Origin: an uncultured Lachnospiraceae bacterium
Lineage (GTDB): Bacteria; Bacillota; Clostridia; Lachnospirales; Lachnospiraceae
Direction: 5' to 3'
Assembly (NCBI GenBank): GCA_947566705.1
Contig: CANOLA010000017.1
Span: 1-45,841 of the forward strand
DNA length: 45,841 nt
Part shown: piece by piece, positions 1-45,841 of the stretch
How positions within the stretch are numbered: the first letter of the stretch is position 1
Layout: every line of letters starts with the position of its first letter
Translations under genes and position numbers: made by a program
The notes under the pieces: generated by a model
Database searches by the model: none
What the model saw: the letters and a program-made list of their open reading frames with translations, nothing else
Told to the model about the DNA's origin: nothing

Positions 1-2
1 TT

Positions 3-401
3 GACCGTGGGGAGATTAACCAGACGGAGTTTTTGGAAGCGGCAGAGGAACCAATCCGGAATTTCATGATTAATGAAGCAAAAATCCAGGTTCGCGATAT
101 TAATCTTTTTACGGAGATTTCCGGGGAAACATACACGGAAGATGATGAACTTACAGATGTTCCGTTTACCACGCTTGTGCCGGCATTTATTCTGAGTGAA
201 CTTAGAAAAGCATTTATTATGGGATTTTTAATTTATATCCCGTTTATCGTTATTGATATGGTGGTATCTTCCGTACTTATGTCAATGGGTATGATGATGC
301 TGCCGCCGACAACAATTTCTCTGCCATTTAAGATTTTGCTGTTTATTTTAGCGGATGGATGGAATCTGGTCGTTGGTTCACTTGTCCATACGTTTTACTG
401 A
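3..401 (+). CDS. fliP: Flagellar export gate protein FliP, C-terminal part (5' end outside window)
   Basis: FliP forms the core of the membrane-embedded flagellar type III export gate together with FliQ and FliR. The reading frame is open from base 3 and ends at a TGA at 399-401, giving 132 residues of the C-terminal half. The most conserved FliP stretch is present: PAFILSEL, a run of hydrophobic residues with PFIVIDMVV, then MGMMMLPP, SLPFK and ADGW. Two membrane segments are visible around these motifs. An internal TTG at 33 is not a real start because the homologous sequence continues upstream of it to the window edge. fliQ follows after 14 bases, as in most fla/che operons. Identification is secure; only the 5' end is missing. 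Confidence 0.97.
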   Translation, partial: DRGEINQTEFLEAAEEPIRNFMINEAKIQVRDINLFTEISGETYTEDDELTDVPFTTLVPAFILSELRKAFIMGFLIYIPFIVIDMVVSSVLMSMGMMMLPPTTISLPFKILLFILADGWNLVVGSLVHTFY

Positions 402-415
402 CGGGAGGTGTCTAT

Positions 416-694
416 ATGATTACACAGGAAGCGATACTTGATATTGCAAGGGATGCCATTTATACAATTATTATTACCTCAGCGCCGCTTCTGGTGGTTT
501 CACTGGTGGTAGGTTTAATTATCAGTATTTTTCAGACAGTTACTTCAATTCAGGAACAGACGCTTACTTTTGTGCCTAAAATCCTTGCAGTATTTGTTAC
601 GCTGATGATCTGCGGTTCATGGATGATGGATAATATGAGCAGCCTGATTGAACGTCTGTGGTCAAATTTCAGCAGTTACCTGAGTATGGGATAG
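416..694 (+). CDS. fliQ: Flagellar export gate protein FliQ
   Basis: FliQ is a small two-helix membrane protein that wraps around the FliP/FliR export gate. The product is 92 residues, close to the usual 85-90, with two hydrophobic segments (about residues 15-40 and 52-75) joined by a loop containing QTVTSIQEQTLTFVPK, the family hallmark. The start at 416 is chosen because GGGAGG at 403-408 lies 7 bases upstream. An in-frame ATG at 359 lies inside fliP and would add 19 residues foreign to the family. It sits between fliP and fliR in the standard gene order. Confidence 0.96.
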   Translation: MITQEAILDIARDAIYTIIITSAPLLVVSLVVGLIISIFQTVTSIQEQTLTFVPKILAVFVTLMICGSWMMDNMSSLIERLWSNFSSYLSMG

Positions 695-703
695 TGCAGG
701 ACG

Positions 704-1483
704 ATGATAGATTTTGCATTTACAGTAGAGAATTTTGAATACTGGCTTTTAATTATGGTAAGAATTTCCTGTTTTGTCTTTATTGCACCGTTTCTTGGTC
801 AGGACGGGGTACCAAGCCAGACAAAAATAGGATTGTCAATATTTATTTCACTGATTTTATATGGGGTTGTTTCACGGCCGGAACTGGAATACCAGAGTGT
901 TGTGGGATATGCTGTTGTAGTATTAAAGGAGGGAATTACAGGACTGCTGATAGGCTTGGCCGCGAATATCTGTAATTCTATTGTTTTGTTTGCAGGTAAT
1001 ATGATTGATATGGATATTGGATTATCCATGGCAACACAGTTTAATGCAGATATGAAAACTGAATCAACACTTACAGGCAGTTTATATTATTATCTGGTTC
1101 TGTTGCTGCTTCTGACATCCAATTTACAGACGTATCTGATTCAGTCTATTGCTGATTCTTTTACGCTGATTCCGATTGCACAGCAGAATTTCAACTGGGA
1201 TCATCTGTTTTCAGCAATGCTGAAGTATATGGTTGATTTGTTTATTATCGGTTTTAGGATTTTTCTTCCGGTATTTGCCTGTATCATGATTTTAAACTGT
1301 GTGCTGGGTGTCATGGCCAAGGTGGCGCCGCAGATGAATATGTTTTCCGTTGGTATGCAGCTTAAGGTTATGGTAGGATTTATTGTATTATTACTTATGG
1401 TATTCCTGCTGCCAAATGTGGCAGATTACATATTGCGGGAAATAAAGACGATGGTGAGGCTCATTGCAGAGGGTATGTACTGA
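704..1483 (+). CDS. fliR: Flagellar export gate protein FliR
   Basis: FliR is the third component of the export gate core and completes the FliP5-FliQ4-FliR1 assembly. The product is 259 residues, the normal length, and almost entirely hydrophobic with about six membrane segments. Family features seen include the N-terminal RISCFVFIAPF, the central GLAANIC...GNMIDMDIGLSMA region, and a C-terminal KVAPQMNMFSVGMQLK motif. The ribosome binding site is weak (GCAGGA at 696-701, very close to the ATG), which suggests translational coupling with fliQ, whose stop lies 9 bases upstream. flhB follows after 16 bases. Confidence 0.96.
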   Translation: MIDFAFTVENFEYWLLIMVRISCFVFIAPFLGQDGVPSQTKIGLSIFISLILYGVVSRPELEYQSVVGYAVVVLKEGITGLLIGLAANICNSIVLFAGNMIDMDIGLSMATQFNADMKTESTLTGSLYYYLVLLLLLTSNLQTYLIQSIADSFTLIPIAQQNFNWDHLFSAMLKYMVDLFIIGFRIFLPVFACIMILNCVLGVMAKVAPQMNMFSVGMQLKVMVGFIVLLLMVFLLPNVADYILREIKTMVRLIAEGMY

Positions 1484-1499
1484 GGAAAAACTGAATAGA

Positions 1500-2633
1500 A
1501 TGGGAAACAAAAATTACCGGATGTGTTATAATTTACAGTGGTTTGCACAGGACGGTGATGGAGGAGAGAAAACAGAACCGGCAACTGCCAAAAAACTTCA
1601 GGATGCAAGAGCGGAAGGAAAGGTTGCAAAAAGCAAGGAACTGACCTCTGCGTTTGAACTGATTGTACTGTTTCTCTGTCTGAAGATATTTATCTCTTTT
1701 GTGGGAGGTAATCTTTTGTACGTGTTCGATTTCATTTATGGGAACATGGCGGATTTTCTGGAAATTAACGAGAAATTTCTTTCCACCCAGGCGATAGCGT
1801 CACTGTTTTTTTCTGTTATTATGCGGTTTCTGCTTATCGTACTCCCGTTTTTTGCTTTTGGTTTTGTGATTACATTTCTGGTCAGCCTGGTTCAGGTTGG
1901 CTGGAAGGTTTCATCCAAACCCATGCAGCCAAAACTGTCAAAGTTTAATCCGATAAACGGATTTAAGAGGATTTTGTCAAAGGATTCGCTGTTTGAACTG
2001 TTAAAATCCATTTTAAAAATCGGCGTAATCGTATATGTTGCATATACCTCTGTCAGGGACCATCTGAATGATCTGTTTATTCTTTATGATATTACGTTGA
2101 AACAGGCGGTTTCACTGGTTGGGACATTAATTATTGACGCAGGGATAAAAATTGCTTTTGTCTATCTGGTTGTCGGAATTGCAGACTATATTTACCAGAA
2201 ACACAAATTTAATGAAGAAATGAAGATGACAAAGCAGGAAGTAAAAGATGAGTTTAAGAACACCGAAGGAGATCCGCAGATTAAGGGGCGTCAGCGCCGT
2301 AAGATGCAGGAAGTATCCCAGAAGCGTATGATGCAGGATGTACCAAAGGCAGATGTGGTTATTACAAACCCGACTCATCTGGCGGTTGCTTTAAAATACG
2401 ATGCCGGGCAGGGAACTGCACCGGTGGTTCTGGCAAAAGGAGAAGATTTTCTTGCACAGAAAATCAAAGAACTGGCAAGGGAACATCATATTGATATTGT
2501 AGAGGACAAACCCCTGGCAAGAATGCTCTACCACAATGTGGAAATCGGTGCGGAGATTCCGCCCGAACTGTACCAGGCAGTGGCAGAAGTGCTTGCGATG
2601 ATTTATCGCAATAAACAGGGAGCAGGTGCATAA
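1500..2633 (+). CDS. flhB: Flagellar export switch protein FlhB
   Basis: FlhB joins the export gate and switches substrate specificity from rod/hook to filament proteins through autocleavage. The product is 377 residues with a short N-terminal tail bearing GGEKTEPAT, four membrane helices (about 50-75, 95-130, 170-190, 210-235) and a cytoplasmic domain with the autocleavage motif NPTH at residues 290-293. I place the start at the ATG at 1500. A longer frame begins with TTG at 1464 inside fliR, which is less likely. The nearest Shine-Dalgarno-like sequence, GAGGA at 1482-1486, is further than usual, so the start could also be the ATG at 1521. FliR and FlhB are adjacent, as usual. Confidence 0.95.
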   Translation: MGNKNYRMCYNLQWFAQDGDGGEKTEPATAKKLQDARAEGKVAKSKELTSAFELIVLFLCLKIFISFVGGNLLYVFDFIYGNMADFLEINEKFLSTQAIASLFFSVIMRFLLIVLPFFAFGFVITFLVSLVQVGWKVSSKPMQPKLSKFNPINGFKRILSKDSLFELLKSILKIGVIVYVAYTSVRDHLNDLFILYDITLKQAVSLVGTLIIDAGIKIAFVYLVVGIADYIYQKHKFNEEMKMTKQEVKDEFKNTEGDPQIKGRQRRKMQEVSQKRMMQDVPKADVVITNPTHLAVALKYDAGQGTAPVVLAKGEDFLAQKIKELAREHHIDIVEDKPLARMLYHNVEIGAEIPPELYQAVAEVLAMIYRNKQGAGA

Positions 2634-2692
2634 GATAAAAGAGTATCCTTAAAAAGGAGTTATGCATTACATATAAGAAAGGAGGGCAAAGA

Positions 2693-4729
2693 ATGCTTAA
2701 GAAAGCGGATATTGGTGTGGGATTATACCTGCTGTGTGCAGTTGTTTTCTTTATTGTACCAATCCCGTCCGTACTGCTGGACGTCATGCTGGCGCTGAAT
2801 ATTTCGATAGCCCTTATTATTTTATTTAATGTGCTGTTTGTGCGGGAAGTGCTTGATATGTCATTTTTCCCGACACTGCTTTTGTTTACAACGATTTTCA
2901 GGATATCACTGAACGTTTCATCCACAAGGCTGATTCTTTTAACAGGTGATCCGGGTAATGTCGTTACAACTTTCGGTGATTTTGTTGGCGGTGGTAACAT
3001 GGTTGTCGGAACAATCGTATTTATTGTTCTGGTACTGATTCAGTTTATCGTTATCAACAAAGGTTCCGAACGTGTATCTGAAGTAACTGCACGATTTACA
3101 CTGGATGCCATGCCTGGTAAGCAGATGGCGATTGATGCGGATTTAAATACCGGCGCCATTACGGATGAAGAGGCAAAAGAACGAAGAGCAAAGATTCAGA
3201 AGGAATCCAGTTTTTTTGGTTCCATGGATGGTGCCACGAAGTACGTAAAGGGAGATGCGACTGCCGGTCTGATCATTACTTTTATCAATCTGGTAGGAGG
3301 AACAGTGCTTGGTATTTTGTTCATGGGAATGGAGTTTTCAGAAGCTCTTTTGCATTTTGGAATTCTTACCATTGGTGATGGTCTGGTATCCCAGATTCCG
3401 TCGCTTCTGATTTCGCTTTCTACCGGTATTCTGGTTACCAAAGGTTCCAATGAAGCGGATTTCTCAGGAATACTTATAAAGCAGCTGTTTGGCATTCCGC
3501 GGGTACTTTACATTGTGGGTACGGTAATTGCATTCCTTGGTATTGTTACACCATTAAATGGTTTTCTGTTTGTGACGCTTGGCGTTATATTTCTGATTGC
3601 AGGAAAGAGCATCAGCCGGGATATTGGAGTGGAGACGATAGAAGAGGAAGTACAGCAGGCAGAGACGGAGGCGGAAGAAATCCGTAAGCCGGAAAATGTG
3701 GTATCACTTCTTCAGGTGGATCCCATCGAGCTGGAATTCGGATATGGTATTATTCCGCTTGCCGATGTGAACCAGGGCGGGGATCTTTTAGACCGTGTGG
3801 TAATGATCCGGCGGCAGATTGCACTTGAGCTTGGTACGGTAGTTCCGATTATCCGCTTGCGTGATAATATCCAGCTGAATCCAAACCAGTATATTATTAA
3901 GATTAAGGGCGTACAGGTAACAGAAGGTGAAATTCTTTTTGACCACTACATGGCGATGAATCCGGGATATGTGGAAGAAGAGATTACTGGTATTCCTACC
4001 TTTGAGCCGTCATTCCATCTGCCGGCAATCTGGATTACAGAAGCGCAGAGGGAACGTGCCGAGAGTCTTGGTTATACGGTTGTGGATGCACCTTCGATTA
4101 TTGCAACGCATCTGACAGAGGTAATCAGAAGCCATATTGCAGAGCTTCTTACCAGACAGGATGTACAAAACCTTGTCAACAACTTAAAGGAATCAAACCC
4201 TGTCCTTGTGGATGAACTTACACCGAAGCTTCTGGGACTTGGAGAAATCCAGAAAGTTCTTCAGAATCTTCTGGAGGAGGGTATTTCCATCCGGGATCTT
4301 TTGTCTGTGTTTGAATCACTTGCAGACCATGCACAGACCACGAGGGATACGGATGTACTTACAGAATATGTCCGCCAGAGCATTAAACGTGCAATATCCG
4401 GGAAATATTTTCCGGCAAATGAGACAACAAGTGTTATTACGCTTGACCCGAAGGTGGAACAGGAGATTATGTCTTCCGTAAAACAGACGGAACAGGGGGC
4501 TTACCTTACGATGGATCCGGAGAAAACAAAGGCAATTATGGATTCTGTGGAGACCGAGACACAAAAGCTGGAAACCATTGGTAAAAGTCCGATTGTCGTT
4601 ACATCTCCGATTGTGCGCATGTATTTTAAGAAACTGACAGAAGAATATTTTAGCGATCTGATTGTGGTATCCTACAACGAAGTTGAATCCGATGTGGAGT
4701 TACAGTCAGTAGGGATGGTGACAGCATAA
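2693..4729 (+). CDS. flhA: Flagellar export protein FlhA
   Basis: FlhA is the nonameric export component that docks substrate-chaperone complexes and uses the proton motive force. The product is 678 residues, close to the family norm of about 690. The N-terminal third has eight membrane segments. The FHIPEP-family loop is seen as TRFTLDAMPGKQMAIDADLN-like sequence near residues 135-155, followed by a linker and a large cytoplasmic domain containing the conserved PAIWI and LTRQDVQ elements. A strong ribosome binding site (AAAGGAGG) precedes the ATG. Its stop abuts the flhF start with no spacer, implying coupled translation. Confidence 0.97.
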   Translation: MLKKADIGVGLYLLCAVVFFIVPIPSVLLDVMLALNISIALIILFNVLFVREVLDMSFFPTLLLFTTIFRISLNVSSTRLILLTGDPGNVVTTFGDFVGGGNMVVGTIVFIVLVLIQFIVINKGSERVSEVTARFTLDAMPGKQMAIDADLNTGAITDEEAKERRAKIQKESSFFGSMDGATKYVKGDATAGLIITFINLVGGTVLGILFMGMEFSEALLHFGILTIGDGLVSQIPSLLISLSTGILVTKGSNEADFSGILIKQLFGIPRVLYIVGTVIAFLGIVTPLNGFLFVTLGVIFLIAGKSISRDIGVETIEEEVQQAETEAEEIRKPENVVSLLQVDPIELEFGYGIIPLADVNQGGDLLDRVVMIRRQIALELGTVVPIIRLRDNIQLNPNQYIIKIKGVQVTEGEILFDHYMAMNPGYVEEEITGIPTFEPSFHLPAIWITEAQRERAESLGYTVVDAPSIIATHLTEVIRSHIAELLTRQDVQNLVNNLKESNPVLVDELTPKLLGLGEIQKVLQNLLEEGISIRDLLSVFESLADHAQTTRDTDVLTEYVRQSIKRAISGKYFPANETTSVITLDPKVEQEIMSSVKQTEQGAYLTMDPEKTKAIMDSVETETQKLETIGKSPIVVTSPIVRMYFKKLTEEYFSDLIVVSYNEVESDVELQSVGMVTA

Positions 4730-5977
4730 ATGACAATTAATAAATTTTATGGGAAAACAGAAGAGGAAGCAACTGAAAAAGCGCGTGAGGAATTTGGTGA
4801 AAATGTTGTAATTATGAATGTAAAGGAAATAAAGCCCAAAGGGCTGTTCCGTGCATTTAAAGGAAATACCTATGAAGTGACTGCAGCAATGGAAGAAAAA
4901 GAGCATCCGCCGACGGCTCCTGCCGCACGGCCTCTGCAGAATACAAAACCGGTGCTTGATGCCATTAATCTGGTTGCAGATGAAAAAATCAGTATTCCTA
5001 AAGTAGAAAAGAAGCCTGATTTTACGCAGACAGCAGGATTGGAGAAGAAGAGAATGACTGAGGGTGTAACGGATAAGGTAAAGGAACGGAAAAATCTGGA
5101 GGCACGTCTGGATGATTTGTCAGACCAGCTGGAAGAAAGTCTTGGAAGCAGTCAGAAAAAGACAAAGGGACCATCTTCCGAAGAACTGAATTTTGTCCGT
5201 ATTCTTTATAATACCATGCTGACAAATGAAGTGAATGAGAAATATGTAAACCAGATTCTTGATGAGGTGGAAAAATTTATCCGTCCGGGAAATAATGTGG
5301 ATGTAATTCTTTTTAATGTTTACCAGAAGCTGATTCTGCGTTTCGGACAGCCGAAAACCATAGATGTGTCCGGTCCAAAACCGCGTGTTTATTTTTTTAT
5401 CGGACCGACAGGAGTAGGAAAAACAACTACCATAGCAAAGATTGCATCCAAATATGAAGTTGAATTTGACAAGAAAGTCGCATTTATTACTGCTGATACC
5501 TACAGGATTGCTGCCACGGAGCAGCTGCAGGTGTATGCAAACATCTTAGGGGCACCGATGTCCATAGTTTATTCTAAGGATGAACTGAATGATGCGATTG
5601 CAAAATATGCAGACTATGATTTGATTTTTGTGGATACGGCAGGGTTTTCCCACAAAAATGAAGAGCAGCGCTCGGATGTAAAAAAACTGATTCAGGGCGT
5701 TGATAAAAAATACAAAAAAGAAGTATACCTGGTACTTTCCGCAACTACAAAATACCGTGATCTGGTTGAAATTGTGGATACTTACCGGGAAATTTCAGAA
5801 TATAAACTGATTTTTACAAAACTAGACGAAACAACAACCTATGGAAATCTGCTTAACATTAAGCTTTATTCGGATGCTGATTTGTCCTATGTGACGAACG
5901 GCCAGAATGTGCCGGATGACCTTGAGGTTTTTGATACACAAAAGATTGTTAAGAAGCTACTGGGGGGCAGTTCGTGA
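4730..5977 (+). CDS. flhF: SRP-type GTPase FlhF, flagellar placement factor
   Basis: FlhF is an SRP/FtsY-type GTPase that recruits the first flagellar components and sets where flagella are built. The product is 415 residues: an N-terminal basic B domain, a charged linker (about 90-140), an N domain, and a G domain from about 220. GTPase motifs seen are GPTGVGKTT near residue 225, TADTYRIAATEQL near 255, DTAG near 302 and TKLDET near 362. The gene starts immediately after the flhA stop and its own stop overlaps the flhG start codon. The FlhF/FlhG pair suggests a controlled, possibly polar or subpolar, flagellar pattern. Confidence 0.96.
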   Translation: MTINKFYGKTEEEATEKAREEFGENVVIMNVKEIKPKGLFRAFKGNTYEVTAAMEEKEHPPTAPAARPLQNTKPVLDAINLVADEKISIPKVEKKPDFTQTAGLEKKRMTEGVTDKVKERKNLEARLDDLSDQLEESLGSSQKKTKGPSSEELNFVRILYNTMLTNEVNEKYVNQILDEVEKFIRPGNNVDVILFNVYQKLILRFGQPKTIDVSGPKPRVYFFIGPTGVGKTTTIAKIASKYEVEFDKKVAFITADTYRIAATEQLQVYANILGAPMSIVYSKDELNDAIAKYADYDLIFVDTAGFSHKNEEQRSDVKKLIQGVDKKYKKEVYLVLSATTKYRDLVEIVDTYREISEYKLIFTKLDETTTYGNLLNIKLYSDADLSYVTNGQNVPDDLEVFDTQKIVKKLLGGSS

Positions 5978-6852
5978 TGGACCAGGCACAGCAGATGCGT
6001 AATGTGATTAAACAGCATAAAATGAAAAACCAGAATACCGCCAGGGTGGTAACCGTTACCAGCGGAAAAGGCGGTGTGGGAAAATCAAGTATTGCCGTAA
6101 ATCTTGCAATACAGATGCGGAAAGCAGGAAAGAAAGTGATTATTTTTGATGCGGATTTTGGTCTTGCAAATGTGGAAGTAATGTTTGGGGCAATTCCGCA
6201 GTATAATCTTTCAGATCTGATTTTCCAGGAAAAAAACATTCGAGACATTATTACACCGGGACCGATGGATATCGGCTTTATTTCAGGAGGTTCCGGAATT
6301 ATCGGGCTGAATAATTTATATCATGAACAGATCGTTTATCTTGTGAACTGTATTAATGAGCTGAATGATCTTGCGGATTATATTATTATAGATACCGGGG
6401 CCGGAATTTCGGACCAGGTTCTGGAGTTTGTGATTGCAAGTCCGGAGGTGATTCTGGTTTCCACACCTGAGCCGAGTTCGCTGACGGATTCCTATTCCCT
6501 GCTTAAGGCACTGCACCATAACAAGGAGTTTACAGCAGAGCAGACAAATATCCATGTGGTATCCAACCGTGTGGCATCGCAGGATGAAGGAAAGGCAGTT
6601 TACGATAAGCTGAACTCCGTGGTATCGCAGTTTCTGCATGGAAATCTGAACTATTTAGGAATGATACCATGGGACAGTGCACTTGAAAAAGCAGTGCGTC
6701 AGCAGAAAACAGTATCACTTATGGAACCAAATTCCAAATCCGCACGGGCATTTGCAGTCCTTACGGAGAATTTGTTAAACGGAACACATAATACACAGGT
6801 ACGCTGGGGAATTTCCCAGATGTTTTCCAGTTTTTTCTCAAATCATAAATAG
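5977..6852 (+). CDS. flhG: MinD/ParA-type ATPase FlhG (YlxH), flagellar number regulator
   Basis: FlhG is a MinD-like ATPase that limits flagellar number and stimulates FlhF GTPase activity. The product is 291 residues. At the extreme N-terminus is MDQAQQMR, matching the DQAxxLR activator motif known to stimulate FlhF. The deviant Walker A, GKGGVGKSS, begins near residue 29, and IFDADFGLANV follows as the Walker A-prime region. I choose the ATG at 5977, which overlaps the flhF stop and follows a GGGGGG tract. A GTG three bases earlier gives one more residue. It is followed after 11 bases by the PilZ gene. Confidence 0.95.
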   Translation: MDQAQQMRNVIKQHKMKNQNTARVVTVTSGKGGVGKSSIAVNLAIQMRKAGKKVIIFDADFGLANVEVMFGAIPQYNLSDLIFQEKNIRDIITPGPMDIGFISGGSGIIGLNNLYHEQIVYLVNCINELNDLADYIIIDTGAGISDQVLEFVIASPEVILVSTPEPSSLTDSYSLLKALHHNKEFTAEQTNIHVVSNRVASQDEGKAVYDKLNSVVSQFLHGNLNYLGMIPWDSALEKAVRQQKTVSLMEPNSKSARAFAVLTENLLNGTHNTQVRWGISQMFSSFFSNHK

Positions 6853-6863
6853 GAGAATACGTT

Positions 6864-7607
6864 ATGAGAATAAAAGATGTAATTACACCGGGAGATAAAA
6901 TTGATATCAGGCTTACCCACAAGATAAATGTGGAGGAAAACGGAGGGGAAACCGCACAGATTTACCAGAGCAGTGTGGCAGATTATCTGTCAGACACAGA
7001 ACTGGAAATACTTATGCCCACAAGGGAAGGAAGGGTAATGCTGTTTCAGGTCGGTGCAGAAATGGAGTTTACATTTTTTACAAGACATGGTATGTATAAT
7101 GCGCGGGGAACAGTAACAAAGCGGTACCGTATTGACAATCTGTTCCTGCTGGCTGTCCAGATTCGTTCAGAACTGGTAAAATTCCAGCGGCGTGAGTTTT
7201 TCCGTATTGACTGTATGATTGATATAGAATATTATAAAATCCGTGAAGAAGTTGCGGAGCTTCCTACTACGGCAATGCTGTTTGCGGAGCTTCTGGATGT
7301 ACAGTATATTGGTACCAGTATTAAGGGAACGATGATGGATATCAGTGGCGGCGGACTTCGTTTCTCTTCAAAGGAACAGCTGCAGAGGGGGGATTTTATC
7401 CTTTTGGTTATCCGGCTGACAAATGACAGGATGGATGAAACATTTTACCTGGTTGGTGAAGTAATGGCAGGTGAGCCGCATCCAAATATAGAAGGTTTAT
7501 ATATGAACCGGGCAAAATTTATTTTTAAAGATCTCAAGGACAGGGAGAAGATTGTGCGTTTTGTTTACGATGAGGAGCGCAGAATCCGAAAAAAAGAAAT
7601 CGGGTGA
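6864..7607 (+). CDS. YcgR-like flagellar brake protein with PilZ domain
   Basis: The 247-residue product has the two-domain layout of YcgR/MotI proteins: an N-terminal YcgR-type beta domain (about 1-100) and a C-terminal PilZ domain (about 105-240). Both c-di-GMP binding motifs are intact: RREFFR at residues 109-114 (RxxxR) and DISGGG at 159-164 (DxSxxG). Proteins of this family bind c-di-GMP and slow or uncouple the flagellar motor, so its place between flhG and cheB ties second-messenger signalling to motility in one transcript. No membrane segment is seen, so it should be cytosolic. The exact target (stator, rotor or switch) cannot be read from the sequence. Confidence 0.9.
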   Translation: MRIKDVITPGDKIDIRLTHKINVEENGGETAQIYQSSVADYLSDTELEILMPTREGRVMLFQVGAEMEFTFFTRHGMYNARGTVTKRYRIDNLFLLAVQIRSELVKFQRREFFRIDCMIDIEYYKIREEVAELPTTAMLFAELLDVQYIGTSIKGTMMDISGGGLRFSSKEQLQRGDFILLVIRLTNDRMDETFYLVGEVMAGEPHPNIEGLYMNRAKFIFKDLKDREKIVRFVYDEERRIRKKEIG

Positions 7608-7611
7608 TAAT

Positions 7612-8667
7612 ATGAAAAAAAACATTCTGGTTGTTGATGACTCTGCACTCATGAGAAGGGTTATATGTGATATAATTAATTCAGATCATAATTTTCAAGC
7701 AACTGATTACTGCAGGGACGGACTTGAAACATATGAGCGGCTGAAGGTAAAAAGCTATGATGCAATTGTGCTTGATATCATTATGCCCCATATGGATGGT
7801 CTGCAATTACTGGAACGGTTACAAAAAGAAAAAATCAGGGTAAAGGTAGTTATTGTAAGCACGCAGGCGGGTGATGAAAGCATTACGCTCAGGGCAATGG
7901 AACTGGGAGCCGTTGCATTTGTTGTCAAGCCTGGGAATGTCAAGGAAATAAAGAGTGACGTTTTTAAGGTGGAGCTTCTGGCAAACCTGAATGCGGTCTG
8001 CCGTGTACAGCCTTCTGCAAAGACCGTAAAATCAAAAGGCAGGGCGGCTGTTCCGGTGAAGCGGCTGAAGGCACCGGGCAGCGGAAAGCGTTTGATTGCA
8101 TTAGCCTGTTCGACAGGAGGTCCCAAAGCACTGCAGAGTGTGATTCCGTATCTTCCGGCGGATATCAATGCACCAATGGTTCTGGTACAGCATATGCCGG
8201 CAGGTTTTACGAAATCCATGGCGCAGCGCCTGGATGAGCTGAGTAAAGTCACAGTCACTGAGGCCGTGGAAGGTGCAAAGCTGGAGAATGGCCATGTGTA
8301 TGTTGCTCCCGGAGGGAAACATATGCTGGTGGCAAAAAATCCTGACGGTTCCCACAGAATTGTACTGGATGCTGCGACACCGGCAATCGGAGGCTTAAAG
8401 CCTTGTGCGAACCTTACCTTTGATTCCCTTTCAAAGACGGGATATGATGAAATCATATGTGTGGTTTTAACCGGAATGGGGAGTGATGGTACAAATGGAA
8501 TCCTTACGCTTGCCCGTTCCAAGCCGATTCACGTAATTGCCCAGGATGAAACAACCTGTGTGGTTTATGGTATGCCCAAGAGCATTGCCGATGCAGGATT
8601 AGCCGATGAAGTCGTTCCGCTGAAAGACGTTGCGAAAACCATTACGAAGATTGCGGGGGTAAAATAA
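7612..8667 (+). CDS. cheB: Chemotaxis protein-glutamate methylesterase/deamidase CheB
   Basis: CheB removes methyl groups from chemoreceptors during adaptation and can deamidate receptor glutamines. The product is 351 residues. The receiver domain has VVDDS at 8-11 and the phosphoacceptor D55 in LDIIMP, with K106. The esterase domain carries the catalytic triad S167 in CSTGGP, H194 in VQHMP and D292 in GMGSDG. The start at 7612 follows GGGTGA with good spacing. An upstream in-frame ATG at 7552 lies within the PilZ gene. No cheR is present in the window. cheA starts two bases after the stop. Confidence 0.96.
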   Translation: MKKNILVVDDSALMRRVICDIINSDHNFQATDYCRDGLETYERLKVKSYDAIVLDIIMPHMDGLQLLERLQKEKIRVKVVIVSTQAGDESITLRAMELGAVAFVVKPGNVKEIKSDVFKVELLANLNAVCRVQPSAKTVKSKGRAAVPVKRLKAPGSGKRLIALACSTGGPKALQSVIPYLPADINAPMVLVQHMPAGFTKSMAQRLDELSKVTVTEAVEGAKLENGHVYVAPGGKHMLVAKNPDGSHRIVLDAATPAIGGLKPCANLTFDSLSKTGYDEIICVVLTGMGSDGTNGILTLARSKPIHVIAQDETTCVVYGMPKSIADAGLADEVVPLKDVAKTITKIAGVK

Positions 8668-8668
8668 C

Positions 8669-10774
8669 ATGGATGTAAGCCAGTATCTGGAGATATTTAT
8701 TGATGAAAGCGGGGAACATTTACAGACATTAAGCGACTGTATTATGGAACTCGAAAATGAACCGGACAATAAAGATGTCATAAATGAAATCTTCCGTGCT
8801 GCCCATTCCTTAAAGGGAATGGCCGGTACGATGGGATTTAAAAGAATGCAGCATGTGACACATGATATGGAAAATGTGTTCCAGGAAGTCCGTGGGGATA
8901 AAATTCCGGTTGACAGCCAGATGATAGATCTTCTTTTTAAATGTCTGGATGCCATTGAAGGATATCTTGATAATATTAAGGCAAGTTCCAGTGAAGGGGA
9001 AGAGGATAACGAAGTAATCATCAAAGAGCTGAATTCATTTATTGAAAAGGCAAATGGAAAAAAAGCTGATGATGCTGCCCCGGAACCTGCAAAAGAAGAG
9101 AGTGCCAAAGAAGATACGGCAAAGGCTGCAGGGGATGACGAGAAGAAGTATCTTCAGGTGGAACTTTCCGATAAAGAACGTGAGCAGCTTGCCGCAGCAA
9201 AAAACGGCGGGTTACATATTTATGGAATGACAGTTGTGATACAAAAGGAATGTCTGTTAAAAGCAGCGAGGGCATTTCTGGTATTCCGTGCAGTAGAAGA
9301 ATTTGGTGAAATTCTGGTTTACCGTCCAAGCTCACAGGATATTGAGGATGAAAAATTTGAACTGGATTTCAGTTTTTATATGTCATCTTCCGAAGAACTG
9401 GAAAAAATCCAGACAGCTGCAAAAAATGTATCTGAAATCGAGCAGGTCTTTGCAGAAGAGCTGTCTGATTTCGGACAGAATGAAGAAAAGGAAACAAAAG
9501 AAGAAACAAAGCCTGCCGCACAGGGAGCACCGGCAGAGCCGCCGGCAAAACAGGCAGAAAATAAGAAGTCAGCATCTGCTCCGGCAGCAAAGAAACCGGC
9601 AGCAGGAAAACCGGCGACAAGCCGGACAATCCGTGTGGATATTGAAAAACTGGATACCCTGATGAATCAGGTTTCCGAGCTTATTATAGCAAAGAACAGT
9701 CTGGTTTCCATTGCGTCCACGGAAGAAGGAAGTTTTAATAACCAGGGCTTCCATGACCAGATTGAATATCTGGAGCGAATTACCACAAGTCTTCATGAGT
9801 CTGTCATGAAAGCACGAATGGTTCCAATTGAGAGCGTTGTGAATAAGTTCCCGCGTATGATTCGTGATCTTTCCAGAACGCTTAACAAAAAGATGGATCT
9901 GGTAATGACTGGTGAGGAAACCGAGCTTGACCGTACTGTAGTAGACCAGATTGGGGATCCGCTGCAGCATCTGCTCAGGAATTCCGCAGACCATGGTCTT
10001 GAGGATACCGAAAAACGTATCGAGCGTGGAAAATCAGAAACAGGACATATTTTCCTGAATGCATTCCAGGAAGGCAATAATGTCGTTATCAAGGTTGGGG
10101 ATGATGGTAACGGTATTGATACTGAGGCTGTCAAGGGAAAAGCCATTGACCGTGGTATTATTACGGCGGAACAGGCAGAAACCATGAGCCAGAAAGAAAT
10201 CGTCAATCTTTTGTTCCTGCCAAGTTTTTCCATGGCAAAGAAGATAACGGATATTTCCGGACGCGGCGTTGGTCTTGATGTTGTAAAATCAAATATTGAG
10301 CAGCTCGGCGGTGATGTTGAAGTTAAGACATCACTTGGGGAAGGTACAACCTTTACCGTACGTCTTCCGCTGACGCTTGCTATTATTCAGGCACTGATGG
10401 TTGAAGTACGGGATGAGAAATATGCAATTGCACTTGCCTCCATTTCCAATATTGAAAGCGTTCCGGTTACGGATATCAAGTATGTTGAGGCGAAGGAAGT
10501 TATTCATTTACGTGGAAGTGTAATTCCGCTGATTCGTCTGGACCGGATTCTTGACATGGAACCGATTGAAGATGAAAGGGATAATCTTACCGTTGTTATT
10601 GTACAGCGCGGGGACAGCCAGATAGGTCTTGTCGTTGACAATCTTATGGGACAGCAGGAAGTCGTTATCAAGTCATTAGGCAAGTATATTAATGGCAACA
10701 AGATAATCAGTGGAGCAACGATTCTTGGTGATGGTGAGGTTGCACTGATTCTGGACACCAATACATTAATGTAA
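8669..10774 (+). CDS. cheA: Chemotaxis histidine kinase CheA
   Basis: CheA is the cytoplasmic kinase that phosphorylates CheY and CheB in response to chemoreceptors. The product is 701 residues with all five domains: P1 Hpt with the phosphorylated H46 in RAAHSLKGMAG, a P2-like docking domain (about 165-270), an Ala/Pro/Lys-rich linker (about 275-320), the P3 dimerisation domain, the P4 ATPase domain with the N box HLLRNSADHG near 434, DDGNG near 479 and GRGVGLDVV near 531, and the C-terminal P5 CheW-like domain (about 570-700). The low-complexity linker generates long shadow frames on other frames, which I disregard. cheW follows after 15 bases. Confidence 0.97.
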   Translation: MDVSQYLEIFIDESGEHLQTLSDCIMELENEPDNKDVINEIFRAAHSLKGMAGTMGFKRMQHVTHDMENVFQEVRGDKIPVDSQMIDLLFKCLDAIEGYLDNIKASSSEGEEDNEVIIKELNSFIEKANGKKADDAAPEPAKEESAKEDTAKAAGDDEKKYLQVELSDKEREQLAAAKNGGLHIYGMTVVIQKECLLKAARAFLVFRAVEEFGEILVYRPSSQDIEDEKFELDFSFYMSSSEELEKIQTAAKNVSEIEQVFAEELSDFGQNEEKETKEETKPAAQGAPAEPPAKQAENKKSASAPAAKKPAAGKPATSRTIRVDIEKLDTLMNQVSELIIAKNSLVSIASTEEGSFNNQGFHDQIEYLERITTSLHESVMKARMVPIESVVNKFPRMIRDLSRTLNKKMDLVMTGEETELDRTVVDQIGDPLQHLLRNSADHGLEDTEKRIERGKSETGHIFLNAFQEGNNVVIKVGDDGNGIDTEAVKGKAIDRGIITAEQAETMSQKEIVNLLFLPSFSMAKKITDISGRGVGLDVVKSNIEQLGGDVEVKTSLGEGTTFTVRLPLTLAIIQALMVEVRDEKYAIALASISNIESVPVTDIKYVEAKEVIHLRGSVIPLIRLDRILDMEPIEDERDNLTVVIVQRGDSQIGLVVDNLMGQQEVVIKSLGKYINGNKIISGATILGDGEVALILDTNTLM

Positions 10775-10789
10775 CGAAAGGGGAACAGA

Positions 10790-11296
10790 ATGGAAGCAGC
10801 AAAAACAGAGGTAAGTATTAAGGGAAGTACGAAAGGAAACGGCAAGGCAAATACACAAAAAGAAATCAAACAGTATATTGTTATCCGGATTGGCGGGGAA
10901 AGATATGGAATTGATATCCGGTATGTGGACAATATTGTCCGGATGCAGAAGATTACCCGTGTTCCGAAGGCACAGGTATACTACAAGGGTATTATCAATC
11001 TCCGAGGCGAGATTGTGCCGGTAATGAGTATCCGTATAAAAATGGGGCTTGAGGATGATGTATTTACCAATGCTTCAAGGATTATTATTTTAAAGATTGA
11101 AGAACGCGGTACAATAGGGGTTATTGTGGATGAAGTCTGTGAGGTTGTCAATCTTTCAGAGGATGAGATTGAGGCAAATACCATGAATGGCAGCCGTCTG
11201 AAGGACTCATTTATTACTGGAATCGGCAAGAGCGGAGACCAGCTGATTTCATTATTTGAAATCAGCGCCATTGTGGATGAGCGGGAAAGTATGTAA
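10790..11296 (+). CDS. cheW: Chemotaxis coupling protein CheW
   Basis: CheW links CheA to chemoreceptors in the signalling array. The product is 168 residues: a polar N-terminal extension of about 28 residues followed by a complete CheW beta-barrel domain with GGERYGIDI, the VPKA...YKGIINLRGEIVPV core and a C-terminal GIGKSGDQLISLFEI segment. The N-terminal extension is rich in Lys, Thr and Gly and is not part of the fold. An AAAGGGGA ribosome binding site precedes the ATG. A 96-base spacer with a perfect inverted repeat separates it from cheC, the largest gap inside the che genes. Confidence 0.96.
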   Translation: MEAAKTEVSIKGSTKGNGKANTQKEIKQYIVIRIGGERYGIDIRYVDNIVRMQKITRVPKAQVYYKGIINLRGEIVPVMSIRIKMGLEDDVFTNASRIIILKIEERGTIGVIVDEVCEVVNLSEDEIEANTMNGSRLKDSFITGIGKSGDQLISLFEISAIVDERESM

Positions 11297-11330
11297 TTGC
11301 AGCAGAGGGAGTATTCCCATGGTATTTCAG

Positions 11331-11355
11331 TATAGTGAGGTCTGTCCTCACTATA
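11331..11355 (+). other. Intercistronic hairpin between cheW and cheC
   Basis: TATAGTGAGG at 11331-11340 and CCTCACTATA at 11346-11355 form a perfect 10-bp inverted repeat around a 5-base loop. There is no T-tract behind the hairpin, so it is unlikely to be a normal intrinsic terminator. It could instead stabilise the upstream mRNA end, guide RNA processing or set the ratio of cheW to cheC. Function is inferred from position only. Confidence 0.6.
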
Positions 11356-11392
11356 TCTGTAATGTGAGTTATTCTATTGCGGGGAGGGGAAA

Positions 11393-12013
11393 ATGGCAGA
11401 ATTTTCATTAGATAATGTAAACAGTATGTATATGGATGTCCTTCGGGAGATTGGCAATATTGGAGCCGGCAATGCCACTACTTCGCTTGCCAGCATGATT
11501 AATTCCAAGATTGACATGAATGTTCCCAAAGTGGAACTGATGGAAGCATCAAAGCTCAGTACCGCAATTTGTCCGGAAGAGGAAATTATTGTCGGGATTT
11601 TTCTGGAAGTGAAGCATGATATTACCGGAAGCATGATGTTTCTGATGCGGATGGACAGCGCGCACTATCTGGTAAACAAGCTGATGGGAAAAGATCCGGA
11701 AAACAGGGATGACTTTGATGAAATGGATTTGTCTGCAATGAAGGAAATTGGAAATATCATTGCGGCATCTTACCTTTCGGCGTTATCCGGACTGACAAAT
11801 CTGACAATTGCACCGTCCATTCCTTATATTGCGGTGGATATGGCTGCATCAATTTTAAGTGTTCCGGCAATTCAGTTTGGACAGTACGGTAATAATGCGC
11901 TCTTAATTGAAACGGAGTTTGGGGATGATTACATGATTAACGGATACTTTATCCTGATGCCTGAGGAAGATTCTTATGCAACAATTCTTACTTCTTTAGG
12001 GATCCAGATGTAG
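11393..12013 (+). CDS. cheC: CheY-P phosphatase CheC
   Basis: CheC dephosphorylates CheY-P and interacts with CheD in the Bacillus-type adaptation pathway. The product is 206 residues with two copies of the phosphatase signature [DS]x3Ex2N: D15/E19/N22 in the first half and S114/E118/N121 in the second. Both sites look intact, as in a bifunctional CheC. The gene has a GGGGAGGGG ribosome binding site and follows a 96-base spacer. cheD follows after 21 bases, keeping the cheC-cheD pair. The presence of CheC and CheD points to a Bacillus-like rather than enteric adaptation scheme. Confidence 0.95.
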   Translation: MAEFSLDNVNSMYMDVLREIGNIGAGNATTSLASMINSKIDMNVPKVELMEASKLSTAICPEEEIIVGIFLEVKHDITGSMMFLMRMDSAHYLVNKLMGKDPENRDDFDEMDLSAMKEIGNIIAASYLSALSGLTNLTIAPSIPYIAVDMAASILSVPAIQFGQYGNNALLIETEFGDDYMINGYFILMPEEDSYATILTSLGIQM

Positions 12014-12034
12014 GGGAATAAGAGGGAAGGAACA

Positions 12035-12520
12035 ATGGGAGAATTGATAAAAGTCGGCATGGCAGACCTAAAGGTTGCGAAAGCGCCGGATACGCTGACC
12101 ACACTGGGCTTAGGCTCATGTATAGGGCTAACTTTATATGATCCTGTCATTAAAGTAGGTGGAATGGTGCACTATATGCTGCCGGACAGTACGAAGATAA
12201 AAAATAATTCAAATATTGCAAAATTTGGGGATACAGGAATTCGGGAGCTGTTAAGGCTGATGCTTTTGAATGGGGCGAACAGGCGCAGGCTGGTGGCAAA
12301 AATTGCCGGCGGGGCGCAGATGTTTGCAATGAGCGGAAGTTCTGCGATTGGTAATGTCGGGGACCGCAATGCTGAGGAGGCGGTACTGATATTAAGAGAG
12401 CTGGGAATACCGCTGATTGCGAGGGATACAGGATTAAATTACGGAAGAACAGTGGAGCTGGACTGCTCGACAGGCCAGTATCTGATTAAGGCAGTAGGAA
12501 AAAGTTCAAAAGTTATATAG
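12035..12520 (+). CDS. cheD: Chemoreceptor glutamine deamidase CheD
   Basis: CheD deamidates specific glutamines of chemoreceptors and is regulated by binding CheC. The product is 161 residues, a normal length. The catalytic residues of the family are visible: T23, C29 in GLGSCIGL and H46 in VHYMLP. The KIAGGAQM segment and the C-terminal GRTVELDCSTG are also typical. It is separated from cheC by 21 bases and from the next small membrane-protein gene by 10 bases, consistent with one transcript. Confidence 0.95.
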   Translation: MGELIKVGMADLKVAKAPDTLTTLGLGSCIGLTLYDPVIKVGGMVHYMLPDSTKIKNNSNIAKFGDTGIRELLRLMLLNGANRRRLVAKIAGGAQMFAMSGSSAIGNVGDRNAEEAVLILRELGIPLIARDTGLNYGRTVELDCSTGQYLIKAVGKSSKVI

Positions 12521-12530
12521 GGGAAATGTG

Positions 12531-12854
12531 ATGAAAACCAATGCAGTACCGGCAGTGATTATGCTGACGGCGGGATTATTAGATTGTATATTGTCATTAT
12601 ACGAACATATGTCGTTTTTTCAGTTTACCAAACGTTTGCTGATTGTTCTTGTGGCATTCTATATCCTTGGATGTATAGTAAAAATTGTTCTTGACATAAA
12701 TTTTAAGGATGAGGAAGAACAGGAAGAAACTGAGCAGGAGGATATGCAGGAAGAAGAGGGTGTTCTGCCGGAGGAAGGTCAGGAGGAAGAGACTGATTCC
12801 ATGGAAGAACCAGAGGATGCACAGACAAACCCGGACCTTTCAGAGACCGAATAA
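12531..12854 (+). CDS. Small membrane protein of unknown function between cheD and fliA
   Basis: I do not recognise this family. The 107-residue product has two likely membrane helices (about residues 6-24 and 30-53) and a very acidic C-terminal half, rich in Glu, Gln and Asp from residue 58 to the end. The helices should place the acidic tail in the cytoplasm. The ATG at 12531 follows GGGGAAA; a GTG just before it is an alternative. It lies between cheD and fliA in the same operon, so a role in motility, motor or sigma-factor control is plausible by position only. Confidence 0.7.
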   Translation: MKTNAVPAVIMLTAGLLDCILSLYEHMSFFQFTKRLLIVLVAFYILGCIVKIVLDINFKDEEEQEETEQEDMQEEEGVLPEEGQEEETDSMEEPEDAQTNPDLSETE

Positions 12855-12869
12855 CCAGGAGCCAGTTAA

Positions 12870-13634
12870 ATGAAAACAGTTGATAGAGAAATGCTTTGGG
12901 ACAGTTACCGGAAAAAGCCATCGCAGGAACTCCGGGAACAGCTGATAATTGAATATGCACAGCTTGTGAAGCTTGTGGCGGGAAGACTGAGCATTTATCT
13001 CGGACATAACGTGGAGTATGATGATCTTGTCAGTTATGGTATTTTCGGGCTGATTGATGCAATTGACAAATATGATCTGTCAAAAAGCGTGAAGTTTGAG
13101 ACATATGCAAGTCTCCGTATCCGCGGGGCCATTCTGGACCAGATTCGTAAAATGGACTGGATTCCCCGTACTGTGCGCCAGAGGCAGCGCAAGCTGGATG
13201 AAGCGGTCAAGCAGATTGAGATGCGGACCGGAAAGACAGCAACGGATGAAGAGATTGCAAAGGAGCTTGGGCTGACCGGCGAGGAACTGTTAAACTGGCA
13301 GTCACAGCTTAAGGTTGCAAATGTTGTGTCATTAAATGAGTTTGAGGAAAACGGGCCGGAACCGCTTGTGGATCCCGGTAATCCGTCCCGTTTTATGGGA
13401 CCGGAGGAAGTGGTGGAGGAGGCAGAGCTGAAAGAAGTTCTTGCAGAATCCTTAAAGCTTCTGACGGAAAAGGAACAGAGAGTGATTGAACTGTATTATT
13501 ACGAGGAAATGACCCTGAAGGAAATCAGTGAAATTCTGGGGGTATCAGAATCCCGTGTGTCCCAGCTGCACACCAAAGGACTGATGAAGATGCGCAGAAA
13601 AATGGGGGCATACATGAATATCCTTGTAGATTAA
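12870..13634 (+). CDS. fliA: Flagellar sigma factor FliA (sigma-28, SigD)
   Basis: This sigma factor directs transcription of late flagellar and chemotaxis genes. The product is 254 residues, the usual length. Region 2 covers about residues 20-95, with YDDLVSYGIFGLIDAIDKYD and FETYASLRIRGAILDQIR-like motifs. Region 3 holds TDEEIAKELGL, and region 4 (about 195-245) holds an RVIELYYYEEMTL then ISEILGVSESRVSQLH helix-turn-helix. It sits near the end of the fla/che operon as sigD does in Bacillus subtilis. A sigma-28-like promoter at 24423-24450 in this window is a candidate target. Its anti-sigma factor FlgM is not in the window. Confidence 0.96.
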   Translation: MKTVDREMLWDSYRKKPSQELREQLIIEYAQLVKLVAGRLSIYLGHNVEYDDLVSYGIFGLIDAIDKYDLSKSVKFETYASLRIRGAILDQIRKMDWIPRTVRQRQRKLDEAVKQIEMRTGKTATDEEIAKELGLTGEELLNWQSQLKVANVVSLNEFEENGPEPLVDPGNPSRFMGPEEVVEEAELKEVLAESLKLLTEKEQRVIELYYYEEMTLKEISEILGVSESRVSQLHTKGLMKMRRKMGAYMNILVD

Positions 13635-13644
13635 GGAGGGTGCC

Positions 13645-13956
13645 ATGCCGATTGGACAGATTAATTATGCAATGATTCAAAGAACAACGGATGTGGAGGC
13701 TTTTAAACACCAGGAAGAGGCAAAACCCATGGTTGACCAGCAGAATATACAGACGGTGGTTAAAAAGCATGAGGAGGCGCTGCGCCACCAGGTGATAAAA
13801 AAGGATGACAGCAACCGCGCCGAAAACCATGCAGATGCAAAGGAAGAGGGCAAAGGAAAATATACAGCCAGCCAGGGAAAGAAAAAAGCAAAACCAAAGA
13901 ATGACAGCGGCCAGGTCATTAAAAAAACAAATCAGGGATTTGATATTAAAATATGA
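13645..13956 (+). CDS. Small charged hypothetical protein downstream of fliA
   Basis: I do not recognise a named function. The 103-residue product begins with MPIGQINYAMIQRTTDVE and is otherwise Lys-, Glu- and Gln-rich with no membrane segment, and it is probably largely disordered or helical (about residues 25-50). It ends in a conserved-looking GFDIKI. An AAGGAGGG ribosome binding site supports translation. It lies 10 bases after fliA and 9 bases before the next gene, so it is in the fla/che transcript. The combination of small size and strong ribosome binding site suggests a real gene rather than a chance frame. Confidence 0.75.
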   Translation: MPIGQINYAMIQRTTDVEAFKHQEEAKPMVDQQNIQTVVKKHEEALRHQVIKKDDSNRAENHADAKEEGKGKYTASQGKKKAKPKNDSGQVIKKTNQGFDIKI

Positions 13957-13965
13957 GGAATGAAC

Positions 13966-14646
13966 ATGACAGGAGTTGAAATAGCTTTCATCATTGTCGG
14001 AATAATTTTTATCATTGTCAGTTTTTTTGTGCAGGAAAAATTATCGGCAAAGGACATGGAAGAATTCGCAAAGTTAAGTGAAAAAGAACTGAATTACATC
14101 GTGAACCGCCAGATGAAAAATGCAAACGAAAGAGTAGAGGATTCCATTGAGCAGGTGATTGAGGAAGCGCATGAAATAACAAAGCGTGCCATGGAAAAGG
14201 AAAGCAATGAAAAGATTATGGCAATCAGCGAGTATTCCAATACAGTGATTGATTCCATGAATAAAACGCATGATGAGATTCTCTTTTTATACAGTATGTT
14301 AAATGACAAGCATGCGGAGCTTACGGGACTTGCTTCACAGCTCCAGCAGTTTTCGGACCATATGAGGATTCCGGAACCGGAGATGGTTCCTCCCGGTATT
14401 CCTGAGCCGGAACCGGAGATGGAGACAGAGGAAACCCAAACGATGGAGAGAATGCCGGTGCGGCAGGCAGGAAATGCATCCCGTTCCATGCTGGCGGATG
14501 ATGGTTTAAACCACAATGAAAAGATTTTAAGACTGCACCAGCAGGGATATACTGATGTGGAGGTTGCACGGACCCTGGGACTTGGACTGGGGGAAGTAAG
14601 ACTTGTCATTGGATTGTTCAGAGGAGAAGAAGCAGGTGAAATTTAA
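13966..14646 (+). CDS. Membrane-anchored coiled-coil protein at the SwrB/YlxL position (DUF6115-like)
   Basis: The 226-residue product has an N-terminal membrane helix (about 4-24), a long charged coiled coil (about 28-130), a Pro/Glu-rich linker with a repeated PEPEM, and a C-terminal helix-turn-helix-like segment (about 184-218: KILRLHQQGY, then VARTLGLGLGEVRLVI). It lies directly after the fliA region and before rpsB, the same place as swrB (ylxL) in Bacillus subtilis, where SwrB activates the flagellar export gate. Homology is inferred from position and architecture, not proven. I choose the ATG at 13966 over the one at 13960 because TGAGGA at 13954-13959 directly abuts the latter. Confidence 0.75.
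   Translation: MTGVEIAFIIVGIIFIIVSFFVQEKLSAKDMEEFAKLSEKELNYIVNRQMKNANERVEDSIEQVIEEAHEITKRAMEKESNEKIMAISEYSNTVIDSMNKTHDEILFLYSMLNDKHAELTGLASQLQQFSDHMRIPEPEMVPPGIPEPEPEMETEETQTMERMPVRQAGNASRSMLADDGLNHNEKILRLHQQGYTDVEVARTLGLGLGEVRLVIGLFRGEEAGEI
14371..14422 (+). repeat. 16-bp direct repeat in the linker of the SwrB-position gene
   Basis: The sequence CCGGAACCGGAGATGG occurs at 14371-14386 and again at 14407-14422, 36 bases apart and in the same reading frame. It encodes the repeated Pro-Glu-Pro-Glu-Met in the linker between the coiled coil and the C-terminal segment. This looks like a small in-frame duplication in a disordered linker. Confidence 0.8.
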
Positions 14647-15259
14647 GTATTATTTACGCGGATGTGGAGTTGGAATACTGTTTACGGCTCTGGTGCTTAC
14701 GATTTCCTTTCATACAAGGGGCGGTGTAATGACTGACGAAAAGGCAATGCAGCGTGCGTCAGAACTTGGAATGGTAATGCCGGATGGTACGGAAGGGATT
14801 TCCGGGACGCAGGAGGATACGCAGGATGCGAAGCCTGTGGCAAACATGGAAGATACGCAGACATCCAGGGAGAATTTAAAAATAGGCCAGAGTTCCGAAA
14901 AGCCGGATACACAGAAGGAAAACAAGGATAAAGATAAAAACAAAGATACAGACAAAGATAAAAATAAGGATGATAAGGATAAGTCTTCCCAGGATGATAA
15001 ATCAAAGAATTCTGAAAAAAACAGTCAGGATAATTCCGGGGATAACGGGGACGAAACGGTTACAGTAACCATTAAAAGGGGAGAAGTCTGCAGGGAGATA
15101 GCAGAAGACCTTTACAGTAAGGGACTGGTGGATGATGCCGAGGGATTCCGGAAGTATATGAGGGACCAGGGCTATGATAACCAGATTTGTGTAGGGACAT
15201 TTGAACTGAAAAAAGGAATGACCTATGCACAGATTGCGAAAGTTCTTACCATGAAATAG
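14636..15259 (+). CDS. Membrane-anchored protein with LysM-like subdomain of MltG/YceG, catalytic domain absent
   Basis: The 207-residue product has an N-terminal membrane helix (about 8-24), a long disordered linker rich in Lys, Asp and Asn, and a C-terminal domain (about 140-205) resembling the LysM-like subdomain of the peptidoglycan transglycosylase MltG: VTIKRGEVCREIAEDL, GLVDD, GTFELKKGMTYAQIAKVL. The MltG lytic domain is missing, so a structural or glycan-binding role is more likely than catalysis. The GTG at 14636 is chosen because AGGAG lies 9 bases upstream; the gene then overlaps its upstream neighbour by 11 bases. It is the last gene before the fla/che terminator. Confidence 0.75.
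   Translation: MKFKYYLRGCGVGILFTALVLTISFHTRGGVMTDEKAMQRASELGMVMPDGTEGISGTQEDTQDAKPVANMEDTQTSRENLKIGQSSEKPDTQKENKDKDKNKDTDKDKNKDDKDKSSQDDKSKNSEKNSQDNSGDNGDETVTVTIKRGEVCREIAEDLYSKGLVDDAEGFRKYMRDQGYDNQICVGTFELKKGMTYAQIAKVLTMK
14921..15000 (+). repeat. Low-complexity Lys/Asp codon tract
   Basis: An A/G-rich tract made mainly of AAG/AAA and GAT/GAC codons encodes alternating Lys-Asp and Lys-Asn pairs in the linker of the MltG-like membrane protein. Such tracts vary in length between strains and probably act as a flexible spacer across the cell wall. Confidence 0.75.
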
Positions 15260-15279
15260 AAAATATTTATTGTTTTGTC

Positions 15280-15308
15280 TTGCAAATGAGCCTTTGGTAT
15301 GGTATAAT
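15280..15308 (+). promoter_or_regulatory. Vegetative promoter of rpsB
   Basis: TTGCAA at 15280-15285 and a perfect TATAAT at 15303-15308 are separated by 17 bases, and a TGG precedes the -10 box at 15300-15302. This is a strong sigma-A type promoter. It lets the ribosomal block be expressed independently of the flagellar operon. The -10 box sits in the loop of the upstream operon's terminator hairpin. Confidence 0.85.
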
Positions 15309-15329
15309 GCCAAAGGCTTTATATTTTAT
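15289..15329 (+). terminator. Intrinsic terminator of the fla/che operon
   Basis: AGCCTTTGG at 15289-15297 pairs with CCAAAGGCT at 15310-15318 (9 bp), followed by TTATATTTTATT. Read-through RNA from fla/che would fold this hairpin. RNA started at the rpsB promoter would begin near the 3' arm and could not. The T-tract is interrupted by A residues, so termination may be incomplete. Confidence 0.75.
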
Positions 15330-15347
15330 TAATCACATGTATGGAGG

Positions 15348-15381
15348 CTGCCGGTGCCGGATTTACGCTTTCCGGTGGCAG
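15348..15381 (+). promoter_or_regulatory. Structured 5' leader of rpsB, candidate regulatory hairpin
   Basis: CTGCCG at 15348-15353 pairs with TGGCAG at 15376-15381 and, after a 3-base bulge, CCGGA at 15357-15361 pairs with TCCGG at 15371-15375. This makes a bulged stem of about 11 bp in the roughly 110-base leader. The start codon lies 48 bases further on. It may bind S2 for feedback control, as ribosomal protein leaders often do, but that is inference. Confidence 0.45.
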
Positions 15382-15428
15382 ACCAGTGGGAAGTACATGG
15401 CAGAACATAACCAAATGGAGGTAGAATC

Positions 15429-16160
15429 ATGAGCGTAATTTCAATGAAACAGTTACTGGAGGCAGGTGTTCATTTCGGACACCAGACAAGAAGATGGAAT
15501 CCTAAAATGGCTCCATACATCTACACAGAGCGTAATGGAATTTACATTATCGACCTGCAGAAGTCTGTAGGCAAGGTGGATGAGGCATATGATGCGGTTT
15601 CCGATATTGCGGCACAGGGAGGAACAATTCTTTTTGTCGGCACCAAGAAACAGGCGCAGGAAGCAATCAAAACTGAAGCAGAGCGCTGTGGAATGTACTA
15701 TGTAAATGAGAGATGGTTAGGCGGTATGCTTACAAACTTCAGAACCATCCAGAGCCGTATTGCCCGTCTCAAGGAGATTGAGGTAATGTCAGAGGATGGA
15801 ACTTTTGAGGTTCTTCCAAAGAAAGAAGTCATCGCACTTAAGAAAGAATGGGAGAAATTAGAGAAAAATCTTGGCGGAATCAAGGAGATGAAGAGAATTC
15901 CGGATGCGATTTTTGTTGTGGATCCGAAGAAGGAGAGAATCTGTATTCAGGAGGCACAGTCCCTGGGTATTACACTGATCGGTATCGCAGATACCAACTG
16001 TGATCCGGATGAGCTGGATTATGTTATTCCTGGTAATGATGATGCCATCCGTGCAGTGAAGCTGATCGTTTCCAAGATGGCTGATGCAGTAATCGAAGCA
16101 AACCAGGGTACGGAAAATGTTGATACTGCGGCAGAAGAAGCTGCTCCAGAGGAAGAATAA
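15429..16160 (+). CDS. rpsB: 30S ribosomal protein S2
   Basis: S2 is a late-assembling protein of the small ribosomal subunit. The product is 243 residues. Family motifs are clear: [17 protein letters not shown] at the start, FVGTKKQAQ near residue 60, [12 protein letters not shown] near 95, and PDAIFVVD and IADTNCDPD later. It ends with an acidic Glu/Ala-rich tail. A GGAGG ribosome binding site precedes the ATG. It has its own promoter and leader and is followed after 26 bases by tsf, the universal order. Confidence 0.98.
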
Positions 16161-16186
16161 ATCACAGAAAATTGGAGGAAAATAAA

Positions 16187-17125
16187 ATGGCAATTACCGC
16201 TTCTATGGTAAAGGAACTGCGTGAAATGACCGGCGCAGGCATGATGGATTGTAAGAAGGCATTAAATGAGACAGACGGCAATATGGATGAGGCTGTTGAA
16301 TTTTTAAGAAAGAACGGACAGGCAAAGGCAGAAAAGAAAGCAAACAGAATTGCAGCAGAAGGACTTTGTGCAGTTGTTGTTTCTGCTGACAGTAAAACCG
16401 CTGCCGTTGTTGAAGTAAATTCTGAGACTGATTTCGTGGCAAAGAATGATACTTTTAAGGAGTTCGTAACTGCAGTTGCAAATCAGGCAGTGGAGACAAA
16501 TGCAGCAGACCTTGATGCATTTATGGCAGAGTCATGGAAGGAAGATACTTCCAAAACCGTTCAGGAGGCTCTGGTGGAGAAGGTTGCAGTTATTGGAGAA
16601 AACCTTAAAATCCGTCGTTTTGAAAAGGTTACTGCAGAGAACGGATGTGTGCAGTCCTATGTTCATGGCGGTGGAAGAATCGGCGTTATTGTTGAGGCTG
16701 AGACTTCTGTTGTTAATGATGCAGTAAAAGAGGCGATGACAAATATCGCAATGCAGATTGCAGCATTAAATCCAAAGTATGTATGCCGCGCAGAAGTAAG
16801 TGCGGAATATATCGCGCATGAAAAAGAAATTCTTCTTGCACAGATTAAAAATGATCCAAAGGAGTCCCAGAAGCCGGAAAAGGTGATTAACGGTATGATT
16901 GAGGGACGAATCAGCAAGGAATTAAAGGAAATCTGTTTACAGGACCAGGTTTATGTAAAGGCAGAAGACGGAAAGCAGACTGTAGGCAAATATCTGGAAC
17001 AGGTGTCCAAGGAAGTGGGTAGTGATGTATCTGTTAAGAGATTTGTTCGTTTTGAGACAGGTGAGGGTCTTGAAAAGAAGAATGAAGATTTTGCAGCAGA
17101 GGTTGCAGCGCAGATGAATGCCTAG
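16187..17125 (+). CDS. tsf: Translation elongation factor Ts
   Basis: EF-Ts is the guanine nucleotide exchange factor for EF-Tu. The product is 312 residues. The N-terminal UBA-like region has KELREMTGAGMMDCKKAL, and the core contains the conserved TDFVAKND and AALNPKY segments. The ATG at 16187 is preceded by TTGGAGGAAAA, whereas an in-frame start at 16172 would lack a ribosome binding site. The gene is followed by an intrinsic terminator at 17179-17209, so the rpsB-tsf unit ends here. Confidence 0.98.
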   Translation: MAITASMVKELREMTGAGMMDCKKALNETDGNMDEAVEFLRKNGQAKAEKKANRIAAEGLCAVVVSADSKTAAVVEVNSETDFVAKNDTFKEFVTAVANQAVETNAADLDAFMAESWKEDTSKTVQEALVEKVAVIGENLKIRRFEKVTAENGCVQSYVHGGGRIGVIVEAETSVVNDAVKEAMTNIAMQIAALNPKYVCRAEVSAEYIAHEKEILLAQIKNDPKESQKPEKVINGMIEGRISKELKEICLQDQVYVKAEDGKQTVGKYLEQVSKEVGSDVSVKRFVRFETGEGLEKKNEDFAAEVAAQMNA

Positions 17126-17178
17126 CCTGAATACCAGACTTTACGCCAGTATCACTGGGGAGAGGATGACAAAATCAG

Positions 17179-17209
17179 AAAAGGACAGGGAGAGATTCCT
17201 GTCCTTTTT
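17179..17209 (+). terminator. Intrinsic terminator after tsf
   Basis: AAAAGGACAGG at 17179-17189 pairs perfectly with CCTGTCCTTTT at 17198-17208 across an 8-base loop. The last pairs and the next base form a run of five T residues. This is a classic Rho-independent terminator closing the rpsB-tsf transcript. Confidence 0.9.
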
Positions 17210-17261
17210 AAGAAATGGTGCTATTTTTGTAGAGAATTTATATATAAAAAATAAACACTTC

Positions 17262-17289
17262 TTTACAAGTCGTAAAAATATGTTAAAAT
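17262..17289 (+). promoter_or_regulatory. Sigma-A type promoter for the deacetylase-bactofilin-pyrH unit
   Basis: TTTACA at 17262-17267 and TAAAAT at 17284-17289 are spaced by 16 bases, in an AT-rich stretch after the tsf terminator. The next ATG is at 17321, about 25 bases downstream of the predicted start point. It would restart transcription for the deacetylase homologue, the bactofilin and pyrH. Confidence 0.65.
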
Positions 17290-17320
17290 ATAAAAGAACA
17301 TTTCTCGACGGAGGGAAGTA

Positions 17321-18268
17321 ATGAGTACGAATGAAACAATGACACTAAATCAGCAGCGCCAGAGGCGGAACCGGGTAAACCGAATGAAGACAGGAATCAT
17401 CGTTACGATTGCCCTGTGGATGATAGTTTCCCTTCTTGCGATTGTGATTCTCTCGGTTCAGGTGGTAAGGCTCGACCATAAGCTTGACCGGCTCATGGCA
17501 GAACAGCCGGAAGATATCCGGATACCGGATACCGAAAAAAACCAGGCCGGCAGTGACAGCAGCCAGAAAGACAATACAGATGCCGAAGGAGTTGTGACAG
17601 GGATAGACCAGCCGGATAATATGGCTGAAGCCGGTGACATTCCCCAGGTATACCTGACATTTGACGGAAGTCCCTGCAACAATACAAATGACGTTCTGGA
17701 CGTTTTAAAGTCCTATGGGGTCAAGGCTACTTTTTTTGTGGTGGGCGATGATTCGGACGAGATGAAAGATGTATACAAGCGGATTGCCGATGAGGGACAT
17801 ACTCTTGGAATGCATTCCTATTCCAATAAATACAGCACGATTTATGCATCCACGGAAGCATTTGAAAGTGACTTCAACAAGCTTTCGGATTATCTGGAAG
17901 ATGTGACCGGGACAAAGAGCCTGTATTACCGTTTTCCGGGGGGAAGCAGTAATGAAATCAGCAATGTTGATATGGCTGAGTTTGTCCGTGTGTTAAATGA
18001 AAAAAACATTGCCTATTTTGACTGGAATGTGTCAGCAGGGGATACGGCATCCGATTATACAGTCAGTGATATTGTTGAGAATGTGACGTCCGGAGTGGCG
18101 CGCTACAAAACGTCTGTTGTGCTTCTGCATGACGGAGATAATAAGTCAACAACGGTGGAGGCCCTTGGTCCATTGATTGAGGCGTTACAGAAGATGGATG
18201 CGAAGATTCTGCCGATTGATGAAAATACAAAGGTTATTCAATATATCAAGGCAGACAGTGTTGAATAA
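17321..18268 (+). CDS. Membrane-anchored polysaccharide deacetylase homologue with degenerate metal site
   Basis: The 315-residue product has an N-terminal membrane helix (about 23-48), a polar linker and an extracellular NodB-fold domain (about 105-310), the fold of peptidoglycan deacetylases. Motifs 3-5 are present: YRFPGGSSN, YFDWNVSAGD and VVLLHDG. Motif 1 reads TFDG at 113-116 instead of TFDD, and motif 2 reads HSYSN at 165-169 instead of HSxxH. Two of the three metal ligands (second Asp, second His) are therefore missing, so it may be inactive or a binding protein. It lies between tsf and pyrH, which are often adjacent in other Firmicutes, and is paired with a bactofilin gene 21 bases downstream. 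Confidence 0.85.
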   Translation: MSTNETMTLNQQRQRRNRVNRMKTGIIVTIALWMIVSLLAIVILSVQVVRLDHKLDRLMAEQPEDIRIPDTEKNQAGSDSSQKDNTDAEGVVTGIDQPDNMAEAGDIPQVYLTFDGSPCNNTNDVLDVLKSYGVKATFFVVGDDSDEMKDVYKRIADEGHTLGMHSYSNKYSTIYASTEAFESDFNKLSDYLEDVTGTKSLYYRFPGGSSNEISNVDMAEFVRVLNEKNIAYFDWNVSAGDTASDYTVSDIVENVTSGVARYKTSVVLLHDGDNKSTTVEALGPLIEALQKMDAKILPIDENTKVIQYIKADSVE

Positions 18269-18289
18269 ATAAGTGATGGAGGAAATGCA

Positions 18290-19168
18290 ATGGGATTATT
18301 TAAAGACTTTAAAGAAGATTTTTCGCAGGCCGTCAACGAAATGATGCCAGGCGCAGAAACAAAGGGCAAGACAGATGTGTCAGAAGATCTGGTAGTTGAT
18401 ACGCTTGGGGAAAATGTGGATGTTGAGAGCGAATTATCCAAACTTGACGGTCTGCTTGAACAGGTGAGACCGGAAGAAAAGCCAAAGGAAGAAAGACCAG
18501 CTGGAAAACAATCAGTTCCGCCAGCAGTAAAAAGTACACCGAAACCAGCGCCGGCAGCACCAGCACCGGCAGTAAACATTGTAGAGGAGAGAAAGACGAT
18601 GAGTGATATACTTACAACAGAAACAGCAACAAGACCAATGCCTGAAAAGAGGGCAGTAAACCAGGGACCGGTAAACCAGGCTGCAGTAAACCAGCAGCAG
18701 GTTAATCCAGCAGCGGTAACAGACGAGACATCTGTGATTACAGCTGGAACCACTTTAACCGGTGATATTGCATCTGACGGTTCTGTTGATATTCAGGGAA
18801 CCATCAATGGTAATGTGACATGTAACGGCAAACTTGTTGTAACCGGAACCATCAATGGAAACAGTGCGGCATCTGAGTTCTTTGCTGATGTGGCAAAGGT
18901 AGAGGGTGAGGTTGTAAGTTCCGGAACTGTTAAAATCGGGGCAGGTTCTGTTATCGTTGGAAATATTTCTGCGGCTTCTGCAGTAATTGCCGGAGCGGTA
19001 AAGGGTGATATTGATGTGCAGGGACCGGTTGTTGTGGATACTTCCGCAGTAATCATGGGTAATATCAAGTCACGTTCTGTACAGATTAATAATGGTGCCG
19101 TAATTGAAGGATTCTGTTCACAGAGTTATGCAGACGTTGATGTTCAGGGATTGTTTGAAGGTCACTAG
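18290..19168 (+). CDS. Bactofilin (polymer-forming cytoskeletal protein)
   Basis: Bactofilins assemble without nucleotides into filaments that scaffold cell-wall enzymes. The 292-residue product has a long disordered N-terminal part, rich in Lys, Glu, Pro and Ala and containing a repeated VNQ unit (VNQGP, VNQAA, VNQQQ, VNPAA, about 123-143). It is followed by a beta-helical bactofilin domain (about 148-288) with the periodic pattern GDI/GNV/GNI: TLTGDIASDGSVDIQGTING, KLVVTGTINGN, VIVGNISAAS and so on. The N-terminal tail is longer than in typical small bactofilins. It follows the deacetylase homologue after 21 bases, suggesting a shared envelope or shape function. Confidence 0.9.
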   Translation: MGLFKDFKEDFSQAVNEMMPGAETKGKTDVSEDLVVDTLGENVDVESELSKLDGLLEQVRPEEKPKEERPAGKQSVPPAVKSTPKPAPAAPAPAVNIVEERKTMSDILTTETATRPMPEKRAVNQGPVNQAAVNQQQVNPAAVTDETSVITAGTTLTGDIASDGSVDIQGTINGNVTCNGKLVVTGTINGNSAASEFFADVAKVEGEVVSSGTVKIGAGSVIVGNISAASAVIAGAVKGDIDVQGPVVVDTSAVIMGNIKSRSVQINNGAVIEGFCSQSYADVDVQGLFEGH

Positions 19169-19198
19169 TCTGGTATTCCCAAAAAGGAGAGGTATTGT

Positions 19199-19894
19199 AT
19201 GAAGCGTATTTTATTAAAGCTGAGTGGGGAAGCACTTGCCGGAAGCAGGCGTTTTGGATTTGATGAGGCGACTGTGACGGTTGTGGCAAACCAGGTGAAA
19301 TTACTGGTGGATTCCGGTGTGCAGGTAGGAATTGTTATTGGCGGAGGTAATTTCTGGCGCGGCCGTACCAGTGAAACCATAGACCGCACAAAGGCGGACC
19401 AGATTGGAATGCTTGCTACGGTGATGAACTGTATTTATGTGTCTGAGATTTTCCGCTCGGTTGGAATGAAAACATCAGTGCTGACACCTTTTGAGTGCGG
19501 TTCGATGACAAAGCTTTTTTCCAAGGACCGTGCAAATAAATATTTTGCACATGATATGGTCGTGTTTTTTGCGGGAGGAACCGGTCATCCGTACTTTTCA
19601 ACAGATACAGCAACTGTGCTTCGTGCAATTGAAATTGAAGCAGACGGCATTTATCTTGCAAAGGCAATTGACGGTGTTTATGACAGTGACCCGAAGGTAA
19701 ATCCGGATGCAAATAAATTTGATGAGGTATCCATCGGGGAAGTCATTGAGAAAAAACTTGCAGTCGTGGACCTGACAGCATCAGTGATGTGTATGGAGAA
19801 CAAAATTCCAATGTATGTATTCAGCCTGAATGAAGAAAACAGTATTGTGAATGCAGTAAACGGTGAATTTCACGGTACTAAGGTTACAGTGTAA
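19199..19894 (+). CDS. pyrH: Uridylate kinase
   Basis: PyrH phosphorylates UMP to UDP in pyrimidine nucleotide synthesis. The product is 231 residues and belongs to the amino-acid kinase family. Seen motifs are KLSGEALAG at the N-terminus, VIGGGNFWRG near residue 45, ATVMNC near 75, FAGGTGHPYFSTDT near 125 and the YDSDPK segment near 165. An AAAAAGGAGAGG ribosome binding site precedes the ATG. frr follows after 26 bases, the usual arrangement in Bacteria. Confidence 0.97.
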   Translation: MKRILLKLSGEALAGSRRFGFDEATVTVVANQVKLLVDSGVQVGIVIGGGNFWRGRTSETIDRTKADQIGMLATVMNCIYVSEIFRSVGMKTSVLTPFECGSMTKLFSKDRANKYFAHDMVVFFAGGTGHPYFSTDTATVLRAIEIEADGIYLAKAIDGVYDSDPKVNPDANKFDEVSIGEVIEKKLAVVDLTASVMCMENKIPMYVFSLNEENSIVNAVNGEFHGTKVTV

Positions 19895-19920
19895 AAAGGG
19901 CTGTTTAGGAGGTTATGAGT

Positions 19921-20475
19921 ATGGATGAGAGATTAGTGGCATATCAGGGGAAAATGGAAAAAACACTTTCCAGTCTGGAACAGGAATTTATGGGAATCCG
20001 TGCCGGACGCGCAAATCCGCATCTGCTGGATAAGCTTCGCGTGGATTACTATGGTTCACCGTCCCCGATCCAGAGCGTTGCCAATGTAAACGTTCCGGAA
20101 CCAAGGATGATACAGATTCAGCCGTGGGAGCCTTCCATGGTAAAAGAGATTGAAAAGGCTATTCTTGCTTCGGATCTGGGAATAACCCCGACGAATGACG
20201 GAAAGATGATTCGGCTGGTATTTCCGGAGCTTACAGAGGAAAGACGTAAGGAGCTGGCAAAGGATATCAAGAAAAAAGGTGAGAATGCGAAGGTTGCGGT
20301 GCGTAATATTCGCAGGGATGCACTGGATTACATTAAAAAAACTGCGAAGGCAGAAGATATCTCAGAAGATGAGACAAAGGATTTGGAAGACAGTGTCCAG
20401 AAACTGACAGATGATTTTGTGGCTAAGATTGACAAGACAGTGGAAGCCAAGTCCAGCGAGATACTTACAGTATAG
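19921..20475 (+). CDS. frr: Ribosome recycling factor
   Basis: RRF splits post-termination ribosomes together with EF-G. The product is 184 residues. Hallmarks include FMGIRAGRANPHLLD near 23, YYGSPSPIQSVANV, the IQPWEPS segment and NVRRDALD-like NIRRDALDYIKK near the C-terminus. Two in-frame ATGs exist at 19915 and 19921. AGGAGG at 19907-19912 is only 2 bases from the first but 8 from the second, so I choose 19921. A hairpin with a T-tract lies just after the stop. Confidence 0.96.
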   Translation: MDERLVAYQGKMEKTLSSLEQEFMGIRAGRANPHLLDKLRVDYYGSPSPIQSVANVNVPEPRMIQIQPWEPSMVKEIEKAILASDLGITPTNDGKMIRLVFPELTEERRKELAKDIKKKGENAKVAVRNIRRDALDYIKKTAKAEDISEDETKDLEDSVQKLTDDFVAKIDKTVEAKSSEILTV

Positions 20476-20480
20476 TGGAT

Positions 20481-20512
20481 AGGGGACATTGCCGGCGGCA
20501 TATGTCCCTTTT
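20481..20512 (+). terminator. Hairpin with T-tract between frr and uppS, possible attenuator
   Basis: GGGACAT at 20483-20489 pairs with ATGTCCC at 20502-20508, and an inner TGCC/GGCA stem extends it across a one-base bulge. It is followed by TTTT at 20509-20512. This looks like a moderate intrinsic terminator. No clear promoter follows before uppS, so partial read-through may set the level of the lipid genes relative to translation genes. Confidence 0.6.
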
Positions 20513-20531
20513 AAAAATCAGGGGTAATTTC

Positions 20532-21233
20532 ATGAAAATTCCAAAGCATGTTGCAATTATTCTGGATGGCAACGGAAGATGGGCAAAAAGCAAAGGTATG
20601 CCGCGTAATTACGGACATACTGTCGGTGCCAAAAATGTTGAAACGGTTTGTAAAGCAGCAGACGAACTGGGGATTAAATATCTGACGCTTTATGCATTTT
20701 CCACGGAAAACTGGAACCGTCCGGACCGTGAGGTTGAGGCTCTTATGAACCTTCTGGAGAGTTATCTGAAAAACTGTATTAAAACTGCGGATAAAAACAA
20801 TATGAGAGTTCGGGTTATTGGGGAAATAGGAAGGCTTTCTGAAAAATTCCAGCAGAGGATCAAAGAACTTGAGGCAGCCTCAGGGCATAATACTGGGTTA
20901 AATTTAACAATTGCCATTAATTATGGAAGCCGGGATGAGATGCTGCGGGCAATGAGGCGTGTGTTTGCTGATATGAAGGAAGGAAAGCTTCTGGAGGAAG
21001 AGCTGAATGAACAGGTATTTTCCTCTTATCTGGACACGGCAGAACTGCCGGACCCGGATCTGCTTATCCGTACAAGCGGAGAGCAGCGGCTGTCAAATTA
21101 TCTGCTCTGGCAGCTTGCATACAGTGAGTTTTATTTTACGCAGGTTCCATGGCCGGATTTTCATAAAGAGGAATTGGAACTTGCCATTGAAGCGTATAAT
21201 AGTCGTGACCGGAGATTTGGCGGTCTGAAATAG
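20532..21233 (+). CDS. uppS: Undecaprenyl diphosphate synthase (cis-prenyltransferase)
   Basis: UppS makes C55 undecaprenyl diphosphate from FPP and IPP, the carrier for cell-wall synthesis. The product is 233 residues. The catalytic DGNGRWAK lies near residue 12, followed by YAFSTENWNRP near 55-65, and the C-terminal LLIRTSGEQRLSNYLLWQ and QVPWPDF motifs. I place the start at 20532, preceded by AGGGGT. The longer frame from GTG at 20475 overlaps the frr stop and reads through the hairpin region. The stop overlaps the GTG of a longer cdsA frame. Confidence 0.97.
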   Translation: MKIPKHVAIILDGNGRWAKSKGMPRNYGHTVGAKNVETVCKAADELGIKYLTLYAFSTENWNRPDREVEALMNLLESYLKNCIKTADKNNMRVRVIGEIGRLSEKFQQRIKELEAASGHNTGLNLTIAINYGSRDEMLRAMRRVFADMKEGKLLEEELNEQVFSSYLDTAELPDPDLLIRTSGEQRLSNYLLWQLAYSEFYFTQVPWPDFHKEELELAIEAYNSRDRRFGGLK

Positions 21234-21244
21234 TGGAGGGGGAA

Positions 21245-22045
21245 ATGTTTAAAACAAGACTTTTAAGCGGTATTGTGCTTGTGGCGCTTGCACTGGTATT
21301 TATTATTACCGGTCATGAGCTGCTTCTGGCTGTGCTTGCGGCGATTTCCGTCATTGGACAGTTTGAGCTTTACCGTGTATTTAAAATGGAAAAAACAGTT
21401 TTAGCCCTGACAGGATATCTTGCATCCGTTTGTTATTACTGTAGTTTAAAGTGGAATTTTATTCCGGATTCCATGATTTTGTTTATGGGATTTCTGATAT
21501 TACTGATGTTTGTGTTTGTGTTTTCCTATCCGAAATATCATACAAACCAGGTCCTGGCGGTGTTTTTTGGGTTCTTTTATGTGGCAGTCATGTTGTCCTT
21601 CGTTTACCAGATTCGGACACTGGAGAGAGGACTTTATCTTGCATTTCTTGTGTTTTTATGTTCCTGGGGATGTGACACCTGTGCATACTGTGTGGGAAAA
21701 CTCTGTGGTAAACACAAGATGTCGCCAAAACTCAGTCCCAAAAAATCCATCGAAGGTGCGGCAGGAGGTGTGGCAGGTTCTGCAGGGCTTACAGCGTTGT
21801 ATTGTTTTATATTTCGCAGCCAGATGGGACTTAAGTCTGGTGAAATCGGTGTCCTTGCGCTGATTGCTGCAATTGCAGGTCTTATTTCCATGGTTGGGGA
21901 TCTGATGGCTTCTGCAATAAAAAGAAATTATGATATCAAAGATTATGGTCATCTGATTCCGGGACATGGCGGGATTTTGGACCGGTTTGACAGTATGATC
22001 ATTACAGCGCCAATCATCTATTTTCTGGCGGTATATTTGCTGTAG
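21245..22045 (+). CDS. cdsA: Phosphatidate cytidylyltransferase
   Basis: CdsA converts phosphatidic acid and CTP to CDP-diacylglycerol, the precursor of acidic phospholipids. The product is 266 residues with about seven to eight membrane helices. The family signature is intact near the C-terminus: GDLMASAIKR, DIKDYG, IPGHGGILDRFDS. The ATG at 21245 has a GGAGGGGG ribosome binding site immediately upstream, better than the GTG at 21233. dxr follows after a 77-base spacer with a short perfect hairpin. Confidence 0.97.
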   Translation: MFKTRLLSGIVLVALALVFIITGHELLLAVLAAISVIGQFELYRVFKMEKTVLALTGYLASVCYYCSLKWNFIPDSMILFMGFLILLMFVFVFSYPKYHTNQVLAVFFGFFYVAVMLSFVYQIRTLERGLYLAFLVFLCSWGCDTCAYCVGKLCGKHKMSPKLSPKKSIEGAAGGVAGSAGLTALYCFIFRSQMGLKSGEIGVLALIAAIAGLISMVGDLMASAIKRNYDIKDYGHLIPGHGGILDRFDSMIITAPIIYFLAVYLL

Positions 22046-22051
22046 AATGTC

Positions 22052-22070
22052 CGTACATCTTTGATGTACG
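22052..22070 (+). other. Intercistronic hairpin between cdsA and dxr
   Basis: CGTACATC at 22052-22059 and GATGTACG at 22063-22070 form a perfect 8-bp stem with a TTT loop. No T-tract follows. It could be an RNA-processing or stability element. No function can be assigned from sequence alone. Confidence 0.45.
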
Positions 22071-22122
22071 ACCTGGATTTGGATTCTACATGGCTGATAT
22101 AAAGGGATGGGGAACAGGCATT

Positions 22123-23262
22123 ATGAAAAAAATTGCAGTATTAGGGTCAACAGGATCGATTGGAACGCAGACACTTTCTGTGATAGAGGAACACCAGGAT
22201 TTTGAAGTTGTGGCGCTTGCATGCGGCGGCAATATAGAGCTTCTGGAAAAACAGATGCGCAGATGGAAGCCGAAGCTTGTGGCAGTGTGGGAAGAAAAGG
22301 CTGCCGCACAGCTTAAATTAAGTACAGCTGACCTGAATATACCGGTGGTCTGGGGAATGGAAGGACTGATGGAAATTGCCGTGTTTCCTGCGGACATTCT
22401 TGTAACTGCGATTGTTGGTATGGTTGGGATTCGGCCTTCAATTGCAGCAATTTCAGCAGGAAAGGATATTGCACTTGCAAATAAGGAAACACTGGTTACA
22501 GCGGGGCATCTGATTATGCCGCTTGCAAAAGAGCGCGGTATATCCATCCTTCCGGTGGACAGTGAGCACAGTGCTATTTTCCAGTGTCTGCAGGGAAACA
22601 AAGGAAACAGGATAAAAAAACTTTATCTTACAGCATCCGGAGGTCCGTTCCGGGGAAAAACCAGGGAAGAACTTCTTTCGGTTCAGGTGGAGGACGCCTT
22701 AAAGCATCCCAACTGGTCCATGGGGCGTAAGATTACCATTGATTCCTCCACACTTGTGAATAAAGGTCTTGAGGTTATGGAGGCAAGGTGGCTGTTTGAC
22801 GTAAAACTTGACCAGATTGAGGTACTGGTACATCCGCAGAGTGTTATTCATTCTGCAGTGGAGTATGAGGACGGGGCTGTTATTGCACAGCTTGGCACGC
22901 CGGATATGCGTCTGCCAATCCAGTATGCACTCTATTATCCGAAACGCCGCAGTCTGTCGGGAGAACGCCTGAACTTTTTCACGCAGGGGGCGCTTACGTT
23001 TGAAAGACCGGATATGGAGACATTTCGCGGGCTTCCCCTTGCTTTTACAGCGATGCAGCGCGGGGGAAATATTCCCACGGCATATAATGCCGCCAATGAG
23101 CGGGCAGTGGCAATGTTTCTTGACCATAAGATTTCCTATATGGAGATTCCGGAAATCATAGAAGCTGCCATGGAAGAGTGCAGATTTATAGAATATCCCG
23201 ATGTGGATGAAATATTAGCAACAGAACAGGAGGCCTATGAGTTTATAGGTAGCAGGTGGTAA
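22123..23262 (+). CDS. dxr: 1-deoxy-D-xylulose 5-phosphate reductoisomerase
   Basis: Dxr is the second enzyme of the DXP (MEP) isoprenoid pathway, converting DXP to MEP with NADPH. The product is 379 residues. The N-terminal NADPH-binding GSTGSIGTQ, the ANKETLV segment, the substrate and metal-binding DSEHSAIFQCLQG, and TLVNKGLEVMEA are all present. The ATG at 22123 is chosen because it gives the family-typical MKKIAVLG start and follows GGGGAACAGG, while the ATG at 22090 has no ribosome binding site. It is followed by rseP after one base. Confidence 0.97.
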   Translation: MKKIAVLGSTGSIGTQTLSVIEEHQDFEVVALACGGNIELLEKQMRRWKPKLVAVWEEKAAAQLKLSTADLNIPVVWGMEGLMEIAVFPADILVTAIVGMVGIRPSIAAISAGKDIALANKETLVTAGHLIMPLAKERGISILPVDSEHSAIFQCLQGNKGNRIKKLYLTASGGPFRGKTREELLSVQVEDALKHPNWSMGRKITIDSSTLVNKGLEVMEARWLFDVKLDQIEVLVHPQSVIHSAVEYEDGAVIAQLGTPDMRLPIQYALYYPKRRSLSGERLNFFTQGALTFERPDMETFRGLPLAFTAMQRGGNIPTAYNAANERAVAMFLDHKISYMEIPEIIEAAMEECRFIEYPDVDEILATEQEAYEFIGSRW

Positions 23263-23263
23263 A

Positions 23264-24319
23264 GTGATAAATCAAATTATATCGATCATAATTGCAATAT
23301 TAATATTTAGTATTATTATACTGTTTCACGAGCTGGGGCATTTTCTGCTGGCGAAATATAACGGAATACGTGTTAATGAATTCTGCCTGGGGTTTGGTCC
23401 CACGCTTCTTCATTTTACAAAGGGTGAAACCACATATTCCATCAAGCTTCTGCCGTTTGGAGGGGCATGTATGATGGAAGGGGAGGATGAGGAGTCGGAT
23501 GACGATGCCGCCTTTGGAAAGAAATCTGTCTGGGCGCGCATGAGCGTGGTATTTGCCGGGCCGTTTTTTAATTTCATTATGGCGTATGTTCTTTCATTTG
23601 TTCTGTTAAGCTGCCAGGGAGTTGACCGTCCTGTGCTTTCCAAAGCAACGGACGGATATGCAGCAGCAGAGGCTGGAATGCAGGCAGGGGATGAGATTGT
23701 AAAGATGAACCACTATTCCATACATTTCAGCAAAGAGATTAGTTTATACACAATGGTGCATGCCGGAGAAACAATTGACGTAACCTATCTCAGGGACGGA
23801 AAAAAGAATATCGTATCCCTGAAACCGAAAAAGGATAAGGAAACAGGCGGCTACCGTTATGGTTTTGAATATTCCACGGCAGATTATGAAAAAGGGAATG
23901 TACTGACCAATTTAAAGAACAGTTTTTATGAAGTGCGTTACTGGATTTATTCCACGGTTGAAAGCCTGAAAATGCTGTTTACAGGTAAGGTTTCCGTAAA
24001 TGAATTAAGCGGTCCGGTAGGGATTGTCAAAAATATCGGGGATACGTACAAGGATTCCATGGAGGCTTCCGGTGCATTCCTGGCATTTATATTTATGCTC
24101 AGGTGGTCGATTCTTTTAACTGCAAATCTGGGTGTTATGAATCTGCTTCCGATTCCGGCACTGGACGGGGGAAGGCTTGTATTTCTGATTGTGGAAGCCG
24201 TGCGGGGCAAAAAGGCGAACCAGAAAATTGAGGCTACTGCTACAATTGTGGGTTTTCTGCTTCTGTTTGCGCTCATGTTCTTTGTAATGTATAATGATAT
24301 CCGGAAACTGATTGTGTGA
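23264..24319 (+). CDS. rseP: Site-2 metalloprotease RseP (RasP)
   Basis: RseP is an intramembrane zinc protease that cleaves membrane-bound regulators and leftover signal peptides. The product is 351 residues with four membrane segments. The zinc motif HELGH is at residues 22-26 in the first helix, a PDZ domain covers about 125-195, and the third zinc ligand is in NLLPIPALDGG near residue 300. Translation starts at GTG (23264), preceded by AGGTGG inside the dxr end. It closes the cdsA-dxr-rseP run and is followed by a strong terminator, so ispG-polC are in a separate unit here. Confidence 0.96.
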   Translation: MINQIISIIIAILIFSIIILFHELGHFLLAKYNGIRVNEFCLGFGPTLLHFTKGETTYSIKLLPFGGACMMEGEDEESDDDAAFGKKSVWARMSVVFAGPFFNFIMAYVLSFVLLSCQGVDRPVLSKATDGYAAAEAGMQAGDEIVKMNHYSIHFSKEISLYTMVHAGETIDVTYLRDGKKNIVSLKPKKDKETGGYRYGFEYSTADYEKGNVLTNLKNSFYEVRYWIYSTVESLKMLFTGKVSVNELSGPVGIVKNIGDTYKDSMEASGAFLAFIFMLRWSILLTANLGVMNLLPIPALDGGRLVFLIVEAVRGKKANQKIEATATIVGFLLLFALMFFVMYNDIRKLIV

Positions 24320-24381
24320 GCGGTGGTGAATTTTTGGCTTTGTGGTAAAATTTAATTATTGGCGGACTTATGTCTGATTTG

Positions 24382-24417
24382 CAGGCAGCTGGAACGAAAA
24401 TCCGGCTGCCTGTTTTT
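24382..24417 (+). terminator. Strong intrinsic terminator after rseP
   Basis: CAGGCAGCTGGA at 24382-24393 pairs with TCCGGCTGCCTG at 24401-24412 (12 bp with one G-T pair) around a 7-base loop, followed by TTTTT at 24413-24417. This closes the cdsA-dxr-rseP transcript. Confidence 0.92.
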
Positions 24418-24422
24418 GTCTG

Positions 24423-24450
24423 TTAAGAACCGGGGGTAAATTTCCGATAT
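24423..24450 (+). promoter_or_regulatory. Candidate sigma-28 (FliA) promoter
   Basis: TTAAG at 24423-24427 and CCGATAT at 24444-24450 are separated by 16 bases. CCGATAT matches the -10 consensus for Bacillus subtilis SigD, and the -35 differs from TAAA by one base. The element lies between the rseP terminator and the ATG at 24564. It is the only CCGATA-type element I found in intergenic DNA of this window. FliA itself is encoded at 12870-13634. Confidence 0.6.
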
Positions 24451-24563
24451 ATTATTATAGAGAGAACTTTAATATATTGCAGTGTTTCTGTGTAGCAGGA
24501 ATGCTTTTTTGCTTGTTAATTTATTATCTGTGTGATATGTTGACGGCAGGAAGGAGATATGAG

Positions 24564-25787
24564 ATGAATATAAAGGGAATTTCAACAGGTTATACAGAGG
24601 AAACAAAGCTGGTACAGAATAATCAGACCCTGACTGTTCCTGCACTGGAAAGCGGACAGGAGGACTGGCAGAATAACTGGAACGGACCGCAGGGAATTGT
24701 TTCTATTTCAAAGGAAGGGAAGCAGCTGCTTGAGGAAAGCCAGGCAGCCGAGGCTGAGATTCAGGCGAAAGAACCGGTGCAGTCCCAGTCTGCAAAAACA
24801 GAAAAAAGTCCGGTTGATAATCTTTATGACCAGATTGACCAGGTAGAAAAACGCCTTGCAGAAATCAGCGGAAATAAAACAGAGGGAAAACGTACCGAAG
24901 AGACAGACAAGGATTATGATGAAGCGCTGGAGGCACTGCGAAAGCTCAGGGAAGAAGAAGCAAGGCAGTATGAGGAAGAAGCTGAGGAAGCCAAAAAACG
25001 CGCCATGGAAAATTCAAAACATATGGGTGTTGTGGAAAAAGGAAACCGTGATCTTGTGATTATGCTGGAGTCATTTAAAGGGTTAAACAAGGATAAGGAT
25101 GCAAAATCCGCTTCCCAAAGAAAGCATTCAGACTCTGCAGAGGAGTCCGGGAGGGCGGAAGACCTGCGGGAAATATCCGGGCAGATCAGAAGCGATGCTG
25201 CCGCCAGTGATGGAGAGATGGATAAGGTTTTAAATAATATCCATGAAAAGGCACAGGAAGGTTTCCGCAAGGCGGGAGAGATTAGGAAGGACATGCGAAA
25301 GCAGATTGACGGACTGCGGGAGTTTGTTTCGGATGCGTCAAATTCCATGCAGGAAAAAGAAGAGGCTGTTGCGCAGTTTGTGAAGGACAGCGGGCATTAC
25401 TTAAATGAAATAGAGGACTACCAGGGGCAGGCACTGCAGAGGATGAAAATTTTTAAGGACGTCAGTTTAAAGCGCCTGGAAGACCAGCATATGATTAAGG
25501 CAGAGTGTGCGCAGGAGATCATTTCCGGTCTGGCAGATGATGCTGCTGTCAAGGATGCATTTTATGCTGCTTATGAATCACAGGAGCAGGATAAGATTGA
25601 GGAGCTTGAGGAACGCATTAAAGAGCTGCAGGGAATCGACAGTACGCCGGCTGTTGAGGAAAAAAAGAATCTGTTTGCACCGGTGGAGGAACAGGAGGAT
25701 TCTGATAAGGAAGTTTCCGATAAAGAGATGGATGATAATGCGGTTAAGCAGAAGGAAAATATTAAGACGGAGGAAAATGCGCGGTAG
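24564..25787 (+). CDS. Large acidic coiled-coil protein of unknown function, probably under flagellar sigma control
   Basis: I do not recognise this 407-residue protein. It has no membrane segment or signal peptide. Residues 1-65 are polar with a conserved-looking NWNGPQGIVSISKEGKQLLEE. From about 75 to 175 and 225 to 390 it is Glu/Lys/Gln-rich and strongly predicted coiled coil, and it ends in a Lys/Glu-rich tail. The start at 24564 follows AAGGAG by 7 bases; an earlier in-frame start at 24477 has no ribosome binding site. It has its own promoter of sigma-28 type and its own terminator at 25835-25880, forming a single-gene unit between rseP and ispG. I infer a motility-linked role from the promoter only. 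Confidence 0.8.
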   Translation: MNIKGISTGYTEETKLVQNNQTLTVPALESGQEDWQNNWNGPQGIVSISKEGKQLLEESQAAEAEIQAKEPVQSQSAKTEKSPVDNLYDQIDQVEKRLAEISGNKTEGKRTEETDKDYDEALEALRKLREEEARQYEEEAEEAKKRAMENSKHMGVVEKGNRDLVIMLESFKGLNKDKDAKSASQRKHSDSAEESGRAEDLREISGQIRSDAAASDGEMDKVLNNIHEKAQEGFRKAGEIRKDMRKQIDGLREFVSDASNSMQEKEEAVAQFVKDSGHYLNEIEDYQGQALQRMKIFKDVSLKRLEDQHMIKAECAQEIISGLADDAAVKDAFYAAYESQEQDKIEELEERIKELQGIDSTPAVEEKKNLFAPVEEQEDSDKEVSDKEMDDNAVKQKENIKTEENAR

Positions 25788-25834
25788 CCTGTCAGCTGGC
25801 TGCGCTGGTGAAATGTTTATACAGAGTGATAGGG

Positions 25835-25880
25835 AGAGTACTGTTTTACAACCGGAGTATGGTATGCAGTACTCTTTTTT
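25835..25880 (+). terminator. Intrinsic terminator after the coiled-coil gene
   Basis: AGAGTACTG at 25835-25843 pairs with CAGTACTCT at 25867-25875 (9 bp). The 23-base loop contains an inner ACC/GGT pairing at 25851-25863. A run of six T residues at 25875-25880 follows. The hairpin closes the single-gene unit. Confidence 0.85.
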
Positions 25881-25917
25881 ACTGTACTGATTTTCCGTTT
25901 GTTTTGCAGGGGGATTG

Positions 25918-25926
25918 TGGTATAAT
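25918..25926 (+). promoter_or_regulatory. Extended -10 promoter upstream of the DUF3990 remnant
   Basis: TGGTATAAT at 25918-25926 is a perfect extended -10 element. A -35 is weak (TTTGTT at 25898-25903, 17-base spacing). Transcription would begin near 25933, already inside the homologous reading frame of the truncated DUF3990 gene, and could continue into the next gene and ispG-polC. Confidence 0.6.
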
Positions 25927-26330
25927 TAATAAGCAAAGAACACTTTTATTATGGGTTTTACTGTACCGTTCTGGAAGAGCAGGCAAAACGCTGGGCAACA
26001 AGATTTGGGGAAAAGGGTTATGTGAATTACTATGAATATACTCCAAATGAAAAACTAAGAATTCATACTTTTCCTGAAATGACAGAGGAATGGCTGGATT
26101 TTATTGTTGCCTGCAGAACAGGAAAGCCGCATGATTATGATATTGTGGAAGGTCCCATGGCGGATGATACAATTTATAATTATGTGCAGGGATTTATTGA
26201 TGGGAAATTTTCAAGGGCAGCCTTCTGGGAATTGGCAAGGTTTAAATACCCGACACATCAAATCAGTTTTCACACAGCAAGGTCGCTTGCAACGCTAAAA
26301 TTTTTAGGAGTAAAAGAATATGAAGAATGA
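25926..26330 (+). pseudogene. DUF3990 family protein, 5'-truncated
   Basis: The frame that is open from 25926 to the TGA at 26328-26330 encodes about 134 residues matching DUF3990 from its middle to the C-terminus: HFYYGFYCT, LEEQAKRWATRFGEKGYVN, WLDFIVACR, YDIVEGPMADDTIYNYV and THQISFHTARSL. The expected first 25-30 residues, including the family's YHGS-type motif, are missing, and no ATG exists before 26022, where a GTG would give only 102 residues. DUF3990 is thought to have an ADP-ribosyltransferase-like fold, so loss of the N-terminus should destroy the active site. The promoter abuts the remnant, suggesting a deletion. It overlaps the next gene by 11 bases. Confidence 0.75.
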
Positions 26331-26754
26331 CAACAATCTGTTTTATGTATGCAGTCTGGTTGAATACATTGCAAGAAAAACCACAAACCGCAGGCAGGAT
26401 ATTGTGAAACAGATGCAGGATGAATTACAGAGAATTTATAATTATGCGGATGTATTTCACTGTGAGCCAATTGAAAAGGTTGCAGACGATTTTATTCAGA
26501 AGGACAGCATTAAAAATGGAAATTATGACAATATTTCTACCTGTAAGTATATAATTCCTGATTACTGGGATATTGGGGAAGTATTCGCACGGCTGATTGA
26601 GGACTGTTATGATGATGAGCATCTGATAGATGGAATGAAAGAAGTTTATTTATCATGGATAACGGATAAGATTATGAATTTTAATTCTGATTTATATTAT
26701 CAGCCAAGGGATTACCTCGCGGTCTGTTATCGGGAAGGTAAACTGGAAAACTGA
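26320..26754 (+). CDS. Conserved hypothetical protein paired with DUF3990
   Basis: The 144-residue protein has no membrane segment. It starts with a helical region (YVCSLVEYIARKTTNRR), then a motif with YADVFHCEPIEKVADDF, then IPDYWDIGEVFARLIED and a C-terminal SDLYYQPRDYLAVCYREG. I recognise it as a recurrent partner of DUF3990 genes in Clostridia but know no assigned function. The ATG overlaps the DUF3990 stop and follows TAGGAG by 9 bases, so the two genes were translationally coupled. If DUF3990 is a toxin-like ADP-ribosyltransferase, this could be its partner or antitoxin, now left without it; this is inference. Confidence 0.75.
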   Translation: MKNDNNLFYVCSLVEYIARKTTNRRQDIVKQMQDELQRIYNYADVFHCEPIEKVADDFIQKDSIKNGNYDNISTCKYIIPDYWDIGEVFARLIEDCYDDEHLIDGMKEVYLSWITDKIMNFNSDLYYQPRDYLAVCYREGKLEN

Positions 26755-26785
26755 TATAAAAAGGCTTTAAATGGGAGGAACAGCA

Positions 26786-27838
26786 ATGCACAGACAAACT
26801 ACAAAACAAATAAAAATCGGAACCCGCTTCATCGGCGGCGGCAGTCCCATCGCCATCCAGTCCATGACAAACACAAAAACGGAGGATGCTGATGCGACAG
26901 TTGCGCAGATTCATCAGCTGGAAAAAGCCGGCTGTGAAATCGTCCGCTGCACCGTACCCACTGTGGAAGCAGCAGAAGCACTGACAGAAATTAAAAGACA
27001 AATTCATATTCCGCTTGTCGCCGATATTCATTTCGATTACAAGCTTGCCGTCCTTGCCATGGAGCATGGCGCGGATAAAATCAGAATTAATCCCGGCAAT
27101 ATAGGAAGCGCTGAGCGCGTAAAATATGTGGTGGATGCTGCAAAAGAGCGGGGGATTCCAATACGAATAGGAGTCAACAGCGGTTCCCTGGAAAAAAACC
27201 TGGTGGAAAAATACCATGGCGTGACCGCAGAAGGATTAGTGGAAAGTGCAATAGATAAAGTAAAAATGATAGAGGATATGGGATATGACAATCTTGTAAT
27301 CAGTATCAAATCCTCAGATGTTATGATGTGCGTACGGGCGCATGAGCTGATTGCGGAACAGACCAGTTATCCGCTTCATGTCGGAATTACCGAGGCAGGT
27401 ACAATCATCAGCGGAAATATTAAGTCCTCCATTGGACTGGGACTGATTTTAAACCAGGGAATCGGTGACACCATAAGAGTTTCACTGACTGGAAATCCGG
27501 TTGAGGAAATCAAGTCCGCAAAACTGATTTTACGTACACTCGGACTTCGTGACGGCGGTGTGGAAGTCGTATCATGCCCGACCTGCGGAAGGACAAAGAT
27601 AGATTTAATTTCCCTTGCAAATGAAGTAGAAACCATGGTTTCCGAATTTCCGCTGGATATTAAGGTGGCGGTCATGGGATGTGTGGTCAACGGACCGGGA
27701 GAAGCTAAGGAAGCAGACCTTGGAATTGCCGGCGGCGACGGGGAAGGACTGCTTATGAAGCATGGGGAGATATACAAAAAAGTACCGGAACAGGAACTTC
27801 TGGCTGCACTGCGCTATGAACTGGAAAACTGGAAATAA
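26786..27838 (+). CDS. ispG: 4-hydroxy-3-methylbut-2-enyl diphosphate synthase (flavodoxin-type)
   Basis: IspG (GcpE) converts MEcPP to HMBPP in the DXP pathway using a 4Fe-4S cluster. The product is 350 residues. The N-terminal TIM barrel shows the PIAIQSMTNT segment and VADIHFDY. Cluster ligands are C264 and C267 in CPTCGR, C299 in GCVVNGPGEA and E306. The ATG at 26786 has GGGAGG upstream; an earlier ATG at 26771 has no good site. It follows the DUF3990-partner gene after 31 bases and is 27 bases ahead of polC. Confidence 0.97.
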   Translation: MHRQTTKQIKIGTRFIGGGSPIAIQSMTNTKTEDADATVAQIHQLEKAGCEIVRCTVPTVEAAEALTEIKRQIHIPLVADIHFDYKLAVLAMEHGADKIRINPGNIGSAERVKYVVDAAKERGIPIRIGVNSGSLEKNLVEKYHGVTAEGLVESAIDKVKMIEDMGYDNLVISIKSSDVMMCVRAHELIAEQTSYPLHVGITEAGTIISGNIKSSIGLGLILNQGIGDTIRVSLTGNPVEEIKSAKLILRTLGLRDGGVEVVSCPTCGRTKIDLISLANEVETMVSEFPLDIKVAVMGCVVNGPGEAKEADLGIAGGDGEGLLMKHGEIYKKVPEQELLAALRYELENWK

Positions 27839-27865
27839 ACTGTATTATTAAATATGGAGTAAATT

Positions 27866-30800
27866 ATGTCAAAACCGTTTAAAGAGACTTTTCCAACGCT
27901 GCGTCTGGACACAGAACTGGAAAACCTGCTGGAAACCACCGAGGTAACAAAAATAAGTGCGAATCGCGAACATTCCGGGATTCGCATTTATTTGCGTGGC
28001 AGAAGGCTGATTTTCAAGAAAAATATCTGGAAACTGGAGGCGGCTGTTTCCTCCCAGATTTTTAAGGGACAGGATATGTCCGTAAAAATCATAGAATCCT
28101 ACGAGCTGTCCGGACAGTATACGCCCCAGAAGCTGTTTGAGGTATATAAGGACAGTATTTTAGATGAATTAAATGAGTACAGTGTACTGGAATATAATCT
28201 GCTTCGGACGGCGGATATGGACTTTGATGCGCCGGACCATATGGTTCTTACAATGGATGAAACCATTATTGCCAGAACCAGAACGGATGAAATCATAGAA
28301 TTTCTGGAAAAAATTATATGTGAACGGTGCGGCATGAATCTTAAGATTCAGCCCGAATACCGGAAACCCAAAGAGAGCAAATACCGGAAAAATTCCCAGA
28401 AAGAAATCGAACAGGAGGTTGCTGCTATCGTTGCCCGTACCAGGCAGGCTGTATCTGCAAAAACTGATGAAAATACAGTAGAATCCAACGAAATATCAGA
28501 AAATCCTGCAAAATCCGACTTAATTCGTGCAAAAACACAGAATGATGAAGGAAAAGTTGCAAAAACAGCAAAAAATAAACCTGCATTTGAGAAAAAAGGA
28601 GAGTTCAGGCGCAGGTTTGAGCGTGATATGGATAAAAAATCCATGAATCCTGATGTGATTTACGGCAGGGATTTTGATGGTGAAACGATGGATATCGAAA
28701 AAATAGACGGACCGGTCGGGGAGGTAATGATAAGGGGGAAAATCCTGTCCGTGGATACAAGGGAAATCCGTAACGAAAAAACAATCGTTATTTTTTCCGT
28801 AACAGATTTTACGGATACTATCGTATTAAAAATTTTCGTTTCCAACGAGCAGGTAAAAGAGCTTCTGGCGGAGATTGCACCGGGGAAATTTGTAAGGATT
28901 AAGGGTGTAGCCACCATAGACAAATTTGACAGTGAGCTTACTATTTCATCCATTGCCGGTATTAAAAAGAGCTCGGATTTTACCACAGAACGTGTGGATA
29001 ACAGTGCGGAAAAACGTGTGGAGCTTCACTGCCACACCAAGATGAGCGATATGGACGGGGTGTCCGATGTAAAGGATATTGTAAAACGGGCAAAAAAATG
29101 GGGGCACAAGGCGATTGCCATAACTGACCACGGGGATGTGCAGGCATTTCCTGATGCTAACCATGCTATTTCACCAGATGATGATTTTAAGGTGATTTAC
29201 GGAGTGGAAGCCTATCTGGTGGATGATTTAAAGGGAATTGTCACACACAGCAAAAACCAGTCCCTGAAGTCGGACTATGTTGTTTTTGATCTGGAAACAA
29301 CGGGATTTAGCCCGGAAAGCAACCGCATTATTGAAATCGGAGCAGTAAAGGTAACGGACGGTGAAATTACGGATAAATTTTCCACCTTTGTCAATCCCCA
29401 GGTGCCGATTCCGTTTAAAATTGAGCAGCTGACCTCCATTAATGATTCTATGGTGATGGATGCGCCGCTGATTGAGGATATACTGCCGGAATTTATGAAA
29501 TTTAGTGAAGGCTGCGTGATGGTGGCGCATAATGCCGATTTTGACATGAGTTTTATTAAGGCGAACTGTAAACGGCTTGGAATTGCATGCGAAAAAACAG
29601 TGGTTGATACTGTAAGTCTGGCAAGGGTGCTGCTGCCAAACCTGAACCGGTTTAAACTGGATACTGTGGCAAAGGCACTTGGCGTTTCACTGGATAACCA
29701 CCACAGGGCGGTGGATGATGCAGGGTGTACGGCGGAGATTTTTGTGAAATTCATCCGCATGCTTACTGAGCGCGGAATAGATGCCCTTGACGGCGTCAAT
29801 AAACTGGGAAGCTCCTCGGTTGATTTTGTAAAAAAGGCAAATACATACCATGCCATTATTCTTGCCACCTGCGACCAGGGGCGCACAAATTTATACCGCC
29901 TGGTATCGCTTGCACATATTAAATATTTTAACCGCAGGCCGCGTATTCCAAAGAGTGAATTTATGAAATACCGCAACGGGCTGATTATCGGTTCGGCGTG
30001 TGAGGCGGGGGAGCTGTACCGCGCCATTTTAAACGGACGCCCGGAGGAGGAAATTTCCCGCCTGGCATCATTTTATGACTATCTGGAAATCCAGCCGCTC
30101 GGCAACAACGCCTTTCTGGTGCGGGATGAGGATTCACCGGTTTCCTCGGATGAGGATTTAATTGAGATTAATAAAAAAATCGTCCGTCTGGGCGAGGAAT
30201 TTCATAAGCCGGTAGTAGCAACCTGCGATGTGCATTTTCTGGACCCGGAGGATGAAGTATACCGCCGTATTATTATGACGGGACAGGGGTTTAAGGATGC
30301 GGACGACCAGGCGCCGCTGTTTTTGCGGACAACTGAGGAAATGTTAAAGGAATTTGAATATCTGGGCAGCGCAAAAGCAGAGGAAGTCGTGATTACAAAT
30401 ACAAACCGGATTGCGGATATGTGTGAAAAAATCTCCCCGGTGCGTCCGGACAAATGTCCGCCGGTTATCGAAAATTCCGACCAGATGCTCCGGGATATCT
30501 GTTACCGCAAGGCGAACAGCATGTACGGGGACCCGCTTCCGCCCGTGGTAAAAGAGCGGCTGGACAGGGAATTAAATTCTATTATCAGCAATGGCTATGC
30601 CGTGATGTATATTATTGCCCAGAAGCTGGTGTGGAAGTCCGTGGAGGACGGCTATCTCGTTGGCTCGCGTGGTTCGGTCGGAAGCTCCTTTGTGGCAACG
30701 ATGGCCGGGATTACGGAGGTAAACCCGCTCCATGCGCATTATCTGTGCAGGCACTGCCAGTACAGTGATTTCGACTCAGAACTTGTGCAGTCCTATTCCG

Positions 30801-32371
30801 GGCGGGGCGGCTGTGACATGCCGGATGCCGTCTGCCCGAAATGCGGAAAGCCGCTGGCAAAGGACGGCTTTGACATTCCGTTTGAAACCTTCCTTGGATT
30901 TAAGGGGGACAAGGAGCCGGATATTGACCTTAACTTTTCCGGTGAATACCAGAGTAAGGCGCATAAATATACGGAGGTGATTTTCGGGGAAGGGCAAACC
31001 TATAAGGCGGGAACGATTGGTACCCTTGCGGACAAGACCGCTTTTGGATATGTAAAGCGTTACTATGAGGAACACGGTATTCACAAAAGAAACTGTGAAA
31101 TTGACCGTATTGTGCTTGGCTGCGTCGGCGTGCGCCGGACCACCGGGCAGCATCCGGGAGGAATTGTGGTGCTTCCGATGGGGGAGGAGATCTGTACGTT
31201 TACCCCTGTCCAGCGTCCGGCAAACGATATGACGGTTGATATTACGACCACGCATTTTGACTACCATTCGATTGACCATAACCTTTTAAAGCTTGATATA
31301 CTGGGACACGACGATCCGACCATGATTCGTATGCTGCAGGATCTGACAGGGATTGACCCGACACAGATTCCGCTGGACGATCCGGCGGTGATGTCGCTGT
31401 TCCAGGATACTTCGGCGCTTGGTATTTCTGCGGACGAGCTGGACGGCTGCCAGCTTGGCGCACTTGGAATACCGGAATTCGGTACGGATTTTGCCATGGG
31501 AATGTTAATTGATACAAAGCCGAAGGAGTTTTCGGACCTGGTCCGCATTGCGGGACTTTCCCACGGGACGGATGTGTGGCTGGGAAATGCGCAGACACTG
31601 ATTCAGGAAGGGAAGGCAACCATTTCCACGGCAATCTGTACCCGTGATGATATTATGATTTACCTGATTGGTATGGGACTTGAGCCGGAGGTGGCTTTTA
31701 AAATCATGGAGAATGTCCGCAAAGGAATGGTGGCAAAAGGCAAATGCGCCCAGTGGGAAGAATGGAAAAAAGATATGGAAGACCACGGTGTCCCGGACTG
31801 GTATATCTGGTCCTGTGAAAAAATCAAGTATATGTTTCCGAAGGCGCATGCGGCGGCATACGTCATGATGGCATGGCGCATCGCCTACTGTAAGGTGTTT
31901 TATCCGCTCGCCTATTATGCGGCTTATTTTTCCATCCGTGCAACTTCATTCAGTTATGAGCTGATGTGCCAGGGGCGGGAAAAACTGGAAAATTACATGA
32001 AGGATTATATGAAACGGAAGGATACTCTGTCCAAAAAAGAGCAGGATACCTATAAGGATATGCGTCTGGTGCAGGAAATGTACGCAAGGGGTTTTGAGTT
32101 TCTGCCGCTTGATATTTACAGTTCGCTGCCGCACCATTTCCAGATTGTGGATGGTAAGCTGCTGCCGTCCTTAAATACCATAGAAGGACTGGGTGATAAC
32201 GCTGCGGTTGCCATAGCGGAAGCGGCAAAAAACGGAAAATTTCTTTCAAAGGATGATTTCAGGGAGCGTACCAAGGTGTCCAAAACCACGATTGAGCTGA
32301 TGAGCGATCTTGGCCTGTTTGGGGATCTGCCGGAGTCCAATCAGTTATCATTGTTTGATTTTGGAGCATGA
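27866..32371 (+). CDS. polC: DNA polymerase III alpha subunit, PolC type
   Basis: PolC is the replicative polymerase of low-GC Gram-positive bacteria, with built-in proofreading. The product is 1501 residues, the typical length. Domains in order are: an N-terminal domain, an OB-fold region (about 280-370), the first part of the PHP domain starting at ELHCHTKMSDMDG near 386, an inserted DEDDh exonuclease (about 470-640, FDLETTGF, then HNADFDMSF and HHRAVDDA), the remaining PHP, and the polymerase core with GSRGSVGSS and PDIDLNFSG near 1018. A zinc-binding four-Cys element (CRHC, then CPKCGK) lies near 955-990. The long linker at 180-250 is variable. No strong terminator follows. Confidence 0.98.
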   Translation: MSKPFKETFPTLRLDTELENLLETTEVTKISANREHSGIRIYLRGRRLIFKKNIWKLEAAVSSQIFKGQDMSVKIIESYELSGQYTPQKLFEVYKDSILDELNEYSVLEYNLLRTADMDFDAPDHMVLTMDETIIARTRTDEIIEFLEKIICERCGMNLKIQPEYRKPKESKYRKNSQKEIEQEVAAIVARTRQAVSAKTDENTVESNEISENPAKSDLIRAKTQNDEGKVAKTAKNKPAFEKKGEFRRRFERDMDKKSMNPDVIYGRDFDGETMDIEKIDGPVGEVMIRGKILSVDTREIRNEKTIVIFSVTDFTDTIVLKIFVSNEQVKELLAEIAPGKFVRIKGVATIDKFDSELTISSIAGIKKSSDFTTERVDNSAEKRVELHCHTKMSDMDGVSDVKDIVKRAKKWGHKAIAITDHGDVQAFPDANHAISPDDDFKVIYGVEAYLVDDLKGIVTHSKNQSLKSDYVVFDLETTGFSPESNRIIEIGAVKVTDGEITDKFSTFVNPQVPIPFKIEQLTSINDSMVMDAPLIEDILPEFMKFSEGCVMVAHNADFDMSFIKANCKRLGIACEKTVVDTVSLARVLLPNLNRFKLDTVAKALGVSLDNHHRAVDDAGCTAEIFVKFIRMLTERGIDALDGVNKLGSSSVDFVKKANTYHAIILATCDQGRTNLYRLVSLAHIKYFNRRPRIPKSEFMKYRNGLIIGSACEAGELYRAILNGRPEEEISRLASFYDYLEIQPLGNNAFLVRDEDSPVSSDEDLIEINKKIVRLGEEFHKPVVATCDVHFLDPEDEVYRRIIMTGQGFKDADDQAPLFLRTTEEMLKEFEYLGSAKAEEVVITNTNRIADMCEKISPVRPDKCPPVIENSDQMLRDICYRKANSMYGDPLPPVVKERLDRELNSIISNGYAVMYIIAQKLVWKSVEDGYLVGSRGSVGSSFVATMAGITEVNPLHAHYLCRHCQYSDFDSELVQSYSGRGGCDMPDAVCPKCGKPLAKDGFDIPFETFLGFKGDKEPDIDLNFSGEYQSKAHKYTEVIFGEGQTYKAGTIGTLADKTAFGYVKRYYEEHGIHKRNCEIDRIVLGCVGVRRTTGQHPGGIVVLPMGEEICTFTPVQRPANDMTVDITTTHFDYHSIDHNLLKLDILGHDDPTMIRMLQDLTGIDPTQIPLDDPAVMSLFQDTSALGISADELDGCQLGALGIPEFGTDFAMGMLIDTKPKEFSDLVRIAGLSHGTDVWLGNAQTLIQEGKATISTAICTRDDIMIYLIGMGLEPEVAFKIMENVRKGMVAKGKCAQWEEWKKDMEDHGVPDWYIWSCEKIKYMFPKAHAAAYVMMAWRIAYCKVFYPLAYYAAYFSIRATSFSYELMCQGREKLENYMKDYMKRKDTLSKKEQDTYKDMRLVQEMYARGFEFLPLDIYSSLPHHFQIVDGKLLPSLNTIEGLGDNAAVAIAEAAKNGKFLSKDDFRERTKVSKTTIELMSDLGLFGDLPESNQLSLFDFGA

Positions 32372-32396
32372 CGGTTACAATTTATATACAATTATG

Positions 32397-32405
32397 TGGT
32401 ATTGT
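32397..32405 (+). promoter_or_regulatory. Possible extended -10 promoter of the sensor kinase gene
   Basis: TGGTATTGT at 32397-32405 resembles an extended -10 (TGnTATAAT), with TTACAA at 32375-32380 as a weak -35 at 19-base spacing. It lies 35 bases upstream of the kinase ATG in the 68-base gap after polC. The match is modest; read-through from polC is also possible. Confidence 0.3.
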
Positions 32406-32439
32406 CTGCAGAAACAGTTAAATTTGCCGGGAGTAAATA

Positions 32440-33864
32440 ATGAAATTTCGTGACAAGGTACTGGGCGCCAACTTAATACTGCTTTCCATCTGTCTGGGAT
32501 TTGCGGGTTATCTAATGATTTACCGGAATTTTACGCTTGCATGGCAGTCGCAGCTCGAGGGCGGAATTGCCAGCAATAATATGGTGCAGTCCATGGTGGA
32601 ATACGAGCTTTTGTCAAGAATGAATAACAGTGAGGGACTGCCGGAGCAGTATCTGCCGGATATCGGGGCAAAGGTTGCAGGAAGCATTCATTCAGACGGG
32701 ATGGAATTTGCCATCCGCTATGGGGAAAAACTGGTTTATTCGTCAAAGGAAGAGCTGGGCAGGGTTCCGGAAAAACTGTTTCAAAACCTGGAGGTGGGCG
32801 GAAAAAATTACCAGCAGAAAAAAGTGCGGGAGAGCTATTATATTTATGTGACCTCCTGCAGTAAGGTGAATGACAGGCGGCTGAATATCATCAGCAGAAA
32901 CGATGCAGGCACGGCTTATACATTAATGAAACAGCAGACCGCGTATTACAGGCTTCTTTCCATTGGAATGCTTGCTGCAACTGCCGTGGTTTTGTATATT
33001 CTCTGCCGTTACCTGACACGTCCGCTGGAGGAATTAAACCGCGTCAGCGAACAGATGGCAGACGGGGATTACGCGACAAAGGCGGCGGTAAATACTTCCG
33101 ATGAAATCGGGGAACTGGCGTTAAAATTTAACCGGATGAGCGATGCAGTGGCAGGGCACATGAAGGCATTAGAGGACATGGTACACCAGAGGGAACAGTT
33201 TGTGGCGGATTTTACTCATGAAATCAAGACGCCGATGACTGCCATTATCGGTTATGCGGATACCATGCGTTCCATGGAGCTGCCAAGGCAGGATGAAATT
33301 ATGGCGTTAAATTATATTTTTTCCGAGGGGCAGCGTCTGGAAACAATGTCAAAAAAACTGTTTCAGCTTATTTATTTAAACCAGCACGAAATAGATAAAA
33401 AACCGCTTCATATTCCGGATCTGGTACGGGAAACGGGGCAGCTTCTGGCACCGTTTTTAAAGGAGAAAAAAATTGGACTGGATACAGATATAAAAGACGC
33501 CGTGATAGAAGCAGACAAAGAATTACTGGTAACGGCGCTTTACAATATTCTGGACAATGCAAAAAAGGCGTCAGGGGAAAATTCAATTATAAAAATCACT
33601 GGAAAAGAAGAGGGAACAGAACGCTACCGGCTTACGGTAACCGATTACGGAACCGGTATGGACAAAGAGGATATTGCGCATATCTGCGATGAATTTTACA
33701 TGGCGGACAAGTCCCGTTCCCGCAGCGAGGGCGGTGCAGGACTGGGGATGTCGCTTGTGTTTCTGATTATTAAACGCCATGACGCTAAGCTTCTTGTGGA
33801 AAGTGAGAAAGGCCAGGGAACTTCTGTTCATCTGCTTTTTCCCATGAAAAAGGAGAAAAATTGA
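32440..33864 (+). CDS. Membrane sensor histidine kinase
   Basis: The 474-residue product has a membrane helix (about 8-28), an extracellular sensor domain (about 30-170), a second helix (about 171-191), a HAMP domain and a complete kinase core. The phosphorylated His is H260 in DFTHEIKTPM. The ATPase domain has N373 in ILDNAKKAS, DYGTGM near 402-407 and GGAGLGMSL near 431-439. It autophosphorylates and should transfer phosphate to an OmpR-type regulator, most likely the one at 37418, although that gene is separated by three genes and a terminator. GGGAG precedes the ATG. The stop overlaps the TTG start of the next gene. Confidence 0.95.
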   Translation: MKFRDKVLGANLILLSICLGFAGYLMIYRNFTLAWQSQLEGGIASNNMVQSMVEYELLSRMNNSEGLPEQYLPDIGAKVAGSIHSDGMEFAIRYGEKLVYSSKEELGRVPEKLFQNLEVGGKNYQQKKVRESYYIYVTSCSKVNDRRLNIISRNDAGTAYTLMKQQTAYYRLLSIGMLAATAVVLYILCRYLTRPLEELNRVSEQMADGDYATKAAVNTSDEIGELALKFNRMSDAVAGHMKALEDMVHQREQFVADFTHEIKTPMTAIIGYADTMRSMELPRQDEIMALNYIFSEGQRLETMSKKLFQLIYLNQHEIDKKPLHIPDLVRETGQLLAPFLKEKKIGLDTDIKDAVIEADKELLVTALYNILDNAKKASGENSIIKITGKEEGTERYRLTVTDYGTGMDKEDIAHICDEFYMADKSRSRSEGGAGLGMSLVFLIIKRHDAKLLVESEKGQGTSVHLLFPMKKEKN

Positions 33865-34661
33865 AAGAGTTTAAAAGAAAAGAAAGGAAAAGACTGCGGG
33901 TGATTCTTCCGTGTTTGGTACTGCTTCTGTCAGCGGGTATTTTTCTGCCGGGAATTTTCCTGAAATCGAAAGGTGAAAGTTATAAAAATGAAGTCCATGC
34001 GGTTCCAAAGAAGTATCTTTCCTCCAGCGCCGCCATGGCAAGGAGCGCTTCCCTGAATTTAAAATGCAGCGAGCGGCTGGAGCTTGTGGCAGGAAAATGG
34101 GAAAGTGACCTGGAACGCGCTGAAAGCTATGAGATGGCGCAGACGGATTACGAGGCGGTCATGCTTGCCAAAAAGGGGTTGAAACAGCTTTACAGCCAGA
34201 AACTGTATCCGCTGGATTTGGAGGGGTATGGCAGGTGGTACAGCTGGGAGGCAGACTGCCGCAAGGCGGTGGATACCACATTCCATATGTATACGGCTTA
34301 TTACTGGATCATCCGTTTCCAGAAATACGATGGTACGGATATGCATGAAATATGGATGCTGGATGACGGAACCATTTTTATGGCATACGCCGGTAATATG
34401 GACGGGTTTGCCAGCACACGGCTGCGTATGGTTTCAGAGGTGATGGAACAGGACAGGAATGTCACTGTGGAACAGACAGACGGGTTTGTTCCGGTTCCCT
34501 ACCAGGACATAAAACAGGACGGCCTTTCCCTGATGTCCGAGTGCGCATATACAAAAGAGGAAGACCGGTTTTTTATCCGGCAGCTGGCGGGAACGGAAGA
34601 ATATCTGTATCTTCTGTATTCCGGGCGTGTGGAATCACAGGATATTTACAGACCATTATAA
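33861..34661 (+). CDS. Membrane-anchored extracellular protein coupled to the kinase gene
   Basis: I do not recognise a named family. The 266-residue product has a basic N-terminus and one membrane helix (about 13-33), so most of it lies outside the cell. A segment YYWIIRFQKYDG followed by IWMLDDGTIFMAYAG recalls PepSY-like extracellular domains, but this is weak. Translation begins with TTG at 33861, supported by AAGGAG at 33850-33855. The gene overlaps the kinase stop by 4 bases, which implies tight coupling and suggests an accessory sensor, in the manner of YycH/YycI, acting on the kinase. A terminator overlaps its stop codon. Confidence 0.75.
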   Translation: MKEFKRKERKRLRVILPCLVLLLSAGIFLPGIFLKSKGESYKNEVHAVPKKYLSSSAAMARSASLNLKCSERLELVAGKWESDLERAESYEMAQTDYEAVMLAKKGLKQLYSQKLYPLDLEGYGRWYSWEADCRKAVDTTFHMYTAYYWIIRFQKYDGTDMHEIWMLDDGTIFMAYAGNMDGFASTRLRMVSEVMEQDRNVTVEQTDGFVPVPYQDIKQDGLSLMSECAYTKEEDRFFIRQLAGTEEYLYLLYSGRVESQDIYRPL

Positions 34662-34690
34662 GGCAGAATATGCTTTGTAATGGTTTTTAT
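34652..34690 (+). terminator. Strong terminator after the kinase-accessory gene pair
   Basis: ACCATTATAAGGCA at 34652-34665 pairs with TGCTTTGTAATGGT at 34671-34684 (14 bp including two G-T pairs) around a 5-base loop, followed by TTTTATTTTAT. The hairpin contains the stop codon of the upstream gene. It separates the kinase unit from the lipoprotein-regulator-transporter unit. Confidence 0.88.
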
Positions 34691-34717
34691 TTTATATACA
34701 TTTTATTTACAAGCGGC

Positions 34718-34726
34718 TGGTATGAT
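34718..34726 (+). promoter_or_regulatory. Extended -10 promoter of the lipoprotein-regulator-ABC transporter unit
   Basis: TGGTATGAT at 34718-34726 fits an extended -10 element and lies just after the terminator and 35 bases before the first lipoprotein ATG. No convincing -35 is seen, which is compatible with activation by a response regulator. Control by the regulator at 37418 is an inference. Confidence 0.45.
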
Positions 34727-34761
34727 AAGGACATGGTAATAAAAACGGGGCAGGAGGAAAC

Positions 34762-36072
34762 ATGATGGGAAGAAAAAAGGTATTTGCACTGGTTCTTGCA
34801 GCAGGTATGCTTCTTACGGCAGGCTGCAGTAAAAAGGCAGAGGATATTCCGGAAGCGAAACCGGAAGTAAACGAAGAGGTTCTGTCGGATTTTCATGATT
34901 CCATGGAGCAGTGTCGCGGGGAAGAGGAATGGAACGAGACCTTTTCCATCAGCAGCGGGGAAGAGGAAAAGGATATTGAGATTTCAGCAGACATTACATT
35001 ACCTGAAACCGGGGATTTTCCGGTAATTGAGGGATGCGTACCTGAATTTAATGAAAAATTCAAGGAAAAACTGGTACGCAGTCTGCTTGGCGATGCCGCA
35101 CTTTATCTGGCGGATGATGCCCATATGATAAAGGAGGATTTAAAGGAGCGGGTTGTGGAGCTGGAAAGACGTGTGGAATATTATTCCACCCTTCAGGGGT
35201 TTGGGGAGGAATCTAAAACCGAAAAGAAAAAGCTGGAAAAATGCCGGGAATACTTAAAAAGTGCCGGGGACAAATACACCGTTACGGCCGATGATTTTAA
35301 AGAGGACCATTACATGGGAGAGCGTGACGGCGTCTGGTACAGGCTGGATATTCAGGGTGCGGGTGACTATAATTATCTTATGAATGGCAGTCAGGGAGAA
35401 ATTCGTTTTGAGATTGTGGATTTGAAGGATGCTGCCCCGCAGGCATCATCCGGCAGCGGCAACGTCAGTATAAGTACTGAACTGCAGGCGGAAAACGTAG
35501 AAAATTCATGCCGGTATTCCATTGAAGAAGCAAGGGAAATGGTTTCCGGTTTTTTAAAAGAAACGGGTTTTTCTGATTTGGGAATCCAAAAAGAAAATTC
35601 CATTCAATGGTATCAGGATGAACTTTTGGGAACCTGCGGTTACCGTTTTGTGATAAGTCCGGTAAAGGTACAGGAGATTCTGGAGGAGGACGGGGAAAAC
35701 CCGAATCCGGGCGGTGAAATTCTGGTTTCAGATGCCGGAATCATATCCGCAATTTTGCGGAATCCGTTTTCTGTTGAAAAAATTTCCGAACATATCAAGC
35801 TGCTGTCCTTAAACCAGATTAAAGAGGGGATTCGGATGGAGTTTAAAAATCATCCGGACAGTTATTTTCATGAGGACGATGGTAATGATTCCCATAAATA
35901 TTCGGAGCTTAAGCTTGTATATGCGGCCGTAAGAAATAAGAAGCAAATGGAAAAAATCAGTTTTCTTCCAGTCTGGGAGCTGTCCCATAAACAGTGGCTA
36001 AATGATAATATCTATATCAATGCGATTGACGGTTCCGTGATTTTCTGGGAAGACATTATGAATAATTCGTAA
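34762..36072 (+). CDS. Lipoprotein A of a three-member paralogous family
   Basis: The 436-residue product has a signal peptide with LTAGC, lipidated Cys at residue 22, so it should be anchored on the outer face of the membrane. The rest is charged and helical in the middle (about 110-175), with a C-terminal domain ending in SELKLVYAAVRN, FLPVWEL and the motif YINAIDGSVI. It is clearly related to the products at 36114 and 38081 (shared signal peptide, NPF/NPVE...ISEH block and C-terminal motif) but is the most divergent. The function is unknown. CAGGAGGA precedes the ATG at 34762, with a second ATG one codon later. Confidence 0.85.
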   Translation: MMGRKKVFALVLAAGMLLTAGCSKKAEDIPEAKPEVNEEVLSDFHDSMEQCRGEEEWNETFSISSGEEEKDIEISADITLPETGDFPVIEGCVPEFNEKFKEKLVRSLLGDAALYLADDAHMIKEDLKERVVELERRVEYYSTLQGFGEESKTEKKKLEKCREYLKSAGDKYTVTADDFKEDHYMGERDGVWYRLDIQGAGDYNYLMNGSQGEIRFEIVDLKDAAPQASSGSGNVSISTELQAENVENSCRYSIEEAREMVSGFLKETGFSDLGIQKENSIQWYQDELLGTCGYRFVISPVKVQEILEEDGENPNPGGEILVSDAGIISAILRNPFSVEKISEHIKLLSLNQIKEGIRMEFKNHPDSYFHEDDGNDSHKYSELKLVYAAVRNKKQMEKISFLPVWELSHKQWLNDNIYINAIDGSVIFWEDIMNNS

Positions 36073-36113
36073 CTGCACATAAACAGACAAATGTATAAAA
36101 GGGGGGAAAATAA

Positions 36114-37415
36114 ATGGGAAGAAAAAGATTTTTTGCATATATTCTTGCCGCCGGTGTGTTTCTTACGGCAGGCTGCAGCAAAAAGGCAGATAAAGTAAAA
36201 CTCATGGATGAAATGCAGAGCGAAAGCGGGGAAGTGACAAAAGCAGAAGATGATTTTGCGCAGTTTCGGGATGAGGAAACATGGGTGGATGAAATCCGGG
36301 GAACTTATCGCGGACAGGATGTGGGGATTTCCGTGAAAGCCGACATTTTGGTTCCGGAAACCACACAGAGCATGGCCGTGGAGGTAAAGATGCCTGTGCT
36401 GAACGAGGAGTACAGGGAATCTGTACTGAAAGGAGCGTTCGCGGATGAGGATATTTATTACTATGACATGGCGCACTGGACGACGGAGGGAATACAGAAA
36501 GCAATAGAATCCTGTGAGTTTTATGAGGATGAAGAACACGCGGAGGGAGTGGAGCACGATTTTCTTGAGGAAAATAAGGAAGAATTGAAAAAGCTTCGGA
36601 AATACCTGAAGGACTCAAAAGATGAGTATACAAAAGCCGATGTTTATGACGTGAATGAATATATTGCCAGACGGGATGGAATATGGTATGTGTTATCCTT
36701 TAGTCAGGAGGAGGGGAATCTGGACATATTTTTTTCTCAGATGGATGACGGTTTTCTGCAAAAACCGGAAGGACTCTGGGAACATGCAAGCTATACCGTA
36801 GAGCATACTTATTCGCTGGATGAGGGTATCAGAAACCTTTGTAAATTAAGTCCTGAGGAAGCCAAAAAGGAGGTCGTTTCTTTTGCGGAAAAAATGGGAA
36901 TTTCAAATCTGACATTTGTCGGTGAACAGGGGCTGGGCTGTCAGCCGGTGTATGATGAAAAAGCAGCGGAATGGGAGGAAAAGGAATATGACGGGGCAGT
37001 AGTGGGGATTGGTTATATGTTTTCGCTTGCTACAGGAATAAGCGGAGAGGTTTGCTTTGGTGCCAAGGATTACTATTTTCGGGATGCGTTTGTAACAAAC
37101 GAGGGAGTAATCCGTTTTTCCATTAGAAATCCGGTGGAGTTAGAACGTGTGACAGAGCATGTTTCGCTGCTTCCCCTGGATAAAATTAAGGAAGCGTTCC
37201 TGACGGAGCTGTCAGAAAATCTGGATGCACACTGCGACAGGGAGCGCAAGTGGTTTCAGTTTGACAGTCTGGAGCTGGTATACCTGCGGCAGATGAAAGA
37301 CAGACGCAGTAACGAGGGGACATACCTTCCGGTATGGGCGCTTAAGGATGACGAGGTGCGGATTTATGTGAATGCAATTGACGGTACAGTAATTCCAGAG
37401 GAGGATATACAGTAA
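36114..37415 (+). CDS. Lipoprotein B of a three-member paralogous family
   Basis: The 433-residue product has a signal peptide with LTAGC and lipidated C21. It closely resembles lipoprotein C at 38081: shared blocks include DFAQFRD, GTYRGQDV, VLKGAFADEDIYYYDMAH, EYTKADVYDVNEYI, NPVELERVTEHVSLL, KIKEAF, FDSLELVYLRQMKD, then PVWALKD and IYVNAIDGTVI at the end. The C-terminal motif recalls PepSY-type domains seen in extracellular inhibitors and sensors. It follows A after 41 bases and is followed by the response regulator after 2 bases, so it lies in the same transcript. Function unknown; a ligand- or stress-sensing role is inferred from the neighbours. Confidence 0.85.
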   Translation: MGRKRFFAYILAAGVFLTAGCSKKADKVKLMDEMQSESGEVTKAEDDFAQFRDEETWVDEIRGTYRGQDVGISVKADILVPETTQSMAVEVKMPVLNEEYRESVLKGAFADEDIYYYDMAHWTTEGIQKAIESCEFYEDEEHAEGVEHDFLEENKEELKKLRKYLKDSKDEYTKADVYDVNEYIARRDGIWYVLSFSQEEGNLDIFFSQMDDGFLQKPEGLWEHASYTVEHTYSLDEGIRNLCKLSPEEAKKEVVSFAEKMGISNLTFVGEQGLGCQPVYDEKAAEWEEKEYDGAVVGIGYMFSLATGISGEVCFGAKDYYFRDAFVTNEGVIRFSIRNPVELERVTEHVSLLPLDKIKEAFLTELSENLDAHCDRERKWFQFDSLELVYLRQMKDRRSNEGTYLPVWALKDDEVRIYVNAIDGTVIPEEDIQ

Positions 37416-37417
37416 TT

Positions 37418-38068
37418 ATGGTTTCAATACTGATTGTGGAAGACGAACATGCCATATCGGATCTGCTCCGGTTAAATTTAGAGAGGTCAGGCTATGCATG
37501 CACCTGTGCTTATGACGGGATGCAGGCGGCAGACCTGCTGGAGGATACGGGATATGATTTAATTATTCTGGATGTGATGCTTCCGAAAGCTGACGGTTTT
37601 GAATTAATGGAATATATCAGACCGCTGGAAATACCGGTAATTTTCCTGACGGCAAAGGATTCCCTGGAGGACCGGATGCGCGGGCTGACCTCCGGGGCGG
37701 AGGACTATATGGTAAAGCCGTTTGAAATCGTGGAGCTTCTGGCACGGATAAAAATTGTACTAAGACGCTGCCATAAGGCGGATACATGCCTGCAGTACCG
37801 GGATATTGTTCTGGATACGAAGTACAGGACGGTCACAAAAGCAGAAAAGACGGTGGAGCTTGCGCCAAAGGAATATGAGCTGCTTACTTTGTTCATGCAG
37901 AATACGGGAATTACCCTTTTCCGGGAAAAAATTTATGAAGAAATCTGGGGAAGCGAGTATTCACTGGAATCGAGGACGCTGGATTTGCATGTCCAGAGGC
38001 TGCGGAAAAAACTGGGGCTGGAGAATCGGTTAAAAACTGTTTATAAGATGGGATACCGACTGGAATAG
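37418..38068 (+). CDS. OmpR/PhoB-family response regulator
   Basis: The 216-residue product has a receiver domain (VEDEH at 7-11, phosphoacceptor D52 in LDVMLP, T78, K100) and a C-terminal winged-helix DNA-binding domain (about 125-216) with LAPKEYELL, TLDLHVQRLRKKL and VYKMGYRLE. It should be phosphorylated by a sensor kinase and bind promoter DNA. The likely partner kinase is at 32440, upstream of three genes and a terminator. Its place between lipoproteins B and C is unusual because kinase and regulator genes are normally adjacent. Auto-regulation of its own operon is a reasonable guess. Confidence 0.95.
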   Translation: MVSILIVEDEHAISDLLRLNLERSGYACTCAYDGMQAADLLEDTGYDLIILDVMLPKADGFELMEYIRPLEIPVIFLTAKDSLEDRMRGLTSGAEDYMVKPFEIVELLARIKIVLRRCHKADTCLQYRDIVLDTKYRTVTKAEKTVELAPKEYELLTLFMQNTGITLFREKIYEEIWGSEYSLESRTLDLHVQRLRKKLGLENRLKTVYKMGYRLE

Positions 38069-38080
38069 GAGGAAAACAAA

Positions 38081-39451
38081 ATGAAAAGAAAAAAGATTTT
38101 TGTATGGCTGTCAGCCGCATGTATTTTATTTACCGCGGGCTGCAGCAAAAAAACGGAACAGATTAAAAATATCGGCACAGAGACGCAGACAAAAGCGGTG
38201 CAGATGGCCGAACGGGAAGATGAATTTGCGCAGTTTCGGGATGCGGCGGCGTGGAATGAAGACATACAGGGAACCTATCAGGGGGACAAAGTGGATATTT
38301 CCATTTTTGCCAGTGTAGACCCTCCGGAGTGTAAACAGAGCGTGGTAGTGGAGGGGAAGGTCTGTGATTTCACACAGGAATACAAGGAAATGGTTCTGAA
38401 AGGAATCGCGGGCGGAGCAGACATTTACTATTATGACATAGCGCACCGCACTACAAAGGAACTGGAATCAATGCTGAATTATTTTGAGGCGGTATTAGAA
38501 ACCTATGAACGCACGGGGGAGTTTACGACAAGAGGCAATTCACGCCATCTGCCATGGGAGTGGGATGATAACTGGAAGGAAGAAGACTGGATGACCAGGC
38601 AGGAGATGGAGGACGCCGTAAAAGATATTCCAAAATACTTAGAGACTTCCAGTGATACCTATACAAAGGCAGATGTTTTTTCTTCTGACGAATATATCAT
38701 CGAACGAAACGGCGGATGGTGCAGAATTTATTTTCTAAGGGAAGAGAATGGAACCAGAACCATCTATATGGTGTCAGACAGGGACAACGGGCCGGATGGA
38801 ATCTGGAAGGATGCAACGCTCATTTCTGTGTTTACTTCTCATGAGGAAGGAGAAAATGAATGCAAATTCAGCACAAAAGAAGCGGAGCAGGAAGCGGTTT
38901 CCTATTTGCAGAAGATTGGGATGGACGGCCTGGTTCCGACAGAAACAAAAAATTTGTTTAGCAGCCCGTCTGGTTTTAAAGAACCGGAACCGGATGTTGA
39001 CGATCCGGTCTGGGGAGACGTATTATATGGATATAAAATCACGCTGGGTGCGGGCATTGGCGGCGAGTCCATGTTTGGAACCATGGAAGAGGAAGGGTTC
39101 GTGGGTAAAGCCTGTGTAATGGACGACGGGGTATTGTCGTTTTACATGAACAATCCGGTGGAACAGACGCGCGTGTCGGAACATGTTGCGCTTCTTTCAC
39201 TCAGCAAGATAAAAACCGCCTTCAAAAAAGAACTGTCACAGAATCTTGACCATTACAGTAAAGACCAGCGCAAAAAGTTTAAATTCGATTCCTTAAAGCT
39301 TGTGTACCTTTGGCAGATGAAGGATGAATCAACCGGGGAAGGTGCATACATTCCGGTCTGGGTTCTTAAGGATACGTCTATGGACCAGCAGGTGCGGATT
39401 TATGTGAATGCGATTGACGGAACCGTGTTGGATGAGGGAAGTCTGAAGTAA
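38081..39451 (+). CDS. Lipoprotein C of a three-member paralogous family
   Basis: The 456-residue product has a signal peptide with FTAGC and lipidated C21. It matches lipoprotein B over its whole length (DEFAQFRD, GTYQGDKV, DIYYYDIAH, TYTKADVFSSDEYI, NPVEQTRVSEHVALLSL, FDSLKLVYLWQMKD, then PVWVLKD and IYVNAIDGTVL) and carries an extra insertion at about 145-185 relative to it. AGGAGG lies upstream of the ATG. It is 12 bases after the regulator and 15 bases before the first adaptor gene. The closer relationship of C to B suggests that these two arose by a more recent duplication. Function unknown. Confidence 0.85.
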   Translation: MKRKKIFVWLSAACILFTAGCSKKTEQIKNIGTETQTKAVQMAEREDEFAQFRDAAAWNEDIQGTYQGDKVDISIFASVDPPECKQSVVVEGKVCDFTQEYKEMVLKGIAGGADIYYYDIAHRTTKELESMLNYFEAVLETYERTGEFTTRGNSRHLPWEWDDNWKEEDWMTRQEMEDAVKDIPKYLETSSDTYTKADVFSSDEYIIERNGGWCRIYFLREENGTRTIYMVSDRDNGPDGIWKDATLISVFTSHEEGENECKFSTKEAEQEAVSYLQKIGMDGLVPTETKNLFSSPSGFKEPEPDVDDPVWGDVLYGYKITLGAGIGGESMFGTMEEEGFVGKACVMDDGVLSFYMNNPVEQTRVSEHVALLSLSKIKTAFKKELSQNLDHYSKDQRKKFKFDSLKLVYLWQMKDESTGEGAYIPVWVLKDTSMDQQVRIYVNAIDGTVLDEGSLK

Positions 39452-39466
39452 AAGCAGGAGGAAAAT

Positions 39467-40447
39467 ATGCGAAAAATCTATATAGCTGCCATATGCCTTG
39501 CATGTATCTTCTGCAGCGCCTGCAGCAGTCAGGAAACCGCAGACTTTGGCGTACCAAGACAGCCCTACGAAAAAAACATATATAACACGGAAAAAGCCAG
39601 ACGGGGAAACCTTGAGCCGGAGCTTACGCTGACGCTTAAAACGGACGGCTATGAACGGATAGACTATGATTCACTGGAAGAAAATTTAGAGCTGGAAAAG
39701 GTATATGTTTCCGTGGGCGACCATGTAAAAAAAGGGGATTTGCTTGTTTCCTTCCAGTGCGGGGATATCCAGCAGACGATTACGGATTATAAGGAAAAAA
39801 TCACCGAAAACAGACTTTTAACCAACCATTATGAAAAGCTGATGCAGATAAATCCCCGGCTTTCCTATAGGGAGGATATTGAAAGCCTGAAAAAAGATAC
39901 AGAGGTTGCAGAGCTTTATCTGAAAGAATATGAAAACAAACTGGAAAGCTACCAGATAAAAGCAAAAAAGGACGGAACCATTATCCGTATAAATGAACGG
40001 CTTGCAGAAGGCATTTATGAAGCAGGGCGGTCATTGATCACACAGGTATGCGGTTCCGGAAAATATGAGGCCGAAAAACCGGAAAATTATACCTTCCGCA
40101 AAGGGGAACTGTATGATGCTATGCAGGATACGGTAAGCTATCCGATGTGTGTGGAAAAGATTACGGAAAAGAGTATTCTATTTAAGCCGAAAGCGGATAT
40201 GGGGGGTGTATCCGAAGATGATATCCTGACAATTATCATTCCGCTGGAAAAGCTTGAGAATGTTGTGTATGTTCCGGCGGCAGCGGTCCGGCATGAAGAA
40301 GATGAAAAAGAGCAGGATATTTATTATGTGTATACCGTGGACGAAAACGGATACCGGAGTGCGGTAAAAATAAAACCGGGCGGAAAGGTCGGAAAATATA
40401 TGGTCATAAAAGAAGGATTACAGGGCGGTGAGACAATATGCATGTAA
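39467..40447 (+). CDS. HlyD/MacA-type adaptor lipoprotein
   Basis: The 326-residue product has a signal peptide ending in CSAC (C19; the -3 residue is atypical for a lipobox). It then has the adaptor layout: a biotinyl-lipoyl half (VYVSVGDHVKKGDLLVSF near 80-100), a short coiled-coil hairpin (about 105-165), the second half (IKAKKDGTIIRI), and a membrane-proximal beta domain with NVVYVPAAAV and a C-terminal EGLQGGETI. Such proteins bridge an ABC permease to extracellular substrate paths. There is no outer membrane here, so a MacA/YknX-like role in Gram-positive export is likely. It overlaps the next adaptor gene by 10 bases. Confidence 0.88.
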   Translation: MRKIYIAAICLACIFCSACSSQETADFGVPRQPYEKNIYNTEKARRGNLEPELTLTLKTDGYERIDYDSLEENLELEKVYVSVGDHVKKGDLLVSFQCGDIQQTITDYKEKITENRLLTNHYEKLMQINPRLSYREDIESLKKDTEVAELYLKEYENKLESYQIKAKKDGTIIRINERLAEGIYEAGRSLITQVCGSGKYEAEKPENYTFRKGELYDAMQDTVSYPMCVEKITEKSILFKPKADMGGVSEDDILTIIIPLEKLENVVYVPAAAVRHEEDEKEQDIYYVYTVDENGYRSAVKIKPGGKVGKYMVIKEGLQGGETICM

Positions 40448-42651
40448 TGGAGGAAAAACGAAAGTGCCGGACAGTGTTTTTGCTGGCTGCATTTCTGATG
40501 TTAAATACAGCCTGCGGACAGAAGGACAGACAGGTGCCAAAGCTTTTGGAACCGGAAGAAATCATGTCTGCCTGCCGTCCGGTGGAGCGCGGAAACGTCG
40601 GGGATATCCGGTTTTTATTTGCTACCGTTGTTCCCATGGAGTACTGCAGCTGTTTTGACTCCCAGGTGACAGTGGATGAGATTTATGTATCCATTGGGGA
40701 GCATGTAAAAAAAGGGGATGTACTGGCAAAGGCGGATACCAAAGCCGCAGAAAAGCAGCTTTCGGATCTGAAGAGGCAGCTTGACCAGGAACAGAAAATA
40801 TATGCACTGAACCGGAAAGTGGCAGCGCTTACGGAAGAAGATTTAAAAAAACGGATCAAAAAAGCCGGGGAAAAGAAAAAGAAAACAAATCGGAAATCGG
40901 AAGAAAATGAAGAAACCGAAATAATGGAAGAACCGGAAGTTTCCGAAAAAGATTTGCGCATACAGCTTGCCGAGCATCAGGAGAACACAGGTTATGATGC
41001 AAAGCTGCATAATTACCGTGTAAAAAAACTAAAGGAGTCCTTAAAGGAACAGGAAACAATTGTAAAAGAAGGGACATTAAAGGCGGCGCATGACGGAACT
41101 GTTTCCTGCATCAAAGACTTAAGCATAAGCCGCATGGCTTCGGCGGGGGAAAATATCGTGGTCTGTTACAGCGGCAAAAAAACGTATCTGGAAGTGCCTG
41201 ATGTCACAGTGGATTCCTACCGCTACCAGGATTACAAGAATAAATACATACTGGCGAAGGGAACGGAATTTGACGTGCAGGAGCTGGAGTATGGCACTGA
41301 GGAAATGATACTTGCAAAAATAAAAGGCCGTTATCCCAACCTGCGTTTTTCATGCCCGAAAAAAGCATCCTTAAAGACAGGGGATACCTGCCCGGTTTAT
41401 TTTGTGAAAGAGAGGGCAGAAAACGTACTGCTGGTGGGGAATGATTCCCTGCATGAGGACGGCAGCAGTACCTATGTTTATGTAAAGGATGGTGATTCCA
41501 GAGTCCGCCGTGAGGTTACGACGGGGCTTTCGGACAAGTATTACACAGAAATCAGGGAAGGTCTTTTCGAGAGGGAACTGGTTTATTATGAAAGCAGCGT
41601 GGAGCTTCCCGGCGGCTATGAACCTTACCCTGTCCACAGGGGGGATTACAGCAGTAAAAACCATGCGGTTTCCTACCAGAGAGCCAGCCAGGCAGTGCTG
41701 TACCGGAGTGAATATGACGGCAGTATTAAAAAGATGGCAGTGGAAGAAAAAAGCCGGGTAAAAAAAGGGGATTTACTCTATGTGATTGCAACAGGAGCAG
41801 GGACGGCAGCAATTGCGGAGGCAGAAAATGCTGTGGAACAGGAAAATTTATCCTACCAGAAAACCATGAAAGAAATGAGAGAGCAGGAAAAGGAACTAAA
41901 AAAAGACTCCGTACAGTGGAAGATTTTATCCTGCCAGAAACAGATTGCAAAAATACAGCATGAAAATACACTGGCGGATTTACAGGAAAAATACAAAGAG
42001 GTCAGTGAGAATAATGACGGAAAGGGAAATATCTCCGTTTATGCAGAAGAAAGCGGAACCGTATTAAAGCAGTATCTGGATGAGGAGGACAAGCTTCTTG
42101 CAGGAGATGAAGTGATTTCCGTTACAACGGGAAAATCAGACCTTCTGCTTTTGCAGCTTCTGCCTTCAGGTGATCAGACCATTTCTGTTAGTAACAATAA
42201 AATTGCAGGAATGCAAGAAGAAGTCATTTATTCACTGGGGAAACAAAAAGGAACCTGTGTGGGATACGGCGTCTGGGAGAATAACAGAAATAAGGTATTT
42301 TTGTATTCAGATCAACAGGGGGCGCATCTTTCCTGGCATGGAGAATCTTCCCTGGAAGCCGCTGCGTTCTATGTGCGGATGGAGGATTCGGATTTTGTAA
42401 AGAACCTGCCGTCCGGCGGATATTTTACCTTCAATGAATATTCTCTGCATGATGTCATTGCAGTGCCCGCTGATATGGTGAAGACAGAAACGGACGCGGT
42501 CAATACAGAAAAGATATGGAATTATGTCTGGCGCATCGCGGACGGGGAGCTGGTAAAGCAGTATGTGTCTGTGGATGAAACGCTTTCCGGAAAGCAGCAG
42601 ATGGTCATACTGTCCGGATTAAAAGAAGGGGACATTCTGGCAAAGGAGTAG
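40438..42651 (+). CDS. Tandem-fused adaptor protein with two HlyD/MacA-type modules
   Basis: The 737-residue product begins with a hydrophobic signal (LNTAC, possible lipidated C26). It contains two complete adaptor modules in one chain. Module 1 (about 60-385) has VSIGEHVKKGDVLA near 85, a charged coiled coil, LKAAHDGTVSCI and an LLVGNDSLHE...VYVKD end. Module 2 (about 400-737) has VEEKSRVKKGDLLYVI near 434, another coiled coil, VYAEESGTVL, DVIAVPADMV and SGLKEGDIL. Usual adaptors are 350-450 residues with one module. The start at 40438 overlaps the preceding gene and follows GGCGGTGAG. The permease starts 4 bases after its stop. Confidence 0.85.
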   Translation: MHVMEEKRKCRTVFLLAAFLMLNTACGQKDRQVPKLLEPEEIMSACRPVERGNVGDIRFLFATVVPMEYCSCFDSQVTVDEIYVSIGEHVKKGDVLAKADTKAAEKQLSDLKRQLDQEQKIYALNRKVAALTEEDLKKRIKKAGEKKKKTNRKSEENEETEIMEEPEVSEKDLRIQLAEHQENTGYDAKLHNYRVKKLKESLKEQETIVKEGTLKAAHDGTVSCIKDLSISRMASAGENIVVCYSGKKTYLEVPDVTVDSYRYQDYKNKYILAKGTEFDVQELEYGTEEMILAKIKGRYPNLRFSCPKKASLKTGDTCPVYFVKERAENVLLVGNDSLHEDGSSTYVYVKDGDSRVRREVTTGLSDKYYTEIREGLFERELVYYESSVELPGGYEPYPVHRGDYSSKNHAVSYQRASQAVLYRSEYDGSIKKMAVEEKSRVKKGDLLYVIATGAGTAAIAEAENAVEQENLSYQKTMKEMREQEKELKKDSVQWKILSCQKQIAKIQHENTLADLQEKYKEVSENNDGKGNISVYAEESGTVLKQYLDEEDKLLAGDEVISVTTGKSDLLLLQLLPSGDQTISVSNNKIAGMQEEVIYSLGKQKGTCVGYGVWENNRNKVFLYSDQQGAHLSWHGESSLEAAAFYVRMEDSDFVKNLPSGGYFTFNEYSLHDVIAVPADMVKTETDAVNTEKIWNYVWRIADGELVKQYVSVDETLSGKQQMVILSGLKEGDILAKE

Positions 42652-42655
42652 GGAT

Positions 42656-45451
42656 ATGTTACATATGGTATTACAGAAAATAAAAAACCAGAAGTGGCTG
42701 AATCTGTGTCTGTTTATAGGCATTCTTCTGATTACAGCGATGTTTTCCTGCCACCCGATGCTGGAACAGGGGGCAGGCTCCGGGATTTTAAGGAGAGGCT
42801 TTCGTGATTATGCAGGGGAAAATAAAAAATATCCTGCCATACTGCAAAGAAACGGTACATGGAAAGAAATAAATAAAAAAGAAATTTCCGCACTGGAAAA
42901 AGGCCTGGACCAGTATAAAGACCAGTGGCAGAAATATATTGACACCGGAATTGTGGACAGCCAGCGGAGCCTGACGCTTCCCGGAGGAAAGGCAGACAGC
43001 AGTCTTGGCGGGAAAAATTATTACCTGAAATTTACATACTTAAAAGAGCTTGGGGAGCATACCGGGGTCGTCCAGGGGGAAGGGTTTAAAAAGCAGCAGG
43101 GGGAATATACCTGTATCATCAGTGAGTACGTTATGGACGCTTTTGGGCTGACGGTGGGGGAGAAACTGTATTTCCCCTATCTGACCGATGAAAAAAACAA
43201 AAGCCTCTGTATGACAGTAGCGGGAATCTGCCGGGAAAAAGATATTACAGAACCATACTGGGAGCAGCCGCTTTCTGATTTTGGAAAAACGGTTTTTTTA
43301 TCAGAGGAAACTTTCGGGGAGATTTTAAAAACGTATGAGTTTGACGGGATGGAATTTACCGATACCGTGATGCTTGACTATACAAAGATTGACAGCAGTA
43401 ATGCAGACATTTATGAGTCTTATGTTTCGCAGTTTGAAAAACTGGACGCTGCATTTTCCAGTAATCTGCTGCAGCAGTTTAAAGATTATCATATAAAACA
43501 AAAAAAAGTACGGCTGATTTTAACCGCGCTGGAGATTCCGTGTATGGTACTGCTTTATCTGTTTCTCTACATGGTTTCTTCCAGGCTGCTTGGCACATGG
43601 GAGGGGGAAATTGCAGTACTCAGGAGCCGGGGAGCTTCTGTTTCGCAAACACTGTTTTTATATTTTCTGTATGCGTTTATGTTATCGGCGGCTGCATTTG
43701 TTCCCGGGATTTTTGCAGGGTATTTTCTGTGCAAATTCGGGGCGGGCTGCGACGGATTTTTACAGTTTACCCAAAAGTCCCTGGGGCTTTACCGTTTTTG
43801 TCCCCAGATGATTGTTTATGCTGCAGTTGCTGCCCTGTCGGTCATTTTGTTTCTGACGGTTCCAGTATTTAAGCTGGCAAAACAGACCATCGTGCAGAGG
43901 AAAAAGCCAAAAAGGAAAAAACCGTTGTGGTTTTCGGGGGCGTTTGATGTTCTTCTGCTTGGAATCTGCGGGTATCTCGGTTATGGATTTGCCAGACAAA
44001 AGGATATAACTGCACTGGATATCATTGCCGGGAAACAGCCGGATCCCATGCTTTTATTAAATGTAACGCTGTTTATCTTTGCCTGCGGCATGTTCTTTTT
44101 AAGGGCAGGGTACGGACTTGTCAGCCTGTGTTTTTGCTGCATGAAAACAAGAGGAAAGGCAGACAGCTATGCGGTGTTTCTGCAGATGAAGCGGACATGG
44201 TTTTCCTACGGACTGCTTGGGATTTTCCTGATGATGACGGTGGCAGGCGGAATCACAAATTCCGCAATGGCGCGCACGATTGGTGAAAATATGGAAAAAC
44301 GTATTACCTGCGATACCGGGGCGGATATGCGCTGTCAGGAAAAATGGAATCTTCGAATGTCGGTGGATGGGAATGGGGAGATGACCGGATGGGCATATAC
44401 CGAGCCGGATTTCGGACGCTTTCTGGAAATCTCAGAAGGAATAACAGCAGCCCGTGTCCTGACGGATGAGAATGTCCAGGTAACAGGCAGTAAAAAGTCG
44501 GCAGAAAACGTCCTTTTTATGGGAATTAACACAAAGGAATTCGGGGAAACTGCCATTCTTCCGGGAGAGGGAAGCGGACACCACTGGTATCATGATTTAA
44601 ATGCACTGGCAAAGGAGCCGGAGGGTGTGATTATTTCTTCAAATCTGGCAGAAAAGCTGGGGGTTTCCAAAGGGGATTTCATCAGCTGCCAGAGGTATTC
44701 CCCGGTTAAAGCAGGGGAAGAAATGGGAAGCATGCACGGAAAAGTATGTGCGGTTGTCAGTGAGTTTCCGGGATTTGAGAAATACCGTTATGAAACGAAT
44801 GAAGAAGGGAAAGTACAGGAAGAGGAGCAGTATCTTGTTGTCTGCAATTACACGCAGGCGGTTACAAAATTTCCGCTGACGCCGTATGAGGTCTGGCTTC
44901 ATTTTTCTTCCGCAGAGGATGTCAAAAAGGTATACCAGTGGGAACAGGACCTTGGGATTACCATGGAAAAAACAGTACTTGCGGACCAGATTGCGGAAAG
45001 CAAAGGCGACCCCGTTGTACAGATTACAAACGGGCTGTTTACACTGGACTTTCTGATTTCCCTGATTGTCTGCGCCATGGGATATCTCATTTACTGGATG
45101 ATTCTGGTAAACAGCCGCCAGCTTCTTTTTGGGATTTACCGTGCGATGGGAATGCAGCTTGCCGGGATTAAGAAAATGCTTGGCATGGAACAGCTGTTCA
45201 GTTCTGCGTTTTTTGCAGCAGCCGGAATGGGAACCGGGGTAATTGCCGCAAACTTTTTTGTGCCGCTGACAGCACTGGTATATCTGCCGCAGAAGCACAG
45301 CCTGCCATTTGTGACACAGATTTATGCAGCGGATTTTGGTAAGATTTGTGCCATGGTAATCCTGCCTGGAATCTTTTGTATTTTTATCCTGTTCCAGAGG
45401 GTGCGGCATATGCGGATTGCACAGATACTGCGGCTTGGGGAGGACATGTAA
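42656..45451 (+). CDS. ABC transporter permease, FtsX/MacB-like with two large extracellular domains
   Basis: The 931-residue product has one membrane helix at about 14-31, a large extracellular domain (about 35-285), a group of helices (about 288-308, 330-355, 384-402), two further helices (about 425-485), a helix near 515-535, a second extracellular domain (about 540-795), and three terminal helices (about 800-820, 845-870, 895-915). This is the duplicated ABC3/FtsX permease layout with ten helices. Such permeases use ATP to move or extract substrates at the membrane surface rather than through it. The ATP-binding protein gene overlaps its stop by one base. Confidence 0.88.
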   Translation: MLHMVLQKIKNQKWLNLCLFIGILLITAMFSCHPMLEQGAGSGILRRGFRDYAGENKKYPAILQRNGTWKEINKKEISALEKGLDQYKDQWQKYIDTGIVDSQRSLTLPGGKADSSLGGKNYYLKFTYLKELGEHTGVVQGEGFKKQQGEYTCIISEYVMDAFGLTVGEKLYFPYLTDEKNKSLCMTVAGICREKDITEPYWEQPLSDFGKTVFLSEETFGEILKTYEFDGMEFTDTVMLDYTKIDSSNADIYESYVSQFEKLDAAFSSNLLQQFKDYHIKQKKVRLILTALEIPCMVLLYLFLYMVSSRLLGTWEGEIAVLRSRGASVSQTLFLYFLYAFMLSAAAFVPGIFAGYFLCKFGAGCDGFLQFTQKSLGLYRFCPQMIVYAAVAALSVILFLTVPVFKLAKQTIVQRKKPKRKKPLWFSGAFDVLLLGICGYLGYGFARQKDITALDIIAGKQPDPMLLLNVTLFIFACGMFFLRAGYGLVSLCFCCMKTRGKADSYAVFLQMKRTWFSYGLLGIFLMMTVAGGITNSAMARTIGENMEKRITCDTGADMRCQEKWNLRMSVDGNGEMTGWAYTEPDFGRFLEISEGITAARVLTDENVQVTGSKKSAENVLFMGINTKEFGETAILPGEGSGHHWYHDLNALAKEPEGVIISSNLAEKLGVSKGDFISCQRYSPVKAGEEMGSMHGKVCAVVSEFPGFEKYRYETNEEGKVQEEEQYLVVCNYTQAVTKFPLTPYEVWLHFSSAEDVKKVYQWEQDLGITMEKTVLADQIAESKGDPVVQITNGLFTLDFLISLIVCAMGYLIYWMILVNSRQLLFGIYRAMGMQLAGIKKMLGMEQLFSSAFFAAAGMGTGVIAANFFVPLTALVYLPQKHSLPFVTQIYAADFGKICAMVILPGIFCIFILFQRVRHMRIAQILRLGEDM

Positions 45452-45841
45452 TGGAAACTGCAATACGGACAGAAGGAATACAGAAAGCATTTACTGAGGG
45501 TTCAAAAAAATTTTATGCACTGGATGACGTATCCGTTTCCATTCCCAAACAGGCGCTTACCATTTTTAAAGGGCGTTCCGGAAGCGGAAAGACCACTTTA
45601 TTAAATATTTTAGGTGCACTGGATACTCCTTCATCCGGAGAGGTTATTTTTCTGGGGGAAAAACTTTCCGGGAAAACGAAGGAGGAACTGGAGCAGCTGC
45701 GGCGGTACCGGATGGGATTTGTGTTCCAGTCGGCAGCCATGATTACCTGTATGAATGCATATGAAAATGTGGAGTTTGCACTCAGGCTTGCGGAGTATTC
45801 CGGTGACAGGGACAAAAGGGTACGGGAAATATTAGGACGCG
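45451..45841 (+). CDS. ABC transporter ATP-binding protein, N-terminal part (3' end outside window)
   Basis: The frame opens at ATG 45451, overlapping the permease stop codon by one base, and runs to the window end (130 codons). It encodes a MacB/LolD-type ATPase N-terminus: Walker A GRSGSGKTT near residue 44, then LNILGALDTPSSGEV, and a Q-loop in FVFQSAAMI near 90. The ABC signature and Walker B lie beyond the window. It should energise the permease at 42656. GGGGAGG upstream of the ATG supports the start. Confidence 0.93.
   Translation, partial: METAIRTEGIQKAFTEGSKKFYALDDVSVSIPKQALTIFKGRSGSGKTTLLNILGALDTPSSGEVIFLGEKLSGKTKEELEQLRRYRMGFVFQSAAMITCMNAYENVEFALRLAEYSGDRDKRVREILGR

What the first reader, a model, noticed from the sequence alone, without database searches (positions are those of the whole stretch)
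34762..45841. Candidate undescribed envelope sensing-transport cassette: three paralogous lipoproteins, response regulator, adaptors, ABC3 permease and ATPase
The sequence shows three related lipoproteins of 433-456 residues, an OmpR regulator between the second and third, a single adaptor, a double adaptor, a ten-helix FtsX-type permease and its ATPase, all in one direction with short gaps or overlaps. MacAB-like transporters are known, but I know of no described system with this set of lipoproteins. I infer that the lipoproteins feed signal or substrate to the transporter and kinase.
Basis: partly seen in the sequence, partly recalled or inferred. Interest (0 to 1): 0.75.

Follow-up and report, generated by a model that had tools for sequence, protein, structure and literature searches.

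The report
Regulated envelope exporter with sensor-type lipoproteins
A gut bacterium carries an export pump of the cell envelope, a pair of signalling proteins and a row of surface lipoproteins that appear to share one type of control switch; the lipoproteins end in a domain related to known regulators of sensor kinases, which gives a testable idea of what they do.

Summary
The genes are real and recur. Of 58 assessable relatives of the permease (80 fetched), 50 keep a five-gene exporter: single adaptor, double adaptor, FtsX-type permease, two ATPases (the second lies on contig C90; the window ends too early). Lipoproteins accompany it in 29, a matching kinase and/or regulator in 22. The kinase and a 266-residue membrane protein lie upstream of the given coordinates.

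Two new links: (1) the lipoproteins are DUF6034 (Pfam, no function), and their last ~190 residues match YycI, a WalK regulator (HH probability 97-98%). (2) A promoter, GATACA-N5-GATACA-N9-TATRAT, marks the regulator gene and the first lipoprotein/adaptor gene: the repeat precedes them in 14 of 28 and 22 of 45 loci, against 2 of 495 unrelated genes and 0 of 16 in lipoprotein-free relatives.

They are not obligate partners: in 299 Lachnospiraceae genomes the permease is in 39, with a lipoprotein nearby in 6, and most DUF6034 loci examined have other neighbours. Best reading: a two-component-controlled envelope exporter whose lipoproteins probably tune the kinase. Binding, signal and substrate are untested. 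New variant of a known kind.

The parts
32440..33864 (+). Sensor histidine kinase: TM, ~145-aa extracellular domain, TM, HAMP, HisKA (HEIKTP, His260), HATPase_c
   Evidence: Pfam HATPase_c 1.5e-21, HAMP 6e-13, HisKA 2.7e-10; helices 7-25 and 171-189; H-box
33861..34661 (+). hyp266: one-helix extracytoplasmic protein, overlaps the kinase gene by 4 bases; no known family; directly downstream of the kinase in 17 of 23 relatives where that position is visible
34650..34686 (+). terminator-type hairpin (16-bp stem, then T-rich tail) between the kinase unit and LP1
   Evidence: dG -19.9, z -5.83; strong hairpins with T-rich tails after hyp266 also in 4 of 18 relatives folded: L052, L094, L096, L139
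34695..34711 (+). operator: direct repeat TATACA-N5-TTTACA, 11-base period; the only site found next to these genes in the window (none before the kinase)
   Evidence: conserved at this place in relatives
34721..34726 (+). -10 box TATGAT, 9 bases after the operator
34762..36072 (+). LP1, DUF6034 lipoprotein with YycI-like C-terminal part
   Evidence: PF19499 61.6 bits; (as a row of the profile)
36114..37415 (+). LP2, DUF6034 lipoprotein; residues 244-422 match YycI
   Evidence: PF19499 63.5 bits
37418..38068 (+). OmpR/PhoB-type response regulator (Asp52), here displaced from its usual place in front of the kinase
   Evidence: RR directly upstream of the kinase in 26 of 28 relatives, the other 2 at a locus edge
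38081..39451 (+). LP3, DUF6034 lipoprotein
   Evidence: PF19499 42.3 bits
39467..40447 (+). MFP1, single HlyD/MacA-type adaptor with lipobox
   Evidence: TIGR01730 6.2e-14, below its cut-off
40438..42651 (+). MFP2, double adaptor (two fused HlyD/MacA-type units) with lipobox
42656..45451 (+). FtsX/MacB-superfamily permease, 9 hydropathy segments (ten helices likely), two extracellular domains
   Evidence: Pfam FtsX 2.5e-12
45451..45841 (+). First ABC ATPase (MacB/LolD type), cut at the contig end; its rest and a second ATPase are on contig C90 (L090:1-342 and 339-1211)

Best explanation
A two-component-controlled, MacAB-like envelope export system of Lachnospiraceae. The kinase (with hyp266) senses something at the cell surface; the PhoB-type regulator activates a promoter with a GATACA-N5-GATACA direct repeat just upstream of the -10 box in front of the lipoprotein-exporter genes and, in relatives, in front of its own gene (in the window the regulator gene lies inside the lipoprotein-exporter unit, so one site would serve both). 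The exporter consists of two lipid-anchored adaptors (one of them a fused pair), a permease of about ten helices with two extracellular domains and two ATPases, and most likely removes a peptide or lipid-like compound from the membrane or envelope. The DUF6034 lipoproteins, made from the same promoter, carry a YycI-like module and most likely act as extracellular regulators of the kinase (feedback), secondarily as ligand catchers. Shown here by sequence: the anatomy, its recurrence, the common promoter, the YycI-like module. Inferred: regulator binding to the repeat, activation, kinase control by the lipoproteins, direction and kind of transport.
For: Recurrence: five exporter genes in 50 of 58 assessable relatives, lipoproteins in 29, kinase and/or regulator in 22. 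Promoter: repeat upstream of RR in 14 of 28, first LP/MFP1 in 22 of 45, 0 of 16 in the lipoprotein-free sister group, 2 of 495 unrelated genes; shuffle means 0.04, 0.02, 0, 0.5. The -10 box stands exactly 9 bases on in 36 of 45 noncoding against 2 of 25 coding matches; the composite pattern occurs 40 times in 29 of 81 sources (about 1.57 Mb), 39 of them next to LP, RR, MFP1 or MFP2. In a relative not used to define it (G016) both RR and LP sites are present. In 8 whole cassette-bearing genomes (five of them also in the named set) 17 composite sites against 1 for the reversed pattern, 10 of 17 in front of an RR or LP of these families, one of these before an LP on another contig than its exporter. 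Two DUF6034 loci without this exporter, L053 and L059, have sites before the DUF6034 gene, L059 also before its regulator. YycI: cassette LPs vs YycI 96.9%, E 2e-10 over 144 columns; C part alone 97.8%, 7e-13, score 79.8 against at most 17.1 in 30 column shuffles; non-cassette DUF6034 vs YycI 95.9%; known pair YycI-YycH 97.4%; unrelated pairs with YycI, YycH or YpeB 0.1-1.2%. In four relatives (L111, L116, L118, L133) genes of 150 and 236-238 aa sit where the lipoproteins would be; in L111, the one scanned, they are LytTR-type and LiaF-like, which points to envelope stress.
Against: No binding, structure or expression data; structure prediction was off. The repeat was read off the same upstream regions it was then counted in, and the spacing likewise (RR regions and G016 are the independent parts); named loci include near-copies; half of the loci lack an exact match. 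In the window's own genome the short pattern (10 hits) is little above its reversed control (5), and the composite form with GATRCA has 0 hits. No site was found before the window's kinase unit. YycI acts on WalK through its transmembrane helix (PMC7355866, passages), which lipoproteins lack; LPs vs YycH, which shares the YycI fold, gave only 5.9%, with a thin 4-row YycH alignment. The YycI N-terminal domain is not recovered. G061's cassette has no site. 7 of the 17 composite sites have no RR or LP behind them. LP and exporter are often apart.
Confidence: 0.6

Rival explanations
1. The lipoproteins are immunity-type or scavenger proteins (like LanI next to LanFEG, recalled): they bind an antimicrobial peptide outside the membrane and hand it to the exporter; the YycI-like module is a reused fold without effect on the kinase.
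For: Arrays of 1-6 lipoproteins expanded largely separately in each lineage (50 label changes for 48 sources, minimum 47), with the exporter's promoter in front; the MacB superfamily includes lantibiotic-resistance transporters (PMC5985334, passages). DUF6034 stands near ABC ATPases in 24 of 34 non-cassette loci.
Against: No precursor peptide or modification enzyme noticed beside the loci mapped (not searched for as such). The module is YycI-like rather than that of a known binding protein. L059 and L053 have the site at DUF6034 without this exporter.
Confidence: 0.25
2. The lipoproteins are structural parts or cargo of the exporter, as the reader's 'feed substrate' suggests in its strongest form.
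For: An LP gene stands directly before MFP1 in 24 of the 29 assessable LP-bearing loci (my count on the maps); cassette LPs split from 20 other DUF6034 by one branch, support 100.
Against: 29 of 58 assessable exporters have no LP, 16 of 16 in the sister group; 50 of the 56 DUF6034-bearing genomes of 299 have no cassette permease beside it.
Confidence: 0.1
3. Chance neighbours: unrelated transcription units that happen to lie in a row.
For: A terminator-type hairpin divides the kinase unit from the rest; gene order varies (RR displaced in the window; LP, RR and HK between permease and ATPases in L138).
Against: Recurrence in many relatives and a common promoter at both units of relatives.
Confidence: 0.03

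Closest known systems
MacAB-like exporters of Gram-positive bacteria (YknWXYZ, Spr0693-0695)
   Same: FtsX/MacB-superfamily permease, MacA/HlyD adaptor, separate ATPase
   Different: About ten helices and two extracellular domains instead of four and one (MacB topology recalled); two different ATPases; one adaptor is a fused pair and both bear lipoboxes; TCS and lipoproteins attached
WalRK-YycHI (WalR, WalK, YycH, YycI)
   Same: OmpR-type regulator, kinase, one-helix extracellular protein, YycI-like protein in this order in several relatives (such as L113, L135, L094, L096); LP C-terminal part homologous to YycI by profile
   Different: LPs are lipid-anchored, carry a long N-terminal part not matching YycI, occur in arrays; hyp266 is not related to YycH (1.2%); the kinase has no PAS match in Pfam
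Bce-type peptide-sensing modules (BceRS-BceAB)
   Same: TCS plus FtsX-type permease of about ten helices
   Different: Adaptors present, two extracellular domains, kinase with a large extracellular domain instead of a bare hairpin (Bce features recalled)
DUF6034 (PF19499)
   Same: LP1-LP3 exceed the family cut-off
   Different: The 58 cassette LPs aligned lie apart from 20 DUF6034 next to other systems
PhoB/pho-box regulation
   Same: Direct repeat with 11-base period directly upstream of the -10 box; the regulator's best NCBIfam hit is PhoB (204 bits, below the 296 cut-off)
   Different: Different half-site (GATACA); pho-box layout is recalled, not tested

Membership tests
DUF6034 (PF19499) | Score over the curated cut-off of 27 bits | tested here: met
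   61.6, 63.5, 42.3 bits
YycI (PF09648) module | Homologous C-terminal two-domain part with PVW and NA signatures | tested here: met
   HH 96.9%, E 2e-10; C part 97.8%, 7e-13
YycI (PF09648) module | Homologous N-terminal domain | tested here: inconclusive
   Prob 5.0% and 1.3%; scores 17.6 and 15.2 against column-shuffle maxima 10.3 and 12.4
YycI protein family as such | Single-pass membrane anchor; Pfam YycI hit over cut-off | tested here: not met
   Lipobox-like signal in 53 of 65 LPs; YycI hit only E 0.015 in one non-cassette DUF6034 and not among the families shown for the 58 cassette LPs (25 of 81 families shown)
WalRK-YycHI system | YycH homologue between kinase and YycI | tested here: not met
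   hyp266 vs YycH 1.2%, vs YycI 0.5%; the YycH alignment had only 4 rows
MacAB-type exporter | FtsX-fold permease with ABC ATPase and MacA/HlyD adaptor in one operon | tested here: met
   one operon inferred from gaps
MacAB-type exporter | Four helices and one periplasmic domain per permease | tested here: not met
   9 hydropathy segments, two extracellular stretches of about 250 residues
Bce-type module | Kinase without extracellular sensor domain | tested here: not met
   Helices 7-25 and 171-189 leave about 145 residues outside
Bce-type module | No adaptor proteins | tested here: not met
   MFP1 and MFP2
LolCDE lipoprotein release | Equivalog score for LolC/LolE | tested here: not met
   lolCE 29.1 bits against 362; PDB LolF/LolC best E 9e-5 over about 70 residues
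Anti-phage defence (PADLOC) | Match to a PADLOC model | tested here: not met
   7 proteins scanned, one hit at E 0.026

The most novel reading that the evidence does not exclude
A class of envelope-sensing exporters in which arrays of lipid-anchored, YycI-like receptors, multiplied largely separately in each lineage, serve as exchangeable extracellular sensors that gate one kinase; the kinase in turn drives the exporter and more receptors, also receptors encoded elsewhere in the genome, as the site before an unlinked lipoprotein in G061 suggests. DUF6034 as a whole would then be a family of kinase-tuning lipoproteins used by several ABC transporter types.
Probability: 0.3. Interest if true: 0.72.

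Novelty: new variant of a known kind. Interest (0 to 1): 0.52.

Why it matters
It gives DUF6034, a Pfam family without function and without any paper in the held library (search), a first relation to a known protein (YycI) and a regulatory context, and it offers a concrete promoter element by which the regulon can be looked for in other gut Lachnospiraceae. If the lipoproteins do tune the kinase, the known principle of accessory kinase regulators (YycH/YycI) extends from one essential cell-wall system to a set of commensal efflux systems.

Tried and rejected
PDB sequence searches with the lipoprotein profiles found nothing credible (best is a spindle-pole coiled coil, 0.0013; best a C-type lectin chain, 0.0029) and nothing for hyp266. 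hyp266 as a YycH or YycI homologue: rejected. LP vs hyp266 gave 23.8%, but over 8 columns of the signal region only, so I do not count it as a relation. YpeB (80.9%, 35 columns) and YcdB/DUF4901 (85.6%, 70 columns) are weaker matches than YycI, so the relation is to the PepSY-type superfamily with YycI closest of those tried (non-cassette DUF6034 vs YpeB 38.7%). LP vs YycH 5.9%. Defence system: rejected. LP-TCS linkage by independent pairs on the permease tree was not significant (median p 0.5). Genome-wide regulon in the window's own genome by the short pattern: 10 hits against 5 in the control, not usable. Operator in non-cassette DUF6034 loci: a noncoding site in 3 of 33, in two of them at DUF6034 or its regulator (L053, L059), so most of these systems seem to use another specificity. 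ATPase motifs: Walker A in 73 of 73 and 69 of 69 first and second ATPases, but a strict LSGG only in 42 and 33 (variants not examined). Papers: searches; passages seen of PMC7355866, PMC5985334, PMC4887032; other papers only as listings. The list was cut at the weak end, so three weak matches in permease-bearing genomes (G132, G134, G344) could not be placed. The G061 count of 'beside' includes a lipoprotein about 8 kb from the permease.

Full report
WHAT IS THERE. From 32440 on, all genes of interest run on the + strand: kinase, hyp266, LP1, LP2, response regulator, LP3, MFP1, MFP2, permease, ATPase. Pfam confirms kinase, regulator, FtsX permease and ABC ATPase, and places all three lipoproteins in DUF6034. 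MFP2 is two adaptor units in one chain: its halves match each other (E 2.2e-24) and MFP1 (E 1e-37 and 2.5e-22). MFP1 and MFP2 carry lipobox-like signals in 59 of 67 and 55 of 73 relatives, and in the window by reading, so five lipoproteins may be made here. The ATPase is cut by the contig end; contig C90 begins with the same 55 bases, completes it and carries a second ATPase 60% identical to that of a relative.

RECURRENCE. Mapping of 40 DUF6034 loci found the same set in other genomes, typically in the order RR-HK-hyp266-LPn-MFP1-MFP2-permease-ATPase-ATPase. Of these, 58 have enough flank to judge: all five exporter genes in 50, LP in 29, RR and/or HK of this family in 22 (18 with LP, 4 without), LP without either in 11, neither LP nor TCS in 25. 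Where the kinase is seen, the regulator lies directly upstream in 26 of 28 (the other two at the locus edge) and hyp266 directly downstream in 17 of 23 with that position visible. The window, with its regulator between LP2 and LP3, is therefore a rearranged member.

HOW TIGHT IS THE LINK. On a permease tree of 78 rows the LP label needs 8 changes against 19.9 in shuffles (0 of 500 as low); one clade of 19 rows has no LP in 16 of 16 assessable loci, the other named loci have LP in 29 of 42. LP and TCS do not vary together significantly on that tree. In an even sample of 299 Lachnospiraceae genomes, own genome included, the permease is found in 39, DUF6034 by Pfam in 56, and both side by side in 6, one of them about 8 kb apart. 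Of 34 non-cassette DUF6034 loci, 18 have a kinase and regulator and 24 an ABC ATPase within six genes; 4 have neither. A typical one is RR-HK-DUF6034-two small membrane proteins-ATPase. So DUF6034 is a shared accessory of several TCS/ABC neighbourhoods, and this exporter occurs with or without it. On a tree of 58 cassette LPs and 20 others the two sets are split by one branch (support 100), and LPs group mostly by source: 50 label changes for 48 sources, minimum 47.

WHAT THE LIPOPROTEINS ARE. No solved structure matches credibly by sequence. Single LPs give hits to PepSY-type families (YpeB in 5 of 58, best 1.7e-5; DUF4901 in 4; PepSY in 2; DUF6034 itself in 47), and a non-cassette DUF6034 gave a weak YycI hit. 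Profile comparison gives the nearest relative of those tried: cassette LPs vs YycI 96.9%, E 2e-10, residues 244-422 of LP2; other DUF6034 vs YycI 95.9%; vs YpeB 80.9% and DUF4901 85.6% over short stretches. The accepted relatives YycI and YycH score 97.4% in the same test (their common fold is stated in PMC7355866, passages). Unrelated pairs give 0.1-1.2%; LP vs hyp266 gave 23.8% over 8 columns of the signal region, and LP vs YycH only 5.9%. The C-terminal part alone reaches 97.8%, and 30 column-shuffled versions score at most 17.1 against 79.8. The YycI N-terminal domain is not recovered. LP, YycI and DUF6034 share the PVW...NA ending. In Bacillus YycH and YycI inhibit WalK, in Staphylococcus they activate WalRK, and contact is through transmembrane helices (PMC7355866, passages); an LP would have to act by another contact.

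THE COMMON PROMOTER. Upstream regions showed a direct repeat GATACA-N5-GATACA. Written as KATRCANNNNNKWTRCA it occurs 45 times in 157,352 noncoding bases and 25 times in 1,415,896 coding bases. It stands upstream of RR in 14 of 28, of the first LP or MFP1 in 22 of 45, of later LP/MFP1 in 3 of 71, of MFP2/permease/ATPase starts in 1 of 294, of unrelated genes in 2 of 495, and of MFP1 in the LP-free clade in 0 of 16. A -10 box lies exactly nine bases on in 36 of 45 noncoding but 2 of 25 coding matches; the composite pattern occurs 40 times in 29 of 81 sources, 39 of them next to LP, RR, MFP1 or MFP2. These counts are on the loci from which the pattern was read, near-copies included; the RR regions were not used to define it. 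G016, not used either, has it at both places; G061 has none at its cassette but has one before an LP on another contig. Of 17 composite sites in 8 whole genomes, 10 precede an RR or LP and 7 do not; the reversed pattern gave 1. Among 33 DUF6034 loci without the cassette, 3 have a noncoding site; L053 and L059 have it before DUF6034 and L059 also before its regulator, which ties DUF6034 to this type of regulator even without the exporter. In the window the site is 34695-34711, with TATGAT at 34721-34726 and LP1 at 34762; on its own it would be weak (2 hits in the window against 0.27 expected; 10 hits against 5 control hits in the own genome), and there is none before the kinase. A terminator-type hairpin ends the kinase unit just before it, as in 4 of 18 relatives folded. 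Layout and regulator type resemble PhoB control (pho-box layout recalled).

MECHANISM. Shown: in relatives two gene groups, sensor and lipoprotein-exporter, with a common promoter element; in the window one such promoter before LP1, with the regulator inside that unit; a complete exporter across C17 and C90; lipoproteins with a YycI-like part. Inferred: the regulator binds the repeat and activates; the kinase senses an envelope event; the lipoproteins feed back on the kinase; the exporter removes a membrane- or envelope-active compound. Support for the envelope-stress reading comes from relatives with LytTR-type and LiaF-like genes at the LP position (L111 scanned; genes of the same sizes in L116, L118, L133) and from the antimicrobial-peptide role of known MacB-type Gram-positive exporters (PMC5985334 and PMC4887032, passages). 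Substrate and signal remain unknown.

VERDICT. I rate it a new variant of a known kind (TCS-controlled MacAB-like exporter) with a new and testable role for DUF6034.

Noticed in passing
L090:1233-4297 (contig C90, continuation of the window): Directly after the second ATPase come an M14 zinc carboxypeptidase and an overlapping YkuD-type L,D-transpeptidase with Ig-like domains. Downstream genes of relatives were mapped by length only, so whether this is shared was not tested.
   Followed up: partly
L090:339-1211: The second ATPase is longer than the first by about 60-70 residues at its C-terminus in the relatives read; in the window's genome this end gives a weak SymE-type (AbrB-like, recalled) hit, E 0.0023.
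   Followed up: no
L111:5309-6536 and the same place in L116, L118, L133: Cassettes in which LytTR-type and LiaF-like genes stand where the lipoproteins would be; families scanned in L111 only.
   Followed up: partly
L074:9208-14547, L070 and others: DUF6034 in RR-HK-DUF6034-membrane proteins-ATPase neighbourhoods followed by a 490-519 aa protein, in L074 with CARDB/NPCBM-type domains; a second DUF6034 context.
   Followed up: partly
L059 (G228:C61): A DUF6034 locus without the cassette permease whose regulator and DUF6034 genes both have the operator pattern upstream and whose kinase and regulator resemble the cassette's (292 and 264 bits).
   Followed up: no
window 11416-11432, - strand: A second match to the operator pattern, gene context not studied.
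   Followed up: no
L138: Cassette with another order: MFP1-MFP2-permease, then LP-LP-RR-HK-hyp266, then the two ATPases.
   Followed up: no
L107:2889-5231: Two putative lipoproteins (407 and 368 aa, no Pfam hit up to E 0.01) upstream of an LP-free exporter.
   Followed up: no
window 27866-32371: The gene before the kinase encodes a 1501-aa PolC-type DNA polymerase III (read from the sequence, no family search); the kinase begins 68 bases after it.
   Followed up: no
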